From Indolivaga alginatilytica (GTDB lineage: Bacteria > Bacteroidota > Bacteroidia > Bacteroidales > Dysgonomonadaceae): a stretch of DNA of 64,000 bases. Location of the stretch: NCBI RefSeq assembly GCF_003201355.1, contig NZ_QICL01000009.1, forward strand, positions 62,001-126,000, written 5' to 3'. This document shows, one piece after another, positions 1-64,000 of this stretch. The number at the start of each line of letters is the position of its first letter. The first letter of the stretch is position 1. The notes under the pieces were generated by a model that saw only the letters and a program-made list of their open reading frames with translations, searched no databases and was not told where the DNA came from. A program made the position numbers and the translations under genes.

Positions 1-3000
1 ACCAGTATCCGAAACTTTGATACATAATTGCTTTTTTGCATCTTTTTGAACTTCTTCGGTAATACCCACGCTTACATCAATATGACCTTCTTCTGTATAT
101 TTGAAGGCATTAGAAATCAGATTGATAATTATTTTACTCATTTTTTCGGGATCAAAATCCACCTGAAGTTCTTTGAGGTAAGTTGTAAATGTGAATTTTA
201 TGGATTTATCAGCAGCTAGAGAAGAAAATGATTGACATATTTCTCTTACTATTGGTATTATATCACCTGTTGATAAGTTCAGATTCATTTTATTCAAGTC
301 CAGTTTTCTGAAATCCAGAATCTCATTCACCATATTCAAAAGGCTCAAAGCATTTTTGCGCATGATGGTTAGCAAGGTCTTTTGTTCTTCTGAATGTGGC
401 TCTTTCATCAGTTTTTCTAGAGGAGTCAATATAAGCGTAATCGGTGTTTTAAACTCGTGACTTATATTTGTAAAGAAGCGAAATTTGAGTTCGTCTACTT
501 CATGAATCTTATCGGCTTCCATTATCTTTTGAGCCTGCTTGAATTCGTGCTTTTGCTTATTTAATTTGTATAAGATAAAGAATCTAAGTACTATAACGAA
601 TATAATGAAGTAGATAAAGAATGCCCACCATGTAAGCCAGAATGGAGGTTTTACAATAATCTTTATTATTAAGGGTGTATCACTCCACACACCATCGTTG
701 TTTCCTGCATATATTATCAATTTATATGTTCCAGAATTAAGATTCGAGTATGAAGCTGCACCAACTCCATTTTTAACCTCTATCCAATCGGTATCTAAGC
801 CCTCGAGCATATACTTGTAGTGATTTTTCTCAGGATGTATATAGTTAAGTGCCGAAAATTGTAATGTGAAATTGGTTTCTTTGTAATTAAGAGTTATCTG
901 ATCAAGATAGGTAATTGATTGATTAATAATTACCCGATTATTGTATTTTTCGTTGGGTCTAATTGCTTGATTGGCAATTAATAGCTCAGTAAATCTAGGT
1001 TTAGGAATGTATTCGTTAAATATTATATTATTGGGGTCGAAATTCACATAGCCATTTGTACTGCCTACATAAATAATACCGTTTTTATCCTTAAACATGG
1101 CGTTCTGATTGCATATAGAACTAGGCAAGCCATCTTTAGAGTCAAAGTAAGTAATCGTATAATCCAGTGTGTTATTTGTGTACTGACAATGGATACATGC
1201 TAATCCATTGCGTGTACCTGCCCAAATATTGTTATTATTATCTTCTATAAGAGACACCACTTCATCGCTTGGTAACCCTTGTTTCGAGGTTATATATACA
1301 AACCGTTTAGTTAGAGGATTATATATATTCAGTCCATTATCAGTAGCTATCCATGTTAAATTTCGGGAGTCGACTAAAATGTTATTAGTCAAAATATTAG
1401 ATAGAGAATCTTGCTGTATCTGGTCTTTAAAATAAGTACTTATTACTTTACTATTGGTATCTATAATATTTACACCTCTGTCGGTGCTTAGATATATATT
1501 CTTATTGATATCTGTATATACGGAAAGTATATAATCAGAGTATAGTTCTTTTGTATTTAGAGTTGTATATCTAGTGAAATTAGTCCGATTGCTATTTAAA
1601 CTATTCACGCCACCACCTAATGTTCCTATCCATAGATTATTATCTTTATCTTCTGCTAGTCCATACACACTTTTCCCTGATATTGAATTAGAGTCTGTTT
1701 CATTAATCTGATATCGGGTGAAACTTTTTCCATCAAAAGAATTTAGGCCACCTAAGAAAGTTCCTACCCAGAGAGTTTTTGAATGATCTTCTAAGATAGA
1801 TGTAACTATATCGGCAGAGATGCTTTTAGGATTATTCGCATTATAATTGAATGTCTCTATGCTTTGTTTTTCTTCATTATACTTGATTAAGCCTCTGCCA
1901 TTTGTACCTATCCAGAGGTTATTATTATCATCTTTATATAGGCTATTGCAATCGAAGGTTTCAGAGTCTTCCTTTAAGTGATAGAACAGGGGAGACTTCT
2001 TGAATTTAAACATATTAGGATGATAATAAGAGATACCCTTTTTATATGTTCCTATCCAGATAATTCCATCATTGTCACAAAATATACTGATAATAGAATT
2101 CTGACTAATTGAATTATTATTATATATGTTGTTGCGTAAAACTGTAATTTTCTTTTTCGATTTATCGAAGATATTCAAACCTCCATGATCTGTACCTATC
2201 CAGATTAAGCCTTCTTTGTCTTGATCTATACATCGAAAAAAATTACTGGAGAGAGCAATTTCCGAATCTTTATTTAAGAAAATCCAAGTGTTTGCTTTTA
2301 TATCATAATAAGCACTGCCTTTGTCGCCAACTCCTGGATAAACCCAGACATCATTATCAGCATCTACAAATAAAGATTTCTGAATAGTAGAATTTTTAGA
2401 GTTTTCTCTGAAAAAAGTGTTTCGTATATCTGTAAGATTGGTCTTTTCGTTAAATCTTTCTATTAGTCCATCTCGGTACAATACCCATATGTATTGGTTG
2501 TGTATTTTTAAGTCAATTATTTCTCCGGGGCTTAAAGTTTGCCCTTGTTTCGACTGATTAAATATTACATACTTATCTGTTTCAATATTGTATTTATATA
2601 TTCCTTTCTCTTTATAGTAAAAATAGAGATTCATATGAGTATCTATTTCCACAAGGGATGGAGAAGGTGGCAGTCCCATTTTGGTAACTAAGGAATCGAT
2701 ATTCTGAGTGAAACTTTCGCTTTTAAAATCATATACAATATATCCTGCATTACCTATTTGTAACCATAGCTTGCCTTGTGCATCTTCCTGAATATTGGTA
2801 ACTCTATCAAATGGAATGCTCGAATACTCATTACGGCTATGTTTGTACACTTTGAAATTTTGACCATCGTAACGATTTAAACCTTGATTGGTTCCAAACC
2901 ACATAAAACCACGACTATCTTTAAAAATGCACTCAACTTGATTATTGGATAATCCATCACTATTATCTAGGTGTGAGAAATCGAAGGATTGAGCATAAAT

Positions 3001-3054
3001 AATACTTACCGCACTATTGAGCGCTAGTAGTAGCAAGGAGATTATTATTTTCAT
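1..3054 (-). CDS. Hybrid two-component system (HTCS) sensor/regulator, 3' end cut by window edge
   Basis: The frame stays open from an ATG at 3054 to base 1, giving 1018 residues; the C-terminus lies outside the window. It starts with a signal peptide (hydrophobic stretch in residues 3-20). Many two-component-propeller repeats follow to about residue 700, with recurring motifs such as WFGTNQGL, WIGTDHGG and WVGTFLGG. Then come a Y_Y_Y-type sandwich domain (about 725-795), one membrane helix (about 803-828), a HisKA domain with the phospho-acceptor His at residue 866 in the motif SHEFKTP, and the start of the HATPase (N box SNAFKYT, G1 box DTG at the edge). The receiver and AraC HTH domains expected of HTCS proteins would lie beyond base 1. 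Family knowledge: the periplasmic propeller senses an oligosaccharide and the protein activates the adjacent PUL. It is divergent from the xyloglucan operon, so it is its likely activator. Confidence 0.93.
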   Translation of the reverse strand, partial: MKIIISLLLLALNSAVSIIYAQSFDFSHLDNSDGLSNNQVECIFKDSRGFMWFGTNQGLNRYDGQNFKVYKHSRNEYSSIPFDRVTNIQEDAQGKLWLQIGNAGYIVYDFKSESFTQNIDSLVTKMGLPPSPSLVEIDTHMNLYFYYKEKGIYKYNIETDKYVIFNQSKQGQTLSPGEIIDLKIHNQYIWVLYRDGLIERFNEKTNLTDIRNTFFRENSKNSTIQKSLFVDADNDVWVYPGVGDKGSAYYDIKANTWIFLNKDSEIALSSNFFRCIDQDKEGLIWIGTDHGGLNIFDKSKKKITVLRNNIYNNNSISQNSIISIFCDNDGIIWIGTYKKGISYYHPNMFKFKKSPLFYHLKEDSETFDCNSLYKDDNNNLWIGTNGRGLIKYNEEKQSIETFNYNANNPKSISADIVTSILEDHSKTLWVGTFLGGLNSFDGKSFTRYQINETDSNSISGKSVYGLAEDKDNNLWIGTLGGGVNSLNSNRTNFTRYTTLNTKELYSDYILSVYTDINKNIYLSTDRGVNIIDTNSKVISTYFKDQIQQDSLSNILTNNILVDSRNLTWIATDNGLNIYNPLTKRFVYITSKQGLPSDEVVSLIEDNNNNIWAGTRNGLACIHCQYTNNTLDYTITYFDSKDGLPSSICNQNAMFKDKNGIIYVGSTNGYVNFDPNNIIFNEYIPKPRFTELLIANQAIRPNEKYNNRVIINQSITYLDQITLNYKETNFTLQFSALNYIHPEKNHYKYMLEGLDTDWIEVKNGVGAASYSNLNSGTYKLIIYAGNNDGVWSDTPLIIKIIVKPPFWLTWWAFFIYFIIFVIVLRFFILYKLNKQKHEFKQAQKIMEADKIHEVDELKFRFFTNISHEFKTPITLILTPLEKLMKEPHSEEQKTLLTIMRKNALSLLNMVNEILDFRKLDLNKMNLNLSTGDIIPIVREICQSFSSLAADKSIKFTFTTYLKELQVDFDPEKMSKIIINLISNAFKYTEEGHIDVSVGITEEVQKDAKKQLCIKVSDTG

Positions 3055-3086
3055 GAAGATTGGGCTAACATTGGTTCTTTCTCTAG

Positions 3087-3133
3087 CAAATTTAGATAAA
3101 TTATATAATTATAGAGGATTTATTACAAATTTA
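3087..3133 (-). promoter_or_regulatory. Two candidate -7 boxes for the HTCS gene
   Basis: On the minus strand the sequence TAAATTTG, matching the Bacteroidetes -7 consensus TAnnTTTG, occurs twice, at 3087-3094 and 3126-3133. These lie 33 and 72 bases upstream of the HTCS start codon. No convincing -33 TTTG partner was seen at the usual spacing for either, so which one is used is open. Confidence 0.4.
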
Positions 3134-3223
3134 GCCTCCATATAGAAACATATAGCCCCCTCCTTTGTTCAGGAACACCTTATTTTCAAAACATTTAAAC
3201 AGAACTTTTGTTATTTGATGGCA

Positions 3224-3231
3224 TACATTTG
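3224..3231 (+). promoter_or_regulatory. -7 box of the xyloglucan operon promoter
   Basis: TACATTTG is a perfect match to the Bacteroidetes -7 consensus TAnnTTTG and lies 33 bases before the GH31 start codon. T-rich TTTG motifs upstream (3207-3210 and 3214-3217) sit closer than the usual roughly 19-base spacing, so the -33 element is uncertain. That would suit an activator-dependent promoter driven by the HTCS protein. The rest of the 210-bp divergent spacer shows no gene. Confidence 0.55.
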
Positions 3232-3264
3232 TATTGTTACTAAAATCTAAAAATATAATTGACC

Positions 3265-6093
3265 ATGAAGAAGCATCTATTATTAATAATGGTGTTATTA
3301 CCTGCTCTGTTCTTTAGTTGCAATGATTCTTATGAGAAAACTAGAGACGGAATTATTGTAAGTCTAAAGAATGACTCTATAAATGCAACAAAACAAATTA
3401 GATTGCAAGTTATCACTGACGATATTATTCGTGTTAGTGCAACTCCTAAAGATAAGTTCTCCGATAGAGAGAGTTTAATAAGTGTTTATGAAAAAACTCA
3501 AACAAATGGTTGGGAAGTTTCCGAACAAGGAGACGAAGTTGTACTTAAAACTGCTACAACAATTGCAAAAGTTTCTCTAAAAACAGGAGAGATCGTATTT
3601 ACCGATTTACAAGGTAATATACTATTGTCTGAAAATAAAGGTGGTGGAAAATCTTTCAAAGACATAGAAGTTGAAGGCAAAAAGGCATATACGCTACGTC
3701 AAATATTTGATTCGCCCGATGATGAAGCCTTCTATGGCTTAGGACAACATCAATCAGATGAATTTAACTATAAAGGAAAGAACGAAGTATTGTTTCAATA
3801 TAATACTAAGGTCTCCGTTCCTTTTGTTGTATCCTCTAAAAACTATGGTGTTTTATGGGATAATTATTCGTTGACAAAATTTGGAGATCCGAGAGATTAT
3901 GAGAATCTGGATCAATTCAAACTATATGACAAGAATGGAAACGAGGGTGGTCTTACTGCTACATACATGGAGAGCAACGATCCCAAACATATATTTACAG
4001 AACGTACTGAAGCTACAATAGATTATGAAAATCTAGAGACTGTAAAAAACTTCCCTAAAGATTTTCCTTTTAATAATTCAAGAATTACATGGGAAGGTGA
4101 GATCGAATCAAAAGAATCGGGAACTCACCGATTTATATTATACTATGCGGGGTATACCAAAGTATATATCGATGATGAATTGATTGTACCCGAAAGATGG
4201 CGTACAGCTTGGAACCCTAACAGCTACAAATTTGCTATTGATTTAAAAGCTGGGGAGAAGCATAAAATTAAACTAGATTGGAAACCCGATGGAGGTATAT
4301 CCTATATAAGTCTTAAAGCTTTAGACTCCAAGAATGAGAAAGATCAAAACAAATTATCTCTTTGGTCTGAGATGGGTGACGAAATTGATTATTATTTCAT
4401 CAGAGGAAATAATATGGATGACGTTATCAAAGGGTATCGTACGGTTACAGGAAAATCGCAAATTATGCCTAAATGGGCTATGGGATTCTGGCAAAGCCGT
4501 GAGCGTTATAAAACTCAAGACGAATTATTGAGTGCAGTAAAAGAATATCGCAAAAGAGAGATTCCTTTAGATAATATTGTTTTAGACTGGTCTTACTGGC
4601 CTCAAGATGCATGGGGAAGCCATGACTTTGATACTGCTCGCTTTCCTGATGCAAAAGGTATGATTGATAGTGTACATGCTATGGATACTCGTATTATGAT
4701 TTCTGTTTGGCCTAAATTCTACCATACTACTGATAACTATAAAGCTTTTGATGAAAAAGGATGGATGTATAATCGTGCAGTAAAAGATAGCATCAGAGAT
4801 TGGATTGGTCAGGGTTATATAGCCGGTTTTTATGATGCTTATAGTAAAGATGCCCGCAAAATGTTCTGGGATCAAATGAATGAGAAACTTTATTCGAAAG
4901 GTATTGATGCTTGGTGGATGGATGCTTCTGAACCAGATATTTTATCGAATGCGAGTATGAAATATCGTAAGGAGTTGAGTACTCCTACCGCTTTGGGTTC
5001 TTCTACTGAGTATTTTAATGCCTATGCCTTAGTGAATGCAATGGCTATATATAACGGACAACGTTCGGTTAATCCCGATAGTCGTGTATTTCTTTTGACT
5101 CGTTCAGGATTCGCAGGACTGCAACGTTATTCAACAGCTACATGGAGCGGCGATATCGGTACACGTTGGGAAGATATGAAAGCTCAGATTTCGGCAGGAC
5201 TCAATTTTGCTATGTCGGGCATTCCATACTGGACTATGGATATTGGCGGATTCTGCGTTGAGAAACGTTACGAACAGGCAAAAGAAGGATCGGAAGATTT
5301 AAACGAATGGCGTGAATTGAATACACGTTGGTTTCAGTTCGGTGCATTCTGTCCTCTTTTCCGCAGTCACGGACAATATCCGTATCGTGAGATTTATAAC
5401 ATTGCTCCCGAAAATCATCCTGCCTATAAGAGTATGGTATATTATGATAAACTTCGCTATCGTTTGATGCCCTATATATATTCGATTGCAGGAATGACAC
5501 ACTTCAATGACTATACTATCATGCGTGCCCTAGTAATGGATTTCGGAACAGATGCTAAGACTTTCAACATTGACGATCAATATATGTTTGGACCCGATCT
5601 GATGGTTTGTCCTGTATATACTTACAAAACTACTTCACGTGATGTTTATTTCCCTGCCAATACAAATTGGTACGATTTTGAATCGGGCAGATATATAACA
5701 GGTGGAAAAACAGAGAAGATTGCTGCACCCTACGAACGTATTCCGCTGTTTGTACGAGAAGGGGCTATTCTGCCCATTGGTAAAGACATTCAAAATACAA
5801 AGCAATCTCAGGCAGATAATATTCAACTTAAAATATATGAGGGTAAAGACGGAGAGTTTACAATTTATGAAGATGAAGGCGTAAATTATAATTATGAAAA
5901 AGGACAATTTGCTAAAATAAAAATCAACTATGAGGAGAAAACCAAAACTGTAACCATTGCAGACATTCAGGGAGGATACTCGGGAATGCCTAATACCAGA
6001 ACTTTTGAAATTGAATTAATAACTAAAGACAACAAAAAACAAACTCCTAAAATCGTAGAATACTCAGGTAAGAAGTTATCTGTAACTGTATGA
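3265..6093 (+). CDS. GH31 alpha-xylosidase with PA14 insert, lipoprotein
   Basis: This exo-acting enzyme should remove alpha-1,6-xylose from the non-reducing end of xyloglucan oligosaccharides. I start it at the ATG at 3265 (942 aa). An in-frame TTG six bases upstream is possible, but the ATG gives a normal lipoprotein signal with Cys19 (LFFSC). A PA14 domain occupies about residues 228-352, inserted in the N-terminal sandwich. The GH31 barrel carries the nucleophile Asp553 in WWMDASEP and the likely acid/base Asp630 in WSGDIGTRW. A PA14 insert is known in xyloglucan-specific GH31 enzymes such as those of Cellvibrio and Bacteroides ovatus. It is the first gene of the plus-strand operon, followed by susC after 119 bases. 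The specificity call rests on the motif type and on the GH5/GH2 neighbours. Confidence 0.9.
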   Translation: MKKHLLLIMVLLPALFFSCNDSYEKTRDGIIVSLKNDSINATKQIRLQVITDDIIRVSATPKDKFSDRESLISVYEKTQTNGWEVSEQGDEVVLKTATTIAKVSLKTGEIVFTDLQGNILLSENKGGGKSFKDIEVEGKKAYTLRQIFDSPDDEAFYGLGQHQSDEFNYKGKNEVLFQYNTKVSVPFVVSSKNYGVLWDNYSLTKFGDPRDYENLDQFKLYDKNGNEGGLTATYMESNDPKHIFTERTEATIDYENLETVKNFPKDFPFNNSRITWEGEIESKESGTHRFILYYAGYTKVYIDDELIVPERWRTAWNPNSYKFAIDLKAGEKHKIKLDWKPDGGISYISLKALDSKNEKDQNKLSLWSEMGDEIDYYFIRGNNMDDVIKGYRTVTGKSQIMPKWAMGFWQSRERYKTQDELLSAVKEYRKREIPLDNIVLDWSYWPQDAWGSHDFDTARFPDAKGMIDSVHAMDTRIMISVWPKFYHTTDNYKAFDEKGWMYNRAVKDSIRDWIGQGYIAGFYDAYSKDARKMFWDQMNEKLYSKGIDAWWMDASEPDILSNASMKYRKELSTPTALGSSTEYFNAYALVNAMAIYNGQRSVNPDSRVFLLTRSGFAGLQRYSTATWSGDIGTRWEDMKAQISAGLNFAMSGIPYWTMDIGGFCVEKRYEQAKEGSEDLNEWRELNTRWFQFGAFCPLFRSHGQYPYREIYNIAPENHPAYKSMVYYDKLRYRLMPYIYSIAGMTHFNDYTIMRALVMDFGTDAKTFNIDDQYMFGPDLMVCPVYTYKTTSRDVYFPANTNWYDFESGRYITGGKTEKIAAPYERIPLFVREGAILPIGKDIQNTKQSQADNIQLKIYEGKDGEFTIYEDEGVNYNYEKGQFAKIKINYEEKTKTVTIADIQGGYSGMPNTRTFEIELITKDNKKQTPKIVEYSGKKLSVTV

Positions 6094-6132
6094 AAAAAGT
6101 AAAATAAAATATTTGATACTATGTTTTAGAAT

Positions 6133-6180
6133 CAGAACTATCTATTGTTGTTTTACTAGCCAAAGCAATAAATAGTTCTG
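6133..6180 (+). promoter_or_regulatory. Stem-loop in the susC leader
   Basis: Arms at 6133-6147 and 6166-6180 (CAGAACTATCTATTG and CAATAAATAGTTCTG) pair over 15 positions with a single mismatch around an 18-base loop. No T-run follows, so it is not a classical terminator. It lies between GH31 and susC, 32 bases before the susC ATG. It could be a processing or stability element or a leader target that sets SusC/D expression apart from GH31. Confidence 0.5.
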
Positions 6181-6212
6181 GGAACTTAATAATTTCTTAA
6201 AATTTCAAAACC

Positions 6213-9200
6213 ATGAATAAACAATTAAAATTATTAGTTAACCAATCATCTCATTTTGGCTTTTTGAAGCTGTGTTTGATGATTATACTAAGCTTTGGAT
6301 TGACTCTCAATCTACAAGCTCAGACTGCACAGGAAGTTTCGGGGGTTGTAACTAGTAACGGAGAACCTCTTGTGGGAGCTTCGGTAGTAGAAAGAGGTAC
6401 AACCAATGGAACCATTACCGATCTGGATGGTAAGTTTACTCTTAATGTAGCCGGTAATGCTTCTTTGGTAGTTACTTACTTAGGATATACGACCCGAACA
6501 ATATCGGTTAATAACCAAAAACAATTGGATATTCAATTACAGGAAGACAGTAATATGCTGGATGAAGTAGTTGCAATTGGATACGGTGTTCAAAAGAAAA
6601 AACTAAATACAGGTGCAACTATACAAGTAAAAGGAGATGAATTGGCTAAGTTGAATACAACTAATGCACTTCAGGCTTTACAGGGACAAACTGCAGGGGT
6701 ACAAATTTCATCTACTTCGGGACAGCCGGGTGCTGATATGAAAGTTACCGTTCGTGGATTGGGAACTGTAGGTAATTCGCAACCTCTTTATATCATAGAC
6801 GGTATTGAAGGTGATATTACTGTGCTGAATCCCGCTGATATAGAATCTATTGACGTACTTAAAGATGCAGCATCGGCGGCAATCTTCGGATCGCAGGCGG
6901 CAAATGGTGTGGTTCTGGTAACAACAAAAGGAGGTAAAAAAGGAAAAGGACAAGTATCGTTCGATGCTTTTTATGGAGTTCAGAATGTAGCTCGTAAGGC
7001 TAATATGCTTGATGCTAATGCTTACAAGGTAATTATGAATGAGCAAGCTATAAATTCGGGTTCCGCAATGTATGATTTCAATGCAATGGGCGAACTTGCC
7101 AATACCAACTGGATAGACCAGATGTTTAAGGATAATGCAAAGATCGAAAACTATTCGTTAAATGTGATGGGTGGTTCCGAAACTTCGGTTTATGCTATGT
7201 CTCTAAACTACTTATCTCAGGAAGGTATTATTGGAGGTAGTGATGTCTCTAATTATGAGCGTTATGGATTTCGTCTAAATACTGAACACAAACTTTACAA
7301 AGATGTATTGAAGGTAGGACAGCACCTAAATTTTAATTACATTAAAAGTAGAGGGATAGACGTTGGTAATCAATATAATAATACTCTAAGAGGAGCTTTT
7401 GCGACTTCACCTCTTTCTCCCGTATATAGTGATAATAATATCTACGACAGTCCATTTAATGATACTAGCAATTCTCTATGGTACAAAGGGGATGGTAATC
7501 CTTATGGAAATATGATGACTAACAGTAATAATGCAAACGATGCTCAAAAATTACTGGCCGATGTTTATGCTGAACTTGAACCAATAAAGAACTTAAAGAT
7601 AAAATCGGTTCTTGGTATCAATTACTATTCATCTGAGTTTCGTAGTTTCGATCCATTGTATCAATTCTCTATTTACTCGTATAATAATGATCATACTACT
7701 GTAAATCAAAATATGAGTAAAGGACATACCTTAACATGGATGAATACAGCCGGATACGATTTCAATATAGGTGAAGATCACGCTTTTAGTGCTTTAGTTG
7801 GAACAGAAGCTGTTCGTTATCAGGGAACTTTCTTGTCAGGCTCTAACTGGAATCTTCTATCTCAATTCAATGATTTTTCTCATGCTTACTTAGATAATAC
7901 TACGGGACAAGCTCATTTGGATGAAAAAGGAAACATCGTAGAAACAAAGACAGTAGGAGGAAGACCCGAAAATGCGTATCGTCGTATGTCGTATTTTACA
8001 CGTATAGGTTATAACTATGCTGAAAAATATATGATTAATGCAACATTGCGTGCCGATGGTTCTTCACGATTTGCACAAGGACACCGTTGGGGATATTTCC
8101 CATCAGTTTCAGCAGGATGGATTATTTCAAAAGAATCTTTTATGGAAGATATGACAAAGGGCTCATGGTTGGATATGTTGAAATTGAGACTAAGCTGGGG
8201 ACAAGTAGGTAATCAGGATATTCCAGATTTTCAATTTGCTTCTCCGATCAATACTTCTACGGGATATAATGCTGATAATCCTGCCGCTTATTACACATTC
8301 GGAACAAATAAAGTAAATGTTCCGGGGGCATATGCTAATCGCTTATCCAATCCCGATTTAAAATGGGAAACTTCAGAACAAACCAATATCGGTTTAGATG
8401 TCTTTATGTTGAGAAACCGTTTAGGAGTTAATATGGACTTTTATGTCAAAACAACCAAAGACTGGTTAGTAAGGGCTCCTATTTTAGCAACTGCGGGAGC
8501 CGGAGCACCTTTTATCAATGGCGGTGATGTTAAGAATACAGGTTTTGAATTAGCTGTGTCATGGAAAGATAATATAGGTCAGGTTGGCTATAGTATTGGA
8601 GCGAACGGAGCTTACAATCAAAATAAAGTAGGAAATATTCCGGGAGATGCAGGTACTATAAATGGTCTTGAGAATATGCTCTATGATGGTTCGGTTGAAT
8701 TTTACCGTGCTCAAAATGGATTCCCTATCGGCTATTTCTATGGTTTTAAAACAGATGGAATTTTTCAGAATACACAAGAAATTACAGATTGGAAGGCTGC
8801 CGGAAATGGTGTTTTGCAAAGTGATGTACGCCCCGGTGATGTAAGATATGTAGATATTAATAAAGACGGTAAAATTGATAAATTAGATAAAACCGATTTA
8901 GGAAATGGTATGCCCGACTTTACTTTTGGTTTCAATATAGCTATTGACTATAAACATTTCGATTTCTCGGTAAATGCAAATGGCGTAGCAGGTAATAAGA
9001 TTGTACAATCTTATCGTAACCATGCCAATAAGCAAGCAAATTATACAACTGCTATATTGAATCGCTGGACAGGTGAGGGAACATCTAATAGAATGCCTCG
9101 TGTAACCGAAACTAATACTAACTGGCAATTTTCGGATTTATATATCCAAAAAGGTGACTTCCTAAGGATTAATAATATTATGTTGGGATATGATCTCGCA

Positions 9201-9392
9201 CAATTAATTAAATGGAAGAATCTTAGTCAGTTGAGAATTTACGGTGCTGTTCAGAATGCGTTTACCTTCACTAAATACGATGGTATGGATCCCGAAATCG
9301 GATATGGCACAAGCAATTGGGTATCGGGTGTTGATGTTGGATATTATCCTCGTCCGAGAACCTTCCTGTTTGGTGTAAATCTTAAGTTTTAA
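6213..9392 (+). CDS. SusC-like TonB-dependent outer-membrane transporter
   Basis: This 1059-residue outer-membrane barrel imports oligosaccharides with its SusD partner. It has a long signal region ending near residue 36 (LQAQ), a carboxypeptidase-regulatory-like domain (about 42-115), and a TonB-box-like DEVVAIGYG at about 117-125. A plug domain follows with the typical PLYIIDGIEG and SAAIFGSQAANGVVLVTTKGG-type motifs, and then a long barrel ending in aromatic LKF, as expected for outer-membrane insertion. It is followed at once by the susD homologue. Neighbouring GH31, GH5 and GH2 enzymes point to xyloglucan oligosaccharides as the cargo; that part is inference. Confidence 0.96.
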   Translation: MNKQLKLLVNQSSHFGFLKLCLMIILSFGLTLNLQAQTAQEVSGVVTSNGEPLVGASVVERGTTNGTITDLDGKFTLNVAGNASLVVTYLGYTTRTISVNNQKQLDIQLQEDSNMLDEVVAIGYGVQKKKLNTGATIQVKGDELAKLNTTNALQALQGQTAGVQISSTSGQPGADMKVTVRGLGTVGNSQPLYIIDGIEGDITVLNPADIESIDVLKDAASAAIFGSQAANGVVLVTTKGGKKGKGQVSFDAFYGVQNVARKANMLDANAYKVIMNEQAINSGSAMYDFNAMGELANTNWIDQMFKDNAKIENYSLNVMGGSETSVYAMSLNYLSQEGIIGGSDVSNYERYGFRLNTEHKLYKDVLKVGQHLNFNYIKSRGIDVGNQYNNTLRGAFATSPLSPVYSDNNIYDSPFNDTSNSLWYKGDGNPYGNMMTNSNNANDAQKLLADVYAELEPIKNLKIKSVLGINYYSSEFRSFDPLYQFSIYSYNNDHTTVNQNMSKGHTLTWMNTAGYDFNIGEDHAFSALVGTEAVRYQGTFLSGSNWNLLSQFNDFSHAYLDNTTGQAHLDEKGNIVETKTVGGRPENAYRRMSYFTRIGYNYAEKYMINATLRADGSSRFAQGHRWGYFPSVSAGWIISKESFMEDMTKGSWLDMLKLRLSWGQVGNQDIPDFQFASPINTSTGYNADNPAAYYTFGTNKVNVPGAYANRLSNPDLKWETSEQTNIGLDVFMLRNRLGVNMDFYVKTTKDWLVRAPILATAGAGAPFINGGDVKNTGFELAVSWKDNIGQVGYSIGANGAYNQNKVGNIPGDAGTINGLENMLYDGSVEFYRAQNGFPIGYFYGFKTDGIFQNTQEITDWKAAGNGVLQSDVRPGDVRYVDINKDGKIDKLDKTDLGNGMPDFTFGFNIAIDYKHFDFSVNANGVAGNKIVQSYRNHANKQANYTTAILNRWTGEGTSNRMPRVTETNTNWQFSDLYIQKGDFLRINNIMLGYDLAQLIKWKNLSQLRIYGAVQNAFTFTKYDGMDPEIGYGTSNWVSGVDVGYYPRPRTFLFGVNLKF

Positions 9393-9427
9393 GGTCACAG
9401 ATATGTTTACTAAAAAAAGAGAAAACA

Positions 9428-11047
9428 ATGAAAAATTTTAAATTAAATATATTACTGGCAATAGGAGTGAGTTCAGGCTTATTTTCCTGCTCTGAGAGTT
9501 TCTTGGATGTAGAACCCCAAACCAGTATTATTGATAACAATTTCTATAAAACAGTGAGCGATGCCGAAATGGCTCTGGTAGGATGTTACGATGGGTTTCA
9601 ACGTACAGCATCTAATGGTAACTTATCTATTTATGTAGTTTCAGAAGTCTTATCGGATAACTGTTTCGGTGGAACAGGTAATACTGACGGACGTGGCTAT
9701 CAGGCACTGGATCGTTTTGATTTATCTCAATCACCATCGGATGCCAATTTGTTTAACGGAACATGGACTGACTATTATGCTGCTATATTTCGTTGCAATA
9801 CACTATTATCCAAATTAGATGGTATTCCTTTCAAAGAGGGAACAAATACCAGAAATCGTATTGAAGGAGAAGCTCGTTTCCTGAGAGCAATTCTATACTT
9901 TGATTTGGCTCGTTTGTTTGAAAGAGTTCCATTATTAACAGTTCCTACTACGGAAAATATTCCACAGGCAGAACCTGTTGAAACGTATAAATTAATAGTA
10001 GAAGACCTTAAGTTTGCTTCTGAAAATATTCCGGCGGATGCTTATCCGAAGTCAAAAGCAAGTGAAAATGATGGTAGAGTAACACCTTATGCTGCTAAAT
10101 CTATGATGGCGCGTGTATACTTATTCTACACAGGATATTATAAGGCTGATGACTTAGGTATCACTAAATCAGAAGTATTGGCAGGTTTAGAAAATGTGAT
10201 TAGTAGCGGTGAGTACGGTTTAATCGATTCTTACAAATCTCTATGGCCTGCCGCTAGTTATATCCCTTCAGAAACAGCTAATACCCTTGATAAATCAGGA
10301 TATGTAGGTGATGGTAACAAAGAAACTGTATTTGCTCAGAAATTTAATAGTACTACCGATTATAATGGTAATATCGATGGTAACCGCTGGTTAGTAATGA
10401 TGGGTATGCGTAATACTAACTGGTCTCCATACGGAAAAGGGTGGGGTGCTTGTACTGTGAATCCTAAGCTGGTAGCTGCTTTTTCGGATAATGATGCACG
10501 TAAGAAAGCTTCTATAATTGATATTGTAGGTGAAGGGATTGCTAAGAAATTTGATTTGAAAGATGCACGTGAATATACAGGATATTCAACAAAGAAGTAT
10601 ACTCCTACAGCTTTACCCGATGGAACTTCCGATACAGGTGGCTCTAAGGATAATCAAATATCACAGGATCAGGATTATGTTGTGATCCGATATGCGGATA
10701 TATTGTTAATGGCTGCAGAGTTAGGTTCGCCTAATGCCCAGACCTATTATGATAGTGTACGTAAACGTGCAGGGTTGAATGGCAGATCAGTATCATTAGC
10801 TAATATTCAGGAAGAACGTCGTTTGGAATTTGCTTTTGAGGGACTTCGTTATTGGGATTTACTTCGTCAAGGCTTAGATGTTGCGGCTTCTACCATTGCA
10901 CAAACTCAAAAAGTGAAAAGTGGTGCAGCCGATGACGAAGTGGTTATAACTGCTGATAATATTAAAAAGACCAGAGGTTTTATGCAGATACCAAATACAC
11001 AGATTATAATATCTAATGATGTTCTGATCCAAAATCCAGGATGGTAA
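9428..11047 (+). CDS. SusD-like surface glycan-binding lipoprotein
   Basis: A 539-residue lipoprotein with signal and lipobox ending at Cys21 (LFSC), then SESFLDVEPQ, a hallmark start of mature SusD proteins. Helical TPR-like segments follow, and the C-terminal part holds EERRLEFAFEGLRYWDLLRQG-type sequence typical of the RagB/SusD family. It sits 35 bases after susC. In the family model it forms the lid of the SusC transporter and binds the glycan at the cell surface. Ligand specificity cannot be read from the sequence; xyloglucan is inferred from context. Confidence 0.95.
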   Translation: MKNFKLNILLAIGVSSGLFSCSESFLDVEPQTSIIDNNFYKTVSDAEMALVGCYDGFQRTASNGNLSIYVVSEVLSDNCFGGTGNTDGRGYQALDRFDLSQSPSDANLFNGTWTDYYAAIFRCNTLLSKLDGIPFKEGTNTRNRIEGEARFLRAILYFDLARLFERVPLLTVPTTENIPQAEPVETYKLIVEDLKFASENIPADAYPKSKASENDGRVTPYAAKSMMARVYLFYTGYYKADDLGITKSEVLAGLENVISSGEYGLIDSYKSLWPAASYIPSETANTLDKSGYVGDGNKETVFAQKFNSTTDYNGNIDGNRWLVMMGMRNTNWSPYGKGWGACTVNPKLVAAFSDNDARKKASIIDIVGEGIAKKFDLKDAREYTGYSTKKYTPTALPDGTSDTGGSKDNQISQDQDYVVIRYADILLMAAELGSPNAQTYYDSVRKRAGLNGRSVSLANIQEERRLEFAFEGLRYWDLLRQGLDVAASTIAQTQKVKSGAADDEVVITADNIKKTRGFMQIPNTQIIISNDVLIQNPGW

Positions 11048-11073
11048 TAATCAACATTTAATATTGAAACGTT

Positions 11074-12432
11074 ATGAAAAATATATATAAATCGATATTA
11101 GCTATTTTAAGCATGGGACTGCTCTTTACGGCTTGTTCTCCGGACAATCCGCAACTGGGGTCTATTTTGGCGAAAGATCAATTAAAATTTAGCATTACAC
11201 AAAATCCTGACGATCCTAATATGGTGATATTAGAAAGTCTTACTCCTAATGCTTCACCATTCTGGACTACACCTTTAGGTCGTTCAACTCATGTGAGAGA
11301 TACCGTAAGAATTGCTTTCCCCGGTACTTATACATTTACTTACGGAGCTCTTTCCAATGGTGGAGCTACACAAGCCGATCCTTTTGAATTGACTATCACA
11401 ACTACTAATTTAAGTTACGTAGACGATCCTTTATGGACAAATCTTACAGGTGGTGTAGGCAATGAGAAAGTATGGAGATTAGATTATGGAATGTATGGAT
11501 TGAATGCAGGACCTTTGACCTACTGTGCTCCTTTAACAACATGGACTCAATGGCAAGCAGGTACAGCCGAAGTGGGTTGGGCTCCTTCTTGGAATGATAA
11601 TCAATGGATTATCGAGGAAGCTGATAAAGAAAGCCGCATGACCTTTAGCCTCAAAGGTGGAGCTTATATGAAAACGCATAAAGTAACAGAGGGTGTAAAT
11701 GAATCGGGAACATTCTTCTTGGACGTAAATAATCATACATTGACAACTACAGATGCAACTATCCTTCGTTCGAAAAACTTTATTGCAAATGCAACAAACT
11801 GGAATAAAAATTTGGTTATACTTTCTTTGACTGAGAATCAATTGATGGTAGGAGTTAGACGTACCAATTCGGAGGGTGATTACCTATATGTCTGGAATTT
11901 TGTATCAGATGAATATGCTGAAAAATATGTTCCTGAAGATGTAGAAGATCCGAACTTTAATTTTGGAAATCAATCGGAAATTCTTGCTGTGAATACAACT
12001 AAAACATGGTACTTAGATACTGAGGTTCCTTTTAACTGGGCTGATATTAATGGTAAGCTATTAAATGAATGGAATAGCAGAGCTGATATTATATCTGCTG
12101 GATGGACTGGTTATGATGATTCGTCGGTTGCTAATATCGATGGCTGTTCTATAACTTTCACTCAAGATGGAAAAGTAACTGTACGACAAGATAATGGAAC
12201 GGAAACATCCGGAACTTGCAAGAATACTCAATCAACCAATACAATTACGTTTAAGGATGTTACACCTTCTTTCCTTATTGCAGGTTGGATAAGTGTTGCT
12301 ACAACAGACGAAAATCAATGGAAGATTGTAAAAGTGGAGCATAATGTTCTAGGGAACGTAAGTGGAATTTGGTTTGGAAAACGAGATCCGGCAAAACCTG
12401 AGTATATGGTATTCCACTTTATCAGTAAATAA
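11074..12432 (+). CDS. Surface glycan-binding-type lipoprotein (SGBP-like), downstream of SusD
   Basis: A 452-residue lipoprotein with signal peptide and Cys21 (LFTAC) followed by SPDNPQ. It has no glycosidase motif. The N-terminal third (about 25-115) looks like a PKD/Ig-like sandwich. The remainder is rich in Trp and Thr (for example TTWTQWQAG and WAPSWNDNQW), as in carbohydrate-binding beta-sandwich proteins, and may hold two similar lobes: both contain a KVW or KTW segment followed by Leu-Asp. Position directly after susD is where PULs encode an auxiliary surface glycan-binding protein. I do not recognise a named family, so function rests on position and signal. Confidence 0.7.
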   Translation: MKNIYKSILAILSMGLLFTACSPDNPQLGSILAKDQLKFSITQNPDDPNMVILESLTPNASPFWTTPLGRSTHVRDTVRIAFPGTYTFTYGALSNGGATQADPFELTITTTNLSYVDDPLWTNLTGGVGNEKVWRLDYGMYGLNAGPLTYCAPLTTWTQWQAGTAEVGWAPSWNDNQWIIEEADKESRMTFSLKGGAYMKTHKVTEGVNESGTFFLDVNNHTLTTTDATILRSKNFIANATNWNKNLVILSLTENQLMVGVRRTNSEGDYLYVWNFVSDEYAEKYVPEDVEDPNFNFGNQSEILAVNTTKTWYLDTEVPFNWADINGKLLNEWNSRADIISAGWTGYDDSSVANIDGCSITFTQDGKVTVRQDNGTETSGTCKNTQSTNTITFKDVTPSFLIAGWISVATTDENQWKIVKVEHNVLGNVSGIWFGKRDPAKPEYMVFHFISK

Positions 12433-12480
12433 GCTTAAAAAATGGATTAGATAACTTATTCTTGAAAATAAATCAATAAT

Positions 12481-12534
12481 TGACTACCTCTCGGATGCTC
12501 ACCGAAATGAACTCTCAGAGGTAGTCATTTCTTT
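12481..12534 (+). terminator. Intra-operon terminator-like hairpin between SGBP and GH5
   Basis: TGACTACCTCT at 12481-12491 pairs perfectly with AGAGGTAGTCA at 12517-12527, closed by a 25-base loop that can form a small CGG/CCG stem, and is followed by TTTCTTTAAT. It sits between the binding-protein genes and the GH5 gene with only 14 bases left before the GH5 ATG. It most likely ends or attenuates the abundant susCD transcript. Confidence 0.65.
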
Positions 12535-12548
12535 AATACGATTTGTAT

Positions 12549-14021
12549 ATGAAACTACTAAAATGCTTAATTCCTATTATATTGGTATTCTTTTCTTTAC
12601 AGAGTTGTAGCGATTCTGAAGATGAAATAATTCCGGAAGAAATAATTCCGACTGTCTCGGTCAGTTCTGCGGCTATCTCTTTTGATGCTGTGGGCGGTAC
12701 AAGCCCTCTCGAGATAGTAAGTAATTCTAACTGGAAAATAAATTATACATCTACTTGGTGCAGACCTTCTATTCAAGCATCTAAAGGAAACGTTAAGGTA
12801 ACTATAACTGCAGATGCAAATGACAAAGAAGAGGTTCGTAGCGAAACTTTTACTCTTTCGGTAACGGGGATGACAGATGTTGTGATAACCATCACACAAA
12901 AGGCTAAAGATCCGGCAGTAATCATACCAGATTACATTAATCCGGATAAAACGGGAATGACAAATGATGCTTTGCTCTTAGCTGCTAAAATGAGACTAGG
13001 ATGGAATCTGGGCAATACAATGGAATCATGTGATGCTACAAATGCAGGAGAAACGATGTGGGGAAATCCTATGACGTCTAAGAAACTGATTGATGCAGTT
13101 AAAGCAGGAGGTTTTAATGTTGTTCGCATTCCTTGTGCATGGAGTGGATATATAGAAGATGCAGCAACTCATAAGATAAAAGAATCGTGGTTGGCACGTG
13201 TAAAAGAGGTTGTAGACTATTGTGTTGATAACGATATGTATGTTATTCTCAATATTCATTGGGATGGTGGATGGTTGGAAAATAATCCTACCTACGACAA
13301 ACAAGAAAGTGTAAATGTAAAACAGAAAGCTTTGTGGAAACAAATAGCTATTTATTTCCGCGATTACGATGAGCACTTATTATTTGCAGGAACAAATGAA
13401 GTACATAAGGACTATAATGCACCTTCTACAGAAAACCTGACAGTGCAGATGTCATATAATCAAACCTTTGTAGATGCAGTACGTGCTACGGGAGGACGAA
13501 ACTCTTGGCGTAATCTTGTTGTACAAGCCTATAATACAAACATAGAGTATGCTGTAAATTATTTAAAGATGCCTACTGATGCTACTGCAAATCGCTTAAT
13601 GTCGGAAGTTCACTTCTATGATCCGTATGATTTTGCATTACAAGAAGATGGTACATATAAAACCCAGTGGGGAAAACCATTTGCAGGTGGAGATGTGCCT
13701 TCGTGGGGACAAGAGGCTTGGATAGATGAAGCTTTTGGGAAAATGAAAACAAACTTTGTAAATAAAGGAATTCCCGTTGTTTTAGGTGAGTATGGTGCTA
13801 TTCTTCGTACATCATTATCTGCCGAGCTACAAGCAAAACATATTGAGGCACGTAACTACTACTTGAACTATGTGACTAAAGCAGCAAAGAATAATGGCTT
13901 GATTCCTGTGTATTGGGACAATGGCAATGCCGGCGATAAAGGTTTTGCATTATTTACTCGTAGTACAGGCAACCAAGTACATGCAGATGCTTTAAGGGCA
14001 ATAGTAACAGCAGTAGAGTAA
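12549..14021 (+). CDS. GH5 endo-xyloglucanase with BACON domain, surface lipoprotein
   Basis: Predicted to cut the beta-1,4-glucan backbone of xyloglucan at the cell surface. I start at the ATG at 12549 (490 aa); an upstream in-frame TTG is six bases away, but the ATG gives the better lipoprotein signal (LQSC, Cys20). The acidic stretch SDSEDE right after the cysteine resembles the Bacteroidetes lipoprotein export signal for surface display. Residues about 36-118 form a BACON domain (GGTSPLEIVSNSNWKI, ending VVITITQKA). The GH5 barrel shows WNLGNTMES, the acid/base Glu284 in AGTNEVH and the nucleophile Glu414 in VVLGEYGA, resembling subfamily 4. This is the same layout as the B. ovatus xyloglucanase BoGH5A. 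Specificity for xyloglucan over other beta-glucans is inferred from the GH31 neighbour. Confidence 0.9.
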   Translation: MKLLKCLIPIILVFFSLQSCSDSEDEIIPEEIIPTVSVSSAAISFDAVGGTSPLEIVSNSNWKINYTSTWCRPSIQASKGNVKVTITADANDKEEVRSETFTLSVTGMTDVVITITQKAKDPAVIIPDYINPDKTGMTNDALLLAAKMRLGWNLGNTMESCDATNAGETMWGNPMTSKKLIDAVKAGGFNVVRIPCAWSGYIEDAATHKIKESWLARVKEVVDYCVDNDMYVILNIHWDGGWLENNPTYDKQESVNVKQKALWKQIAIYFRDYDEHLLFAGTNEVHKDYNAPSTENLTVQMSYNQTFVDAVRATGGRNSWRNLVVQAYNTNIEYAVNYLKMPTDATANRLMSEVHFYDPYDFALQEDGTYKTQWGKPFAGGDVPSWGQEAWIDEAFGKMKTNFVNKGIPVVLGEYGAILRTSLSAELQAKHIEARNYYLNYVTKAAKNNGLIPVYWDNGNAGDKGFALFTRSTGNQVHADALRAIVTAVE

Positions 14022-14043
14022 TTATTGGATAAAGAAATAGACC

Positions 14044-16545
14044 ATGAAAATAGTATATGGACTTATAATTATTTCTATTCTATGTGGGTGTTCTTCTCGG
14101 CTAAAAGTAAGAGATAGAGCTGATTTCACAGAAAACTGGAAATTTTACTTAGGAGATGATTCTCTCGCTAATGAAACTCAATATGATGATTCTAAATGGC
14201 GAACCTTAGATTTGCCTCATGATTGGAGTATTGAAGCTGATTTTTCACTGTCAAATCCGGCAACACCTGGTGGGGGAGCACTTCCCGGTGGAATTGGATG
14301 GTATAGAAAAGAATTCACTCCCGATAAATCATCCGAAGGTAAGGTGGTTTATATAGACTTTGATGGGATATATTGGAATAGCAAAGTTTGGGTTAATGGT
14401 CATCTAATAGGAGAACGTCCCAATGGGTATATATCTTTTAGGTATGATCTTACACCATATCTGAAGTTTGGCGAAAAGAATGTTATCTCGGTACGGGTCG
14501 ATAATTCTCAACAGCCTAATTCCAGATGGTATTCGGGGTCGGGTATATACCGAAATGTTTGGTTAGTAACGGTAGATCCTGTTCATATTGATTATAATGG
14601 TACATATATTACAACTCCCGTAGTGACAAAAGATTCTTCGGATGTTAAGATTGTAACCACTATTCGAAATACAGAAAATACACTATCAAATGTAGATTTG
14701 TATTCGATATTAGTCGATGCAGACGGAAAAGAGATAACTCGGATTGATAATTCTGTGAATGTAACTGCTTCGGGAATAGTATCCTCAGAACAATTGTTGA
14801 AAGTTGAACAACCTAATCTGTGGTCAGTAGATAGACCATACATGTATAAGGTAGTCACTCAGATTAAACGGGATGGAAAAATAATTGATGAATATGAAAC
14901 ACCTATTGGAATACGCTATTTTACATTTGATAAAGATAAAGGCTTCTTTTTGAATGGAGAATCAGTTAAAATAAAAGGAGTATGTAATCATCACGATTTA
15001 GGATGCTTAGGTGCAGCCGTTAACGTGAGAGCTATTGAGCGTCAATTAGAGATTTTAAAAGAAATGGGTTGTAATGGCATACGTACAGCTCATAATCCAC
15101 CTTCACCCGAATTATTAGACTTGTGTGATAAGATGGGTTTTATAGTGATGGATGAAGCTTTCGACATGTGGAGAAAAAAGAAATCTCCACACGATTACTC
15201 ACAATTTTTTCCTGAGTGGCACGAGAGAGATTTAACTGATCTTATTCTGAGAGATCGTAACCATCCCTCTATTTTTATGTGGAGTATTGGAAATGAAATA
15301 TTAGAGCAATGGTCACATATTGATGCTGATACTCTGGATTTGCAGCAAGCTAATATGGTTTTGAATTTTGCAAATACTTTGGATAAAAAGTCTATTCCAT
15401 CGAAAGATTTACATGTAAACTCTCTTTTGACTCTCAAATTAGCAGATATAGTAAAACAACTGGATCCGACACGACCTGTAACAACGGGTAATAATGAAAC
15501 TGAGCCAAGCAATCATATATTTCGATCGGGAGCGATGGAAATTATAGGATTTAATTATCATGAGAATAATTGGGTGAATTTCCATGAGAAGTTTCCTGAT
15601 CAGAAGCTTATTATAACCGAATCTACTTCTGCACTTATGTCTCGGGGCTATTATATAATGCCTTCCGACAGTATGAATATTTGGCCGGAACGTTGGGATA
15701 AACCTTTTGACAGACCCGTACATCAGTGTTCTTCGTATGACAATAATCATGTGCCTTGGGGAACGACTCATGAGGGTACGTGGCAATTGATAAAAAAGTA
15801 CGATCATATATCGGGAGTATATTTGTGGACAGGTTTTGATTATTTGGGTGAGCCAACTCCTTTTTGGTGGCCATCGCGTAGTTCTTATTTCGGAATTATA
15901 GATTTAGCAGGCTTTCCTAAGGATGTTTACTATATGTATCAAAGCGAGTGGACTAATAAGGATGTATTACATTTATTTCCTCACTGGAATTGGAATGAAG
16001 GACAACTTGTTGATGTTTGGGCATATTATAGCAATGCGGATGAAGTGGAACTTTATCTGAATGGAAAATCATTAGGTAAGAAAACTAAGAAAGATGGAGA
16101 GTTTCATGTATTCTGGCGAGTTCCATATACGAAAGGAACATTAAAAGCTGTTTCCCGTAAAAATGGAAAAGAAGTTTTATCAAGAGAGATAAAAACAGCA
16201 GGAAAACCCGTATCTATTCGTTTAACAGCCGATAGGAACAAGATAACCGCAGACGGTAAAGATTTATCTTTTGTGACTGCCGAGGTGTTAGATGCAGAAG
16301 GTATACCTGTTCCGACAGCAGACAGTTTTATTAAATTTTCGATTGAAGGCAATGGTTTTATTACTGGTACTGACAATGGAAATCCTACGGATTCTTTGTC
16401 TCTAAAGAAACCCGAAAGACGCTTATTTAGTGGAAAGGCAATAGCTGTGATTCAATCTGCAAGAAAAGACGGAAAGATTGTTTTGAGAGCAAGCTCAGAA
16501 GGTTTAGAGAGTAATAGTGTTGAGATTAGGTCTGTAAAGAAGTAA
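14044..16545 (+). CDS. GH2 beta-galactosidase, lipoprotein
   Basis: An 833-residue lipoprotein (lipobox ILCGC, Cys16) with the GH2 order: sugar-binding sandwich with LPHDWSIEADFS and GGIGWYRKEF motifs, an Ig-like domain, then the barrel with acid/base Glu418 in MWSIGNEI and nucleophile Glu526 in LIITEST. Two further C-terminal sandwich domains follow. Predicted to remove beta-1,2-galactose from xyloglucan side chains, the role of the GH2 enzyme in the B. ovatus xyloglucan locus. It follows the GH5 gene by 22 bases and is the last gene of the operon, ahead of a perfect hairpin terminator. Other GH2 activities cannot be excluded. Confidence 0.85.
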   Translation: MKIVYGLIIISILCGCSSRLKVRDRADFTENWKFYLGDDSLANETQYDDSKWRTLDLPHDWSIEADFSLSNPATPGGGALPGGIGWYRKEFTPDKSSEGKVVYIDFDGIYWNSKVWVNGHLIGERPNGYISFRYDLTPYLKFGEKNVISVRVDNSQQPNSRWYSGSGIYRNVWLVTVDPVHIDYNGTYITTPVVTKDSSDVKIVTTIRNTENTLSNVDLYSILVDADGKEITRIDNSVNVTASGIVSSEQLLKVEQPNLWSVDRPYMYKVVTQIKRDGKIIDEYETPIGIRYFTFDKDKGFFLNGESVKIKGVCNHHDLGCLGAAVNVRAIERQLEILKEMGCNGIRTAHNPPSPELLDLCDKMGFIVMDEAFDMWRKKKSPHDYSQFFPEWHERDLTDLILRDRNHPSIFMWSIGNEILEQWSHIDADTLDLQQANMVLNFANTLDKKSIPSKDLHVNSLLTLKLADIVKQLDPTRPVTTGNNETEPSNHIFRSGAMEIIGFNYHENNWVNFHEKFPDQKLIITESTSALMSRGYYIMPSDSMNIWPERWDKPFDRPVHQCSSYDNNHVPWGTTHEGTWQLIKKYDHISGVYLWTGFDYLGEPTPFWWPSRSSYFGIIDLAGFPKDVYYMYQSEWTNKDVLHLFPHWNWNEGQLVDVWAYYSNADEVELYLNGKSLGKKTKKDGEFHVFWRVPYTKGTLKAVSRKNGKEVLSREIKTAGKPVSIRLTADRNKITADGKDLSFVTAEVLDAEGIPVPTADSFIKFSIEGNGFITGTDNGNPTDSLSLKKPERRLFSGKAIAVIQSARKDGKIVLRASSEGLESNSVEIRSVKK

Positions 16546-16571
16546 TTTCGTAAAAAGAAGGTTGGTTATCT

Positions 16572-16608
16572 GAAGAGAGAGTATTTCTTAATGAAATACT
16601 CTCTCTTC
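16572..16608. terminator. Perfect bidirectional terminator hairpin
   Basis: A perfect 16-base-pair stem, GAAGAGAGAGTATTTC at 16572-16587 against GAAATACTCTCTCTTC at 16593-16608, closes a five-base loop. It separates the convergent GH2 gene (plus) and fucP gene (minus), so it can stop transcription from either side. Confidence 0.85.
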
Positions 16609-16624
16609 TATTTACCAAAGTAAA

Positions 16625-16639
16625 AAGGTCTGGGACCTT
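16625..16639 (-). terminator. Short terminator hairpin overlapping the fucP stop codon
   Basis: Read on the minus strand, AAGGTC-CCA-GACCTT is followed by TTTAC. The six-base-pair stem starts inside the fucP stop codon and ends in a short U-run, a compact intrinsic terminator. The same AAGGTC/GACCTT palindrome recurs elsewhere in the window. Confidence 0.5.
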
Positions 16640-17975
16640 ATTGTTTTACTGTACTTCCAAAGAATCCGAAGAAGGATATATACAGGAAGCACACTAAAGG
16701 AACAATGAAACCAATACTCATACTTGTTTCTCCTATCAGTCCCATTAGTGTTGGGGCAATTGCTCCACCAACTACAGTGAATACTAATATAGAAGAAGCC
16801 GTTTTAGTTTTTTCACCCAGATGCCTTAATCCCAAAGCGAAAATAGATGGAAACATGATAGACATGAACAAATAACTTGCTATTAAAGCGATAAGTCCGA
16901 AACGTGTATGGCTTGTCATTGCAACCACCATCAATAATGTATTTATAAGAGCAAAAGCTCCTAATAACATTTCGGGTTTTACTTTTTGCATGATCATACT
17001 ACCCGACAATCTGCCTATTGCAAATAGAGCCATTCCTCCAAGTCCTAGCAATAGTCCGGCTTGCATTTCGTTTAATTGCAAAGATTCTATTTCAACAGTG
17101 TAATTAATAAAGAAACTGCCTATCCCTGTTTGGGCTGCAACATACAAAAACTGAGCTATAACAGCCATTATAAAATGTCTTTGTTTTATCAGTGGTCTGT
17201 TTGAAATCCGTTCGTTATTGAGACTTGCAGCGGCATCATCCGAAGATGTATCTGATTTAATTTCAGGTAGTTTTACGAAAATAAATAAAACCAAAACTAA
17301 TAGAACAATTGTACCCAATCCTACATATGGTGCTACTAATGCAGAGTTATCAGTTATAGCTTCACTTGCCGAGGTTGTAATATTCTGTACTTGTTCTGTT
17401 GCTCCTAAGAATACTTTTTTTACGGCTTCAACAAATAGTTCTAATATTGACTTATCTGATTCGTTATTAAAGATTAGTATAGAACCAACAAGAGGTCCTA
17501 AGATCCAACCGATTGCATTAAAGGTTTGAGCCAGATTTATACGGCTTGCAGCTTTTTCGGGAGAACCTAATACTATTGTATATGGATTGGCTACAGTTTC
17601 GAGACATGCCAGACCACAGAATAATACTAACAGACCTATTAAGAAAGCCCAAAATGCATTAATACCAACTGCGGGAACAAACCAAAAGGCTCCTGCTGCA
17701 AAAAGAGAAAGACCAACTATAATTCCGAATTTATAACCAAACTTTCGCGCTATAATTCCGGCAGGAATCGCCATAATAAAATAAGCACCATAAGCAGCTG
17801 CTTGCACAGCCCCGGATTGGGCTTTTGTAAGGGATAATGAATCCTGAAAATGTTTATTTAAAACATCCAGTAGGCTATGTGCAAATCCCCATAAAAAAAA
17901 CAGACTGGTGATAAGGATAAATGGGAATAAATAATTAACTCCATTCTCTCCTGTAAACATCGAGTTTTTTTTCAT
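16638..17975 (-). CDS. fucP: L-fucose permease, major facilitator superfamily
   Basis: A 445-residue inner-membrane transporter with about 12 hydrophobic helices and a central loop near residues 225-255. The N-terminus contains FLWGFAHSLLDVLNKHFQ and AYGAYFIMAIPAG, typical of the FucP sugar:proton symporter family (fucose, glucose and galactose members). It is the last gene of the fuc operon, seven bases after the kinase stop. A long insert around residues 180-215 (FLGATEQVQNITTSASE) is somewhat larger than in E. coli FucP. Fucose specificity is inferred from the operon. Confidence 0.88.
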   Translation of the reverse strand: MKKNSMFTGENGVNYLFPFILITSLFFLWGFAHSLLDVLNKHFQDSLSLTKAQSGAVQAAAYGAYFIMAIPAGIIARKFGYKFGIIVGLSLFAAGAFWFVPAVGINAFWAFLIGLLVLFCGLACLETVANPYTIVLGSPEKAASRINLAQTFNAIGWILGPLVGSILIFNNESDKSILELFVEAVKKVFLGATEQVQNITTSASEAITDNSALVAPYVGLGTIVLLVLVLFIFVKLPEIKSDTSSDDAAASLNNERISNRPLIKQRHFIMAVIAQFLYVAAQTGIGSFFINYTVEIESLQLNEMQAGLLLGLGGMALFAIGRLSGSMIMQKVKPEMLLGAFALINTLLMVVAMTSHTRFGLIALIASYLFMSIMFPSIFALGLRHLGEKTKTASSILVFTVVGGAIAPTLMGLIGETSMSIGFIVPLVCFLYISFFGFFGSTVKQ

Positions 17976-17982
17976 ATTCTAA

Positions 17983-19446
17983 TTAAAATAAGTGTTTTAC
18001 ATTTTCTGAAATTTCTAACCATTTCTGGTTGTCTTTAGGATAATAAGATTTAAGGATAAAGCTGTTTTTTATAATTTCATGTCCTTCATTCCAGTCTTTG
18101 ACTGTTTCATCAGCAATGGCTTGTTGCATAATATTACCAATAGCTGTAGATTCGGTCATGCCTGTTGAGACAATAACATTGAGGGCATCTGCTGTATATT
18201 GGTTTAGTAAATCATTTTGACTGCCACCTCCCACAACATACAATTGTTCGATTTTTCTACCAGAGCATTCCTTTAGTTTTTTGACAACAAAATAATATTT
18301 TAATGCCAATGATTCCATAACACACCTTACAAACTCTCCTTTGCTTACTGGTCTAACTTGATTGGTGCTAGCACAGTAAGATTCTATTGCTGCACTCATT
18401 GAAGATGGATTCGAGAACTTTACATCATCGGGATTTACAATGCTTTGGAATGCTTTTGCTTGAATTGCTTCTGACAACAAATATTCGTACGAGTATTTCT
18501 TTTCATCCTTCTTTTCCCATTCAGCAATTAATTGCTGCAAGAGCCAAAGACCTGTGATGTTTCTCATGAAGAGTATTTTGCCATTCACTCCGCCTTCATT
18601 TGTAAAATCGTTCAGCATTGCTTCGGATGTCAGAATAGGTTCATCAGTAAGCAAGCCTAACAAAGACCATGTACCCGAACTGAGGAATGCCCAATTACCG
18701 CCTTCAGCAGGAATTGCTCCTATTGCACTGGCTGTATCATGCGAGCCAACAGCAAAGACTTTTGTATGTATGGCTCCTGTTTCTTCTACAATTGTTTTTG
18801 AAAGACTTCCTATAATTTCTCCTGGTTTTATAATTTCTTCCATGACAGAAAAGGGCAACTCTAATTGACGAAATATATATTCGTCCCATTGTCGTGTTTT
18901 TGCATTTAATAATTGAGAAGTAGAAGCTATTGTGTATTCATTAGCTGCCACACCTGTCAGGAAATAATTTATAAGATCGGGGGTGAAAAGTAGTTTATCT
19001 GCGGAACATAAAGAAGGATCGCCTTTAGAGTGAAGGCTGTATAATTGAAAAATGGTATTTATCTCCATTTGCTGAATACCTGTACTCTCATACAAATATT
19101 CTTTGGATATATTTTGCGTAGCCTCTTTTGCCATACCTAATGTACGGTGGTCTCTATAGGTCACAGGGTTGGAAACCAGATGCCCTGCTTTATCTATAAG
19201 ACCAAAATCGACACCCCATGTATCAACAGCTATGCCTTTTAGATTATATCCTTTTTTTACGGCAAGAAATATACCCTGTTTTATATTTTCAAAAAGAGAT
19301 AAGAAGTTCCAATGTAGCGTATTACCTAATTGAACAGGCTTATTCTCGAATCGGTGAATTTCATCTAAACAAATTCTTCCATCAACAATAGTTCCGACAA
19401 TGGCTCGACCACTGCCTGCACCCAGATCTAAAGCAAGATATGCCAT
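17983..19446 (-). CDS. fucK: FGGY-family kinase, probable L-fuculokinase (rhamnulokinase-like)
   Basis: A 487-residue cytoplasmic sugar kinase. The N-terminal phosphate-binding motif LALDLGAGSGRA, the AVDTWGVDFGL motif near residue 75 and the C-terminal YVVGGGSQNDLLNQYTADAL adenosine motif are all present. By sequence type it belongs to the RhaB branch, which in Bacteroides includes the fuc-operon kinase. Its position between fucA and fucP argues for L-fuculose as the substrate, giving L-fuculose 1-phosphate for the aldolase. Activity on rhamnulose as well is plausible, and relevant because the neighbouring cluster would release much rhamnose. It lies six bases after the fucA stop. Confidence 0.8.
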   Translation of the reverse strand: MAYLALDLGAGSGRAIVGTIVDGRICLDEIHRFENKPVQLGNTLHWNFLSLFENIKQGIFLAVKKGYNLKGIAVDTWGVDFGLIDKAGHLVSNPVTYRDHRTLGMAKEATQNISKEYLYESTGIQQMEINTIFQLYSLHSKGDPSLCSADKLLFTPDLINYFLTGVAANEYTIASTSQLLNAKTRQWDEYIFRQLELPFSVMEEIIKPGEIIGSLSKTIVEETGAIHTKVFAVGSHDTASAIGAIPAEGGNWAFLSSGTWSLLGLLTDEPILTSEAMLNDFTNEGGVNGKILFMRNITGLWLLQQLIAEWEKKDEKKYSYEYLLSEAIQAKAFQSIVNPDDVKFSNPSSMSAAIESYCASTNQVRPVSKGEFVRCVMESLALKYYFVVKKLKECSGRKIEQLYVVGGGSQNDLLNQYTADALNVIVSTGMTESTAIGNIMQQAIADETVKDWNEGHEIIKNSFILKSYYPKDNQKWLEISENVKHLF

Positions 19447-19452
19447 AAGTGA

Positions 19453-20097
19453 TCATTTAGATGTTTTGCCTAGAATATATTTATCAAGATCGTCAACTTC
19501 TTGTTCCGTAAGAGTTAAATAATTACCTGCTCCTGCATTTACAATTATCTGGCATGCCAATTCAAAGAATACTGCTTTTTGAAAAGCATCATCAAAGTCT
19601 TTTCCACAAACTACTTGTCCGTGCTTGCTGAGTAATGCAGTATCATTATTTGTTAATGCTGTTGTCACAGCCTTAGCAAGTTCGGGAGATCCCGGTCTAT
19701 GATAGTCTACAATCGATATTTCGCGACCGCAATAACAAGGTACTTCTGCAATAACGTTAAAATTGGTGGGTTTATCCTTCATACACGAAACTACTGTTGC
19801 GTATTGAGATTGGAAGTGTAGAACAACATTAACATCTTTTCTGGTACGTAACACACCTAGGTGAAATGAGCTTTCCATAGATGGCTTTACTCCTTGTACA
19901 GGCATTCCGTCAGAAATTCGGCATGCTGCAATTTTGTTTTCTGTAATACGGGGAAGCCAAGAGCCTGTTCCTGAGATTAAAGCTAAGTCTTCTTCTACTC
20001 TCCAGGATATGTTGCCACTGCTGCAAAGTTGTAAACGTTCTTTTCCTACTCTTTGAGCCTGTGTTATAAATTCAGCGAAATGTTTATCTGTTATCAT
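19453..20097 (-). CDS. fucA: L-fuculose-phosphate aldolase, class II
   Basis: A 214-residue cytoplasmic protein of the class II aldolase/adducin family. It should split L-fuculose 1-phosphate into lactaldehyde and dihydroxyacetone phosphate. It contains the SSGNISWR phosphate-site motif, ISGTGSWLPR, a metal-type His in VVLHFQSQYATVV, and LLSKHGQVVCG near residue 158. Length matches the E. coli FucA class (about 215 aa). It follows fucI after a 99-base gap that holds a hairpin and a motif shared with the fucI promoter region. In this family a rhamnulose-phosphate aldolase is the main alternative; fucI next door favours fucose. Confidence 0.85.
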   Translation of the reverse strand: MITDKHFAEFITQAQRVGKERLQLCSSGNISWRVEEDLALISGTGSWLPRITENKIAACRISDGMPVQGVKPSMESSFHLGVLRTRKDVNVVLHFQSQYATVVSCMKDKPTNFNVIAEVPCYCGREISIVDYHRPGSPELAKAVTTALTNNDTALLSKHGQVVCGKDFDDAFQKAVFFELACQIIVNAGAGNYLTLTEQEVDDLDKYILGKTSK

Positions 20098-20120
20098 GGT
20101 GTATATATGTGCTTACATCA

Positions 20121-20157
20121 ACTAAAACGAATAAACGTAAAGTCTATCCGTTTTAGT
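20121..20157 (-). promoter_or_regulatory. Hairpin in the fucI-fucA spacer
   Basis: ACTAAAACG at 20121-20129 pairs with CGTTTTAGT at 20149-20157 (nine base pairs, 19-base loop). It lies just upstream of the fucA start codon on the minus strand. No U-run follows, so it may be an mRNA processing or stability element that shifts the ratio of isomerase to downstream enzymes. Confidence 0.4.
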
Positions 20158-20162
20158 GTGTG

Positions 20163-20175
20163 ATTGGTATTACTT
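20163..20175. promoter_or_regulatory. 13-base motif shared with the fucI promoter region, copy 1
   Basis: ATTGGTATTACTT here, between fucI and fucA, is repeated exactly at 22082-22094 upstream of fucI. A shorter TTGGTAT also lies at 22222-22228 just before the AraC gene. A regulator binding site is possible; no protein-DNA evidence exists in the sequence. Confidence 0.35.
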
Positions 20176-20196
20176 TTGTTCTTATTTAACAGTTAA

Positions 20197-21984
20197 TTAC
20201 TTGTACAAAGGTCCGTAAGTTTCGCAAGCACGATAATCGGCACCTTCTTTATCCATTCCAAAGGCACTCCATACAGCCGGACGGAATACATCTTCTTTAT
20301 CCACATTGTGCATTGAAATAGGGATACGTAGCATTGATGCTAAGGTAATTATATCAGCTCCAATATGTCCATAGCTAATTGCTCCATGATTAGCTCCCCA
20401 GTTATTCATAACAGAATATACATCTTTGAAATTAGAGTCTTCTGTTAAACGAGGCACAAACCAGGTTGTAGGCCAGCCTTTATCGGTTCTGTCATCTAAT
20501 ACTTTGTGAATTGTAGGATCAATATCTACTGTCCATCCCTCAGCTATTTGAAGTACAGGGCCAAGTCCTTTAATTAAATTCAGACGAGCCATAGTACAAG
20601 GCATACCTCCTTTTGTTAGGAATTTTGAAGAATAGCCACCCCCTCTGAAATATTCGCGGTTGGCAGGCATCCAAGTAGTTGCATCAAGGCAAGCTTTGGC
20701 TTCTACTTCGCTAATATCCCAAAATGCTTTCATTGCTGGATTACCATTTTTATCTGATTGCTGACCTGAACCATCTAATGTTGCAGCACCCGAGTTTATC
20801 AAGTGAATCATACCATTAGCTGCTACTCCTTCGAGTTTCTTGCCTGTAACACGTTCTACAGCCTCAGGACTCCAATAAGTACGAACATCGGCAAATATTT
20901 GAGCTGTGTTGGTTAATAAATAACTGAATAGCATTACCGTTCCATTTAAAGCATCATTTTCTGTTGCTAACATATATGGAGCGCGAATACCTGTCCAGTC
21001 AAAAGATGAATTAAGAATTGCTTCTGCAAAGTCTCCGTTCGGATAAAAATCAGTCCATTGGCGTTGACCTTGAAATCCTGCTGCAATAGCATTATGACCA
21101 AGTGCTTCTTCTCCAAACCCCATTTCTTTAAGTTTAGGATTGCCCACCATCAAATCTCTGACAATGATAGCCATCTTTACAACAAACTCCCAGTCTGTAT
21201 CTTTTCCGGCTCTGTCTTTTATTAAGTCTTTTCGGTTGATAATATCTTCGCCTTCTTTACAATTGGCTTTAGCCCAAGCTAATGCTTTTTCGTATTCGTC
21301 TTTATCGTATATACCTTCTGTCATACGGCGAATTATTTCCACTTCGTCGATGCCTTCGCAACGCATACCTAAATAATCTTCGAAGAAGTCTGGACTCACA
21401 ATTGACCCTGCAATACCCATACATACAGCACCTATTGATAGGTATGATTTACCTTTCATAGTAGCTACTGCCATTCCGGAACGGGCAAAGCGTAATAGTT
21501 TTTCGGTAACATCTTTTGGAATAGAAGTGTCTGATGATTCTTGAACATCGTGACCATATATGCCAAATGCAGGTAATCCTTTTTGTGCATGTCCGGCTAA
21601 AACAGCTGCTAAATACACAGCTCCGGGACGCTCTGTTCCATTAAATCCCCAAACAGCTTTAACTGTATGCGGATCCATATCCATAGTCTCACTACCGTAA
21701 CACCAACAAGGGGTAACGGTAATAGTAACGCCTACACCTTCTTTTCTGAATTTTTCTGCACAAGCAGCACTTTCGGGTACACGACCTATTGTAGAGTCTG
21801 CAATTACACATTGTACAGGAGTACCATCGGGGTATTTTAAATTATCAGCTATTAATGTAGCTACACTTTTGGCCATGTTCATTGTTTGAACTTCCAACGA
21901 TTCACGTACACCACCCATACGACCATCTATAGTTGGGCGTATTCCGATCTTAGGCCATTCTCCTTGAAATCTGTTTTTCTTCAT
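20197..21984 (-). CDS. fucI: L-fucose isomerase
   Basis: A 595-residue cytoplasmic Mn-dependent isomerase converting L-fucose to L-fuculose; the length fits the FucI family (E. coli about 591 aa). The start reads [20 protein letters not shown], with [45 protein letters not shown] and the C-terminal [15 protein letters not shown] segment, all typical of FucI. It is the first gene of the minus-strand fuc operon, with a -7 box about 120 bases upstream and the AraC regulator divergent from it. Some family members also take D-arabinose. Confidence 0.96.
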
Positions 21985-22081
21985 GATAATTATTATATAA
22001 GATTAAAGTGAGGTCTCATATGTATTTGCATAAAGCACAATAACCAGAGACTGTTATAATTGTAAGGTTTAATAATAAAGA

Positions 22082-22094
22082 ATTGGTATTACTT
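22082..22094. promoter_or_regulatory. 13-base motif shared with the fucI-fucA spacer, copy 2
   Basis: An exact copy of the ATTGGTATTACTT found at 20163-20175. It sits immediately downstream of the predicted fucI -7 box, around the expected transcription start, a position where a bound protein would repress or reposition polymerase. Confidence 0.4.
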
Positions 22095-22100
22095 ATATGA

Positions 22101-22108
22101 CAAATATA
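22101..22108 (-). promoter_or_regulatory. Candidate -7 box for the fuc operon
   Basis: On the minus strand the sequence is TATATTTG, a full match to TAnnTTTG, placed about 117 bases upstream of the fucI start. A TTG (22123-22125 on the complement) lies 14 bases further upstream, closer than the typical -33 spacing. The remaining spacer to 22249 holds no gene. Confidence 0.5.
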
Positions 22109-22157
22109 TGTTTAAGATATTACAATCGCTTTCACTATTTCGACAGACGACTAATAC

Positions 22158-22169
22158 AATATCGATATT
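22158..22169. promoter_or_regulatory. 12-base perfect palindrome in the fucI/AraC divergent spacer
   Basis: AATATCGATATT is a perfect palindrome roughly midway between the two divergent start codons and upstream of both candidate promoters. It is a reasonable operator or activator site candidate, although short palindromes arise easily in AT-rich DNA. Confidence 0.3.
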
Positions 22170-22206
22170 CTAATATTTTAATTATATGTTATTAATTATA
22201 TATAAG

Positions 22207-22214
22207 TATATTTA
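22207..22214 (+). promoter_or_regulatory. Weak -7 box for the AraC-type regulator
   Basis: TATATTTA matches seven of the eight TAnnTTTG positions, counting the two unspecified ones, and lies 35 bases before the regulator's start codon. A TTGGTAT motif (22222-22228) follows it closely, where autoregulation could act. Confidence 0.3.
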
Positions 22215-22249
22215 CACATTCTTGGTATGATATTAAAACGATATGCCAT

Positions 22250-23110
22250 ATGCTTAAATCGAATGAAGATCTTAGCCTTATTTTGCTTAACGTTGGTTAT
22301 TCTGAACTGAATGCAAACTGGAATTGGAAAAATGTACACAGTCCTTTTGCTCGTATATATTATGTAAAAGAGGGAAAAGCCAGAACTAAGATTGGTGATA
22401 AAACATATATTTTAGAACCTGGTTATTTGTATTTAACACCTCCCTTTACTTTACACGATAACGAATGCGACAGCTATTTCTCGCTATACTATATCCATTT
22501 CTATGAAAAGGTATTAAACAAGGAGTCCATATTTGATAAATACGATTTTCCGATAGAGATAGAAGCTTCTTCTTTGGATTTATTATTAACACAGCGGTTA
22601 TTGGAAATAAATCCTGATAGGTATTTACATCATTTCGACCCGAAATTGTACGATAATCCTCCTATATTCTCTCAGTATATAGCAAACAACAATAAGATGG
22701 CTTTACATTCGAATATTGAGACACAGGGCATTCTTTATATGCTGATGTCGAAATTTCTCGAATTGATAAAAATGAAATCGAACAATAAGGATATCCGCAT
22801 TAATAAAAGCCTCCTTCATATACACGAAAATATAGATAAAGATGTTTCTATTGATCAATTAGCAAGTATAGCCTGTATAACAGAAGATCATTTCATTCGT
22901 TTGTTCAAGAAAGAGATGAACTGTACACCAACTAGATATATCAATTTAAAGAAAATGGAAAAAGCTCAGTTATTTCTATTGACTACGGATATGTCCATCA
23001 GAAATATTGCTTTTGATCTATCAATAGATAATATATCGTATTTCAATAGGATATTTAAACAGCATACAGGAAAAACTCCTACCCAGTATAGAGAGGAATA
23101 CAATAGGTAA
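22250..23110 (+). CDS. AraC-family transcriptional regulator, probable fucose-operon regulator
   Basis: A 286-residue one-component regulator with an N-terminal cupin-like sugar-binding domain (about 20-145; PFARIYYVKEGKARTKIGD, then YLTPPFTLHD). The C-terminal double helix-turn-helix of the AraC/XylS class spans about 188-284 (SIDQLASIACITEDHFIRLF and ISYFNRIFKQHTGKTPTQYR). It is divergent from fucI with 265 bases between them, which suggests it controls the fuc operon in response to fucose or fuculose. The characterised B. thetaiotaomicron fucose regulator is, to my knowledge, a GntR-type repressor, so this would be a different control design. Inducer and sign of control are not visible. 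Confidence 0.88.
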   Translation: MLKSNEDLSLILLNVGYSELNANWNWKNVHSPFARIYYVKEGKARTKIGDKTYILEPGYLYLTPPFTLHDNECDSYFSLYYIHFYEKVLNKESIFDKYDFPIEIEASSLDLLLTQRLLEINPDRYLHHFDPKLYDNPPIFSQYIANNNKMALHSNIETQGILYMLMSKFLELIKMKSNNKDIRINKSLLHIHENIDKDVSIDQLASIACITEDHFIRLFKKEMNCTPTRYINLKKMEKAQLFLLTTDMSIRNIAFDLSIDNISYFNRIFKQHTGKTPTQYREEYNR

Positions 23111-23112
23111 CA

Positions 23113-23143
23113 AAGAGAGCCGACTATAATTGTCGACTCTCTT
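23113..23143. terminator. Bidirectional terminator between AraC gene and DUF5703 gene
   Basis: AAGAGAG-C-CGAC at 23113-23124 pairs with GTCG-A-CTCTCTT at 23132-23143 around a seven-base loop, with one C/A mismatch. It separates the convergent AraC gene (plus) and the last gene of the large minus-strand cluster. Confidence 0.7.
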
Positions 23144-23166
23144 AGTATATATCTAAAAAACGAGTA

Positions 23167-25461
23167 TCAAAAGACTTCAATTACATCTTTTTTTCTATTT
23201 TCTGGAGTTACTTTCAATAAAGTTATTTCACCATTTTCAAGTTTACATTCTACAGTTGTATTGTAAGGTGCATGAAGTTTAAAATGTACATCCCACGATT
23301 TATCCCATGTTGGGAGAAGTAATATTCGTTCTTCGTCTGTTTGAAGTAACATCTCTTGTAAAGCAATCATTCCACTTCCTCCCCAATTGTGATCGGGAGT
23401 CCAATCGTAACCAGGCCCCCAGAATGCAGGAAAGCGTGTATTAGCACTTTCGAGCTTATTTGTGACTAATTCCTTTGCTTCATTAATTAAACCGAGCCTA
23501 GCCGCCCAAATGGCATCTTGTTTCCATCCAACATGACTTCTGAATTTTATAACATCGTTATCATATTTCCATGTGTTGAGAGCAATATCTAAATTGGGTT
23601 TGCCTACTCCATAAATACCCCAAGGGAAAACAGGGTATAATTGGGGCGTTTCAACATTATTAACTCGCTCCCATAGCCAAGCAGGCGAGATGGTAGTATG
23701 TCCGTCAATTTCACGTGTACGAATTTCAGGGATTCTAGTTAAAAACTCCTTGAAATATTTACTCTTAATAGTATCAGACTGTATTTGGGGTAACTCTAAT
23801 AAACGAGAACTAACAGTTTGTAGTGCTGCGACTGTAGATGCTGCATTATAAGCCATTTTATAAGTCTCGCAAGCCGACCCCGGATAAAGGACTAATTTCC
23901 CTTGCTCATCCAATGCTTTTCGTCCTCGTTGTTTTGCCAGATATTGATAATGCTCATCAAAGAAACGAAGTGTACTTTCTATAAGCGGTAAATATGTCGA
24001 AATATCTTTATCTGTATATCTTTCAGTTTCGAGAATCATAAAGCAAAATTCGAGAGCTGTATCCCATTGATATTCTAGCCAAGCATTGTATTCCATTCCT
24101 TTATCGTACGATTCGGGACGTTTCCAACCATATTCACTCGGGTTGGGTAATCCGAAGTTTTCAATTTGTTCCGTAAAACAAGCTCCCTCATGCCCCCAAT
24201 AGGTTTTGCTTCTTAGTTCTGCTGTGGTAAGTATACGATTGTAGAAATCAAACTGAGGTTTCATCATATCCGTATCACCACTTCGTAACATAGAAAAGTA
24301 AACTAACCGCTGATTTTGAGCAGTATGCGTTCCACCTCCCCATTTTCTGAAATCGGGTGTAAAATTTAAAGTACTGTCTGTATGAACAGGATCATAAGTA
24401 AATAATCCTCCATTGAATTTAGTAGGATATTTTCCGTAAGCATTGCATCCGAGCATATAGCGAAAAAGCTGATAGTTACGGGCTATTTCGAAACCTTTAC
24501 TCTCTTTTTTCTCAGATTGAACATGTATGAAACTTTTATCCCAAAAAGCTTTCCACCAGATTTTATTCTTTGCTAAATCAGATACAATAGGCTTATAAAG
24601 ATTACTCTTCCAATCATCAATATTCTCTGTTTGTTCTGTATGCAGCTTTATTTTTATCTGAGCATTTTTAGTTGGTTTATTACTCTCTAATTTCCATGCC
24701 TTATAATCGGTATCGGCATAAATACCTATTGATATATCGGATGCTTTAAAATTTTTAGCTTCAAGAACTCCACCGAAAGTAAGATTTTTTATTGGGTTAA
24801 ACATTTCAGATTTAACTGCTTCTAATCCTTGTTGCTGAACAACTACATCAAAGAGAGTTTGCTTATCATTTTGATGAAAAAATAAAATCTTATCCCTTTC
24901 AAATTGAATTTCGTCTTTCTTTGTAACCAGATCTTTGGATGCTGCCCATTTATAAGAATTCTGATTACTTTCGTTTTTTCTCAATAATCTGTCTTGATAA
25001 CGCCAATTTTCATAAAAGACTTCCACTTTTAGATTTTGGTTGTTAGAAATGTCTACATTAATAACAGGATTAAAAACATCTGCCCAAATACGAATGTCTG
25101 ATGAAATGGTATTATTTTTTCCTTTGATAATAATATGTCCTTCTTCAAGTTTTAATTCCTGACTAAAGTCATTCCCATCAAAAGGGTTCGGGGTAAGTCT
25201 TACTCTTACTCGTCCTAATTTCAATAAAGTATTGTTTTCATCAAAAGTACCGCTGCGTGAAAAGTAAAAGAGTATATCTCCATTTTCTACCCAAACATTC
25301 ATTCCTATATCTCCACCTCCACAAGGCATACTCTCCGAAGAATTTTTACTAGGACTATGCCATACAATATTGTAATCTGAAATATTCTGAGCCATTGATT
25401 GAACGACCCAGAACATCAAAAAGAATATGATTGATATAAAATATTTATTGCTATATCTCAT
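23167..25461 (-). CDS. DUF5703-type secreted protein, possible six-hairpin glycosidase of unknown substrate
   Basis: 764 residues with a signal peptide ending near residue 24 (QSMAQ). The N-terminal sandwich carries WHSPSKNSSESMPCGGGDIG and NVWVENGDILFYFSRSG, which I associate with the DUF5703 family. The C-terminal two thirds (about 330-740) are helical and Trp-rich (GGGTHTAQNQRLVYFSMLR, FCFMILETERYTDKDI, GYDWTPDHNWGGSGMIALQEML), resembling the alpha/alpha toroid of clan GH-L and GH95-like enzymes. There is no assigned activity that I can vouch for. It is the promoter-distal gene of the cluster, 55 bases after the esterase gene, so it is probably a further RG-II side-chain enzyme. Confidence 0.6.
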   Translation of the reverse strand: MRYSNKYFISIIFFLMFWVVQSMAQNISDYNIVWHSPSKNSSESMPCGGGDIGMNVWVENGDILFYFSRSGTFDENNTLLKLGRVRVRLTPNPFDGNDFSQELKLEEGHIIIKGKNNTISSDIRIWADVFNPVINVDISNNQNLKVEVFYENWRYQDRLLRKNESNQNSYKWAASKDLVTKKDEIQFERDKILFFHQNDKQTLFDVVVQQQGLEAVKSEMFNPIKNLTFGGVLEAKNFKASDISIGIYADTDYKAWKLESNKPTKNAQIKIKLHTEQTENIDDWKSNLYKPIVSDLAKNKIWWKAFWDKSFIHVQSEKKESKGFEIARNYQLFRYMLGCNAYGKYPTKFNGGLFTYDPVHTDSTLNFTPDFRKWGGGTHTAQNQRLVYFSMLRSGDTDMMKPQFDFYNRILTTAELRSKTYWGHEGACFTEQIENFGLPNPSEYGWKRPESYDKGMEYNAWLEYQWDTALEFCFMILETERYTDKDISTYLPLIESTLRFFDEHYQYLAKQRGRKALDEQGKLVLYPGSACETYKMAYNAASTVAALQTVSSRLLELPQIQSDTIKSKYFKEFLTRIPEIRTREIDGHTTISPAWLWERVNNVETPQLYPVFPWGIYGVGKPNLDIALNTWKYDNDVIKFRSHVGWKQDAIWAARLGLINEAKELVTNKLESANTRFPAFWGPGYDWTPDHNWGGSGMIALQEMLLQTDEERILLLPTWDKSWDVHFKLHAPYNTTVECKLENGEITLLKVTPENRKKDVIEVF

Positions 25462-25516
25462 AGTTATATTTCTATGCTTACTAAATCAATATAAAACGTT
25501 GAAACTTTGCCTCTTT

Positions 25517-26950
25517 TTATTTATCCCAATTATCGGTTCTAAAAGAGGATAGGGGGAGTCCTTCTGTACTGAAGAGATCTCCTACAACAAAATCTTTGAA
25601 AGCATATCTTACAGCAACAGGTTTGTTAACTTTATCGGATGACACTTCTACTTTGCTTCGCTTAATTTCTGCTTTAGCGGGATAGAAAATTTTGTCTGCT
25701 CCTGCTATTTCAAATTGTTTTAATTCCTGACCATATGAAGAAAGCCACATGGGAGCATTCTCAAACGAAAGTATAGCTTTGTTATCTTCTATTTGTATTT
25801 CTTCGAAAGTCGGGCTTTCGTAAGCGAAACCTGTCATTCCGTAAGTTTTTCCGAGAGCCATCATAGCTAGTCGTTCACCGCCTATTTCTTTATTTCGTGG
25901 GTGGATGCACTTTTCTTCTCCTATGTCCATTAATACAACCATTCCCGAATTAGGAATTATCTGAGCCGATTTATATTGTGCTTCTCTCAAAAACGCAGAG
26001 TTAAATTTGCCTCCCTGCTTTTCGACCGGAGCGATAGAAGCATAGTTATAAGGGGCTATCTGGCAAAAGTAAAATGGAAATTCGCCTTGTCCCCATATTT
26101 TACGCCATTCGCCAATCATTTTTTCAAAAAGAAGAGGGTATTGATCCGGTCTTTCATAGTTAGATTCGCCCTGATACCAGATAGATCCTTTAATAGTATA
26201 TCCTGCTATAGGGTTAATCATACTATTGTATAGTAAAATTGGAGTGCGGTTAGGTATTTTCATATCCTCCTCCGATGTTGGTAGTTTTATATCCTTGAAA
26301 TCTTTGAGCATGTCTTTACTCATCCATGCTTCAATCCACGAACCTCCCCATGCAGAGAGAATCAACCCGACGGGAACATCCAGCATCTCATTTAATAATC
26401 TGCCGTAATAATAGCCTGTGGCACTGAATTCTTTTACAGTTTCGGGAGTTGCCTCCGTCCACTCTCCGATAATATCGTCCTGAGCGTTTAAAGAAGATGC
26501 TCGCTTAACTGTGATCAACCGTATATTCTTATTTTTAGATTTTAAAATACTTTCATTACCTCTTAAAACAGGTTGATTCTTAAATCCTTTCATGGGCATT
26601 TCCATATTCGATTGCCCCGAACAAAGCCATACTTCGCCCACCAATACGTTCTCAAAATTTATACTGTTTTTTGTATCTGATACAGAGATGGTATAAATCT
26701 GATAACTTGCTGTAGGAGTAGTGATTCTCAAATCCCATTTTCCTGAGTTATCAGTCTTTGTTGTGTATTTCTGCTTTGTCCATGATGCAATAACAGTAAT
26801 GGTTTGATTCTTATCTGCCGATCCCCATATTTTCACTTCTGTATTTTGTTGAAGCATCATATTATTACCGAATATGGCAGGTAGCTTTAATTCTGCTTTT
26901 ATGGATAAAACAATGAATAATAATAGCATTGAAAGAAATATCTTTTTCAT
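25517..26950 (-). CDS. Sialate O-acetylesterase-family carbohydrate esterase
   Basis: 477 residues with a signal peptide (to about residue 19), a small N-terminal sandwich, and an SGNH-type esterase fold interrupted as usual in this family. The nucleophile is Ser114 in LCSGQSNMEM, the oxyanion-type motif IWYQGESNYERPDQYP lies near 258-272, and the catalytic His350 is in CIHPRNKE. I recall the residue two before this His usually being Asp (DIHP); here it is Cys348. Related enzymes remove acetyl groups from plant glycans, including xyloglucan (CE20 type), and RG-II is acetylated on its 2-O-methyl-fucose and aceric acid, so de-acetylation of RG-II fits. It lies 46 bases after the GH106 gene. Confidence 0.8.
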   Translation of the reverse strand: MKKIFLSMLLLFIVLSIKAELKLPAIFGNNMMLQQNTEVKIWGSADKNQTITVIASWTKQKYTTKTDNSGKWDLRITTPTASYQIYTISVSDTKNSINFENVLVGEVWLCSGQSNMEMPMKGFKNQPVLRGNESILKSKNKNIRLITVKRASSLNAQDDIIGEWTEATPETVKEFSATGYYYGRLLNEMLDVPVGLILSAWGGSWIEAWMSKDMLKDFKDIKLPTSEEDMKIPNRTPILLYNSMINPIAGYTIKGSIWYQGESNYERPDQYPLLFEKMIGEWRKIWGQGEFPFYFCQIAPYNYASIAPVEKQGGKFNSAFLREAQYKSAQIIPNSGMVVLMDIGEEKCIHPRNKEIGGERLAMMALGKTYGMTGFAYESPTFEEIQIEDNKAILSFENAPMWLSSYGQELKQFEIAGADKIFYPAKAEIKRSKVEVSSDKVNKPVAVRYAFKDFVVGDLFSTEGLPLSSFRTDNWDK

Positions 26951-26996
26951 AGTATATCTTTTTGTGAATTTCTATAGTCTAAATAATAAATGGGCT

Positions 26997-29900
26997 TTAT
27001 TTTAATTTTAATATGGTAGCTTCTCCTATAAGTCCGCTTTTTACCAATTTCTTTTCAGCCATACGGTAACGGGCATTTGTCCATATCTTTTTGCTTTCAT
27101 CCTTTTCTGCGTCAAAATCTTCATCACCCATAATACGATTTGCCCATGTATTAACTACAGATATTTCGAGTGTATTTTCACCGTCTTTGACAGCTCCTGT
27201 AATCTCTGTGAGATAAGGTTTTGTCCAGATAGTACCACAAGATTTGCCGTTTATTTTTACCTCTGCAAGATTATAGACCTCATCCAGTTGCAGATAGTAA
27301 CGTGTTGATTTTTCAAGTGTAAGGTTAAAATTATTTATATAAACAGCAGTACCGGAATAATAGCGGATACGGTCATCCTTATGTGTACTCCAATCGGTCA
27401 ATTTATTAAATATAACCCTTTCTTTCGATCCACGAGATTTTTCATCGAACTGTACTTGCCAAGGACTTTTAATTTTCAGACCCGAAATTCGGGTAAGTTT
27501 AGATTGATTCTTTTTCTCATTTGTTGGAGTTTGAAGTACAATAAAAGTGGATTCATTTGTATCTAAATGAAGCTTTATATTAGTCCTGTTATTTTGCATT
27601 TCCCAATCAATATCAGTGTTAATTTCTCCATTTACAGGATTCCATAATTCAGGTATGCGACCTGTGACACGCAATGAGATATCGATTTGACGTGGAAAAT
27701 CTTGCTGATTAGATACGAAATAAATATCTATACCATCCCCCTGTCTATGAGTATAAGCAACATCTTTTGCGTATTTAGAATTGGTCTCAGTTACAATAAA
27801 GTCACGTTCGATCCCTATGGGGGCGAATGTTTCCTGCGTATAGGGAAGCCTGATAAAGTTATCATTACCCCATACAATTTTTTGACTATTATCTTTATAG
27901 CTTAATGTTTCGTGTGGAAGATCATCACCTATTAGAATTGTTGCTCCTTTAGTAGAGAATTCCTTAATTTTATTTGCGACTTCTATCGACATACGTTCGG
28001 GATTGGGTTGCATCGGATGTTTTCCGGGAATAACCAGTGCTCCATAACTCATACCATTAGGGAGAACTATTCGCCCGTCTTCTACTTTTGCCGAATTGAG
28101 AAGTACATCAGGATTGAAACTATCATAATGATAGCCTCTGAGTGCATTCACCCAATTTTCGGAGTTAGTAATATTTGATGAATGATTTACCCCTACAGGC
28201 ATTTGACGGGTTGGTTCGCCTACATTTGCCAAACGTTTTTTTTCTAACTCTACTTTTTCTTCTCCGAAGATTCCCGGTAAGAAAGGAACTAGTCTGTCGG
28301 GAAGAATTGCCCTGCGGGGAAGTTCTTCTCCCATAAATACAGCTATATCCACCACTGGCTTGCCAAACTGTAGTAATGCCTGACAACGTTGTGCATAGTC
28401 TACCCATGCTTTTCCCAATTTCCACCAAGTTTGGTCACGCTGAAAGTATAAACCAATACCATCTAAAGTCATACCCGGTTGGCGGTCGAGCCAAGGATTC
28501 AGAACATTTACGTGATAACTCAAGCGATTGATACCTAATGCATAATGTCGGTCTTGTAAAGTCTTGAGCATAGCAGGATGTTCATCGAACATGGTTCTGA
28601 GTTGGGTAAAAGACTCTGCCTGAATTATGTTTTTCTCATAGATATGTCCTCCTGAAATGGCATCGAGTACATCGTTTGGCTTGTCATGTGTAGGACTTTG
28701 TAACCAATATTCACCCATAGGAAGATCTGTGTTTTTATAATGCATTACACCGTCGCTCATCATAGTTGGCGATACACATTCGGCACTAAATTGGGCACCT
28801 TTTGCATTGGCTTCTTCCTTCAATACAGCATAAAATTTGTCTACAACTAATTCCGATATTGTTTGTCTGACATCGTATAATATACGTTCCGAATTTTCTG
28901 TATTTTCTATCGGAATACCAGCCATAACAGGCAGATATGGTAGTATGTCATAACCTCTTCGTATTTTAAATTCATCCCGAAAATTAGATGACCAATTTTG
29001 ACTGCCACATTCCCAGCTATCAACATGAAAGACTTTCAATACACGTGATGCTAAATCTTCGCCTGCTATTTCTACTGCTTTGCCAAACCATGAATTAAAT
29101 TGCAAACGGATGGCTTCGGGATTGAACTTATCACATTCCAATCCGGCTCCTTTACCGCCTGTCGCATTAGTATGCCCAGTCGAAGTATGTCCCATGCGGA
29201 GTATTGTCCAGTTTCCTTTCGGAGCTTTCCAATTGAGTTTACCATCTTTATCTACGTATTGAGATATATCTATTAATTGTTTAGGGTTAATACATAATTC
29301 GCTTGTTATTTGATCGTTGGTTGTACGTGGACTCATCCTCCATACCTGTGCACTTTTGCCTTCATATTGATGTATGCGCGCTTCAGAAGATAATAAGATG
29401 CCTTTTATCTTTAAAGACTGTTTCCATTTGGCAGCATCCAAATCCTCTGATCCGGGTTCTGTTCCCGATTTATCATATAGAAAACGGAAATAACGGGCGG
29501 TAGTTGTGGGTATACTATTCGTCATAGGGAAATCATCGTTTTGCCATCCCTGACGCGGAGGTGCTAGTTGTACTATTTTTTGAAAATTTACTCCATCATC
29601 ACTTGCCTCAATAGTAAGTCGTTGCACTTGAAAGCTTCGGGGAGGAGCTTGTACTTGTATTGTTCGACATGTAAACGGTTTCTCGAATGCATATTGTATC
29701 CAACAAGGTGATTCGCTACGGAAAGTTTCAGTACTGTTTTTATCTACTAAAAATTGTGGATCAATGTCAGGAACATTCGCTGTTACTTTAGGTTTTACAG
29801 TTTCTGTCGAAATTCCTTCTCCTTGTAGGGTAGGATAGGCAAATACAGCAATGTCTTTGTAATATCCTTTGTAGCTTTCGGGTTGAGGAAGTATCTGATT

Positions 29901-30344
29901 GATTTTGGCTCCACCATTTACATTTACTTTGCTCCATACTACCTTCTGCATGGATAATTCGGGTGTAATCCAAGGACCTCCGGCTAAAGCAAATCCGTCA
30001 CAGATATGGAATCCTATTTTCACACCTACACGATCGGCTTCCTTAAAAGCAAATTCTACCATTTCCCACCAAAGGGGGCTGAGTTGCTCCACTATAGGGG
30101 TGACAAAAGGTTTTTCAGGAACACCTTTTATTGGCATGAGGTATGCACCTGCTATTCCTATTTCTTTCATTGCTTCTATATCGGCGGTGATTCCTTCTTT
30201 TGAAACAGCTCCCTGCATCCAATACCAAAACACCCACGATTTGGATTTTTCGGGAGGAGATGTCCATAATTTCCGTAAGTCCTGTGCATAGCTCAGATTC
30301 AGATTGAGCCAGCATATGAAACAGAATAAAAGTATTTTCTTCAT
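26997..30344 (-). CDS. GH106-type alpha-L-rhamnosidase
   Basis: 1115 residues with a signal peptide ending about residue 20 (LSYAQ). The N-terminal barrel begins LRKLWTSPPEKSKSWVFWYW, followed by GITADIEAMKEIGIAGAYLM, the standard GH106 opening. A discoidin-like sandwich occupies about 190-310 (AFEKPFTCRTIQVQAPP). The barrel resumes with VFHVDSWECGSQNW and ends near 720. The C-terminus holds a GH2-type sugar-binding sandwich (about 950-1100; LDEVYNLAEVKINGKSCGTIW). GH106 enzymes remove alpha-L-rhamnose, including the chain A/B rhamnose of RG-II in B. thetaiotaomicron (BT0986). It starts four bases after the stop of the upstream GH2 gene. Confidence 0.88.
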   Translation of the reverse strand: MKKILLFCFICWLNLNLSYAQDLRKLWTSPPEKSKSWVFWYWMQGAVSKEGITADIEAMKEIGIAGAYLMPIKGVPEKPFVTPIVEQLSPLWWEMVEFAFKEADRVGVKIGFHICDGFALAGGPWITPELSMQKVVWSKVNVNGGAKINQILPQPESYKGYYKDIAVFAYPTLQGEGISTETVKPKVTANVPDIDPQFLVDKNSTETFRSESPCWIQYAFEKPFTCRTIQVQAPPRSFQVQRLTIEASDDGVNFQKIVQLAPPRQGWQNDDFPMTNSIPTTTARYFRFLYDKSGTEPGSEDLDAAKWKQSLKIKGILLSSEARIHQYEGKSAQVWRMSPRTTNDQITSELCINPKQLIDISQYVDKDGKLNWKAPKGNWTILRMGHTSTGHTNATGGKGAGLECDKFNPEAIRLQFNSWFGKAVEIAGEDLASRVLKVFHVDSWECGSQNWSSNFRDEFKIRRGYDILPYLPVMAGIPIENTENSERILYDVRQTISELVVDKFYAVLKEEANAKGAQFSAECVSPTMMSDGVMHYKNTDLPMGEYWLQSPTHDKPNDVLDAISGGHIYEKNIIQAESFTQLRTMFDEHPAMLKTLQDRHYALGINRLSYHVNVLNPWLDRQPGMTLDGIGLYFQRDQTWWKLGKAWVDYAQRCQALLQFGKPVVDIAVFMGEELPRRAILPDRLVPFLPGIFGEEKVELEKKRLANVGEPTRQMPVGVNHSSNITNSENWVNALRGYHYDSFNPDVLLNSAKVEDGRIVLPNGMSYGALVIPGKHPMQPNPERMSIEVANKIKEFSTKGATILIGDDLPHETLSYKDNSQKIVWGNDNFIRLPYTQETFAPIGIERDFIVTETNSKYAKDVAYTHRQGDGIDIYFVSNQQDFPRQIDISLRVTGRIPELWNPVNGEINTDIDWEMQNNRTNIKLHLDTNESTFIVLQTPTNEKKNQSKLTRISGLKIKSPWQVQFDEKSRGSKERVIFNKLTDWSTHKDDRIRYYSGTAVYINNFNLTLEKSTRYYLQLDEVYNLAEVKINGKSCGTIWTKPYLTEITGAVKDGENTLEISVVNTWANRIMGDEDFDAEKDESKKIWTNARYRMAEKKLVKSGLIGEATILKLK

Positions 30345-30348
30345 AATT

Positions 30349-33219
30349 TTATTTAGAATCGAATTTTAAATAAATACTACCTTGTTGTAGACCTGTGACC
30401 CATTGAGCTTGCGAAGAGGGACCAACTAAATCTGTCGAATTTACTTTATTACGGACGGCAGGAATCACTTTTAATACAGAGATTCCACTCTGAGGAATAG
30501 TATATAATAATACATCACGTCCATCACGAGGTGCATAAACTCCCAAGTAGTTATTTTCGTTAGTATTGCCTAAGCTGATAATACCCTCACTAGTATTTAT
30601 GTCTGCCCATTTCCAATTGTTGAAATAACCTTTAAATTCAGGATAAATAAATGATTCTCCGGGAATAGGATCATTATAATCGTTCTCCCATATTCCGAAG
30701 TTAGTACCATGTATACGGTTTTGCCATACTCGATAAGGACCTTCGCCTAACCATCGCTTAGATATTACTTGATTTTCGGGGTAATCAAATTTTATACCCA
30801 CCAATTCTACGACTCCTTCATACTGATAGCTATAATCTAAACGGATATTTCCATCTGATTTGATAACCCAATGTGCTTGACGCATGTTTCCGAAATAATC
30901 GGCAGTAATAGTGATACTGTCTGACGTACTCTTAAATGTAAAATTAGTCAGCTTGTTTTCGCCCGAGATATCATTGTAAATACGTTCTTTGCTTCGTGCT
31001 TCGGGATCATCATGATTATAGAAAACATCCATCGAACGATCGCCACGGCGAGCTGCTATAAAGCGAGGACCATTGCCAAAAGATATGTCTTTGTTATTCT
31101 GTTTTACAGAACTTAATTCTCCGGTTCTCTTATTAAAGGATAATAGAGTTGAGCCTGTTGTTACAATAAGTTTATCAGTTTCTTCTTTTACTGATAAGTT
31201 GTTTTTTTCTTTAGAGAACGAATAATACTCGCTAGGGTTTTTCCATTGCCAATCCCATGTCCAAAGTTCCTCATCGGTTGGACTGTATGCGGTCAAATAT
31301 AAAGCATCTGAATTTTTCCAATCAGATGGAAGATTTACTTTTAATGTACCCGAAACATGAGGAACAATATTACTACCTTTTAGTTCTCCGGTTTTAATTA
31401 CTCTTTCCTGATTATCAAATGACTTAAGTTTCCATACAAAACGACAATCTTTAATATTGGTAAAGTCATATCTATTTTCGACTGTAAATGTACCATCAAA
31501 ATTATCGGGTAGGGTAGTATTCGTTATTTGTATAGGTGACCATATTTGTTTTACGGTATAAAAACTTCCTTCTTTTTCGTGATGAGGGCCTACAATACCA
31601 TCTGCGCCATAATTACCAACATTATCGATACGTCCGTTCTGATCGGTTCTTACGACTCCTTCATCAGCAAACATCCAGATAAAACCACCTGCACAGCGAG
31701 GGTGTTTACGCATCATTTCCCAATAATCCCAAAGTCCTGCACCTGCTCCACCATCATATAAACCATGAAGAAATTCGGTAGGCATAAAAATTTCGGGTAA
31801 ACGCATATATTCCTGACTTTCACCATAGGAACGATAATGCATAGTTTCAAATCCTCCAAAATTTTTCTGTGGATGTAAAACAGGTCTTTTTTGAGGATCG
31901 AGCGGAGCAAACTCTTTGTCTATTTCAAGATTGTGACCTCCTTCGTTACCATTGGCCCACCATGTTACAGATGGATGGTTTACATCTCTTTTGACCATTT
32001 CGTGAATAAGTTTAGTGCCTACATTGCTGTCGTATTTTCCGTGCCATCCTGCAAGCTCTACCATCACGTATAAGCCCAATTCGTCGCATGCTTTTAAAAA
32101 GTCGGGGTCAGATGGATAATGAGACAGGCGAACAGCATTCATATTCATTTCTTTGATGAGTTTTACATCGTCATAATTATCTTTTTTACTCAGAGTTCTT
32201 CCTGTCTCGGGACGGAAGCTATGACGGTTAACTCCTTTTATCATAACTTTTTGACCGTTTACATATAAACCATCACTTGGACGAACTTCAATAGTACGGA
32301 AACCGAAGCGTTCAGTTACAGTATGCAGTACTTTGTTGTCTTGTATCAATGAAAACTTAACATAATACAGATTGGGCGTTTCGGGTGTCCATTTCTTTAT
32401 ATTATCGAATTTAGTCCTGATTATAGCTTTGTCTGAACCTCCTGAAATCGGAGTTTCTGTGCTTTTACCTATTGATTTACCGTTTATGTCGGTCAATTCG
32501 GCAACTACCTTAGTATTGTTGCCCATTGCTAAGCCTAGAAATACATCTGCATAGAAACTACCGTCTGCATCTGCATCAATTGCTGTACGATCGATGAATT
32601 GTGCAGGAAGTGCTTCTACAAATACAGGACGGAAAATGCCTCCAAAGTTCCAATAATCGGCACGTCTCTCAGCCATATTCACGCTGGGATTGGCAGATTC
32701 TTTACTAACAGTGAGTTCCAATACATTTTCTTTATCTCCAAAAAATATACGGTCGCTAACATCGCTCTTAAAGCGATAAAAAGCTCCTTGATGCAAATTA
32801 CCACATCGACGACCATTGATTAGTGCTTCTACATCGGTCATCACTCCATCAAAAACAATACGTACAGTTCTGCCTTCCCATTCTTTGGGTAGTTTGAATT
32901 TGTATTTATATTTACCTTGTTCGTTTGCTATTCCCGGAGGATTGGCTTTGCCGTAAAAAGGCATTCCGTATTGATATGTACCGAAGCCTTGTAATTCCCA
33001 GCAGGATGGAACGGGAATAGTTGTCCATTTACCGCTATTACGTCCATCAGTACAGAAAAACTCCCAATCGACAGTATCATCCGACCCTGTGCCTGATAAA
33101 TATTGTATGCCAGTTTCGGTAGGATGAAAAGACTGGACTTTATTTTGTGCATTTATACATTGTGAGGCCAAAATACCGCAGAATAGCATAAATTGGAATA
33201 AGAGGTTTCTTTTTTTCAT
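30349..33219 (-). CDS. GH2 glycosidase (beta-galactosidase/glucuronidase-like)
   Basis: 956 residues with a signal peptide (to about residue 24). The GH2 order is sandwich, Ig-like domain, barrel and a large C-terminal beta domain. The acid/base is Glu426 in ANGNEGGHN and the nucleophile Glu482 in MPTEFLHGL. The acid/base motif departs from the usual GNE(A/S) of LacZ, and the sequence around the nucleophile (GLYDGGAGAGLWDYW) is also atypical, so this is a divergent subgroup. Substrate cannot be deduced. In an RG-II cluster, galacturonic or glucuronic acid and L-arabinopyranose linkages are all known GH2 targets. It lies 84 bases after the next GH2 gene, a gap holding a palindrome. Confidence 0.82.
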   Translation of the reverse strand: MKKRNLLFQFMLFCGILASQCINAQNKVQSFHPTETGIQYLSGTGSDDTVDWEFFCTDGRNSGKWTTIPVPSCWELQGFGTYQYGMPFYGKANPPGIANEQGKYKYKFKLPKEWEGRTVRIVFDGVMTDVEALINGRRCGNLHQGAFYRFKSDVSDRIFFGDKENVLELTVSKESANPSVNMAERRADYWNFGGIFRPVFVEALPAQFIDRTAIDADADGSFYADVFLGLAMGNNTKVVAELTDINGKSIGKSTETPISGGSDKAIIRTKFDNIKKWTPETPNLYYVKFSLIQDNKVLHTVTERFGFRTIEVRPSDGLYVNGQKVMIKGVNRHSFRPETGRTLSKKDNYDDVKLIKEMNMNAVRLSHYPSDPDFLKACDELGLYVMVELAGWHGKYDSNVGTKLIHEMVKRDVNHPSVTWWANGNEGGHNLEIDKEFAPLDPQKRPVLHPQKNFGGFETMHYRSYGESQEYMRLPEIFMPTEFLHGLYDGGAGAGLWDYWEMMRKHPRCAGGFIWMFADEGVVRTDQNGRIDNVGNYGADGIVGPHHEKEGSFYTVKQIWSPIQITNTTLPDNFDGTFTVENRYDFTNIKDCRFVWKLKSFDNQERVIKTGELKGSNIVPHVSGTLKVNLPSDWKNSDALYLTAYSPTDEELWTWDWQWKNPSEYYSFSKEKNNLSVKEETDKLIVTTGSTLLSFNKRTGELSSVKQNNKDISFGNGPRFIAARRGDRSMDVFYNHDDPEARSKERIYNDISGENKLTNFTFKSTSDSITITADYFGNMRQAHWVIKSDGNIRLDYSYQYEGVVELVGIKFDYPENQVISKRWLGEGPYRVWQNRIHGTNFGIWENDYNDPIPGESFIYPEFKGYFNNWKWADINTSEGIISLGNTNENNYLGVYAPRDGRDVLLYTIPQSGISVLKVIPAVRNKVNSTDLVGPSSQAQWVTGLQQGSIYLKFDSK

Positions 33220-33246
33220 AGTCTAATATAGAGTTCTATTGTTATT

Positions 33247-33261
33247 AAGGTCTCAGACCTT
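33247..33261. repeat. AAGGTC/GACCTT palindrome between two GH2 genes
   Basis: AAGGTCT-C-AGACCTT is a perfect inverted repeat with seven-base arms in an 84-base spacer. On the plus strand it is followed by TTTATT, but the flanking genes are on the minus strand. It resembles the hairpins at the 3' ends of fucP and of the rightmost GH2 gene. Confidence 0.5.
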
Positions 33262-33303
33262 TTTATTACTTTCGAAAGCATTTCATTAAATACTTTTATC
33301 TAC

Positions 33304-36564
<3,261 letters not shown>

Positions 36565-36587
36565 TTATCTTGTAACTTGTAACTACC

Positions 36588-39500
36588 TTACTGCATATCT
36601 AAACCATCGAACCAAAGTCCGTTAAGATTTTCACCGCTTATCACTACCCTGTAATGTCCTGCATTGATATAAGCTCCTGTGGTGGTGCTTACCATACGCC
36701 ATTTTTCGGGAGCCGACGGAAATTGTATGTTGTCTTCACGCATAACCCTGTCATCCGAAGCCAATACTTGAATTTTAGCGATGATGGGTTCTTTAGTCAC
36801 ATTCATATACTTGAAACGAAGAGCATACACTCCCGCCAATCCGGGTGAAATAGTCCAAGTGATACTATGTGCACCATTTTGTACTATTTTCATTCCGTCT
36901 TTTTTGCGGTGAGTAACTTTTTCCCAGCCTTTTCCTTTGGTGATGGCTTCTTCTGCTTCGTAACTGATTTCTGGGCGAAGATTAGGTTCTTCTATCCAAT
37001 TGATTTGAGGAATGGCTACAATGTATTTATTTCCTCTGATTATGACCGACTGATTTTTAGGATATGATTTCTTTACAAAACCTGTATCTTCTTTGATATA
37101 AATATCAGCATTGTCAATCAAACTAAAACTAATTTCTTTAGAGTCTTTGTTCGGAATTATATATTCTGCTCCGTATAATAACGGAGGAAGTGTTTTGAAC
37201 TCTTTGCCTGTATCGAGCCACGATTTTTGCGTACCTCCTTTTACATCAGTAATCAGTTGAGGCGATTGTGGTGCAGCCTTAATGCTGTTATCTGTGGATG
37301 CGATAGCAACAGCCGAAAGGATAGCTTGCCCTGCTGTAGTATTCGGAAAAAATATTTCTAGCATACCGTTTTTAGCAAAGGCTTTTACTGTCCTTTTCAG
37401 TAATTTATCATGTCCTGCCTCTTTCCAAATATCCAGATTTTTCAGAACAGTATCTCCACTTATTGCCACGTCAAAGATGCGGTAGCCTTCACAATCCATG
37501 CTTCTATCGGTTCCCCACCAAGGTTCGATAAAATACATTTCTACCAAATACTCTCCATCGGGAAGGGGAAATTGATATTTTAGTTTGTCTCGACCATAAC
37601 GGAAAGTTTGAAATAATTCCCAATCCTTAGTGCCTTCAATAGGGTCTTTAGTAACTCGTTGAGAAGCTAAAAAATTAGGCAGATTGCCAAATTGATCTGT
37701 CCACGAAAGAGAACCCCAATAGTTTCCGTCTTTTTTATGTACATCGGCAGACCACAGGTTACCGTTTTCGTCTATAAAATCACCCCCTCCGCAATTGATA
37801 CGGTAGAGGTAATTGTATCCATCTTGGGGTAAAGTTTGATTGGTTACATTTTTATATAATTTACTAAAATCAGGAGATTGAGGTAAGTTTTCCAGAACAA
37901 TATAATCTTCGGCAACGGCTTCTCCGTTTACATATCCCACTGCATAAAGTACATTATAACGAATGTCTACATTATCCCATTGGAAATGTGTGCCTATACC
38001 ACCTCTGGTGCGTTTACCTAACGAAATGGATTTTACATCGTTGAAAAGTTCAACTTCGTCACAATTTGAATATACAATAATGCTGTCTTTTTTGCCTGCT
38101 TCTGTCCATCGGTGATTCCAAGTATGAGAAACCAGATAGACCATTGGTGCTTCTTCTTTCGATACATAATTGGAACGGTACATGTAATATACATCCAAAG
38201 GCTCTTCCCATGGTGTGACCAAACCTTTATAATTGAAAGGTCCTATACGGTCTATATCCCGAAATCCTTCTTCGTTCTGTATTCTACCGGGATTATCGTG
38301 CGAACTGTATATCCACTGAAATTGTCCGCAGACACTGTCTTTAGCTTGTTCTGCTAAACGGATTTTCATTTCCATGAGAAGGGTCATTCGATCTTCACTC
38401 CAAATGCCGTCTTGTTTAAATCCGCCTTCGGTATGTAGTCCGATACTTCTCCATGCTCCATATTCGCCGTTGAGTAGTTGCTCTTTTTTGCTAAGCTCTT
38501 TGTCATATTTATAAGGGTCACCTCCATAAGTTCCCGACCAGTTTTGCACTACATTCCAATCCGTTCCTGCACCTCCATTACATGTCGTAACCAAGCGTTG
38601 TGAAGGTGAAGTCGGATCCATCTCACGAATAATATCTGTACATTCTTTAGCGAAATCTTCGGGTAGTGTGCTTTCGTTTTGCAATCCCCACAAAACAACT
38701 GAAGGGCATGAACGTCTTTCTTTCACCCATTCACGCAGATTGTTCTTAAAATTTTCTCTAAATTCGGGGGTATCGTACCATACATGGGCGGATAACTGAG
38801 TCCAGAAAAGCGTCCCCGTTTTATCCCACATATTCTGATAGATAAGGTTGTGCGGTTGGTGAGCATCCCGAAAGGCATTAAATCCTGCTGCTTTCATCTG
38901 ACTGATACGTGATAGAATCTGTTCTTCGCTGAAAGCATGGCTGTCTCCCAACATGTGTTCGTATTCGCAAACTCCATTTAGAAAAACAGGCTTACCATTC
39001 AAATAGAATCGCTGGTCACCATCTGTACGATAGATAGGCCACGAAATCCAACGGAAACCATAAGCGGTAGTTTCTTGGTCGATGGTTTTCCCATCTTCTT
39101 TTATCATAGTTATCAATTTGTAGAGATATGGATTTTCGGTATCCCATAAATGTGGATTTTCGATGTCTTTACTCTTTTGACTGATAGTTTTTATTTCGTT
39201 GGGTTTTAAGATTACTTTATCGGTAATACGCTCTACCTGAATACCGTCTTTGTTAACCAGCTTTTGAATGACCTCAAAAGTTCGCTCTCTTGAACTATAA
39301 TTTTTGACTTCTGTATTTACATTTAGCGTAAATGTTTTTTTACTACTACCAGTGGGTTCGTTATTCCATGCATGAACACCGAAAGGTTCTATTCTCACTT
39401 CATCTGTAACCACTAATGTTACAGGTCGGAAAATACCCATAGGTTGAGAACCTTCAGAGAAACCCCATTCTGACGAACAACCGCCACATACCCAAGGCAA

Positions 39501-41039
39501 ATCAGAAATCATAGATGGATGGTCTGCCTGCACCGCTAATGTATTAGGGCGGTCAAAGTTGACAACGTCTGTTACATCTAAAGTGAATGTGGTACGACCA
39601 CCTGCATGGTAACCCACTTTTTTACCATTTACAAATACGGTTGCATACGAACCCACACCTTCAAAATATAGAAAGTATCTTTTATTTTCACCTTGCTTTT
39701 CTACATTGAAATCTTTTCTGTACCAGGAATATCCGTGTTTATTTCCATGTTTCAGGCGTCGTATACCCTCATATTTGTCCCAATTGTGAGGAACACTTAC
39801 GCGCTCCCATTGAGTATCGTTATAAAGCGGATTTTCAAATCCTTTGTGAGCATCTTTGTTTGTTTCGTTTACTATTGTTTTCCAACCTTCATTCAAAGAA
39901 AACTCTTTTCTGAAAGTTTCTTTGTCGGGTTTTGGGAAACGAAGAAGACTCTTACCTAAGTCTTTAGATGTAGCTACGGCGATTGCCCGTTGATCATTCT
40001 CATTCACTCCACAATAGAAGTGATATACAGTTCCATTCCATTTTACAACGTACGATTTGTGAGCAAAAAGATTATCATATTTTTCAGAAGGGATAATCAA
40101 ATCTTCACCATCCCAATCTGTCCAATTGACTAAATCATACGAGCATGCAAATGTATTGAATGCTTTATAAGGGCGGTCTTTACGAAAAGCACTGAAATAG
40201 AACATCACATATACATCGCCTATTTTTTGTATCACACCGTCGCCTGTAATACCTTCTTCGTGGTTAACTATCGGATTGCCTTTATAGCGTTTCCAGTTAA
40301 CCATATCTTTTGACAGGGCAATACCTATGCGTTCGGCTTTTACATTATTGGCAGGATTGATACCGCCGGCATTGTAATACATAATGAAAGGATAGCCCAA
40401 CGTCTTTTTCTTGTCCCAAATAACAGACGATTTGTATTGTGTAATGTTTTCCCACCAGCCTTTATTAGGGTCTAAAGGAGAGAGAACTGGCTTATCTAAG
40501 TATTTCCATTCGTGAGCTTTGGTTATATCTCCATCAGTATAAGCAATACCTTCTTCTAGTCTTCCTTGTTCGTATCCTTGACCAATACCTCCAAAGTATG
40601 ACAACCAATATTTATTATCGAATTTCTGAGCTTTATAACTTCCGCCCCATTCGTAATCTATGAGGGAGATATATCCTCCACGTTGATTCTCGTCCCATCT
40701 GCCACTTCCAATCTGAGGGAAAGACATTATTCTACCAAGTGTTTTCCATTGCAAAAGATCGTCGCTTTCAGCTAACCATGTCTCATATCCACGTCCGTCT
40801 TTGCCCGATTTTCCGTCATAAACTAGATATGACATATACCATTTTCCATTCTCTCGAAAAACGGTAGGGCAATCCATCTTATATTTGTTATCGGAAGGAG
40901 CAAGTACAAGCCCATATTTAAACGGAGTTTTTACTTCTTCATATATTTTCTGCATTACATCTTTCGTTACTGTCTTTTGTGCAGACAGTAACGATATATA
41001 GGTAATGCATAATAGTATGGTAGCAAATATTTTCTTCAT
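36588..41039 (-). CDS. Four-part enzyme: GH43-like propeller + GH2 + malectin + CBM
   Basis: 1483 residues with a signal peptide (to about residue 20). Residues about 30-375 form a five-bladed propeller of the GH43/GH32 type (KMDCPTVFRENGKWYMSYL, MYYNAGGINPANN). A complete GH2 unit follows (about 385-1000), starting WERVSVPHNWDKYEG, with acid/base Glu789 in GLQNESTL and nucleophile Glu859 in LNGEYGAW. Residues about 1080-1250 are a malectin-like domain (YRINCGGGDFIDENG; LPDGEYLVEMYFIEPWW). The last 120 residues look like a CBM6/35 sandwich (ISYEAEEAI ... GLWFDGLDM). Two catalytic units on one chain suggest sequential removal of two sugars, perhaps an arabinose-type sugar then a GH2 substrate. 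Substrates are not known. Confidence 0.78.
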   Translation of the reverse strand: MKKIFATILLCITYISLLSAQKTVTKDVMQKIYEEVKTPFKYGLVLAPSDNKYKMDCPTVFRENGKWYMSYLVYDGKSGKDGRGYETWLAESDDLLQWKTLGRIMSFPQIGSGRWDENQRGGYISLIDYEWGGSYKAQKFDNKYWLSYFGGIGQGYEQGRLEEGIAYTDGDITKAHEWKYLDKPVLSPLDPNKGWWENITQYKSSVIWDKKKTLGYPFIMYYNAGGINPANNVKAERIGIALSKDMVNWKRYKGNPIVNHEEGITGDGVIQKIGDVYVMFYFSAFRKDRPYKAFNTFACSYDLVNWTDWDGEDLIIPSEKYDNLFAHKSYVVKWNGTVYHFYCGVNENDQRAIAVATSKDLGKSLLRFPKPDKETFRKEFSLNEGWKTIVNETNKDAHKGFENPLYNDTQWERVSVPHNWDKYEGIRRLKHGNKHGYSWYRKDFNVEKQGENKRYFLYFEGVGSYATVFVNGKKVGYHAGGRTTFTLDVTDVVNFDRPNTLAVQADHPSMISDLPWVCGGCSSEWGFSEGSQPMGIFRPVTLVVTDEVRIEPFGVHAWNNEPTGSSKKTFTLNVNTEVKNYSSRERTFEVIQKLVNKDGIQVERITDKVILKPNEIKTISQKSKDIENPHLWDTENPYLYKLITMIKEDGKTIDQETTAYGFRWISWPIYRTDGDQRFYLNGKPVFLNGVCEYEHMLGDSHAFSEEQILSRISQMKAAGFNAFRDAHQPHNLIYQNMWDKTGTLFWTQLSAHVWYDTPEFRENFKNNLREWVKERRSCPSVVLWGLQNESTLPEDFAKECTDIIREMDPTSPSQRLVTTCNGGAGTDWNVVQNWSGTYGGDPYKYDKELSKKEQLLNGEYGAWRSIGLHTEGGFKQDGIWSEDRMTLLMEMKIRLAEQAKDSVCGQFQWIYSSHDNPGRIQNEEGFRDIDRIGPFNYKGLVTPWEEPLDVYYMYRSNYVSKEEAPMVYLVSHTWNHRWTEAGKKDSIIVYSNCDEVELFNDVKSISLGKRTRGGIGTHFQWDNVDIRYNVLYAVGYVNGEAVAEDYIVLENLPQSPDFSKLYKNVTNQTLPQDGYNYLYRINCGGGDFIDENGNLWSADVHKKDGNYWGSLSWTDQFGNLPNFLASQRVTKDPIEGTKDWELFQTFRYGRDKLKYQFPLPDGEYLVEMYFIEPWWGTDRSMDCEGYRIFDVAISGDTVLKNLDIWKEAGHDKLLKRTVKAFAKNGMLEIFFPNTTAGQAILSAVAIASTDNSIKAAPQSPQLITDVKGGTQKSWLDTGKEFKTLPPLLYGAEYIIPNKDSKEISFSLIDNADIYIKEDTGFVKKSYPKNQSVIIRGNKYIVAIPQINWIEEPNLRPEISYEAEEAITKGKGWEKVTHRKKDGMKIVQNGAHSITWTISPGLAGVYALRFKYMNVTKEPIIAKIQVLASDDRVMREDNIQFPSAPEKWRMVSTTTGAYINAGHYRVVISGENLNGLWFDGLDMQ

Positions 41040-41067
41040 AGTACGTTTTTTGAAATACTTTTATCCA

Positions 41068-41124
41068 TAGGGGCAGACCAGTTTGTCTGTTCTATATGGG
41101 GTGAACAAATAGGTTCCCCCCTCT
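41068..41124. repeat. 57-bp double-hairpin intergenic element, copy 2 (degenerate)
   Basis: Begins TAGGGGCAGACC and contains GGGGTGAACAAATAGGTTC followed by CCCCC, aligning end to end with the element at 49980-50036 with scattered changes. It sits in the 100-base spacer upstream of the four-part enzyme gene. The outer and inner arms have decayed relative to the other copy. Confidence 0.7.
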
Positions 41125-41139
41125 ATTTAATCTAAAATA

Positions 41140-43818
41140 TCAATAGAATAACCAATCAATTTTACTTGAAGCATCTTCTCCTCCAAATCCTGCATTATGA
41201 GGTGTGATTTTCTGATTAGCATCTATAAATCCGAGAATCATTAAAGCTCCTTTACCCAAATTCAGCGTATTTTTTCCTGCAGGGAAAGTATAAGAGTGAA
41301 TATTGACAGAACCTCTTCCCGGAATGTCTAAAGCATTGGCTATCTTAACATCTCCTTGTCCGTATTGATTGGCACTTGCGTCTGTCTCTAAGGTAGGAGC
41401 TTTAGCATATTCTTTACGTTCGGTATTAAGATATCCAACTAAGATACTAACAGGTTTCAGACTTTCGAAAGATAGGGTCGTTCCATGTTCTGCTTGTTTA
41501 TCCTGACTAAAGCGAATTGCCTTCATATTCTTCAATTCAGGAGAGAAATCTCCGATCACAAAATCTTTATCAGAGAATACTCTTTCTCCTTTTTTAATAA
41601 GGTAAGAGACTCCTTCTTTATTATCTATCTTAACCTCAACAGGTTTTAGTACATCAAAGGTTTGATTATCTGAATTTCCATTCTTTTTGATAAACTCAAC
41701 ATTTTTCTTGAAGTTTGCTAATTCTGCTTGGTAGTGAGGCAGAAGTTCTTCCCACGTTTTATTTTTTGCATCATCGCCTCCAATCGGAATACGGCGTTGA
41801 GCTGTTTGCATACTATTTGCATACAGATAGGCATCTTTGGTAAGATTTACTAATTGTTGATAATATTCCAAACTTTTTTCGATATGAGGAATTGCATTCT
41901 CCAGGTCTGCAATTTTATTAGAATGTGTATATTGAAGTATTAGCATAGCAGCTTTTACTTTTTCTGAGAAGAAGTTAGCAAATGCCTGATAGCAATACAT
42001 ATCGTTTTTCAGACGGTTAAACTCGTCTTTATTTTTATTTACTTTAGGTGCAGCTTTGTCTATAGCAGCAACGGCAGCATTACCATGCGCAACGGCTTCA
42101 GAAATCAACTGAGGAGGTGTTTCGCCTACATGAGGTTGTTTGTTCCATTCTTTGTTCATGTAATCAATTAGCATTTCGCCCTCGGGTCCGCACGATTCGT
42201 GAAATCCGGGATATACTTTCCATTTGGCAGGATTCACTAATTGACTTAAGAACATGCCCAATAGGAGGGTTTGTCTGTTTCCTTCGGTAATGCCGAATTT
42301 GCGAAGCAGTTTAGGTGCTATTTCACCCGATTGTTCGTAAGCTTCGAGTATATTCTTACCTTCCTCGCCACAACCGTACATATTGTCGAGTTGTTTTGTC
42401 CAGTATTTTATTTCATCATTTCTGTCTCTGTTTACATTCCAAGCATAACGTCCCCAAGCTTGATACCAAATCCAATCTCGTTCCATTTCTTTTAAACGAG
42501 GTTCAGTTTTATCGGCAGTATAAGGCCAGTCCCAATATGATGCTTGTGGATATAGGTGAAGAGCATTGGCTCCATGTACTTTATGCATAGCTTGTACACA
42601 TTTCTGGATAAAATCGGGAGATCCGTAACGGAAAGGCTCAAGATTAGCTAGAATATGAACATTTGATATATGTACTGAACCCAAGCTACTAAGATCGGTA
42701 TGAATCTTAGACCACGAACCTCGAGGTTCGTAAGTGGTTAACGATTCTCCATTGTATTTGTGCATGGTATACAAGTTCTTGTAAAGGGGTAGGGAAGCAT
42801 CCATCACCATTTTGGCATCAGTATCATGTGCTCTTACAACTATTGGAGGTTGTATTGTAGTATTTAATTTAGCTAAACCATCTTGTACTCCGGGAATAAT
42901 CGTTTTAGTGAACCATTCAACATCATCTTCATAAGTATCCATTGCTTCTCCCAAGCAAACTAAAAGTCCAACATTAGGATATTTCTCAATAAATGCAGCT
43001 ACTGATTTTCGAGTATAATCCGAAATAAGTGGCGTAATGGGGCGGCTTCTATCTTGTGTCTTTATTCCATAATGTTCGGCAAAAGGTTTAGATACGAATA
43101 TATTGTAAAACATCTGTATAACCCAAATACCGCGTTTGTCGGCTTCTTCGGTAAGAAATGCAAACATATCTTCATTCTTTTTGAATGTTTCATCGTCTAC
43201 CTCTACTGCAAATGGATAATCTTCCAGTTTTACCAACGAAGCAAAAGGATGCCCGTTCCATAAGTATAAAGAGTTCATTTTATTTTCGACCAACATATCC
43301 AGATATTCAATCCACAATGCTTTATCATAAAACCAAGGGAACGTTTCAGGGGTATATGGATATTCATATACATTTCTGCCAGGTAGATAGTATGGTTTTT
43401 GAATACCTACACAAGCACCACGCAAAACCATTTCGGGCTGATCTGTAATGTTGAAATTTGCAGGTAGTTTCTTTTCCTCTTTAATTTGTTTTACCAATTC
43501 TATACAACCATATAATGTGCCTGAAGCGTCATTGCCTTTAATTGAAATCAATCCGTTTTCGGATGCTATTGTATATCCTTCTTTTGCTAAAGAATCGGTT
43601 TTATTCTCGCTTATAGTAATAACTAGTGCGTCGTTATTCTCGTTTACAGTTTTTATTGAAACTGTATATTTAGCTTCTTCAAGAGCTGATTTTAATTTCT
43701 CAACACCAAAGGATACACGAGTTGACGGATTGTCTTCGACTATGATTGTTACTTTTTCCGTTGAGCACGAAATAAATAAAATCATAGAAAAAATAGCTAA
43801 TATTAATTTATGCTTCAT
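41140..43818 (-). CDS. GH138-like alpha-galacturonidase candidate, lipoprotein
   Basis: 892 residues; lipobox LFISC gives Cys18. Residues about 22-120 form an alpha-glucuronidase/GH20-type N-terminal domain (VSFGVEKLKSALEEA; SGTLYGCIELVKQI). A TIM barrel (about 130-480) follows, then a helical region to about 700 and a C-terminal sandwich. Candidate catalytic acids are Glu291 in VCLGEAMD and Glu358 in KYNGESLT. Their spacing of 67 residues equals the spacing I recall for the catalytic pair of the characterised GH138 enzyme, which removes alpha-galacturonic acid from RG-II chain A. That recollection needs checking. A GH67/GH115-like alpha-glucuronidase is the alternative. Cluster context supports the GH138 reading. 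Confidence 0.62.
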   Translation of the reverse strand: MKHKLILAIFSMILFISCSTEKVTIIVEDNPSTRVSFGVEKLKSALEEAKYTVSIKTVNENNDALVITISENKTDSLAKEGYTIASENGLISIKGNDASGTLYGCIELVKQIKEEKKLPANFNITDQPEMVLRGACVGIQKPYYLPGRNVYEYPYTPETFPWFYDKALWIEYLDMLVENKMNSLYLWNGHPFASLVKLEDYPFAVEVDDETFKKNEDMFAFLTEEADKRGIWVIQMFYNIFVSKPFAEHYGIKTQDRSRPITPLISDYTRKSVAAFIEKYPNVGLLVCLGEAMDTYEDDVEWFTKTIIPGVQDGLAKLNTTIQPPIVVRAHDTDAKMVMDASLPLYKNLYTMHKYNGESLTTYEPRGSWSKIHTDLSSLGSVHISNVHILANLEPFRYGSPDFIQKCVQAMHKVHGANALHLYPQASYWDWPYTADKTEPRLKEMERDWIWYQAWGRYAWNVNRDRNDEIKYWTKQLDNMYGCGEEGKNILEAYEQSGEIAPKLLRKFGITEGNRQTLLLGMFLSQLVNPAKWKVYPGFHESCGPEGEMLIDYMNKEWNKQPHVGETPPQLISEAVAHGNAAVAAIDKAAPKVNKNKDEFNRLKNDMYCYQAFANFFSEKVKAAMLILQYTHSNKIADLENAIPHIEKSLEYYQQLVNLTKDAYLYANSMQTAQRRIPIGGDDAKNKTWEELLPHYQAELANFKKNVEFIKKNGNSDNQTFDVLKPVEVKIDNKEGVSYLIKKGERVFSDKDFVIGDFSPELKNMKAIRFSQDKQAEHGTTLSFESLKPVSILVGYLNTERKEYAKAPTLETDASANQYGQGDVKIANALDIPGRGSVNIHSYTFPAGKNTLNLGKGALMILGFIDANQKITPHNAGFGGEDASSKIDWLFY

Positions 43819-43871
43819 AATTTATAGATTTTGGATCAAGGTTGCAGACCCATTTGTTATTATTTCTTCTT

Positions 43872-43895
43872 ATAGAGGCAGATCTATGTATCTCC
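43872..43895. repeat. Third, strongly degenerate half of the 57-bp element
   Basis: TAGAGGCAGATCTATGTATC and the following bases align with the left hairpin of the element at 49980-50036 at about three quarters of positions and can still fold. A GCAGACC remnant also lies just to the left, at 43844-43850. It occupies the 93-base spacer between the GH127 and GH138-like genes. Confidence 0.45.
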
Positions 43896-43911
43896 CTTAT
43901 ATTGATAGATT

Positions 43912-45939
43912 TTATCTTTTTAGATTCATCCAGACAGTCATATCCGATTTACCTCTGTTACCCCAAGCGTAGTAGGGGATTAATTTTACTGAACTAAGCT
44001 TATTTACAGGTGATACTTCACGATATAGAGTGTTATCCCAATTACTATTTTCAATATATGCTTGTCCTTCTAAAGCGACGAATTTACTGTTGTCAATATT
44101 CATAGAAAGAGGAGTAAACTTAACATCAGAAGGAATAACTACTTGAAATATATCTTGTTTAGACAGATCGTTACTTTCCAGACAGTATACAACAGGCCCT
44201 CTTTTAACTGCAATCTGATTGCGTGTTTCTTCTACCAAAGGATTTGTTTCTATCAATTTGGCTTCCATTGGGAGATTTAGTTCTATTTTGTCGCCGTTTT
44301 TCCATGTTCTTGTTATTTGAGCATAGGAACCCGATTCTAAATTGGCTTCTTCCTTTTCATCATTAACGGATATTGTTGCTCCTTTACACCATCCAGGAAT
44401 ACGCATCGAAAGAGTAAATGATTTCTTTGGTGCTTTATCAATAGTTAATGATATTTGTCCATCCCATGGATAATCAGTTGCTTGAGTCACCTGAATGTTT
44501 TCACCGTTTTTAAGATTGGTTTTTAATTGACTTCCTCCATAAAGGTTTACGTATAAACCATCCTCTGAAAGATTATAGACATAATTCTGAACTTCCGAAA
44601 TAGTTCTCACTGTATTCGGAGGACAACAGTTTGATAAAGCTATATAAGGAATTCTTCCTCCCGACCAACGCATGGTATACGGAAACTTATTGGAAACTGC
44701 TAATGGATTTGTATAGCAAAAATCAAGACCATTGAGACTTACCCCCGATAGAATACTATTATAAAGAGTCAGTTCAACAATATCTGCATATTTGGCTTCT
44801 CCTGTTAATTGTAGCATCCGCCAATTCCATAATAGGTTACCTATGTTAGCACAAGTTTCGTTATGTGCCGTCATATTAGGCAGTTGATAGTCTCTACCGT
44901 ATGATTGGTGTGTTTTCTGAACCTCCAATGGATCATAGGATGTTCCGTTGGGAGATACTCCATCGTAAAGAGCACCGCAAGCTCCCGTAATGTACATTTT
45001 GGTATTCACCATATTGTCCCAGATCAGATTCAACGGACGAAGTAACGATGTGTCACCCGTTTCTGCATACACATCGGCAACTCCTGCATACAGATAGTTT
45101 GCACGTACAGCGTGCCCCATAGCCTTAGTTTGCTGACGGAACGGAACTCTATCCTGATTATCGTCTGTGCCGTTCTCCATCAATCCTCTGATGTCGATAA
45201 GGCTCTTCGATAATTCCAAATATTTAGGATCTCGGGTTGTTCGGTACATTTCAACCACTCCCATATAATGCGAAGGGCAAATTGCATTCCGAGCTAGTTC
45301 GGGTGATGCCGTTTTATAGAAATTATAGAGGTAATCGGTTGCCTTGATTGCTACATCCAATAAGGTGCGTTTTCCCGTAACCCGATAGTGGAGGCAAGCC
45401 ATAGTCATAAGATGCCCCATATTATAAGTTTCGAAGTTCAACCGATCGTCAAAAGCCTTTGCTTTTTGTCCGTTTTTACGTTCTTCGATCATAACGGGTG
45501 TGTGGATATATCCGTCTTCACGTTGCGATTTAGTAATAACGGGGATAATCTCGTCCATCAATACCATCAGGTTTTTATCTCCTGTAGTGGCATATAGACT
45601 AACCATACTTTCGAATGCTTTGTAGAAATCACCATCGTGAAAGGGAGGCCCTACGTGCGACCCTGTATCTAATCGGGCAGCTATTTCAAAGTTTTTAAAT
45701 GAATGGCTGATGCTTTCAGCCATATAGGTTTTCATCAGTTCGGGCGACATCGATTGTTTGCAGACTTCAAAGCGATCTGCCCAAAATCCGTTTGTCCATC
45801 GAACATCGCTCATTCCCACACCCGAAAGTTTGGCATACGGGCTTTGAGAAGTATTAACCAAACTCTTATTCTGAGCGACCGACGTAAAAGTGCCACTCAA
45901 AAATAATGCGGATAAAAATATATAGCTTAATTTTCTCAT
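43912..45939 (-). CDS. GH127 beta-L-arabinofuranosidase-type enzyme (possible aceric acid hydrolase)
   Basis: 675 residues with a signal peptide (to about residue 22, SVAQ). The alpha/alpha barrel shows the GH127 metal and catalytic set: Glu361 and Cys363 in NETCAN, then the pair Cys438-Cys439 in SNCCPPN. In the family these bind zinc and one cysteine acts as the nucleophile. The spacing (E-x-C, then about 75 residues to CC) closely matches the founding Bifidobacterium enzyme. A C-terminal sandwich follows. In the B. thetaiotaomicron RG-II locus the GH127 member is reported to act on aceric acid in chain B, so both activities are open. It lies four bases after the second GH78 gene, so it is translationally close-coupled. 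Confidence 0.87.
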   Translation of the reverse strand: MRKLSYIFLSALFLSGTFTSVAQNKSLVNTSQSPYAKLSGVGMSDVRWTNGFWADRFEVCKQSMSPELMKTYMAESISHSFKNFEIAARLDTGSHVGPPFHDGDFYKAFESMVSLYATTGDKNLMVLMDEIIPVITKSQREDGYIHTPVMIEERKNGQKAKAFDDRLNFETYNMGHLMTMACLHYRVTGKRTLLDVAIKATDYLYNFYKTASPELARNAICPSHYMGVVEMYRTTRDPKYLELSKSLIDIRGLMENGTDDNQDRVPFRQQTKAMGHAVRANYLYAGVADVYAETGDTSLLRPLNLIWDNMVNTKMYITGACGALYDGVSPNGTSYDPLEVQKTHQSYGRDYQLPNMTAHNETCANIGNLLWNWRMLQLTGEAKYADIVELTLYNSILSGVSLNGLDFCYTNPLAVSNKFPYTMRWSGGRIPYIALSNCCPPNTVRTISEVQNYVYNLSEDGLYVNLYGGSQLKTNLKNGENIQVTQATDYPWDGQISLTIDKAPKKSFTLSMRIPGWCKGATISVNDEKEEANLESGSYAQITRTWKNGDKIELNLPMEAKLIETNPLVEETRNQIAVKRGPVVYCLESNDLSKQDIFQVVIPSDVKFTPLSMNIDNSKFVALEGQAYIENSNWDNTLYREVSPVNKLSSVKLIPYYAWGNRGKSDMTVWMNLKR

Positions 45940-45943
45940 TCTC

Positions 45944-48109
45944 TTACAATGCTTTATAGGTTATGGTGTATTCCTTTCCTTTCTGTATTTCGACTTCATA
46001 AGTATTGCTGCCTTTCGGATTTATAACAGCATCCTTACAGGCAGGTTTCGATTTACTTTTGACAGTTAGTTTACCGATTCCTGTATCCGATTTTACTTTG
46101 ATCTGCTTTGTATCGCAATAGACATAAATATCTCCGTTTGGAGTCGGTACTTTTCCTTCGATCCATTTCAGATCAGCCAGATTGGGTTCAATAGTATATG
46201 TTTCGTATCCCGGAGAAACAGGTTTTACTCCCAAATAGTATTTCCCGAATAAGTATATCGGGCTTGCTCCCCACGCATGGCACAAACTTTTACCAAATGG
46301 GCGACCATACATAGCTAAATGCTCCGCTCCCTTTTCATTCGGATTGTATTTTTCCCAGAAAGAAGTAGCCCCCTCATGGAGCATTCCGCCCCAATAATCA
46401 CGGATTTCTTTCAGAACATAATTCTGTTCGCCAAGCATACATAATGCCTCCAGTTCATAAAAACGCATATAAGGAGTGGTGATTTTCAGTGCATCGGGAT
46501 TCAATAGTACATTATGTTTCACCGCATTTGTTTTATCCTGATCCAAGTAGCCGAACAAAACTGCAAACATATTGGTGTATGGTGTTACTTGCTCGCTTTG
46601 AACGCCATTCTCCCGATTATGTATAAATGCGTTTTCCTTTCCAGACCAGAAAGCAGTAAACAATTTTGATTTCAAGTTATTAGCCAATGACGTATATTTA
46701 TTGCTGTCTTCCGTATTATCCACCAATTTAGCACAGAGAGCCATAGTTTCGAGGCTTCGGCAGAATAGCAATTGTTCGAAACTTACTTCTCCTGTTTTAC
46801 TCATTTTGAAATCTGCCCAATCGATAAATACCCAATCGCCCGAAAGACCTTCCATCATTCCGGTCGAATTGGTGCGTGACAGGCAATACTGCATCAGGCT
46901 TTGCATACGCGGATAAAACTGTTCGATAAAAGTCTTATCTCCTGTATATTGATAATAGTCGTACACACCCATAAACCAATAGAATGTATAGTCCATAATG
47001 GTATTCACATGGCTTGTTACAGGATCTTTCCCTCTCAGATTGAGCATTGTCCTTGTAACAGAAGATGAATCGAAGAACAGGTAATAATTCATCAAATAGC
47101 TTTGGTAAGCATCGCCAGACCATACCCACCTGTCACGCTTGATTCCATCAATGAAAAACTCACGGGAAGTGAGGTGCATCGTATAGGCTGAAATATCCCA
47201 TATTTTATTTAACAGAGCATCGTTACATCTGAAACTACCTCTGTAATCTAAAGGCAAGTATTCGTATAACATTGATACCGAATCATACGACAGGCTATTG
47301 TCTTTTTCAATATAGATATAACGAAATGCTTTAGAATCGTTAATAGTTAAGTCCTTCGCATTACTGTTGTCAATAGTTAAGCGATCTAATGTTTCGCAAG
47401 ATTCTGTTGATAAAGCTTCTTCGGGCGACTCACCATAGTAGATATTCAGATTACCTTTGCCTTTCAGATTGTGGAATTTTACAAAACCGAAAGTTTCTTT
47501 TCCAAAATCGATAAGTGTACCATTGTTTTTCTTTTCCGATTTTACGGCAGACATAGGTTCGGTTGCCAATTTGAATTTAGATGGTGTATTTTCTGGAGAA
47601 TCGAAATTCCATGAAGAGGCATTCAGATACACAGTTCCCGAAGAAGTATCCGAGGCTTTACCCGATTCGTCAATCCATTCTTTATCCTCGAAAGTGACTT
47701 GCCATGTATTGTCTGACTGTACGGTTTTCCCTTTTACATAAATAGCAGGAACATTTGCTTGATTATGTACTTTTATATTTAAGCTGTGCTTTCCTGCGGG
47801 GATCGTAACAGTAGTAGGGTAGCCCGAAATCATTTTTCCGTCCAATTTTACATTGTAGCGACCTTCTGCATAAATTTGTACTTCTTCGGGTTGAGTTAGG
47901 TCTAACTTCTTTGAGAACTCAACTAATACATAATGGCTGTCCATTTTCCAGAATGGAGGAAAAAAAGTACCTCTTTCGGTTCTTCTGTTTTGCATTTCGT
48001 TGCCCAGCCATATTTCGAAATCTCCCGGATAATATATCCAAGTAGCTTTTTGGGCATTGATCGATTGTATCGAAAAAGCAATTATAAAAATAAATAATAT
48101 GTGTCTCAT
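45944..48109 (-). CDS. GH78-type alpha-L-rhamnosidase
   Basis: 721 residues with a signal peptide (to about residue 19, INAQ). N-terminal sandwich domains (about 20-290) precede an (alpha/alpha)6 barrel with the family motif at FFIDGIKRDRWVWSGDAYQS (acidic residues in the DGIKRDR segment). A conserved GDWVFIDWADF motif and the C-terminal domain GVKPVSPGYETYTIEPNL follow. It is shorter than classical GH78 enzymes and lacks some N-terminal accessory domains. Predicted to release alpha-L-rhamnose in the periplasm, in the RG-II or RG-I context. Gap to the upstream GH141 gene is four bases. Confidence 0.88.
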   Translation of the reverse strand: MRHILFIFIIAFSIQSINAQKATWIYYPGDFEIWLGNEMQNRRTERGTFFPPFWKMDSHYVLVEFSKKLDLTQPEEVQIYAEGRYNVKLDGKMISGYPTTVTIPAGKHSLNIKVHNQANVPAIYVKGKTVQSDNTWQVTFEDKEWIDESGKASDTSSGTVYLNASSWNFDSPENTPSKFKLATEPMSAVKSEKKNNGTLIDFGKETFGFVKFHNLKGKGNLNIYYGESPEEALSTESCETLDRLTIDNSNAKDLTINDSKAFRYIYIEKDNSLSYDSVSMLYEYLPLDYRGSFRCNDALLNKIWDISAYTMHLTSREFFIDGIKRDRWVWSGDAYQSYLMNYYLFFDSSSVTRTMLNLRGKDPVTSHVNTIMDYTFYWFMGVYDYYQYTGDKTFIEQFYPRMQSLMQYCLSRTNSTGMMEGLSGDWVFIDWADFKMSKTGEVSFEQLLFCRSLETMALCAKLVDNTEDSNKYTSLANNLKSKLFTAFWSGKENAFIHNRENGVQSEQVTPYTNMFAVLFGYLDQDKTNAVKHNVLLNPDALKITTPYMRFYELEALCMLGEQNYVLKEIRDYWGGMLHEGATSFWEKYNPNEKGAEHLAMYGRPFGKSLCHAWGASPIYLFGKYYLGVKPVSPGYETYTIEPNLADLKWIEGKVPTPNGDIYVYCDTKQIKVKSDTGIGKLTVKSKSKPACKDAVINPKGSNTYEVEIQKGKEYTITYKAL

Positions 48110-48113
48110 AGAC

Positions 48114-49949
48114 TTATCGGTTTAATAAATGTTTGTATTTTACCTGTAATCCGGCTCTTTGCCTGATAGAGTCTGCGACCATCGGCCCGTTGTTTTCCCA
48201 GGTATTACCGGGGCCATTGGCATTTTGCAGAAACTTTTCTGAAGGAGTCCAGTTGTCTTTTACGGTGATGAAAGACGAACCTTCATCCGTATATAAATAG
48301 AACCAATGATCGGGATCGTGCACATAAGAGGGCACATAAATACTATCTACAACGTTCTCGCTGATAGTCGATTTCGATTGTACCGATAAGGTATAAATAC
48401 CTGCCACATCGTACATATGCTTACCATAATGATGGATATAATTGGCATGAACAAGATTGTTTCTCATACTATTGACGGTTTTTGTCCATCCCCATCCGAG
48501 ATTGATTCCCGAATATGAAACCTCACTGATTTCGTTGTGTTCGATGGTGATATCCCGTACAAATCCCGCTGCGATACCTAAACATCCCCAATCTTCGTTG
48601 GTAACATCGGTAATCAGATTATTTGCTATACGTTGATGTGAGCAAAGTAGTCTTTCGTCTTTGGGATCATAAGGTAAATGGCTTTCAAAAGCTTCTTCTG
48701 CAAATTCGCCTATTTGCAGACCGTTTCCGGCTATGTCTCTGAATAGGCAACCTTCAATTGTAGAATATTTAGAACCCGGAAGAATATCCACTCCACAAGA
48801 ACCAAGCTGTTCGAATCGACAGTCTTCAACCTCAATATAATTTGTGTTTTTTATTTGAAGTGTAGCAGGAGGGCGACCGATCCATCCTTGATTTTCGATG
48901 CCTTTATTGAAATTACCGGGAACTCCCGGAGGACGCAATTTATAGGCATCGACCAAGTACATACCTGCCTGTAACGGAACGTGTCCTTTTTCGGAAGGTC
49001 TTGTCCATGTTGTGTTTTTGAAGGAGAGTCCTTTAATATAGATATGCTCAACAGGTTTATCCAATGTTCCACAGATATTGATAAGAGTTTCAACAGCAGG
49101 AACTATAGCTTCTGCTTTGATCATGTCTTCGCCTTTTAGGGGGATGTAATATATTTTATTTGAGGTTCTGTCGTGATACCATTCACCCGGTTCATCAAGC
49201 AACTCGATAGCATTGGTCAGATAAAAAGCGGAGTTGAATCCTTCCTTTATCATCGGTTGCGGCCAAGGATGCTCGAACTGAATTCTGGCTTCGGGATTAT
49301 GAAATTTGATCCCTGCCGAATCGCCCTGTATCTGGATTGATTTTACACGCAGGTTTGCAATTGCCCACATTTGATGGATAACCAATTCTAGGTTTTCGGA
49401 CTTCATCACATTTTTTACGGCAGAAGCAGGAACCCAAAGAATTTCATTTATTTTATCGTTACTGCGGATTCTGTCCATTTTCTCAAAATCCGAAACATTA
49501 CGTGCACGTGTGGCTTTCTTACCATTGACCCACAGTTGTCTGAATAGGAGAGGGTTTCCGTTGAACGACGGTACACTGGCAGTCCAATACTTACCTTCTT
49601 TTTTCCAATTGGTTATATTTATACCTCCGCTTAATACTGGTTTTTCACCTTCAACAGCTTGTATAATGGTAGGGCTTTCTTCTGTTCCCGAATCTTCGGG
49701 ACGGATAAAAACAGGTTCATAAAGGGAATAAGTACCCCCTGCCATCCAGATATAAAGAGGTTCGTTTTTGTTGATCTTACCCAATCGACGCATATTACGA
49801 GCTTCCCTCAAAGCACTATGTAAGGTTGCTTTAGGGGCAGATTTTGTTCCTTCATTGCTGTCTTTTCCTGTGGGACTGACATAAATATCCGCACCGAAAG
49901 ATTGGAATGAAGCAAAAATGAAAACTAAAAAACTAATATATTTAATCAT
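48114..49949 (-). CDS. GH141-type right-handed beta-helix enzyme
   Basis: 611 residues with a signal peptide (to about residue 19, SFGA). The mature start ADIYVSPTGKDSNEGT and the repeating right-handed beta-helix region (about 250-560; NYIEVEDCRFEQLGSCGVDI, RIANNLITDVTNEDWGCLG, ITIEHNEISEVSYSGINLGW) are typical of GH141. The characterised member from B. thetaiotaomicron (BT1002) removes alpha-L-fucose from RG-II chain A. The same family also contains xylanases, so fucosidase activity is inferred from the neighbours (GH140, GH127, GH78). It is separated from the upstream fusion gene by 105 bases holding the 57-bp repeat element. Confidence 0.82.
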   Translation of the reverse strand: MIKYISFLVFIFASFQSFGADIYVSPTGKDSNEGTKSAPKATLHSALREARNMRRLGKINKNEPLYIWMAGGTYSLYEPVFIRPEDSGTEESPTIIQAVEGEKPVLSGGINITNWKKEGKYWTASVPSFNGNPLLFRQLWVNGKKATRARNVSDFEKMDRIRSNDKINEILWVPASAVKNVMKSENLELVIHQMWAIANLRVKSIQIQGDSAGIKFHNPEARIQFEHPWPQPMIKEGFNSAFYLTNAIELLDEPGEWYHDRTSNKIYYIPLKGEDMIKAEAIVPAVETLINICGTLDKPVEHIYIKGLSFKNTTWTRPSEKGHVPLQAGMYLVDAYKLRPPGVPGNFNKGIENQGWIGRPPATLQIKNTNYIEVEDCRFEQLGSCGVDILPGSKYSTIEGCLFRDIAGNGLQIGEFAEEAFESHLPYDPKDERLLCSHQRIANNLITDVTNEDWGCLGIAAGFVRDITIEHNEISEVSYSGINLGWGWTKTVNSMRNNLVHANYIHHYGKHMYDVAGIYTLSVQSKSTISENVVDSIYVPSYVHDPDHWFYLYTDEGSSFITVKDNWTPSEKFLQNANGPGNTWENNGPMVADSIRQRAGLQVKYKHLLNR

Positions 49950-49979
49950 AATACAAAGATTAATAGCATATTTCTAATT

Positions 49980-50036
49980 GTAGGGGCAGACCTGTGTGTC
50001 TGTCATTTGTGGGTGAACACATAGGTTCACCCCTAC
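49980..50036. repeat. 57-bp double-hairpin intergenic element, best-preserved copy
   Basis: Outer arms GTAGGGG and CCCCTAC enclose two tandem hairpins. The first is GGCAGAC/GTCTGTC (49985-49991 with 49998-50004, one G-T wobble). The second is GGGTGAAC/GTTCACCC (50011-50018 with 50025-50032, perfect, six-base loop). It lies between the GH78 fusion gene and the GH141 gene. It encodes nothing and has the look of a non-autonomous REP or MITE-like element; degenerate relatives occur at 41068-41124 and near 43872-43895. Confidence 0.8.
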
Positions 50037-50054
50037 ATCACACTATTTGCGACC

Positions 50055-53000
50055 TTATTGAAAAACTGATTTCAGATAATTGGCATTTGCTCCGAAATTT
50101 TTCTTCACATTGTGAACATCCGTTGTATCACGTGATCGCTCTACAACAAGCCATCCGCTCCATCCCATCTTGTCAAGCGTTTTCTTTACTTCGGGCATAT
50201 TGATTGCAGGATCGTTTTCGAGCCAATCCCCGTCGGTATTACTTGCATGTATTTGGATAATACGGTCTTTTCCTAACGTTTTAAGCTCTTTGATAATATC
50301 TCCGTTACGTTTCAGAATACTTGAAAAATTAACATAACTTCTTATCGACGGAGAACCTATTTCATCGATCAATTTTGCTTCTTTTTTGGCATCCAGAGAA
50401 GTTTCGATACCAATAACTACTCCTGCTTTTTCGGCTTTCCTGGCAACCACTTTCATACGTTCCAAAATAATAGGATATAATTCGGGATTTTTAGCTAAAT
50501 CGCTTTGATTTCCAAGAGGCAGAAAAGCCACTCTTACACCTAATACCTGCATGGTTGCGATACATTCGTCGATCAATTGTTCGTAATTATCTCTGTTGGC
50601 AAACGATTGTCCGTAAAAGCCCGACATGGCTATAGAACTGAATTGTATACCCACTCTGTTGCATTCGGAGATAAATAACTCCTGAAATTGCTTCTCTGTA
50701 AGCTTGTTGTCAAAAGATACACGTTTGCCGAGGCTACCCATATCCAGTTCCAAACCGTCTGCACCTACTTCCTGAGCCAATTGCATAGCACCCACTTTCT
50801 GACGTTTCAGCATCATCCAGTCGCAGACCGAAACTTTATATCTGTTGTTATTTACAACTTGAATTTCAGAAGTTTCGGCTGCCGATGGCCAAGCCATATT
50901 CTCTATCTTTGACAATACCAGCTTGCTGGGATCTATCTGAATATGTTTTATGGCTTTCCGTCTCCATGTATACACAATATGTACCATGCCGTCTTTACTC
51001 TGAATAACAGACGGATAAGAATACTGGCTGATAGGCGAGTCTTCTAAAATAGAAGTGGCATACCAAGTTTTACCGTCTTCCGAAATAGCTACATTCAAAG
51101 GTGTACGAGCTCCTTTTCCATTTTTTAGAGTGTCGTGGGGCAATACGTGATTGTATACCAATAGTTGACGACCGCCTTGCAAGGTTACCGCATCCGTTCC
51201 CGAATTATTATTGGGTAGCATTGTTTTAGCCATAGGAGTCCATGTTTTTCCATTATCAGACGACCACGATTCGGCAATCGCACGCTCTTTGGTTCGGCAA
51301 AGTATCTGTAGTTTTCCATCCTTATGAGTCAGGATAGACGGTTGTATTGTATGTAACTCTATCCCTTCGTTTATAGGGCCTATTTTATACCATGTTTTAC
51401 CTAAATCTTTACTGGCTTCGAAATGTACTCTCCATACACCGCCTTCGGTACTCGATGGGCTGAGAAGTGTTCCGTTTTTCAATAAAACAGGTTTGTTCTT
51501 CACTGGGCCTAAAAATCCATCGGGTAAGTCAATCGGTTTCGACCATCTTTTACCGCCATCCTGAGAGGTTATGAGTTTGCCAACCCATCCTGCAACATTG
51601 GGACCTACTTTGTAGTATAGCTGTAATTCACCGTTGGGTACTTGAAACAATACGGGATTCCAACAGGCATATCGCAAAGTATCGTTTACAATGCCGTTGG
51701 CTACGTTCTGAGGTTCTGTCCATTGCCCGTTGATTAAATGGCTCGTCCAGATACAAACATCGGGATTTCGTTCTTTAGTGCCGCCAAACCAAGAGGCTAT
51801 CAATTGCCCTTCTTTCGTCTCGGCAATAGTAGCCGCGTGACTTTCGGGGTAGGGGGCAGTCTTGTTTATAAATTGATCGACTATGATTCCTTCCCTCCAG
51901 CGATTAAACGATTGTCCGTATTTGCAGGTGAAAACATACTCTCCCGATCCTATTTCGAGGTTGATTCTGCCTTTTTCTTCCCTAACATATTTAAGCCCTT
52001 CGACTTTGGTTATCGGTTGCCCGTTTTCTGTAATATCATCTCCGGAGGCGGCAGGCAATAAAATATTGGCACGGGTATTTGCCGGAATCGTAATTTTCCA
52101 GGTAAAAATACCTTTATCCAGATTCCATTCACTTTTTGCCAATCCGTATAAGGTCTGATGAGAAGCTTTTGCATACGTCAGATCTTCGGTCGGATTGGGC
52201 ATCATCCACAGATTCTTAAATCCGGGATAGTTAGGGTGGGGTTTGATACCTGCCACATCCTGATACATCCATGTGATGAGATCTCCCAATAACATGACAT
52301 GATTGTGAGAATTCATTTGGGGACTGGCTGTATCGCCGTTCCAAAGTTCCCAGATGGTTGTAGCTCCTTTTTCAGCCATATATCCCCAACTCGGATAGTC
52401 TTTTTGTGAAGCAATGGTGTAAGCGACATCCGCACAACCTCTTTTCGTCAGTTCACGCATAAGCCACTGTGTGCCGATAACTCCTGTGCCGATGTGCATT
52501 TTATCTTTTATGACAATTTTATCGAGCATATTTTGGAATACAATACCTTCGTTTTGCTTATCTACCATATTGAATGCCAGAGGCAACAAATTAGCGGTAA
52601 CTGTATAGTTGCCGTATTGCCCTGTCTTGTGATCATAAAATTTAGTATTGAATGCCATTCTTACATTTTCAGCCAAATCTGCATAAGGTTGAATATCCGC
52701 ACTGTTATTGCTTATTTTTGCAAATTTCTGCATGAATAACAATATCTTATAGAAATAAGCAGTGGCAATAAGCTGACCATCGGTTATTCGGGCAGGGTCT
52801 TGCGACTTAATCATTTCTTTAGCTTCGGGAGGAACGCACCAATCACCGTATTTATCCTTCGTCATGATGTAATCTTTGGTCATGTATTTGTCAGTCATAT
52901 ACGAAAGCCATTTTTTCATAGACGGATAATGCTCAACGATAGGCTGGGAGTTTCCAAACTGATTATATAGCATATCGGCAATAAACATATATGTACCCGG

Positions 53001-54665
53001 CCATGTCATATTATCGCTGTAATAAGTCATATAAAAAGGAGGCACTATATCCGACAGTTGACCGTTATCGAGTTGAGAATCCTGTATATCTTTCAGCCAT
53101 TTGGTATAGATTTTTTCGTTTCCGAAAATGTAACTTTCGCCCAAAGAGCCTGTTGTACGGTCGCCTAACCACGGCTGTCTTTCGTCTCTTTGCGGACAAT
53201 CGAGGGGTATTCCTTTGTAATTTCCACGAATAGCCCAATAAGCATTCTTATAGACCCTATTCAGTATATCATTGGATGATTCGAAGTGACCTGTTGTTTC
53301 TATGCCATCATAAACTACCTGTCCTAGAAAGTTTTCGATAACAGGTTTTTCGGAATACCCTGAGATTTCCATATAACGGAAGCCATGGTGCATAAACGAT
53401 GGTTCCCACGACTCTAAAGCATCGCCTCTCATTGTGTAGATGTCGGTTTGCTTGGCACTTCTCAGATTGGCTGTAAATAAATGTCCATCAGCTTTTAGGG
53501 TCTCAGCAAATCGCATGGATATTTTAGCTCCTTTTTTGCCTTTTAGGTTCTGAATCTTCACCCAGCCTGTCATATTTTGCCCCATATCTACAATGAAAGT
53601 ATCAGCTTTAAGATGAGTAATAGAAACGGGCTTGAGCGATTCATGTATCTTCATATTCTCGCTCATCTGAGCCGATAGTTTACCTTCGGGAGCTTTTATT
53701 AATTCAACCGCTTGCCATTTTTTATCGTTGAATCCGATTTCGTTCCATTTTCCCAGTTCTTTGGTAGCATCGTATTCTTCGCCGTCAAAATCATTATTCG
53801 AACGGACAGGGCCATCGGTTGTAATTTTCCATGAACCATCACTTACTATAATTTCTTTTGTACCGTCGGTGTACTCTATTTCGACTTGGCAAAGTAGTTT
53901 AGGGTATCCGAATGTTTTAATCTTATGCGGTTTGAAATTCTGACGCATATTGTAAAAACGTCCGTTTCCTAAAACGACTCCGATGGCATTTTTACCGTTT
54001 TTGATCTCTTTGGTAACATCGAACGTGTTATAAAGTACAGTCTTTGTATAATCGGTAGCCACAGGTGCTAATACCTGATCGCCTATTTTATTACCATTGA
54101 TATAAAGCTCATATACTCCTAATCCTGAGATATATGCTTTAGCTGACTTAATGCTTTTATTGCTGTTAAATTCTTTTCTCAAATAGCGAGCTGAAAGTCT
54201 AGCCCACTGTGTTTCACTATCCCAAGGGAATACTTTATCTAATCCTATCCATTGAGCAGACCAATCTTTATCAGATAAGAGCCCGATACTGAATTTTGCG
54301 GGTTTGCTCCATTCCGAGTCGCCTTTGTTGGTAGATACTTTTACTTTCCAATACACATCGGTGCGGCTTTTTAACGGAGTGCCCCCGTAATTTATAAAAA
54401 TAGATTGGCTATCGGTTACTTTTCCCGAATCCCAAATATCTGCTTCGTTTTTAGCTAGCTTATCAGCTGATGAAGCCATCAGTATCTGATAGGTAGTTTG
54501 ACTGAGATTCCGCTCTTTGGCGAGAATTATCCAACTCAACCGAGGTTGAGAAGTAGCAATTCCTTCTGGATTGGTAAGCATTTCACATCTAAGCCTGTCT
54601 ACTTCGATACTAAATGCACTTGATAAGTAAAATACCGATAATAGTATTAATATTATTCTTTTCAT
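50055..54665 (-). CDS. Triple fusion: GH78 rhamnosidase + sialidase-like BNR propeller + TIM-barrel isomerase-like domain
   Basis: One uninterrupted 1536-residue frame with a signal peptide (about 1-20). Residues about 20-910 form a full-size GH78 with the catalytic segment DCPQRDERQPWLGD near 490. Residues about 920-1265 form a BNR/sialidase-type propeller with four Asp-box-like repeats (SQDGGKRW, SKDLGKTW, SSDNGKTW, SEDGKTW). Its opening ESHAATIAETKEGQLIASWFGG is typical of the predicted-neuraminidase BNR_2 group; the arginine-rich site of classical GH33 is not obvious. Residues about 1275-1536 form an AP-endonuclease-2-type TIM barrel as in sugar-phosphate isomerases/epimerases (GIETSLD, IHASNTDGDW, VVERSRD), with Asn in the VNFS segment where I expect a metal-ligand Asp. 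It follows the GH140 gene by one base. A role on a rhamnose-capped keto-sugar side chain is inference. Confidence 0.82.
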   Translation of the reverse strand: MKRIILILLSVFYLSSAFSIEVDRLRCEMLTNPEGIATSQPRLSWIILAKERNLSQTTYQILMASSADKLAKNEADIWDSGKVTDSQSIFINYGGTPLKSRTDVYWKVKVSTNKGDSEWSKPAKFSIGLLSDKDWSAQWIGLDKVFPWDSETQWARLSARYLRKEFNSNKSIKSAKAYISGLGVYELYINGNKIGDQVLAPVATDYTKTVLYNTFDVTKEIKNGKNAIGVVLGNGRFYNMRQNFKPHKIKTFGYPKLLCQVEIEYTDGTKEIIVSDGSWKITTDGPVRSNNDFDGEEYDATKELGKWNEIGFNDKKWQAVELIKAPEGKLSAQMSENMKIHESLKPVSITHLKADTFIVDMGQNMTGWVKIQNLKGKKGAKISMRFAETLKADGHLFTANLRSAKQTDIYTMRGDALESWEPSFMHHGFRYMEISGYSEKPVIENFLGQVVYDGIETTGHFESSNDILNRVYKNAYWAIRGNYKGIPLDCPQRDERQPWLGDRTTGSLGESYIFGNEKIYTKWLKDIQDSQLDNGQLSDIVPPFYMTYYSDNMTWPGTYMFIADMLYNQFGNSQPIVEHYPSMKKWLSYMTDKYMTKDYIMTKDKYGDWCVPPEAKEMIKSQDPARITDGQLIATAYFYKILLFMQKFAKISNNSADIQPYADLAENVRMAFNTKFYDHKTGQYGNYTVTANLLPLAFNMVDKQNEGIVFQNMLDKIVIKDKMHIGTGVIGTQWLMRELTKRGCADVAYTIASQKDYPSWGYMAEKGATTIWELWNGDTASPQMNSHNHVMLLGDLITWMYQDVAGIKPHPNYPGFKNLWMMPNPTEDLTYAKASHQTLYGLAKSEWNLDKGIFTWKITIPANTRANILLPAASGDDITENGQPITKVEGLKYVREEKGRINLEIGSGEYVFTCKYGQSFNRWREGIIVDQFINKTAPYPESHAATIAETKEGQLIASWFGGTKERNPDVCIWTSHLINGQWTEPQNVANGIVNDTLRYACWNPVLFQVPNGELQLYYKVGPNVAGWVGKLITSQDGGKRWSKPIDLPDGFLGPVKNKPVLLKNGTLLSPSSTEGGVWRVHFEASKDLGKTWYKIGPINEGIELHTIQPSILTHKDGKLQILCRTKERAIAESWSSDNGKTWTPMAKTMLPNNNSGTDAVTLQGGRQLLVYNHVLPHDTLKNGKGARTPLNVAISEDGKTWYATSILEDSPISQYSYPSVIQSKDGMVHIVYTWRRKAIKHIQIDPSKLVLSKIENMAWPSAAETSEIQVVNNNRYKVSVCDWMMLKRQKVGAMQLAQEVGADGLELDMGSLGKRVSFDNKLTEKQFQELFISECNRVGIQFSSIAMSGFYGQSFANRDNYEQLIDECIATMQVLGVRVAFLPLGNQSDLAKNPELYPIILERMKVVARKAEKAGVVIGIETSLDAKKEAKLIDEIGSPSIRSYVNFSSILKRNGDIIKELKTLGKDRIIQIHASNTDGDWLENDPAINMPEVKKTLDKMGWSGWLVVERSRDTTDVHNVKKNFGANANYLKSVFQ

Positions 54666-54666
54666 A

Positions 54667-56112
54667 TCAATTCTTATTATCTATTAAATTACCTTCTACG
54701 TAAGATTTTGATGCATCTGTAACTATTAATACCCAGTCATTTCCGGCACCATACCCCGAGTCATTGATGAATGTCTGTTTTCCATTTTCAAACTCAGCAA
54801 TAAATTCTGTTTTTCCATTTCTAGGATTAAACCACCACGCTTTCTTCTTATTTCCGGATATTTTAGTTAAATCAATCTCTGTCAATCTGTTTGTGTAATT
54901 ATATACCAGGATATAATCTTTTCCACGTGTGGCAATTACTCGCTCGTATTGTACTCCATTTACATTAGTTATTACCGATTGATCAGGAATGCGTTCGAAA
55001 AAAGGAAATGCCAAGAACAACTTTTTTAAATATTTCATTTGTTGACAACCCGGATCGTGAAGGGCTTCCCACCAAGGTTTCTTTGCTCCAAATGAAGCTT
55101 GATAACTGGGGCGAAGCATTTGCATTGTAGAATTATGCCCGTATGTGTGACCGAACGATCCTGCAAATACCGACCAGTAAGCGTATCGGCGTACATCTTC
55201 AGCTTGCCAGTAACGTTCATCAAAATCATGTAAACCATGAGGAATATCTTCATAAGAAGGCTCTCCATCGATTACAGGCTTTAGTGGGTTTTCGGCTAAA
55301 CTACGTTCTACAAAACGCCAGTTATCTTCTTCTGTATTTTCCTCTATCGGATAATCTCCGTCACCGAAACGTTGCCCATAGCGACGATGACCCGATTGAA
55401 ACATATTGAAATCAAGCCAAGGTTCATTATTAAACCAAGTGGTAGATATTGTACGTCCGCGAGGATGAAAAGTCATTAAATGGTCTGGATCAATGGCTCT
55501 TATTGTTTTAGCTAATGTTTGCCATACTTCGGGTTGAACATCCCCACGGATATCTCCACCGATAAGCCACACAATATTGGGGTATTTTTTATATCGTTCG
55601 GCTAAAAATTTACCGTATATCTTAGCATTTTCTATGGATAACTGTTTTTGTTGGACAACACTTCCCCACACACAAACGATACCTATATATATACCTTTGG
55701 CTTTGGCTTTCTCAACTATATAGTCGACATGTTGCCAATAGTTGTATTCTCCTTTTTTGTCTGTATTTTCGAAGGTGAACCCGTCAGGCAGTGCCCAATC
55801 TCCGTAGGCATTCATTGCAGAAAAGGTATGCAGGGTCGATATCTGAACAACATTATAGCCGTTCTTTTGGGTTTCGTTCATAAAGAAGTCTACTTCATCC
55901 CGATTGGAGCGTGAAGGTAATAGCCATGCCGTTTCTCCCAGCCAGAAAAACGGTTTTCCGTTTTCGTGTTGAAGGAAACGTTTATTGTCGCTGACTTTTA
56001 GCTTCCCATTCTCCCAAGGTATGTCGATTTTGCTTTTCTTCTCTTGTGCATGGATAGAACCCAGTCCTAAAAATGCTAAGGCGGCTATAAGTATAACTTT
56101 GTATGTCTTCAT
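54667..56112 (-). CDS. GH140 apiosidase
   Basis: 481 residues with a signal peptide (to about residue 22, SIHAQ). A TIM barrel carries the apiosidase-family signature: NGKPFFWLGETAWLLPSRSN, then KNGYNVVQISTLHTFSAMNAYGD, then YKKYPNIVWLIGGDIRG. A C-terminal small sandwich follows (KKAWWFNPRNGKTEFI). GH140 cleaves the apiose-galacturonic acid linkage that attaches chains A and B to the RG-II backbone (BT1012 in B. thetaiotaomicron). Apiose of this type is essentially an RG-II marker, so this gene is the strongest clue to the target of the whole cluster. The stop TGA is followed after one base by the ATG of the fusion gene, so they are probably translationally coupled. Confidence 0.9.
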   Translation of the reverse strand: MKTYKVILIAALAFLGLGSIHAQEKKSKIDIPWENGKLKVSDNKRFLQHENGKPFFWLGETAWLLPSRSNRDEVDFFMNETQKNGYNVVQISTLHTFSAMNAYGDWALPDGFTFENTDKKGEYNYWQHVDYIVEKAKAKGIYIGIVCVWGSVVQQKQLSIENAKIYGKFLAERYKKYPNIVWLIGGDIRGDVQPEVWQTLAKTIRAIDPDHLMTFHPRGRTISTTWFNNEPWLDFNMFQSGHRRYGQRFGDGDYPIEENTEEDNWRFVERSLAENPLKPVIDGEPSYEDIPHGLHDFDERYWQAEDVRRYAYWSVFAGSFGHTYGHNSTMQMLRPSYQASFGAKKPWWEALHDPGCQQMKYLKKLFLAFPFFERIPDQSVITNVNGVQYERVIATRGKDYILVYNYTNRLTEIDLTKISGNKKKAWWFNPRNGKTEFIAEFENGKQTFINDSGYGAGNDWVLIVTDASKSYVEGNLIDNKN

Positions 56113-56139
56113 GTTTTCTATAATTTGAGGTCTATTGTC

Positions 56140-58590
56140 TTATTTATTCTTGAATGTATATGTTATTCCTTTTTCTGTTTTCAGGTCGTATGTATATGAT
56201 TTTCTATTAGATGCAACAGCTAATTGTGCTTTATCGGAGATTATAGGTTGTTTTACTTCAGGTGTTGTAAAAATTGGATTTGTATTTGCTCCTTTTGCCT
56301 GTTTCAATCCTTTTATCTGTAATGGTGAATCGATCTTCAAACGACAATTTCCTCCGTTTCGAGATACTATTTTCAGAGACTCCACTTTTCCGTCTTTCCA
56401 ATCGATGTCTATTACAAAACCACCACGGGCAACAAGACCTTTGATGCTTCCTGTTTTCCAAACGCTAGGTAAAGCGGGCAATATGTAGATAAATCCGTCG
56501 TGACTTTGTACAAACATTTCAGCGATTCCGGCAGTACATCCAAAGTTACCGTCAATCTGAAAGGGTGGGTGAGCATCAAACATATTGCTGTAAGTTCCTC
56601 CTTTTTTCTTTTCGTTGGTTACTAAGTTTAATTGCTCTGTCAACAACTTATAGGCATGATCTCCATCTAAAAGGCGTGCCCAAAGACATACTTTCCATCC
56701 CATCGACCAACCTGTTGACGGATCGCCACGTTGAATCAGCGTATTTTTTGCCGCCTCGCTCAATTCGCGAGTGTGCAGCGGCGATATTTGGTTACTAGGG
56801 TATAATCCGTATAAATGTGATACATGGCGGTGCTTGTCTTCGGGTGAATCCCAATCGTATAGCCATTCCTGTAACTGACCATGTTGCCCTACTTGCATAG
56901 GAGGAAGTTTTACCCTTTTCATTCGCAATGTGTCTGCGAATGCTTTGTCTAACCCTAATATGTTGGCAGCATCTATTACATTCGAAAACAAATCGAATAC
57001 CAATTGGTTATCCATTGTCGTTCCTGCTGCTATTGTTGCTTTCAGATTACTGCCTGCATGAACATTTTCAGGTGAATTAGAGGGAGATACAACCAGCCAG
57101 CCATGATTGGGTTCTTCAATCAGAAAGTCTACAAAAAACATTGCTGCACCTTTCATCACTTGATAAACGTCTTGCAAGTATTTTTTATCACCTGTGTATA
57201 AATACCGATACCACAAATGTTGGCTTACCCATGCACCTCCGGTTGGCCACATACCAGATGCTGCCTGATCCACAGGGGCTGTGGTTCTCCATATATCCGT
57301 ATTGTGATGTAAAACCCATCCACGAGTGTGATACATCATCCTAGCAGTAGATTCTCCCGTTTCGGCAACCTCTTTTACGAGTTGTAACATTGGGTCGTGC
57401 ATCTCGCTTAGATTTGTTGATTCGGCAGGCCAATAGTTCATTTCTAAGTTTATATTGCAGGTATATTTACTATCCCAAGAGGGTAGGAGTCTGTCATTCC
57501 AGATTCCCTGTAAATTAGCAGGTTGGGTATTTGGTTGAGAAGATGAGATCAATAAATAACGTCCGAATTGGAAATATAGGGCTGCCAATTGAGGATCGAA
57601 TGTCTGTGCAAATTCTTTTATTCTGATATCAGTAGGTTTTAAGACTGCATCGGTTGTTCCTAAATTCAAGGAAACACGATCCATATATTGACGATAAAAA
57701 GCCGTATGGCTTTGTTTTGACAAGTCATAATTTTTCAGAATTGCATTATCAAGATATGTTTTACATTTCAGCGTTTTATCTCTCGATATATCTTTGTAGT
57801 TGACAAAATTAGTAGCGATAGCAATATAGATAATTGCTTCATCCGCATTCTCAATGCTGATTATATTATCTTTTACCTGATAAGTTCCTCCTACAATTTT
57901 GGGCTTTACTCTGGTTTCTAATTGAACTTTTCCGCTTTGCTTTTCGTGTGCAGGAGTGAGAGCCGATAATATAATCTGATTGTTATCAGAAGTATATTCT
58001 ACTTTCTCCTGTGGAGTTGTCAAAAATGCGTTACACGAAATACTTGCGGGTTTATCGGCTGTCAGTCGAACCATAATCACCTGATCGGTAAATGAGGTAA
58101 TAATTTCACGCTTAAAAGTTACGCCATTCACTTTATAGGTCACTGTTGCCAGAGCATCAGATATATCTAAGTCTCTGTAATAGTTTGTGTATTTATCGTG
58201 TCCCGGAAAAGAAATAAACAGGTCGCCCATCGTTTGATAAGGCATCCCGTGATTCTTTTTCGACATCAGTTTATCATTCGCTAATTGTTGAGCTTCAACA
58301 TATCTCTTGTCAAAAATAAGCTTGCGAACTTCTTGTAAAACTTCTGGGGCTACTTCATGAGCATTATTGTTAGGAGAACCTGCCCAAATAGTTTCTTCAT
58401 TTAATTGCAAGTGTTCTACTGAAGATACACCAAATACCATCGTACCTAAACGTCCGTTACCCAGTGGGAGGGCTTCGTTCCAATCGGCAGCGGGTTTGTT
58501 GTACCACAAGCGTAAATTGTCGTTATCCTTTGCTGTCATCCATTGAGATGAAAAGCATAGTAAGATTAAGAGATATACGAGTTTTTTCAT
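56140..58590 (-). CDS. GH95 alpha-L-fucosidase / alpha-L-galactosidase
   Basis: I start at the ATG at 58590 (816 aa), which gives the signal peptide MKKLVYLLILLCFSSQWMTA. An in-frame TTG 36 bases further upstream would overlap the preceding gene. The N-terminal domain has RLWYNKPAADWNEALPLGNG and GVSSVEHLQLNEETIWAG. The alpha/alpha barrel has LEMNYWPAEST, HHNTDIWRTTAP and GNFGCTAGIAEM, all standard GH95 motifs. GH95 enzymes remove alpha-1,2-L-fucose, including from xyloglucan. In the B. thetaiotaomicron RG-II system the GH95 member (BT1010) takes L-galactose from chain A. The adjacent fuc operon means released fucose could be used directly. Confidence 0.9.
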   Translation of the reverse strand: MKKLVYLLILLCFSSQWMTAKDNDNLRLWYNKPAADWNEALPLGNGRLGTMVFGVSSVEHLQLNEETIWAGSPNNNAHEVAPEVLQEVRKLIFDKRYVEAQQLANDKLMSKKNHGMPYQTMGDLFISFPGHDKYTNYYRDLDISDALATVTYKVNGVTFKREIITSFTDQVIMVRLTADKPASISCNAFLTTPQEKVEYTSDNNQIILSALTPAHEKQSGKVQLETRVKPKIVGGTYQVKDNIISIENADEAIIYIAIATNFVNYKDISRDKTLKCKTYLDNAILKNYDLSKQSHTAFYRQYMDRVSLNLGTTDAVLKPTDIRIKEFAQTFDPQLAALYFQFGRYLLISSSQPNTQPANLQGIWNDRLLPSWDSKYTCNINLEMNYWPAESTNLSEMHDPMLQLVKEVAETGESTARMMYHTRGWVLHHNTDIWRTTAPVDQAASGMWPTGGAWVSQHLWYRYLYTGDKKYLQDVYQVMKGAAMFFVDFLIEEPNHGWLVVSPSNSPENVHAGSNLKATIAAGTTMDNQLVFDLFSNVIDAANILGLDKAFADTLRMKRVKLPPMQVGQHGQLQEWLYDWDSPEDKHRHVSHLYGLYPSNQISPLHTRELSEAAKNTLIQRGDPSTGWSMGWKVCLWARLLDGDHAYKLLTEQLNLVTNEKKKGGTYSNMFDAHPPFQIDGNFGCTAGIAEMFVQSHDGFIYILPALPSVWKTGSIKGLVARGGFVIDIDWKDGKVESLKIVSRNGGNCRLKIDSPLQIKGLKQAKGANTNPIFTTPEVKQPIISDKAQLAVASNRKSYTYDLKTEKGITYTFKNK

Positions 58591-58615
58591 GGTTGCTTTA
58601 TTTAAGATATAAGGT

Positions 58616-60016
58616 TTATTTTTCAATGCCTACTTGTCTCAAAACATTCATCAAGGCTTCTTTTCCTTTTATGGCATTTAGAGGAAGATTCTCTCCATTT
58701 TTACCGAAAGCATACATTTGCCATTCTTTCTCGATGGTTATTGTACTTTCATCGTATTGACCCTCTTTATTTTTAAGCATTTCGGCATTTAACCCGAATT
58801 TTTCAGCTATAAAATCATACGCTGCTATCCTTTTAGAGAACCCGTAGTCGTGCCCTTCCTCAGGTAAGTGAACATTCTTTACGTTATCAGTAGCGCCATA
58901 AAATCCGTAAATCCGTTTTATAAAAGGATATTCTAAAGCAGGAACACTACTTGACCAATCTTTACCATCTGAGATTATTAATTGGGGTTTAGGTGCAAAT
59001 ATGGCTGCAACTTCAGCATTATTAGTACGGTTTCCACATAAATGAGTGGGCATACCGTTTTCGCATGGACAGCCTCCATTGAAATGCGATGCTAGCATTA
59101 CTACAGGAATACTCAAACTAATCCGATCGTCTATGGCCGACATCATCATCGTCATGCTGCCACCTCCCGATCCTCCTGTGATCCCTACACGAGAAGAATC
59201 TGACTCTTTGAGGGTTAAGAGATAATCGAGTATTCGTATAGCATTTAATGTTTGTATAGAGTGTGCCGCACTTAAACGATGTAATGTACCATCAAATTGT
59301 AGTAGGCTTTCTCCCCACGCAAAAATATCCCAAGAGGCGGAAATGATACCCATACGAGCTTGCATAGCACATCGTTTTTGTTGGTCTTCACGATACCTGC
59401 CAAGTCCGAAATGTCCATTGGGATTTAGTATAACGGGACATTTACCTTTTATTTTTGAAGGTTTATAAATAGATCCACAAACATATATACCAGGTAATGT
59501 TTCAATTGCAAAATTCTCAACTGTATATCCGTTGTATTTTCTTTTAGCTGTCAGTATAACCTTAGAATCTGGTTTTTCGGGTAATGGCGATAACCTTAAA
59601 GCTTCTCTAAAGCAGGGGGTAAGTTCAGTTTTACGTTTTTCCCAGCTTGCTTTATCGTTATATTGTGATTCGAGATATGCCAGAAACTTTTCTCCTTGAG
59701 CAACATTTGTTCTGGCATATTCAAACGATTTTATTTTATACTTATCGTTATCCATAACAAAAGTATAATCGAAAGGAGCCAGCACAGCATATAGACTTTC
59801 TTCTACACTCCATGGTTTGATTCTCCAATCAGCATAATTCAAGACTTTATCGTCTATCATTTTATTATCATACTTAATTTTGATATTGAATTGTAGCTCA
59901 ATATCTGCCAAAACGTCTTTGAGAGGACGTGCATAAGAATCGTCTGCTGTTTGTGCAAACAATGCAGATGAAATAATAATTAATTGAAATAAGAGGATAG
60001 TTGTCAGTTTTCTCAT
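58616..60016 (-). CDS. Secreted alpha/beta-hydrolase esterase with N-terminal STN-like domain
   Basis: 466 residues with a signal peptide (to about residue 22, FAQ). Residues about 27-97 resemble the STN/DUF4974 small domain found on TonB receptors and anti-sigma factors (LADIELQFNIKIKYDN, then VEESLYAVLAPFDYTFVMDN, then YKI). The alpha/beta-hydrolase fold follows, with Ser283 in GITGGSGGGSM, an acid at Asp350 or Asp353 (SDGKDWS) and His389 in EEGHDYG. A cysteine-rich loop GGCPCENGMPTHLCGN lies at 314-329. The RG-II locus of B. thetaiotaomicron includes an alpha/beta-hydrolase pectin methylesterase (BT1017, CE19 as I recall), the best guess here; an acetyl esterase is the alternative. Its start overlaps the GH28 stop (ATGA). 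Confidence 0.72.
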   Translation of the reverse strand: MRKLTTILLFQLIIISSALFAQTADDSYARPLKDVLADIELQFNIKIKYDNKMIDDKVLNYADWRIKPWSVEESLYAVLAPFDYTFVMDNDKYKIKSFEYARTNVAQGEKFLAYLESQYNDKASWEKRKTELTPCFREALRLSPLPEKPDSKVILTAKRKYNGYTVENFAIETLPGIYVCGSIYKPSKIKGKCPVILNPNGHFGLGRYREDQQKRCAMQARMGIISASWDIFAWGESLLQFDGTLHRLSAAHSIQTLNAIRILDYLLTLKESDSSRVGITGGSGGGSMTMMMSAIDDRISLSIPVVMLASHFNGGCPCENGMPTHLCGNRTNNAEVAAIFAPKPQLIISDGKDWSSSVPALEYPFIKRIYGFYGATDNVKNVHLPEEGHDYGFSKRIAAYDFIAEKFGLNAEMLKNKEGQYDESTITIEKEWQMYAFGKNGENLPLNAIKGKEALMNVLRQVGIEK

Positions 60017-61599
60017 TGCTCTATAATTATTGCATTCGAGTTCAAGTTTTGTCCTTTCTCAATGCTTTGATTCAATCTCTTAAGGTAATTCCCCATTAAT
60101 ATAACATTGTTGGTACTTGCGCCGTCTGCTTTAAGGAAAGATTTGCTTCCTGCTAAGGGAAAACATCCTCTAATGAAAATGTCTTTTACATCAGTGAGAG
60201 ATATAAGACTTTTCTCTGAGTTAGGTTGCAACGTATATACATTGTTCATCTGAATATTTTCAGAATTTTTGATTGTAAACGAAGGACTCAAGGTTGCATT
60301 TACCTGTACATCGGTAAATGTAAGGTCTTTCGATTTATCAATGTCGAATCCTGTTTTAGCATCGATATTAATATCTGTAAAAGTTATATTCGAAATGGGA
60401 GCTTCTTCGATTCCCCATATAGTACAGGCTGCATTTACATCAGAGCCTGTAACATTTGAGAAATGAATGTTTCTGAATATCGGTGTCCTTTCAGATAGTG
60501 GCTCGGCAGGAACATCCGAATAAAAAAGATTCAAAGTAATTGCCTCTTTTTTGATGTTTTTCATCACCACATTACTCACTCTTATTTCTTCCACTATTCC
60601 GCCTCGTCCTCTGGTCGATTTAATGCGTATACCTCTGTCGGTACCATCGAAAATACAGTTTGATATGGTTATTTTGCGAACATCGCCTGACATTTCGCTA
60701 CCGATAACAACACCTCCATGGCCTGCTAACATTGTACAGTTTGTAATGGTTACATTTTCACAAGGTGTAGCATATTCACGCCCTTGAAGGTCACGTCCCG
60801 ATTTCAAGGTGATGCAATCATCACCTACGCTGATATGACAATCCGAGATATGTACATCTTTACACGATGAAGGATTTATACCATCTGTGTTTGGAGAGTA
60901 AGGATTAAAAATAGATACTCCCTTAATGGTTATATTTTCACAAAACTCAGGGTTGATTGTCCAGAAAGGAGAATTTTCGATTGTAATTCCTTCAATAAGT
61001 ATATTTTTACTCTTATACATCTGGATGAAAGGTGGGCGAAAGAATTTCTTTGCAAGTGTTCTTTTCCAATCCGACTGTTCTTCAATCTTAAGGTTTGGAT
61101 TTTCGTTATCCCATAATTCTTGTAGAGGAGCTACTCTTTTTAAAAGTGGTGCATACTTTTCAATACCATCCATTGCCCACGCTACATGCCACCAATAAGC
61201 TCCGTTTCCATCAATCTTCCCTCTGCCTTTGATGGTAATATTTTCTTTCTCATAGGCATAAAATAGAGGATGAAAACTTTTCATCACAACACCTTCGTAT
61301 CGCATTTCTACAAACGGTGTATACTCTTCGTACTCACCCGAGAATAGAATTGTAGCACCGGATTCAATATCAATTGTAATATTACTTTCAAGCTTGATAG
61401 GACCTGTTAGATATGTTCCTGCAGGAAAATATAAAGTCCCCCCTCCATCGGAAGTCAGCTCATCAATAGCTTTTTTTATTATTTGTGTATTTGAGGTTTT
61501 CCCATCGGATTTTCCTCCAAACGAAATAAGGTTAATCGTTTTAGCATTACTGCAAAAAAATACACTTAAAAAATAAATTGTTAATAATAATTTTTTCAT
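60013..61599 (-). CDS. GH28 polygalacturonase-type enzyme
   Basis: 528 residues with a signal peptide (to about residue 19, CSNA). A right-handed beta-helix carries all four GH28 active-site motifs: NTD at 237-239, the DD pair 260-261 in SVGDDCITLKSG, GHG at 293-295 and RIK at 325-327. It hydrolyses alpha-1,4 bonds to galacturonic acid, as an exo- or endo-polygalacturonase on homogalacturonan or as a rhamnogalacturonan hydrolase. The insert around residues 130-190 (GAYWWHVAW ... FFRPPFIQM) suggests an exo-acting pocket, which is inference. It is the first enzyme gene after the LacI regulator, 63 bases downstream, and overlaps the esterase gene by four bases. Confidence 0.93.
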   Translation of the reverse strand: MKKLLLTIYFLSVFFCSNAKTINLISFGGKSDGKTSNTQIIKKAIDELTSDGGGTLYFPAGTYLTGPIKLESNITIDIESGATILFSGEYEEYTPFVEMRYEGVVMKSFHPLFYAYEKENITIKGRGKIDGNGAYWWHVAWAMDGIEKYAPLLKRVAPLQELWDNENPNLKIEEQSDWKRTLAKKFFRPPFIQMYKSKNILIEGITIENSPFWTINPEFCENITIKGVSIFNPYSPNTDGINPSSCKDVHISDCHISVGDDCITLKSGRDLQGREYATPCENVTITNCTMLAGHGGVVIGSEMSGDVRKITISNCIFDGTDRGIRIKSTRGRGGIVEEIRVSNVVMKNIKKEAITLNLFYSDVPAEPLSERTPIFRNIHFSNVTGSDVNAACTIWGIEEAPISNITFTDINIDAKTGFDIDKSKDLTFTDVQVNATLSPSFTIKNSENIQMNNVYTLQPNSEKSLISLTDVKDIFIRGCFPLAGSKSFLKADGASTNNVILMGNYLKRLNQSIEKGQNLNSNAIIIEQ

Positions 61600-61662
61600 T
61601 ATATCTTATACGTGTTTCTATTTAATACCAGAGGTTAAGTTGTTTAAATTAATATACTTATG

Positions 61663-62655
61663 TTAACTATGTAAGCTAGCTTGAAGTTCTATTTTTTCGG
61701 ACGTATTTGATTTGTTTACAATTTTATTTACTAATATATCTATGGCTCTTCTCCCCATTTCGGGTAGAGGTTGCATCATGTAAGGAACATCATAATTTAC
61801 AAAATCAAATATTTCATTTCTATCAAAACTCATCAGGTTTACTTTCTTAAAAATATTTTTATCTGTTTCTTGCATATATTTTATTCCTGCCACACAAACA
61901 CTATCCGTAGAGAAGAATATACCGTCCAGATCTTTTATTTTAAGCAGATCGTTAATGGCATTGTTTGTATCTTCTGTGATATTTTCATAGTTTACTTCTT
62001 TAATTAGTCCGGCATCAAATATATTGGCATTTTGCACAGCTTCTACATACCCACGTTTACGTTCGGCCATATGATGAAGTTTATTTTTATAAGTAAGCAA
62101 TGCTATTTTTTTACACCCTAAAGCTATCAGATGTCGGGTAGCTAAATAGGAAGTCTGATGATTGTCAATCATTACATGGCTTGTTTCGATAGCAGGAAAA
62201 CATCTGTCGAGTAATACAACCGGAATCTTAGACTTAACAAGTTTAGCTATATACTCTTCGCCATTCTCAGTTGGAACTATTATGAATCCATCCACTTGTC
62301 TGCTTTGAAGTGTTTGTATCATCTTTTCCATTTTTGATGTATCTTCATTCGTATTGGTTATAACAATAGTATATCCTAGTTTCTCGGCATATTCTTGTAT
62401 ATGAAACGCTAGAGTAGCAAAGAATATATTGGATATATCGGCTACAATGAGTCCTATTGTTTCTGAGCGACCAATCCTTAAACTTCGAGCCAGATTATTA
62501 GGCTCATAATTCAATTCTTTGGCTTTTGCTCTGATCTTTTCAGCCATTTCAAATCCTACACGCCCTTCCTTTTCTTTGCCATTGATAACTAACGAAACTG
62601 TGGCGTTAGAAACGCCTAATGCTATTGCAATATCTTTGATAGAAACTCGTGCCAT
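61663..62655 (-). CDS. LacI-family transcriptional regulator
   Basis: 330 residues. The N-terminal helix-turn-helix (VSIKDIAIALGVSNATVSLVIN) and hinge (about 45-60, EPNNLARSLR) are followed by a periplasmic-binding-protein-like effector domain (ETIGLIVADISNIFFATLA; VDGFIIVPT; VVLLDRCFP; DGIFFSTDSVCVAG). It is cytoplasmic. It shares strand with the whole downstream enzyme cluster and sits 63 bases before GH28, so it probably regulates this cluster in response to a sugar or sugar acid and may be co-transcribed with it. RG-II loci are more usually described with HTCS or sigma/anti-sigma control, so a LacI switch is notable. Confidence 0.9.
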   Translation of the reverse strand: MARVSIKDIAIALGVSNATVSLVINGKEKEGRVGFEMAEKIRAKAKELNYEPNNLARSLRIGRSETIGLIVADISNIFFATLAFHIQEYAEKLGYTIVITNTNEDTSKMEKMIQTLQSRQVDGFIIVPTENGEEYIAKLVKSKIPVVLLDRCFPAIETSHVMIDNHQTSYLATRHLIALGCKKIALLTYKNKLHHMAERKRGYVEAVQNANIFDAGLIKEVNYENITEDTNNAINDLLKIKDLDGIFFSTDSVCVAGIKYMQETDKNIFKKVNLMSFDRNEIFDFVNYDVPYMMQPLPEMGRRAIDILVNKIVNKSNTSEKIELQASLHS

Positions 62656-62684
62656 TGTTGTGCTATTTATAGTTTTCGATTTTA

Positions 62685-62713
62685 CAAAAATATCAGATTA
62701 AACGTTTTAGCAA
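62685..62713 (-). promoter_or_regulatory. LacI-gene promoter with overlapping palindromic operator candidate
   Basis: On the minus strand TATTTTTG (62685-62692) matches the -7 consensus TAnnTTTG. A TTG (complement of 62711-62713) lies 18 bases upstream of it, close to the expected spacing. Between them is AAACGTTT (62700-62707), a perfect CG-centred palindrome of the kind LacI-family proteins bind. The arrangement suggests autorepression. A related AAAACGTT occurs at 25493-25500 upstream of the DUF5703 gene. Confidence 0.5.
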
Positions 62714-62813
62714 GGTGTTTTTGTTATGTTATGAAACATGGATTACTAAAACCCTTCTAATAATTATTTCTATGGCTATCATATCTATGTAACGATTACT
62801 GTCTATTGTTGAG

Positions 62814-62860
62814 CTTTCTTATAGCTTTGACTGTATACACTAACCAAAGCTATAAGAAGG
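62814..62860 (-). terminator. Hairpin after the rightmost GH2 gene
   Basis: CTTATAGCTTTG at 62818-62829 pairs perfectly with CAAAGCTATAAG at 62845-62856, and the stem extends a further four pairs with one wobble. It lies just beyond the GH2 stop codon and before the LacI promoter, so it probably ends the upstream transcript, though no long U-run follows. The rest of the 214-bp spacer holds the LacI promoter. Confidence 0.55.
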
Positions 62861-62869
62861 TTTATGACC

Positions 62870-64000
62870 TTATTGCCCAAATTCGGTTTGTTGCCTTTCA
62901 ACTTCATCTAAAGCTTTTTTTCGTTCTTCTTCTGAAAGTTGTCTGTTAAAGCTTCGCTGATATGCTTCACTGCTATTTTTATTAACTGTCGGTTTATCTA
63001 AAAATAATAGATTACGATTTGTGGCGATTGTCTCAAATTCTATATCAGCCGGGGTAGGGGCATGTTCCCCTTCAAATAATACACGGGCATGCACCTTTAT
63101 TTTACCGGGAGTTATAGTTGATCTTATCAAAACGGGGGCAGAACCAAACTCTACTGTCCGTGGATTTGCTCCTATTTGCGAACCTCCAATTATTTCGCCT
63201 TCGCCTTCTATCGTAAATAAAATCTGCTCTTTAGCTAATCTGCGCACATTACCTTCATCATCGGTAACCTCGCATATAACGGGGACAAAATCAGAGCCGT
63301 CAGCATATAATTGTCTTCCTTCGTTATCTATTCTCAAACTCAATTTAGTAGAGCGTCTCGATGGCTTTTTAGTTGTAGAGCATACTACTTTACCATCTAT
63401 AAGACCTTCTGCAACAAAGGTTACCTTTTGCCATTGCTTTTGTACATATGGATATTCTCTCATAGAATTGAAATCATAAACATTCTTGAAAATAACCGGA
63501 GGATGGGGCATTCCATATTGAGCCTTTTGTACTTTCTGAGTTAAAGTATCTTTTCCGTAGACAATCAGTCTGACTTCGTCGCAATTAGTAAATATGGTTA
63601 CATCCTGATCTGAGAAAGGAGAAATTTCATGTGCGATAAATATCATTGGACCAGTTTCCGATAATGGATGTTTAAGGTCGGCATCAACCTGACTCTTGAA
63701 CATGTAATATGAATATTTGGGTTGACGGAAAGCATCCATTAGTCCACCCCAATATGGGTCAGGATGATAACCTCGCTGGTGATCGAAAGGATGCCATAAT
63801 GCACCTCCTATAAACTGATCGCTTTGTGTATACATCTCATTGTAAGCTTTCGCCAGCTGCAAAGCCTGAACAACCTGAGGTCTTTCGCCCCAACTGCGAG
63901 ATGCTCTGTTGTTAGTATTGTGTGCATACCAATCATCTACATTTTCACCAAATTCGCGTGTAAATATACACTGCTTATAGTTACCTACATCTTTAGGCCA
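62870..64000 (-). CDS. GH2 glycosidase, N-terminal part outside the window
   Basis: The frame is open from base 64000 to the stop at 62870 (376 residues present); the N-terminus and the acid/base region lie beyond the edge. The visible part begins in the GH2 barrel with the nucleophile region TREFGENVDDW (Glu codon at 63953-63955) and continues through GALWHPFDHQRGY and KYSYYMFKSQV. It then enters C-terminal Ig-like domains of the DUF4982/Big type (SPFSDQDVTIFTNCDEVRL; LSLRIDNEGRQLYADGSDFV). It resembles the large Bacteroidales GH2 enzymes with extra sandwich domains. Substrate is unknown. A hairpin separates it from the LacI gene, so it may belong to another transcript of the same pectin region. 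Confidence 0.85.
   Translation of the reverse strand, partial: WPKDVGNYKQCIFTREFGENVDDWYAHNTNNRASRSWGERPQVVQALQLAKAYNEMYTQSDQFIGGALWHPFDHQRGYHPDPYWGGLMDAFRQPKYSYYMFKSQVDADLKHPLSETGPMIFIAHEISPFSDQDVTIFTNCDEVRLIVYGKDTLTQKVQKAQYGMPHPPVIFKNVYDFNSMREYPYVQKQWQKVTFVAEGLIDGKVVCSTTKKPSRRSTKLSLRIDNEGRQLYADGSDFVPVICEVTDDEGNVRRLAKEQILFTIEGEGEIIGGSQIGANPRTVEFGSAPVLIRSTITPGKIKVHARVLFEGEHAPTPADIEFETIATNRNLLFLDKPTVNKNSSEAYQRSFNRQLSEEERKKALDEVERQQTEFGQ

What the first reader, a model, noticed from the sequence alone, without database searches (positions are those of the whole stretch)
50055..54665. One protein for the Rha-Kdo side chain? GH78 + sialidase-like propeller + isomerase-like barrel
RG-II chain C is alpha-L-rhamnose linked to Kdo, a 2-keto-3-deoxy sugar related to sialic acid, and GH33 sialidase-fold enzymes include Kdo hydrolases. 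A rhamnosidase fused to a four-Asp-box propeller in an RG-II cluster therefore suggests consecutive removal of Rha and then Kdo. The third domain, an AP-endonuclease-2/sugar isomerase barrel on an exported protein, has no obvious role in this scheme and might bind or isomerise the released sugar. The triple architecture is new to me.
Basis: partly seen in the sequence, partly recalled or inferred. Interest (0 to 1): 0.85.

Follow-up and report, generated by a model that had tools for sequence, protein, structure and literature searches.

The report
Three-in-one pectin-digesting protein with sialidase-like domain
A gut-type bacterium carries one exported protein that joins a rhamnose-removing enzyme, a sialidase-shaped domain and a sugar-isomerase-shaped domain inside its gene set for digesting the most complex plant pectin; it probably strips a two-sugar side chain, but its sialidase-shaped and isomerase-shaped parts have altered active sites, so their exact jobs remain to be tested.

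The parts
50055..54665 (-). Whole ORF, 1536 aa, GH78 / sialidase-like propeller / ketose-epimerase-like TIM barrel
   Evidence: same architecture in 27 records = 18 genomes
52023..54602 (-). GH78 alpha-L-rhamnosidase region, residues 22-881
   Evidence: five Pfam models; phmmer to 6i60 E 3.8e-188 and 3w5m E 2.1e-154
53181..53183 (-). GH78 general acid E495 (aligns with E636 of 3w5m; role of E636 recalled)
   Evidence: motif in 26 of 26 GH78 records counted
52347..52349 (-). GH78 base E773 in GATTIWELW (role recalled)
   Evidence: motif in 24 of 26 records
50868..51917 (-). Sialidase-fold propeller, residues 917-1266 as modelled
51837..51839 (-). H943, at the place of GH33 Arg1 (YRIP) in an ungapped register
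   Evidence: 50 of 50 His; no Arg between residues 925 and 965, register against four YRIP sialidases; MAFFT left the Arg opposite a gap just beside it
51771..51773 (-). E965, candidate general acid (aligned with the GH33 Asp; alternative D969)
   Evidence: E965 50 of 50; D969 46 of 50; alignment
51342..51344 (-). Q1108, at the place of the GH33 Glu that activates Tyr
   Evidence: 50 of 50 Gln
51294..51296 (-). R1124 = GH33 Arg2
   Evidence: 50 of 50
51105..51107 (-). R1187 = GH33 Arg3
   Evidence: 50 of 50
51015..51017 (-). Y1217 = GH33 nucleophilic Tyr (hhalign shifts this by two columns; Y1215 the alternative)
   Evidence: 50 of 50; spacing of 15 to the next strand's Tyr as in four sialidases
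50058..50864 (-). TIM barrel, residues 1268-1536 as modelled
50796..50807 (-). Invariant KRQK (1287-1290) after strand 1 of the barrel
   Evidence: 63 of 63 at each position; strand limits
50328..50330 (-). N1446, at the place of the Asp metal ligand of ketose 3-epimerases
   Evidence: N 44, K 16, S 2, C 1 of 63; Asp in none; alignment (weak, E 0.019)
54667..56112 (-). GH140 apiosidase, neighbour (its relative is fused to this protein in L045)
58616..60016 (-). BT1017-type (CE19) esterase, neighbour; relatives are fused to the propeller or to the barrel elsewhere
   Evidence: 6goc E 1.5e-150
48114..49949 (-). GH141, neighbour
41140..43818 (-). GH138 alpha-galacturonidase, RG-II marker
   Evidence: NF049878 1559.7 bits

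Best explanation
This is a periplasmic side-chain remover for rhamnogalacturonan-II, acting on side chain C. The GH78 domain takes off the terminal alpha-L-rhamnose. The sialidase-fold propeller, sitting directly behind it, then cleaves the exposed Kdo from the galacturonan backbone through a ketosidase mechanism related to GH33, with Tyr1217 as nucleophile and R1124, R1187 and His943 holding the carboxylate. It copies the layout of BT1020, which does the same two steps on side chain D (Araf, then Dha). The C-terminal barrel is an RG-II-linked derivative of ketose 3-epimerases. I think it binds or chemically handles an acidic RG-II sugar or fragment (basic KRQK at the barrel mouth) rather than acting as a standard metal-dependent isomerase. 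Shown by sequence or model: the fusion, its conservation, the RG-II context, both folds, and the kept and swapped residues. Inferred: export, the order of action, Kdo as substrate, the roles of H943 and Q1108, and the barrel's role.
Against: Arg1 place holds His and the Tyr-activating Glu is Gln in 50 of 50 sequences, so retaining GH33 chemistry is unproven and the domain could be a different enzyme or a binding module. The propeller family occurs in 28 of 45 propeller-positive genomes without a GH138 match, and single-domain paralogues sit in other gene neighbourhoods, so the domain alone is not RG-II-specific. The own genome has one more weak propeller match (G000:C10:102111, E 2.0e-6) that was not identified. 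Of 44 named loci that hold the barrel without the propeller, only 15 show one of those RG-II-type neighbours within the fetched flanks (counted by hand); in B. xylanisolvens the barrel lies about 25 kb from the GH78+propeller gene. Four of 17 GH138 genomes lack the barrel. In other genomes the domains work as separate chains, so the fusion itself is not essential. No assay exists here.
Confidence: 0.57

Rival explanations
1. The propeller is not a Kdo hydrolase but a different acidic-sugar enzyme (for example one that works by elimination or inversion) or a catalytically dead binding domain that holds the pectin acid sugar for the GH78 domain.
For: His at the Arg1 place and Glu->Gln, both 50 of 50; presence in 28 of 393 genomes without a GH138 match; other contexts of single-domain paralogues, such as a cluster with Gfo/Idh oxidoreductase, AP_endonuc_2, alkaline phosphatase and MFS genes. 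Precedent for a changed carboxylate triad (Arg, Arg, Asn) with an Asp/His inverting mechanism in GH156 (PMC6811678, passages).
Against: Tyr, R2, R3 and an acidic residue at the acid's place are invariant, which a mere binding domain need not keep; physical and genomic coupling to chain-specific enzymes.
Confidence: 0.28
2. The barrel is an active isomerase or epimerase that converts a sugar released by the first two domains (Rha, Kdo) in the periplasm.
Against: The Asp ligand is N, K, S or C in 63 of 63; the first Glu is Arg in 14 of 63. No clear relative among solved structures by sequence (best E 0.019).
Confidence: 0.17
3. The barrel acts with the CE19 esterase or with the galacturonan backbone, not with side chain C, and was joined to GH78-propeller only by chance of gene order.
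For: CE19-barrel fusions in L068 and L077, also reported in print (BT1017-CM with a xylose isomerase-like TIM barrel, PMC7939467, passages); barrel beside or fused to DUF3826, which is the C-terminal domain of BT1017.
Against: Two clades join it to the propeller side as well: the triple clade and a prop-barrel clade.
Confidence: 0.3
4. Assembly artefact or missed stop codon joining separate genes.
For: None found.
Against: Same open frame in 18 genomes, one clade with support 98.
Confidence: 0.01

Closest known systems
BT1020 (GH142 + GH143, RG-II chain D)
   Same: One protein with a sialidase-like propeller and an exo-glycosidase domain that together strip a terminal sugar and then a 2-keto-3-deoxy sugar (PMC6811678 passages).
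   Different: Propeller five-bladed with Tyr-Glu pair as published; here the match is to six-bladed sialidases and the pair is Tyr-Gln; the partner is GH78, and a barrel is added. A BT1020 homologue is present separately in this genome.
Bacteroides/Phocaeicola GH78+propeller protein next to GH140 (B. xylanisolvens L189 7571-11431, P. vulgatus L191 9666-13640, B. acidifaciens L193 10313-14185)
   Same: Same two domains, 48-52% identical to each, with GH95 and GH140 upstream. Its place next to the GH140 gene corresponds to BT1013 by gene order; that tag is my inference from BT1012, BT1017 and BT1018 as named in PMC7939467.
   Different: No barrel fused; the barrel is a separate gene.
GH33 sialidases / Kdn and Kdo hydrolases
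   Different: His at the Arg1 place, Gln for the Glu partner, Glu (or a nearby Asp) at the acid place.
D-tagatose 3-epimerase / UlaE / xylose isomerase-like barrels
   Different: Asp ligand absent in 63 of 63; invariant KRQK.
BT1017 (CE19) and relatives
   Same: Same loci; CE19 fused to xylose isomerase-like barrels has been reported (PMC7939467, passage).

Membership tests
GH78 | Domain set and similarity to solved GH78 rhamnosidases | tested here: met
GH78 | General acid Glu and base Glu (roles recalled from 3w5m work) | tested here: met
   E495 aligns with E636 of 3w5m; acid motif 26 of 26, base motif 24 of 26 records
GH78 | Rhamnosidase activity | not testable with these tools
   no assay
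GH33 | Sialidase propeller fold | tested here: met
GH33 | Three-Arg carboxylate triad | tested here: not met
   R2 and R3 kept; no Arg at the R1 place, His in 50 of 50
GH33 | Tyr/Glu nucleophile pair | tested here: not met
   Tyr kept, Glu is Gln in 50 of 50
GH33 | Asp general acid | tested here: inconclusive
   E965 (50 of 50) aligned there, D969 (46 of 50) close by
GH33 | Ketosidase activity | not testable with these tools
   no assay
GH143 | PF24067 Beta-prop_BT_1020 match | tested here: not met
   absent from the Pfam matches of this protein at E 0.001, present in the BT1020 homologue; distant hhalign link 91.1%
PL42 (FoRham1) | BNR_4 (PF15892) propeller | tested here: not met
   no PF15892 match at E 0.001; FoRham1 is BNR_4 (PMC8377490 passages)
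Ketose 3-epimerase / xylose isomerase-like | TIM-barrel fold | tested here: met
Ketose 3-epimerase / xylose isomerase-like | Glu-Asp-His-Glu metal site (ligand set recalled) | tested here: not met
   Asp absent in 63 of 63; first Glu 39 of 63; His 62 of 63; last Glu 63 of 63

The most novel reading that the evidence does not exclude
The C-terminal barrel founds an RG-II-specific protein family that has left sugar isomerisation: with the Asp metal ligand gone and an invariant basic KRQK mouth, it handles an acidic RG-II sugar in a way not yet described, and the propeller is a ketosidase with a new Tyr/Gln/His active site. Together they would be two unreported activities at the Kdo side chain of pectin.
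Probability: 0.25. Interest if true: 0.72.

Novelty: new variant of a known kind. Interest (0 to 1): 0.5.

Why it matters
RG-II is among the most complex plant glycans and its breakdown is a model for glycan foraging. A gene family found in 13 of 393 genomes, all 13 with the RG-II marker GH138, joined to different RG-II enzymes in different lineages and without a role known to me, points to a step that the present picture may leave out. The propeller bridges GH33 and GH143 by profile and carries two fixed swaps in the classic sialidase pocket, so it is a compact test of how ketosidases handle Kdo.

Tried and rejected
PL42/PL24/PL25 lyase reading of the propeller, with H943 as catalytic base: considered because FoRham1 cuts Rha-GlcA; dropped because that family is BNR_4 and seven-bladed (PMC8377490 and PMC10951650, passages) while this domain is BNR_2 and superposes on sialidases. 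Artefact/missed stop: rejected.

Sequence search of the barrel against solved structures gave nothing at E 0.001 and E 0.019 at best when loosened to 10; the fold search settled the fold instead. The original RG-II degradation paper (Nature 2017, 10.1038/nature21725) is not held, so I could not see which B. thetaiotaomicron enzyme was assigned to Rha-Kdo or Kdo. PMC7939467 states that this species cleaves 21 of 22 RG-II linkages, all but 2-O-Me-Xyl-Fuc (passage), so a Kdo-releasing enzyme is probably known there. A paper search for the fusion found no paper; one for BT1013 gave nothing relevant in its listing; the others gave context. That GH33 in B. xylanisolvens PUL 2 is the GH78+propeller protein is likely, not proven: in L189+L190 that ORF scores 493 bits with the propeller profile, the BT1020 homologue 18 bits, and the YRIP sialidase profile finds nothing; the paper's figure was not seen and the locus tags were not matched to coordinates.

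Alignment doubts. MAFFT left the sialidase Arg1 opposite a gap beside H943; the ungapped register and the absence of any Arg between 925 and 965 are my grounds. HMMER's NanB/NanC alignments do not reach the Arg1/acid part and do not put R1187 on an Arg; searches do. hhalign shifts the nucleophile by two columns; I kept Y1217 (Tyr 50 of 50) over Y1215 (48 of 50, Phe in 2) because of the equal spacing. DUF3826 fusion was confirmed by Pfam for L104 only; the other five rows so labelled were labelled by my list of longer barrel proteins.

A1 holds 49 of the 53 deduplicated propeller stretches plus the window (L007, L058, L022, L028 left out by hand); A2 holds 62 of 77 barrel stretches plus the window. 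The 26 GH78 records were those with 800 or more aligned residues at 45% or more identity. Genome searches scored only part of the first-look candidates. Fisher tests ignore relatedness, so only the counts should be used.

Full report
What is there. The minus strand of window 50055-54665 encodes one 1536-residue protein with an N-terminus like a signal peptide (the signal was read by eye). Pfam divides it into a complete GH78 rhamnosidase (22-881), a BNR_2 propeller (953-1230) and an AP_endonuc_2 barrel (1295-1532). Three canonical Asp boxes and one shortened box lie in the propeller. The gene sits between GH140 and GH141, with GH138, GH127, GH95, GH106, GH28 and a BT1017-type (6goc, E 1.5e-150) esterase gene around it. 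The genome is a Dysgonomonas: the nearest named record is Dysgonomonas sp. HGC4, 94% identical over propeller and barrel.

The fusion is real. The same open frame was found in 27 of 131 sorted ORF records, which are 18 genomes after merging duplicates. On a barrel tree the 15 triple rows form one clade, support 98 (quick method, 65 rows). Elsewhere in Bacteroidota the parts are arranged in many ways: GH78+propeller (Bacteroides, Phocaeicola), GH78+propeller followed at once by the barrel gene (L210), GH78, propeller, CE19 and barrel as neighbouring genes (Mucilaginibacter), propeller+barrel (L052, L212), propeller+CE19 (L063, L064, L080), CE19+barrel (L068) and symporter+CE19+barrel (L077), barrel+DUF3826 (Prevotella L104) and GH140+GH78+propeller+barrel in one 1864-residue protein (L045). 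The tree needs five changes of arrangement. Repeated joining of the same partners argues for a shared task.

RG-II link in numbers. In 393 genomes of the order, the barrel profile hits 13 (E up to 1e-50), GH138 17 (E up to 1e-100; 16 over the cut-off), the BT1020 propeller family 20 (E up to 1e-30) and the propeller profile 45 (E up to 1e-60). All 13 barrel genomes have GH138, the BT1020 propeller and the propeller. All 17 GH138 genomes have the propeller, 13 have the barrel, and 28 propeller genomes have no GH138. So the barrel goes with RG-II, whereas the propeller family is wider. By neighbourhood, 33 of 36 named propeller loci show RG-II-type neighbours, but only 15 of 44 named barrel-only loci do within their flanks (hand count); in B. 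xylanisolvens the barrel is about 25 kb away from the GH78+propeller gene, beyond such flanks. Some single-domain paralogues lie elsewhere, such as next to a Gfo/Idh oxidoreductase, another AP_endonuc_2 protein, an alkaline phosphatase family protein and an MFS transporter in L124, or beside aromatic amino acid genes in L125.

Why Kdo. RG-II has two 2-keto-3-deoxy side chains: Rha-Kdo (chain C) and Araf-Dha (chain D) (PMC12282258, passage). The chain D enzyme BT1020 carries both activities in one protein (PMC6811678, passage), and its homologue (65% identical to the B. xylanisolvens protein that matches 5mqr) is encoded about 26 kb away in this genome. That leaves Rha-Kdo for a rhamnosidase tied to a second sialidase-like propeller. 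The propeller profile is related to both GH33 (97.5%) and GH143 (91.1%), from small partner profiles. The idea that GH33-type proteins may act on Kdo or Dha of RG-II has been written for plant GH33 (PMC6852159, passage). This is inference, not proof; the own genome also has an unidentified weak propeller match on another contig.

Known or new. GH33 and GH78 are both listed for B. xylanisolvens PUL 2, described there as homologous to an RG-II-induced B. thetaiotaomicron locus (PMC4769552, passages and section 8). The GH78+propeller gene of that genome lies with GH95, GH140, GH28 and BT1020-type genes, so the two-domain form is probably what was annotated. CE19 with a xylose isomerase-like barrel is also reported. 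I saw no mention of the GH78-propeller-barrel protein or of the residue swaps in the listings and passages from the ten paper searches made; most subscription papers are not held. Verdict: a real, conserved and sensible architecture; a new variant of a known kind, with an open question in the barrel.

Noticed in passing
L045:6254-11848 (Dysgonomonadaceae MAG): A 1864-aa protein with GH140, GH78, propeller and barrel in one chain (Pfam): four RG-II domains.
   Followed up: partly
L077:9539-12997 (Puia MAG): A 1152-aa frame joining a sodium:solute symporter, a CE19-like domain and the barrel; symporter and barrel partners of CE19 are also mentioned in PMC7939467.
   Followed up: partly
L124:5891-11687; similar in L133 (alkaline phosphatase checked there only): A paralogous propeller in other genomes of the family sits with a Gfo/Idh oxidoreductase, a different AP_endonuc_2 barrel, an alkaline phosphatase family protein and an MFS transporter: a second propeller-barrel association outside RG-II.
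   Followed up: partly
L189:11545-12432, L193:14297-15184: In Bacteroides a 295-aa protein directly follows the GH78+propeller gene; in L189 it is a short-chain dehydrogenase with about 55 extra N-terminal residues (L193 not scanned).
   Followed up: no
L196:11838-12488 (own genome, C9 downstream of the window): Stand-alone DUF3826 protein in the same region; DUF3826 is fused to the barrel in Prevotella L104.
   Followed up: partly
L197:5622-12692 (own genome): GH78-like gene, aldo/keto reductase, amidohydrolase, a 415-aa likely transporter and zinc dehydrogenase in a row after the BT1020 homologue; looks like a non-phosphorylating deoxysugar pathway.
   Followed up: no
L196:12624-15755: 1043-aa protein with DUF6298 (816.8 bits) in the region, function unknown.
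   Followed up: no
G000:C10:102111-102917: A second, weak propeller match (E 2.0e-6, 33% identity, open frame 670 aa) in the own genome; similar matches in G032, G034 and G014. Perhaps an ordinary sialidase.
   Followed up: no
L084: A record titled Staphylococcus MAG carries a barrel that groups with Bacteroides sequences; probably a mis-binned contig.
   Followed up: no
window 16638-21984: Fucose isomerase, FGGY kinase, class II aldolase and MFS transporter genes in a row, fit for L-fucose from RG-II and possibly D-arabinose.
   Followed up: no
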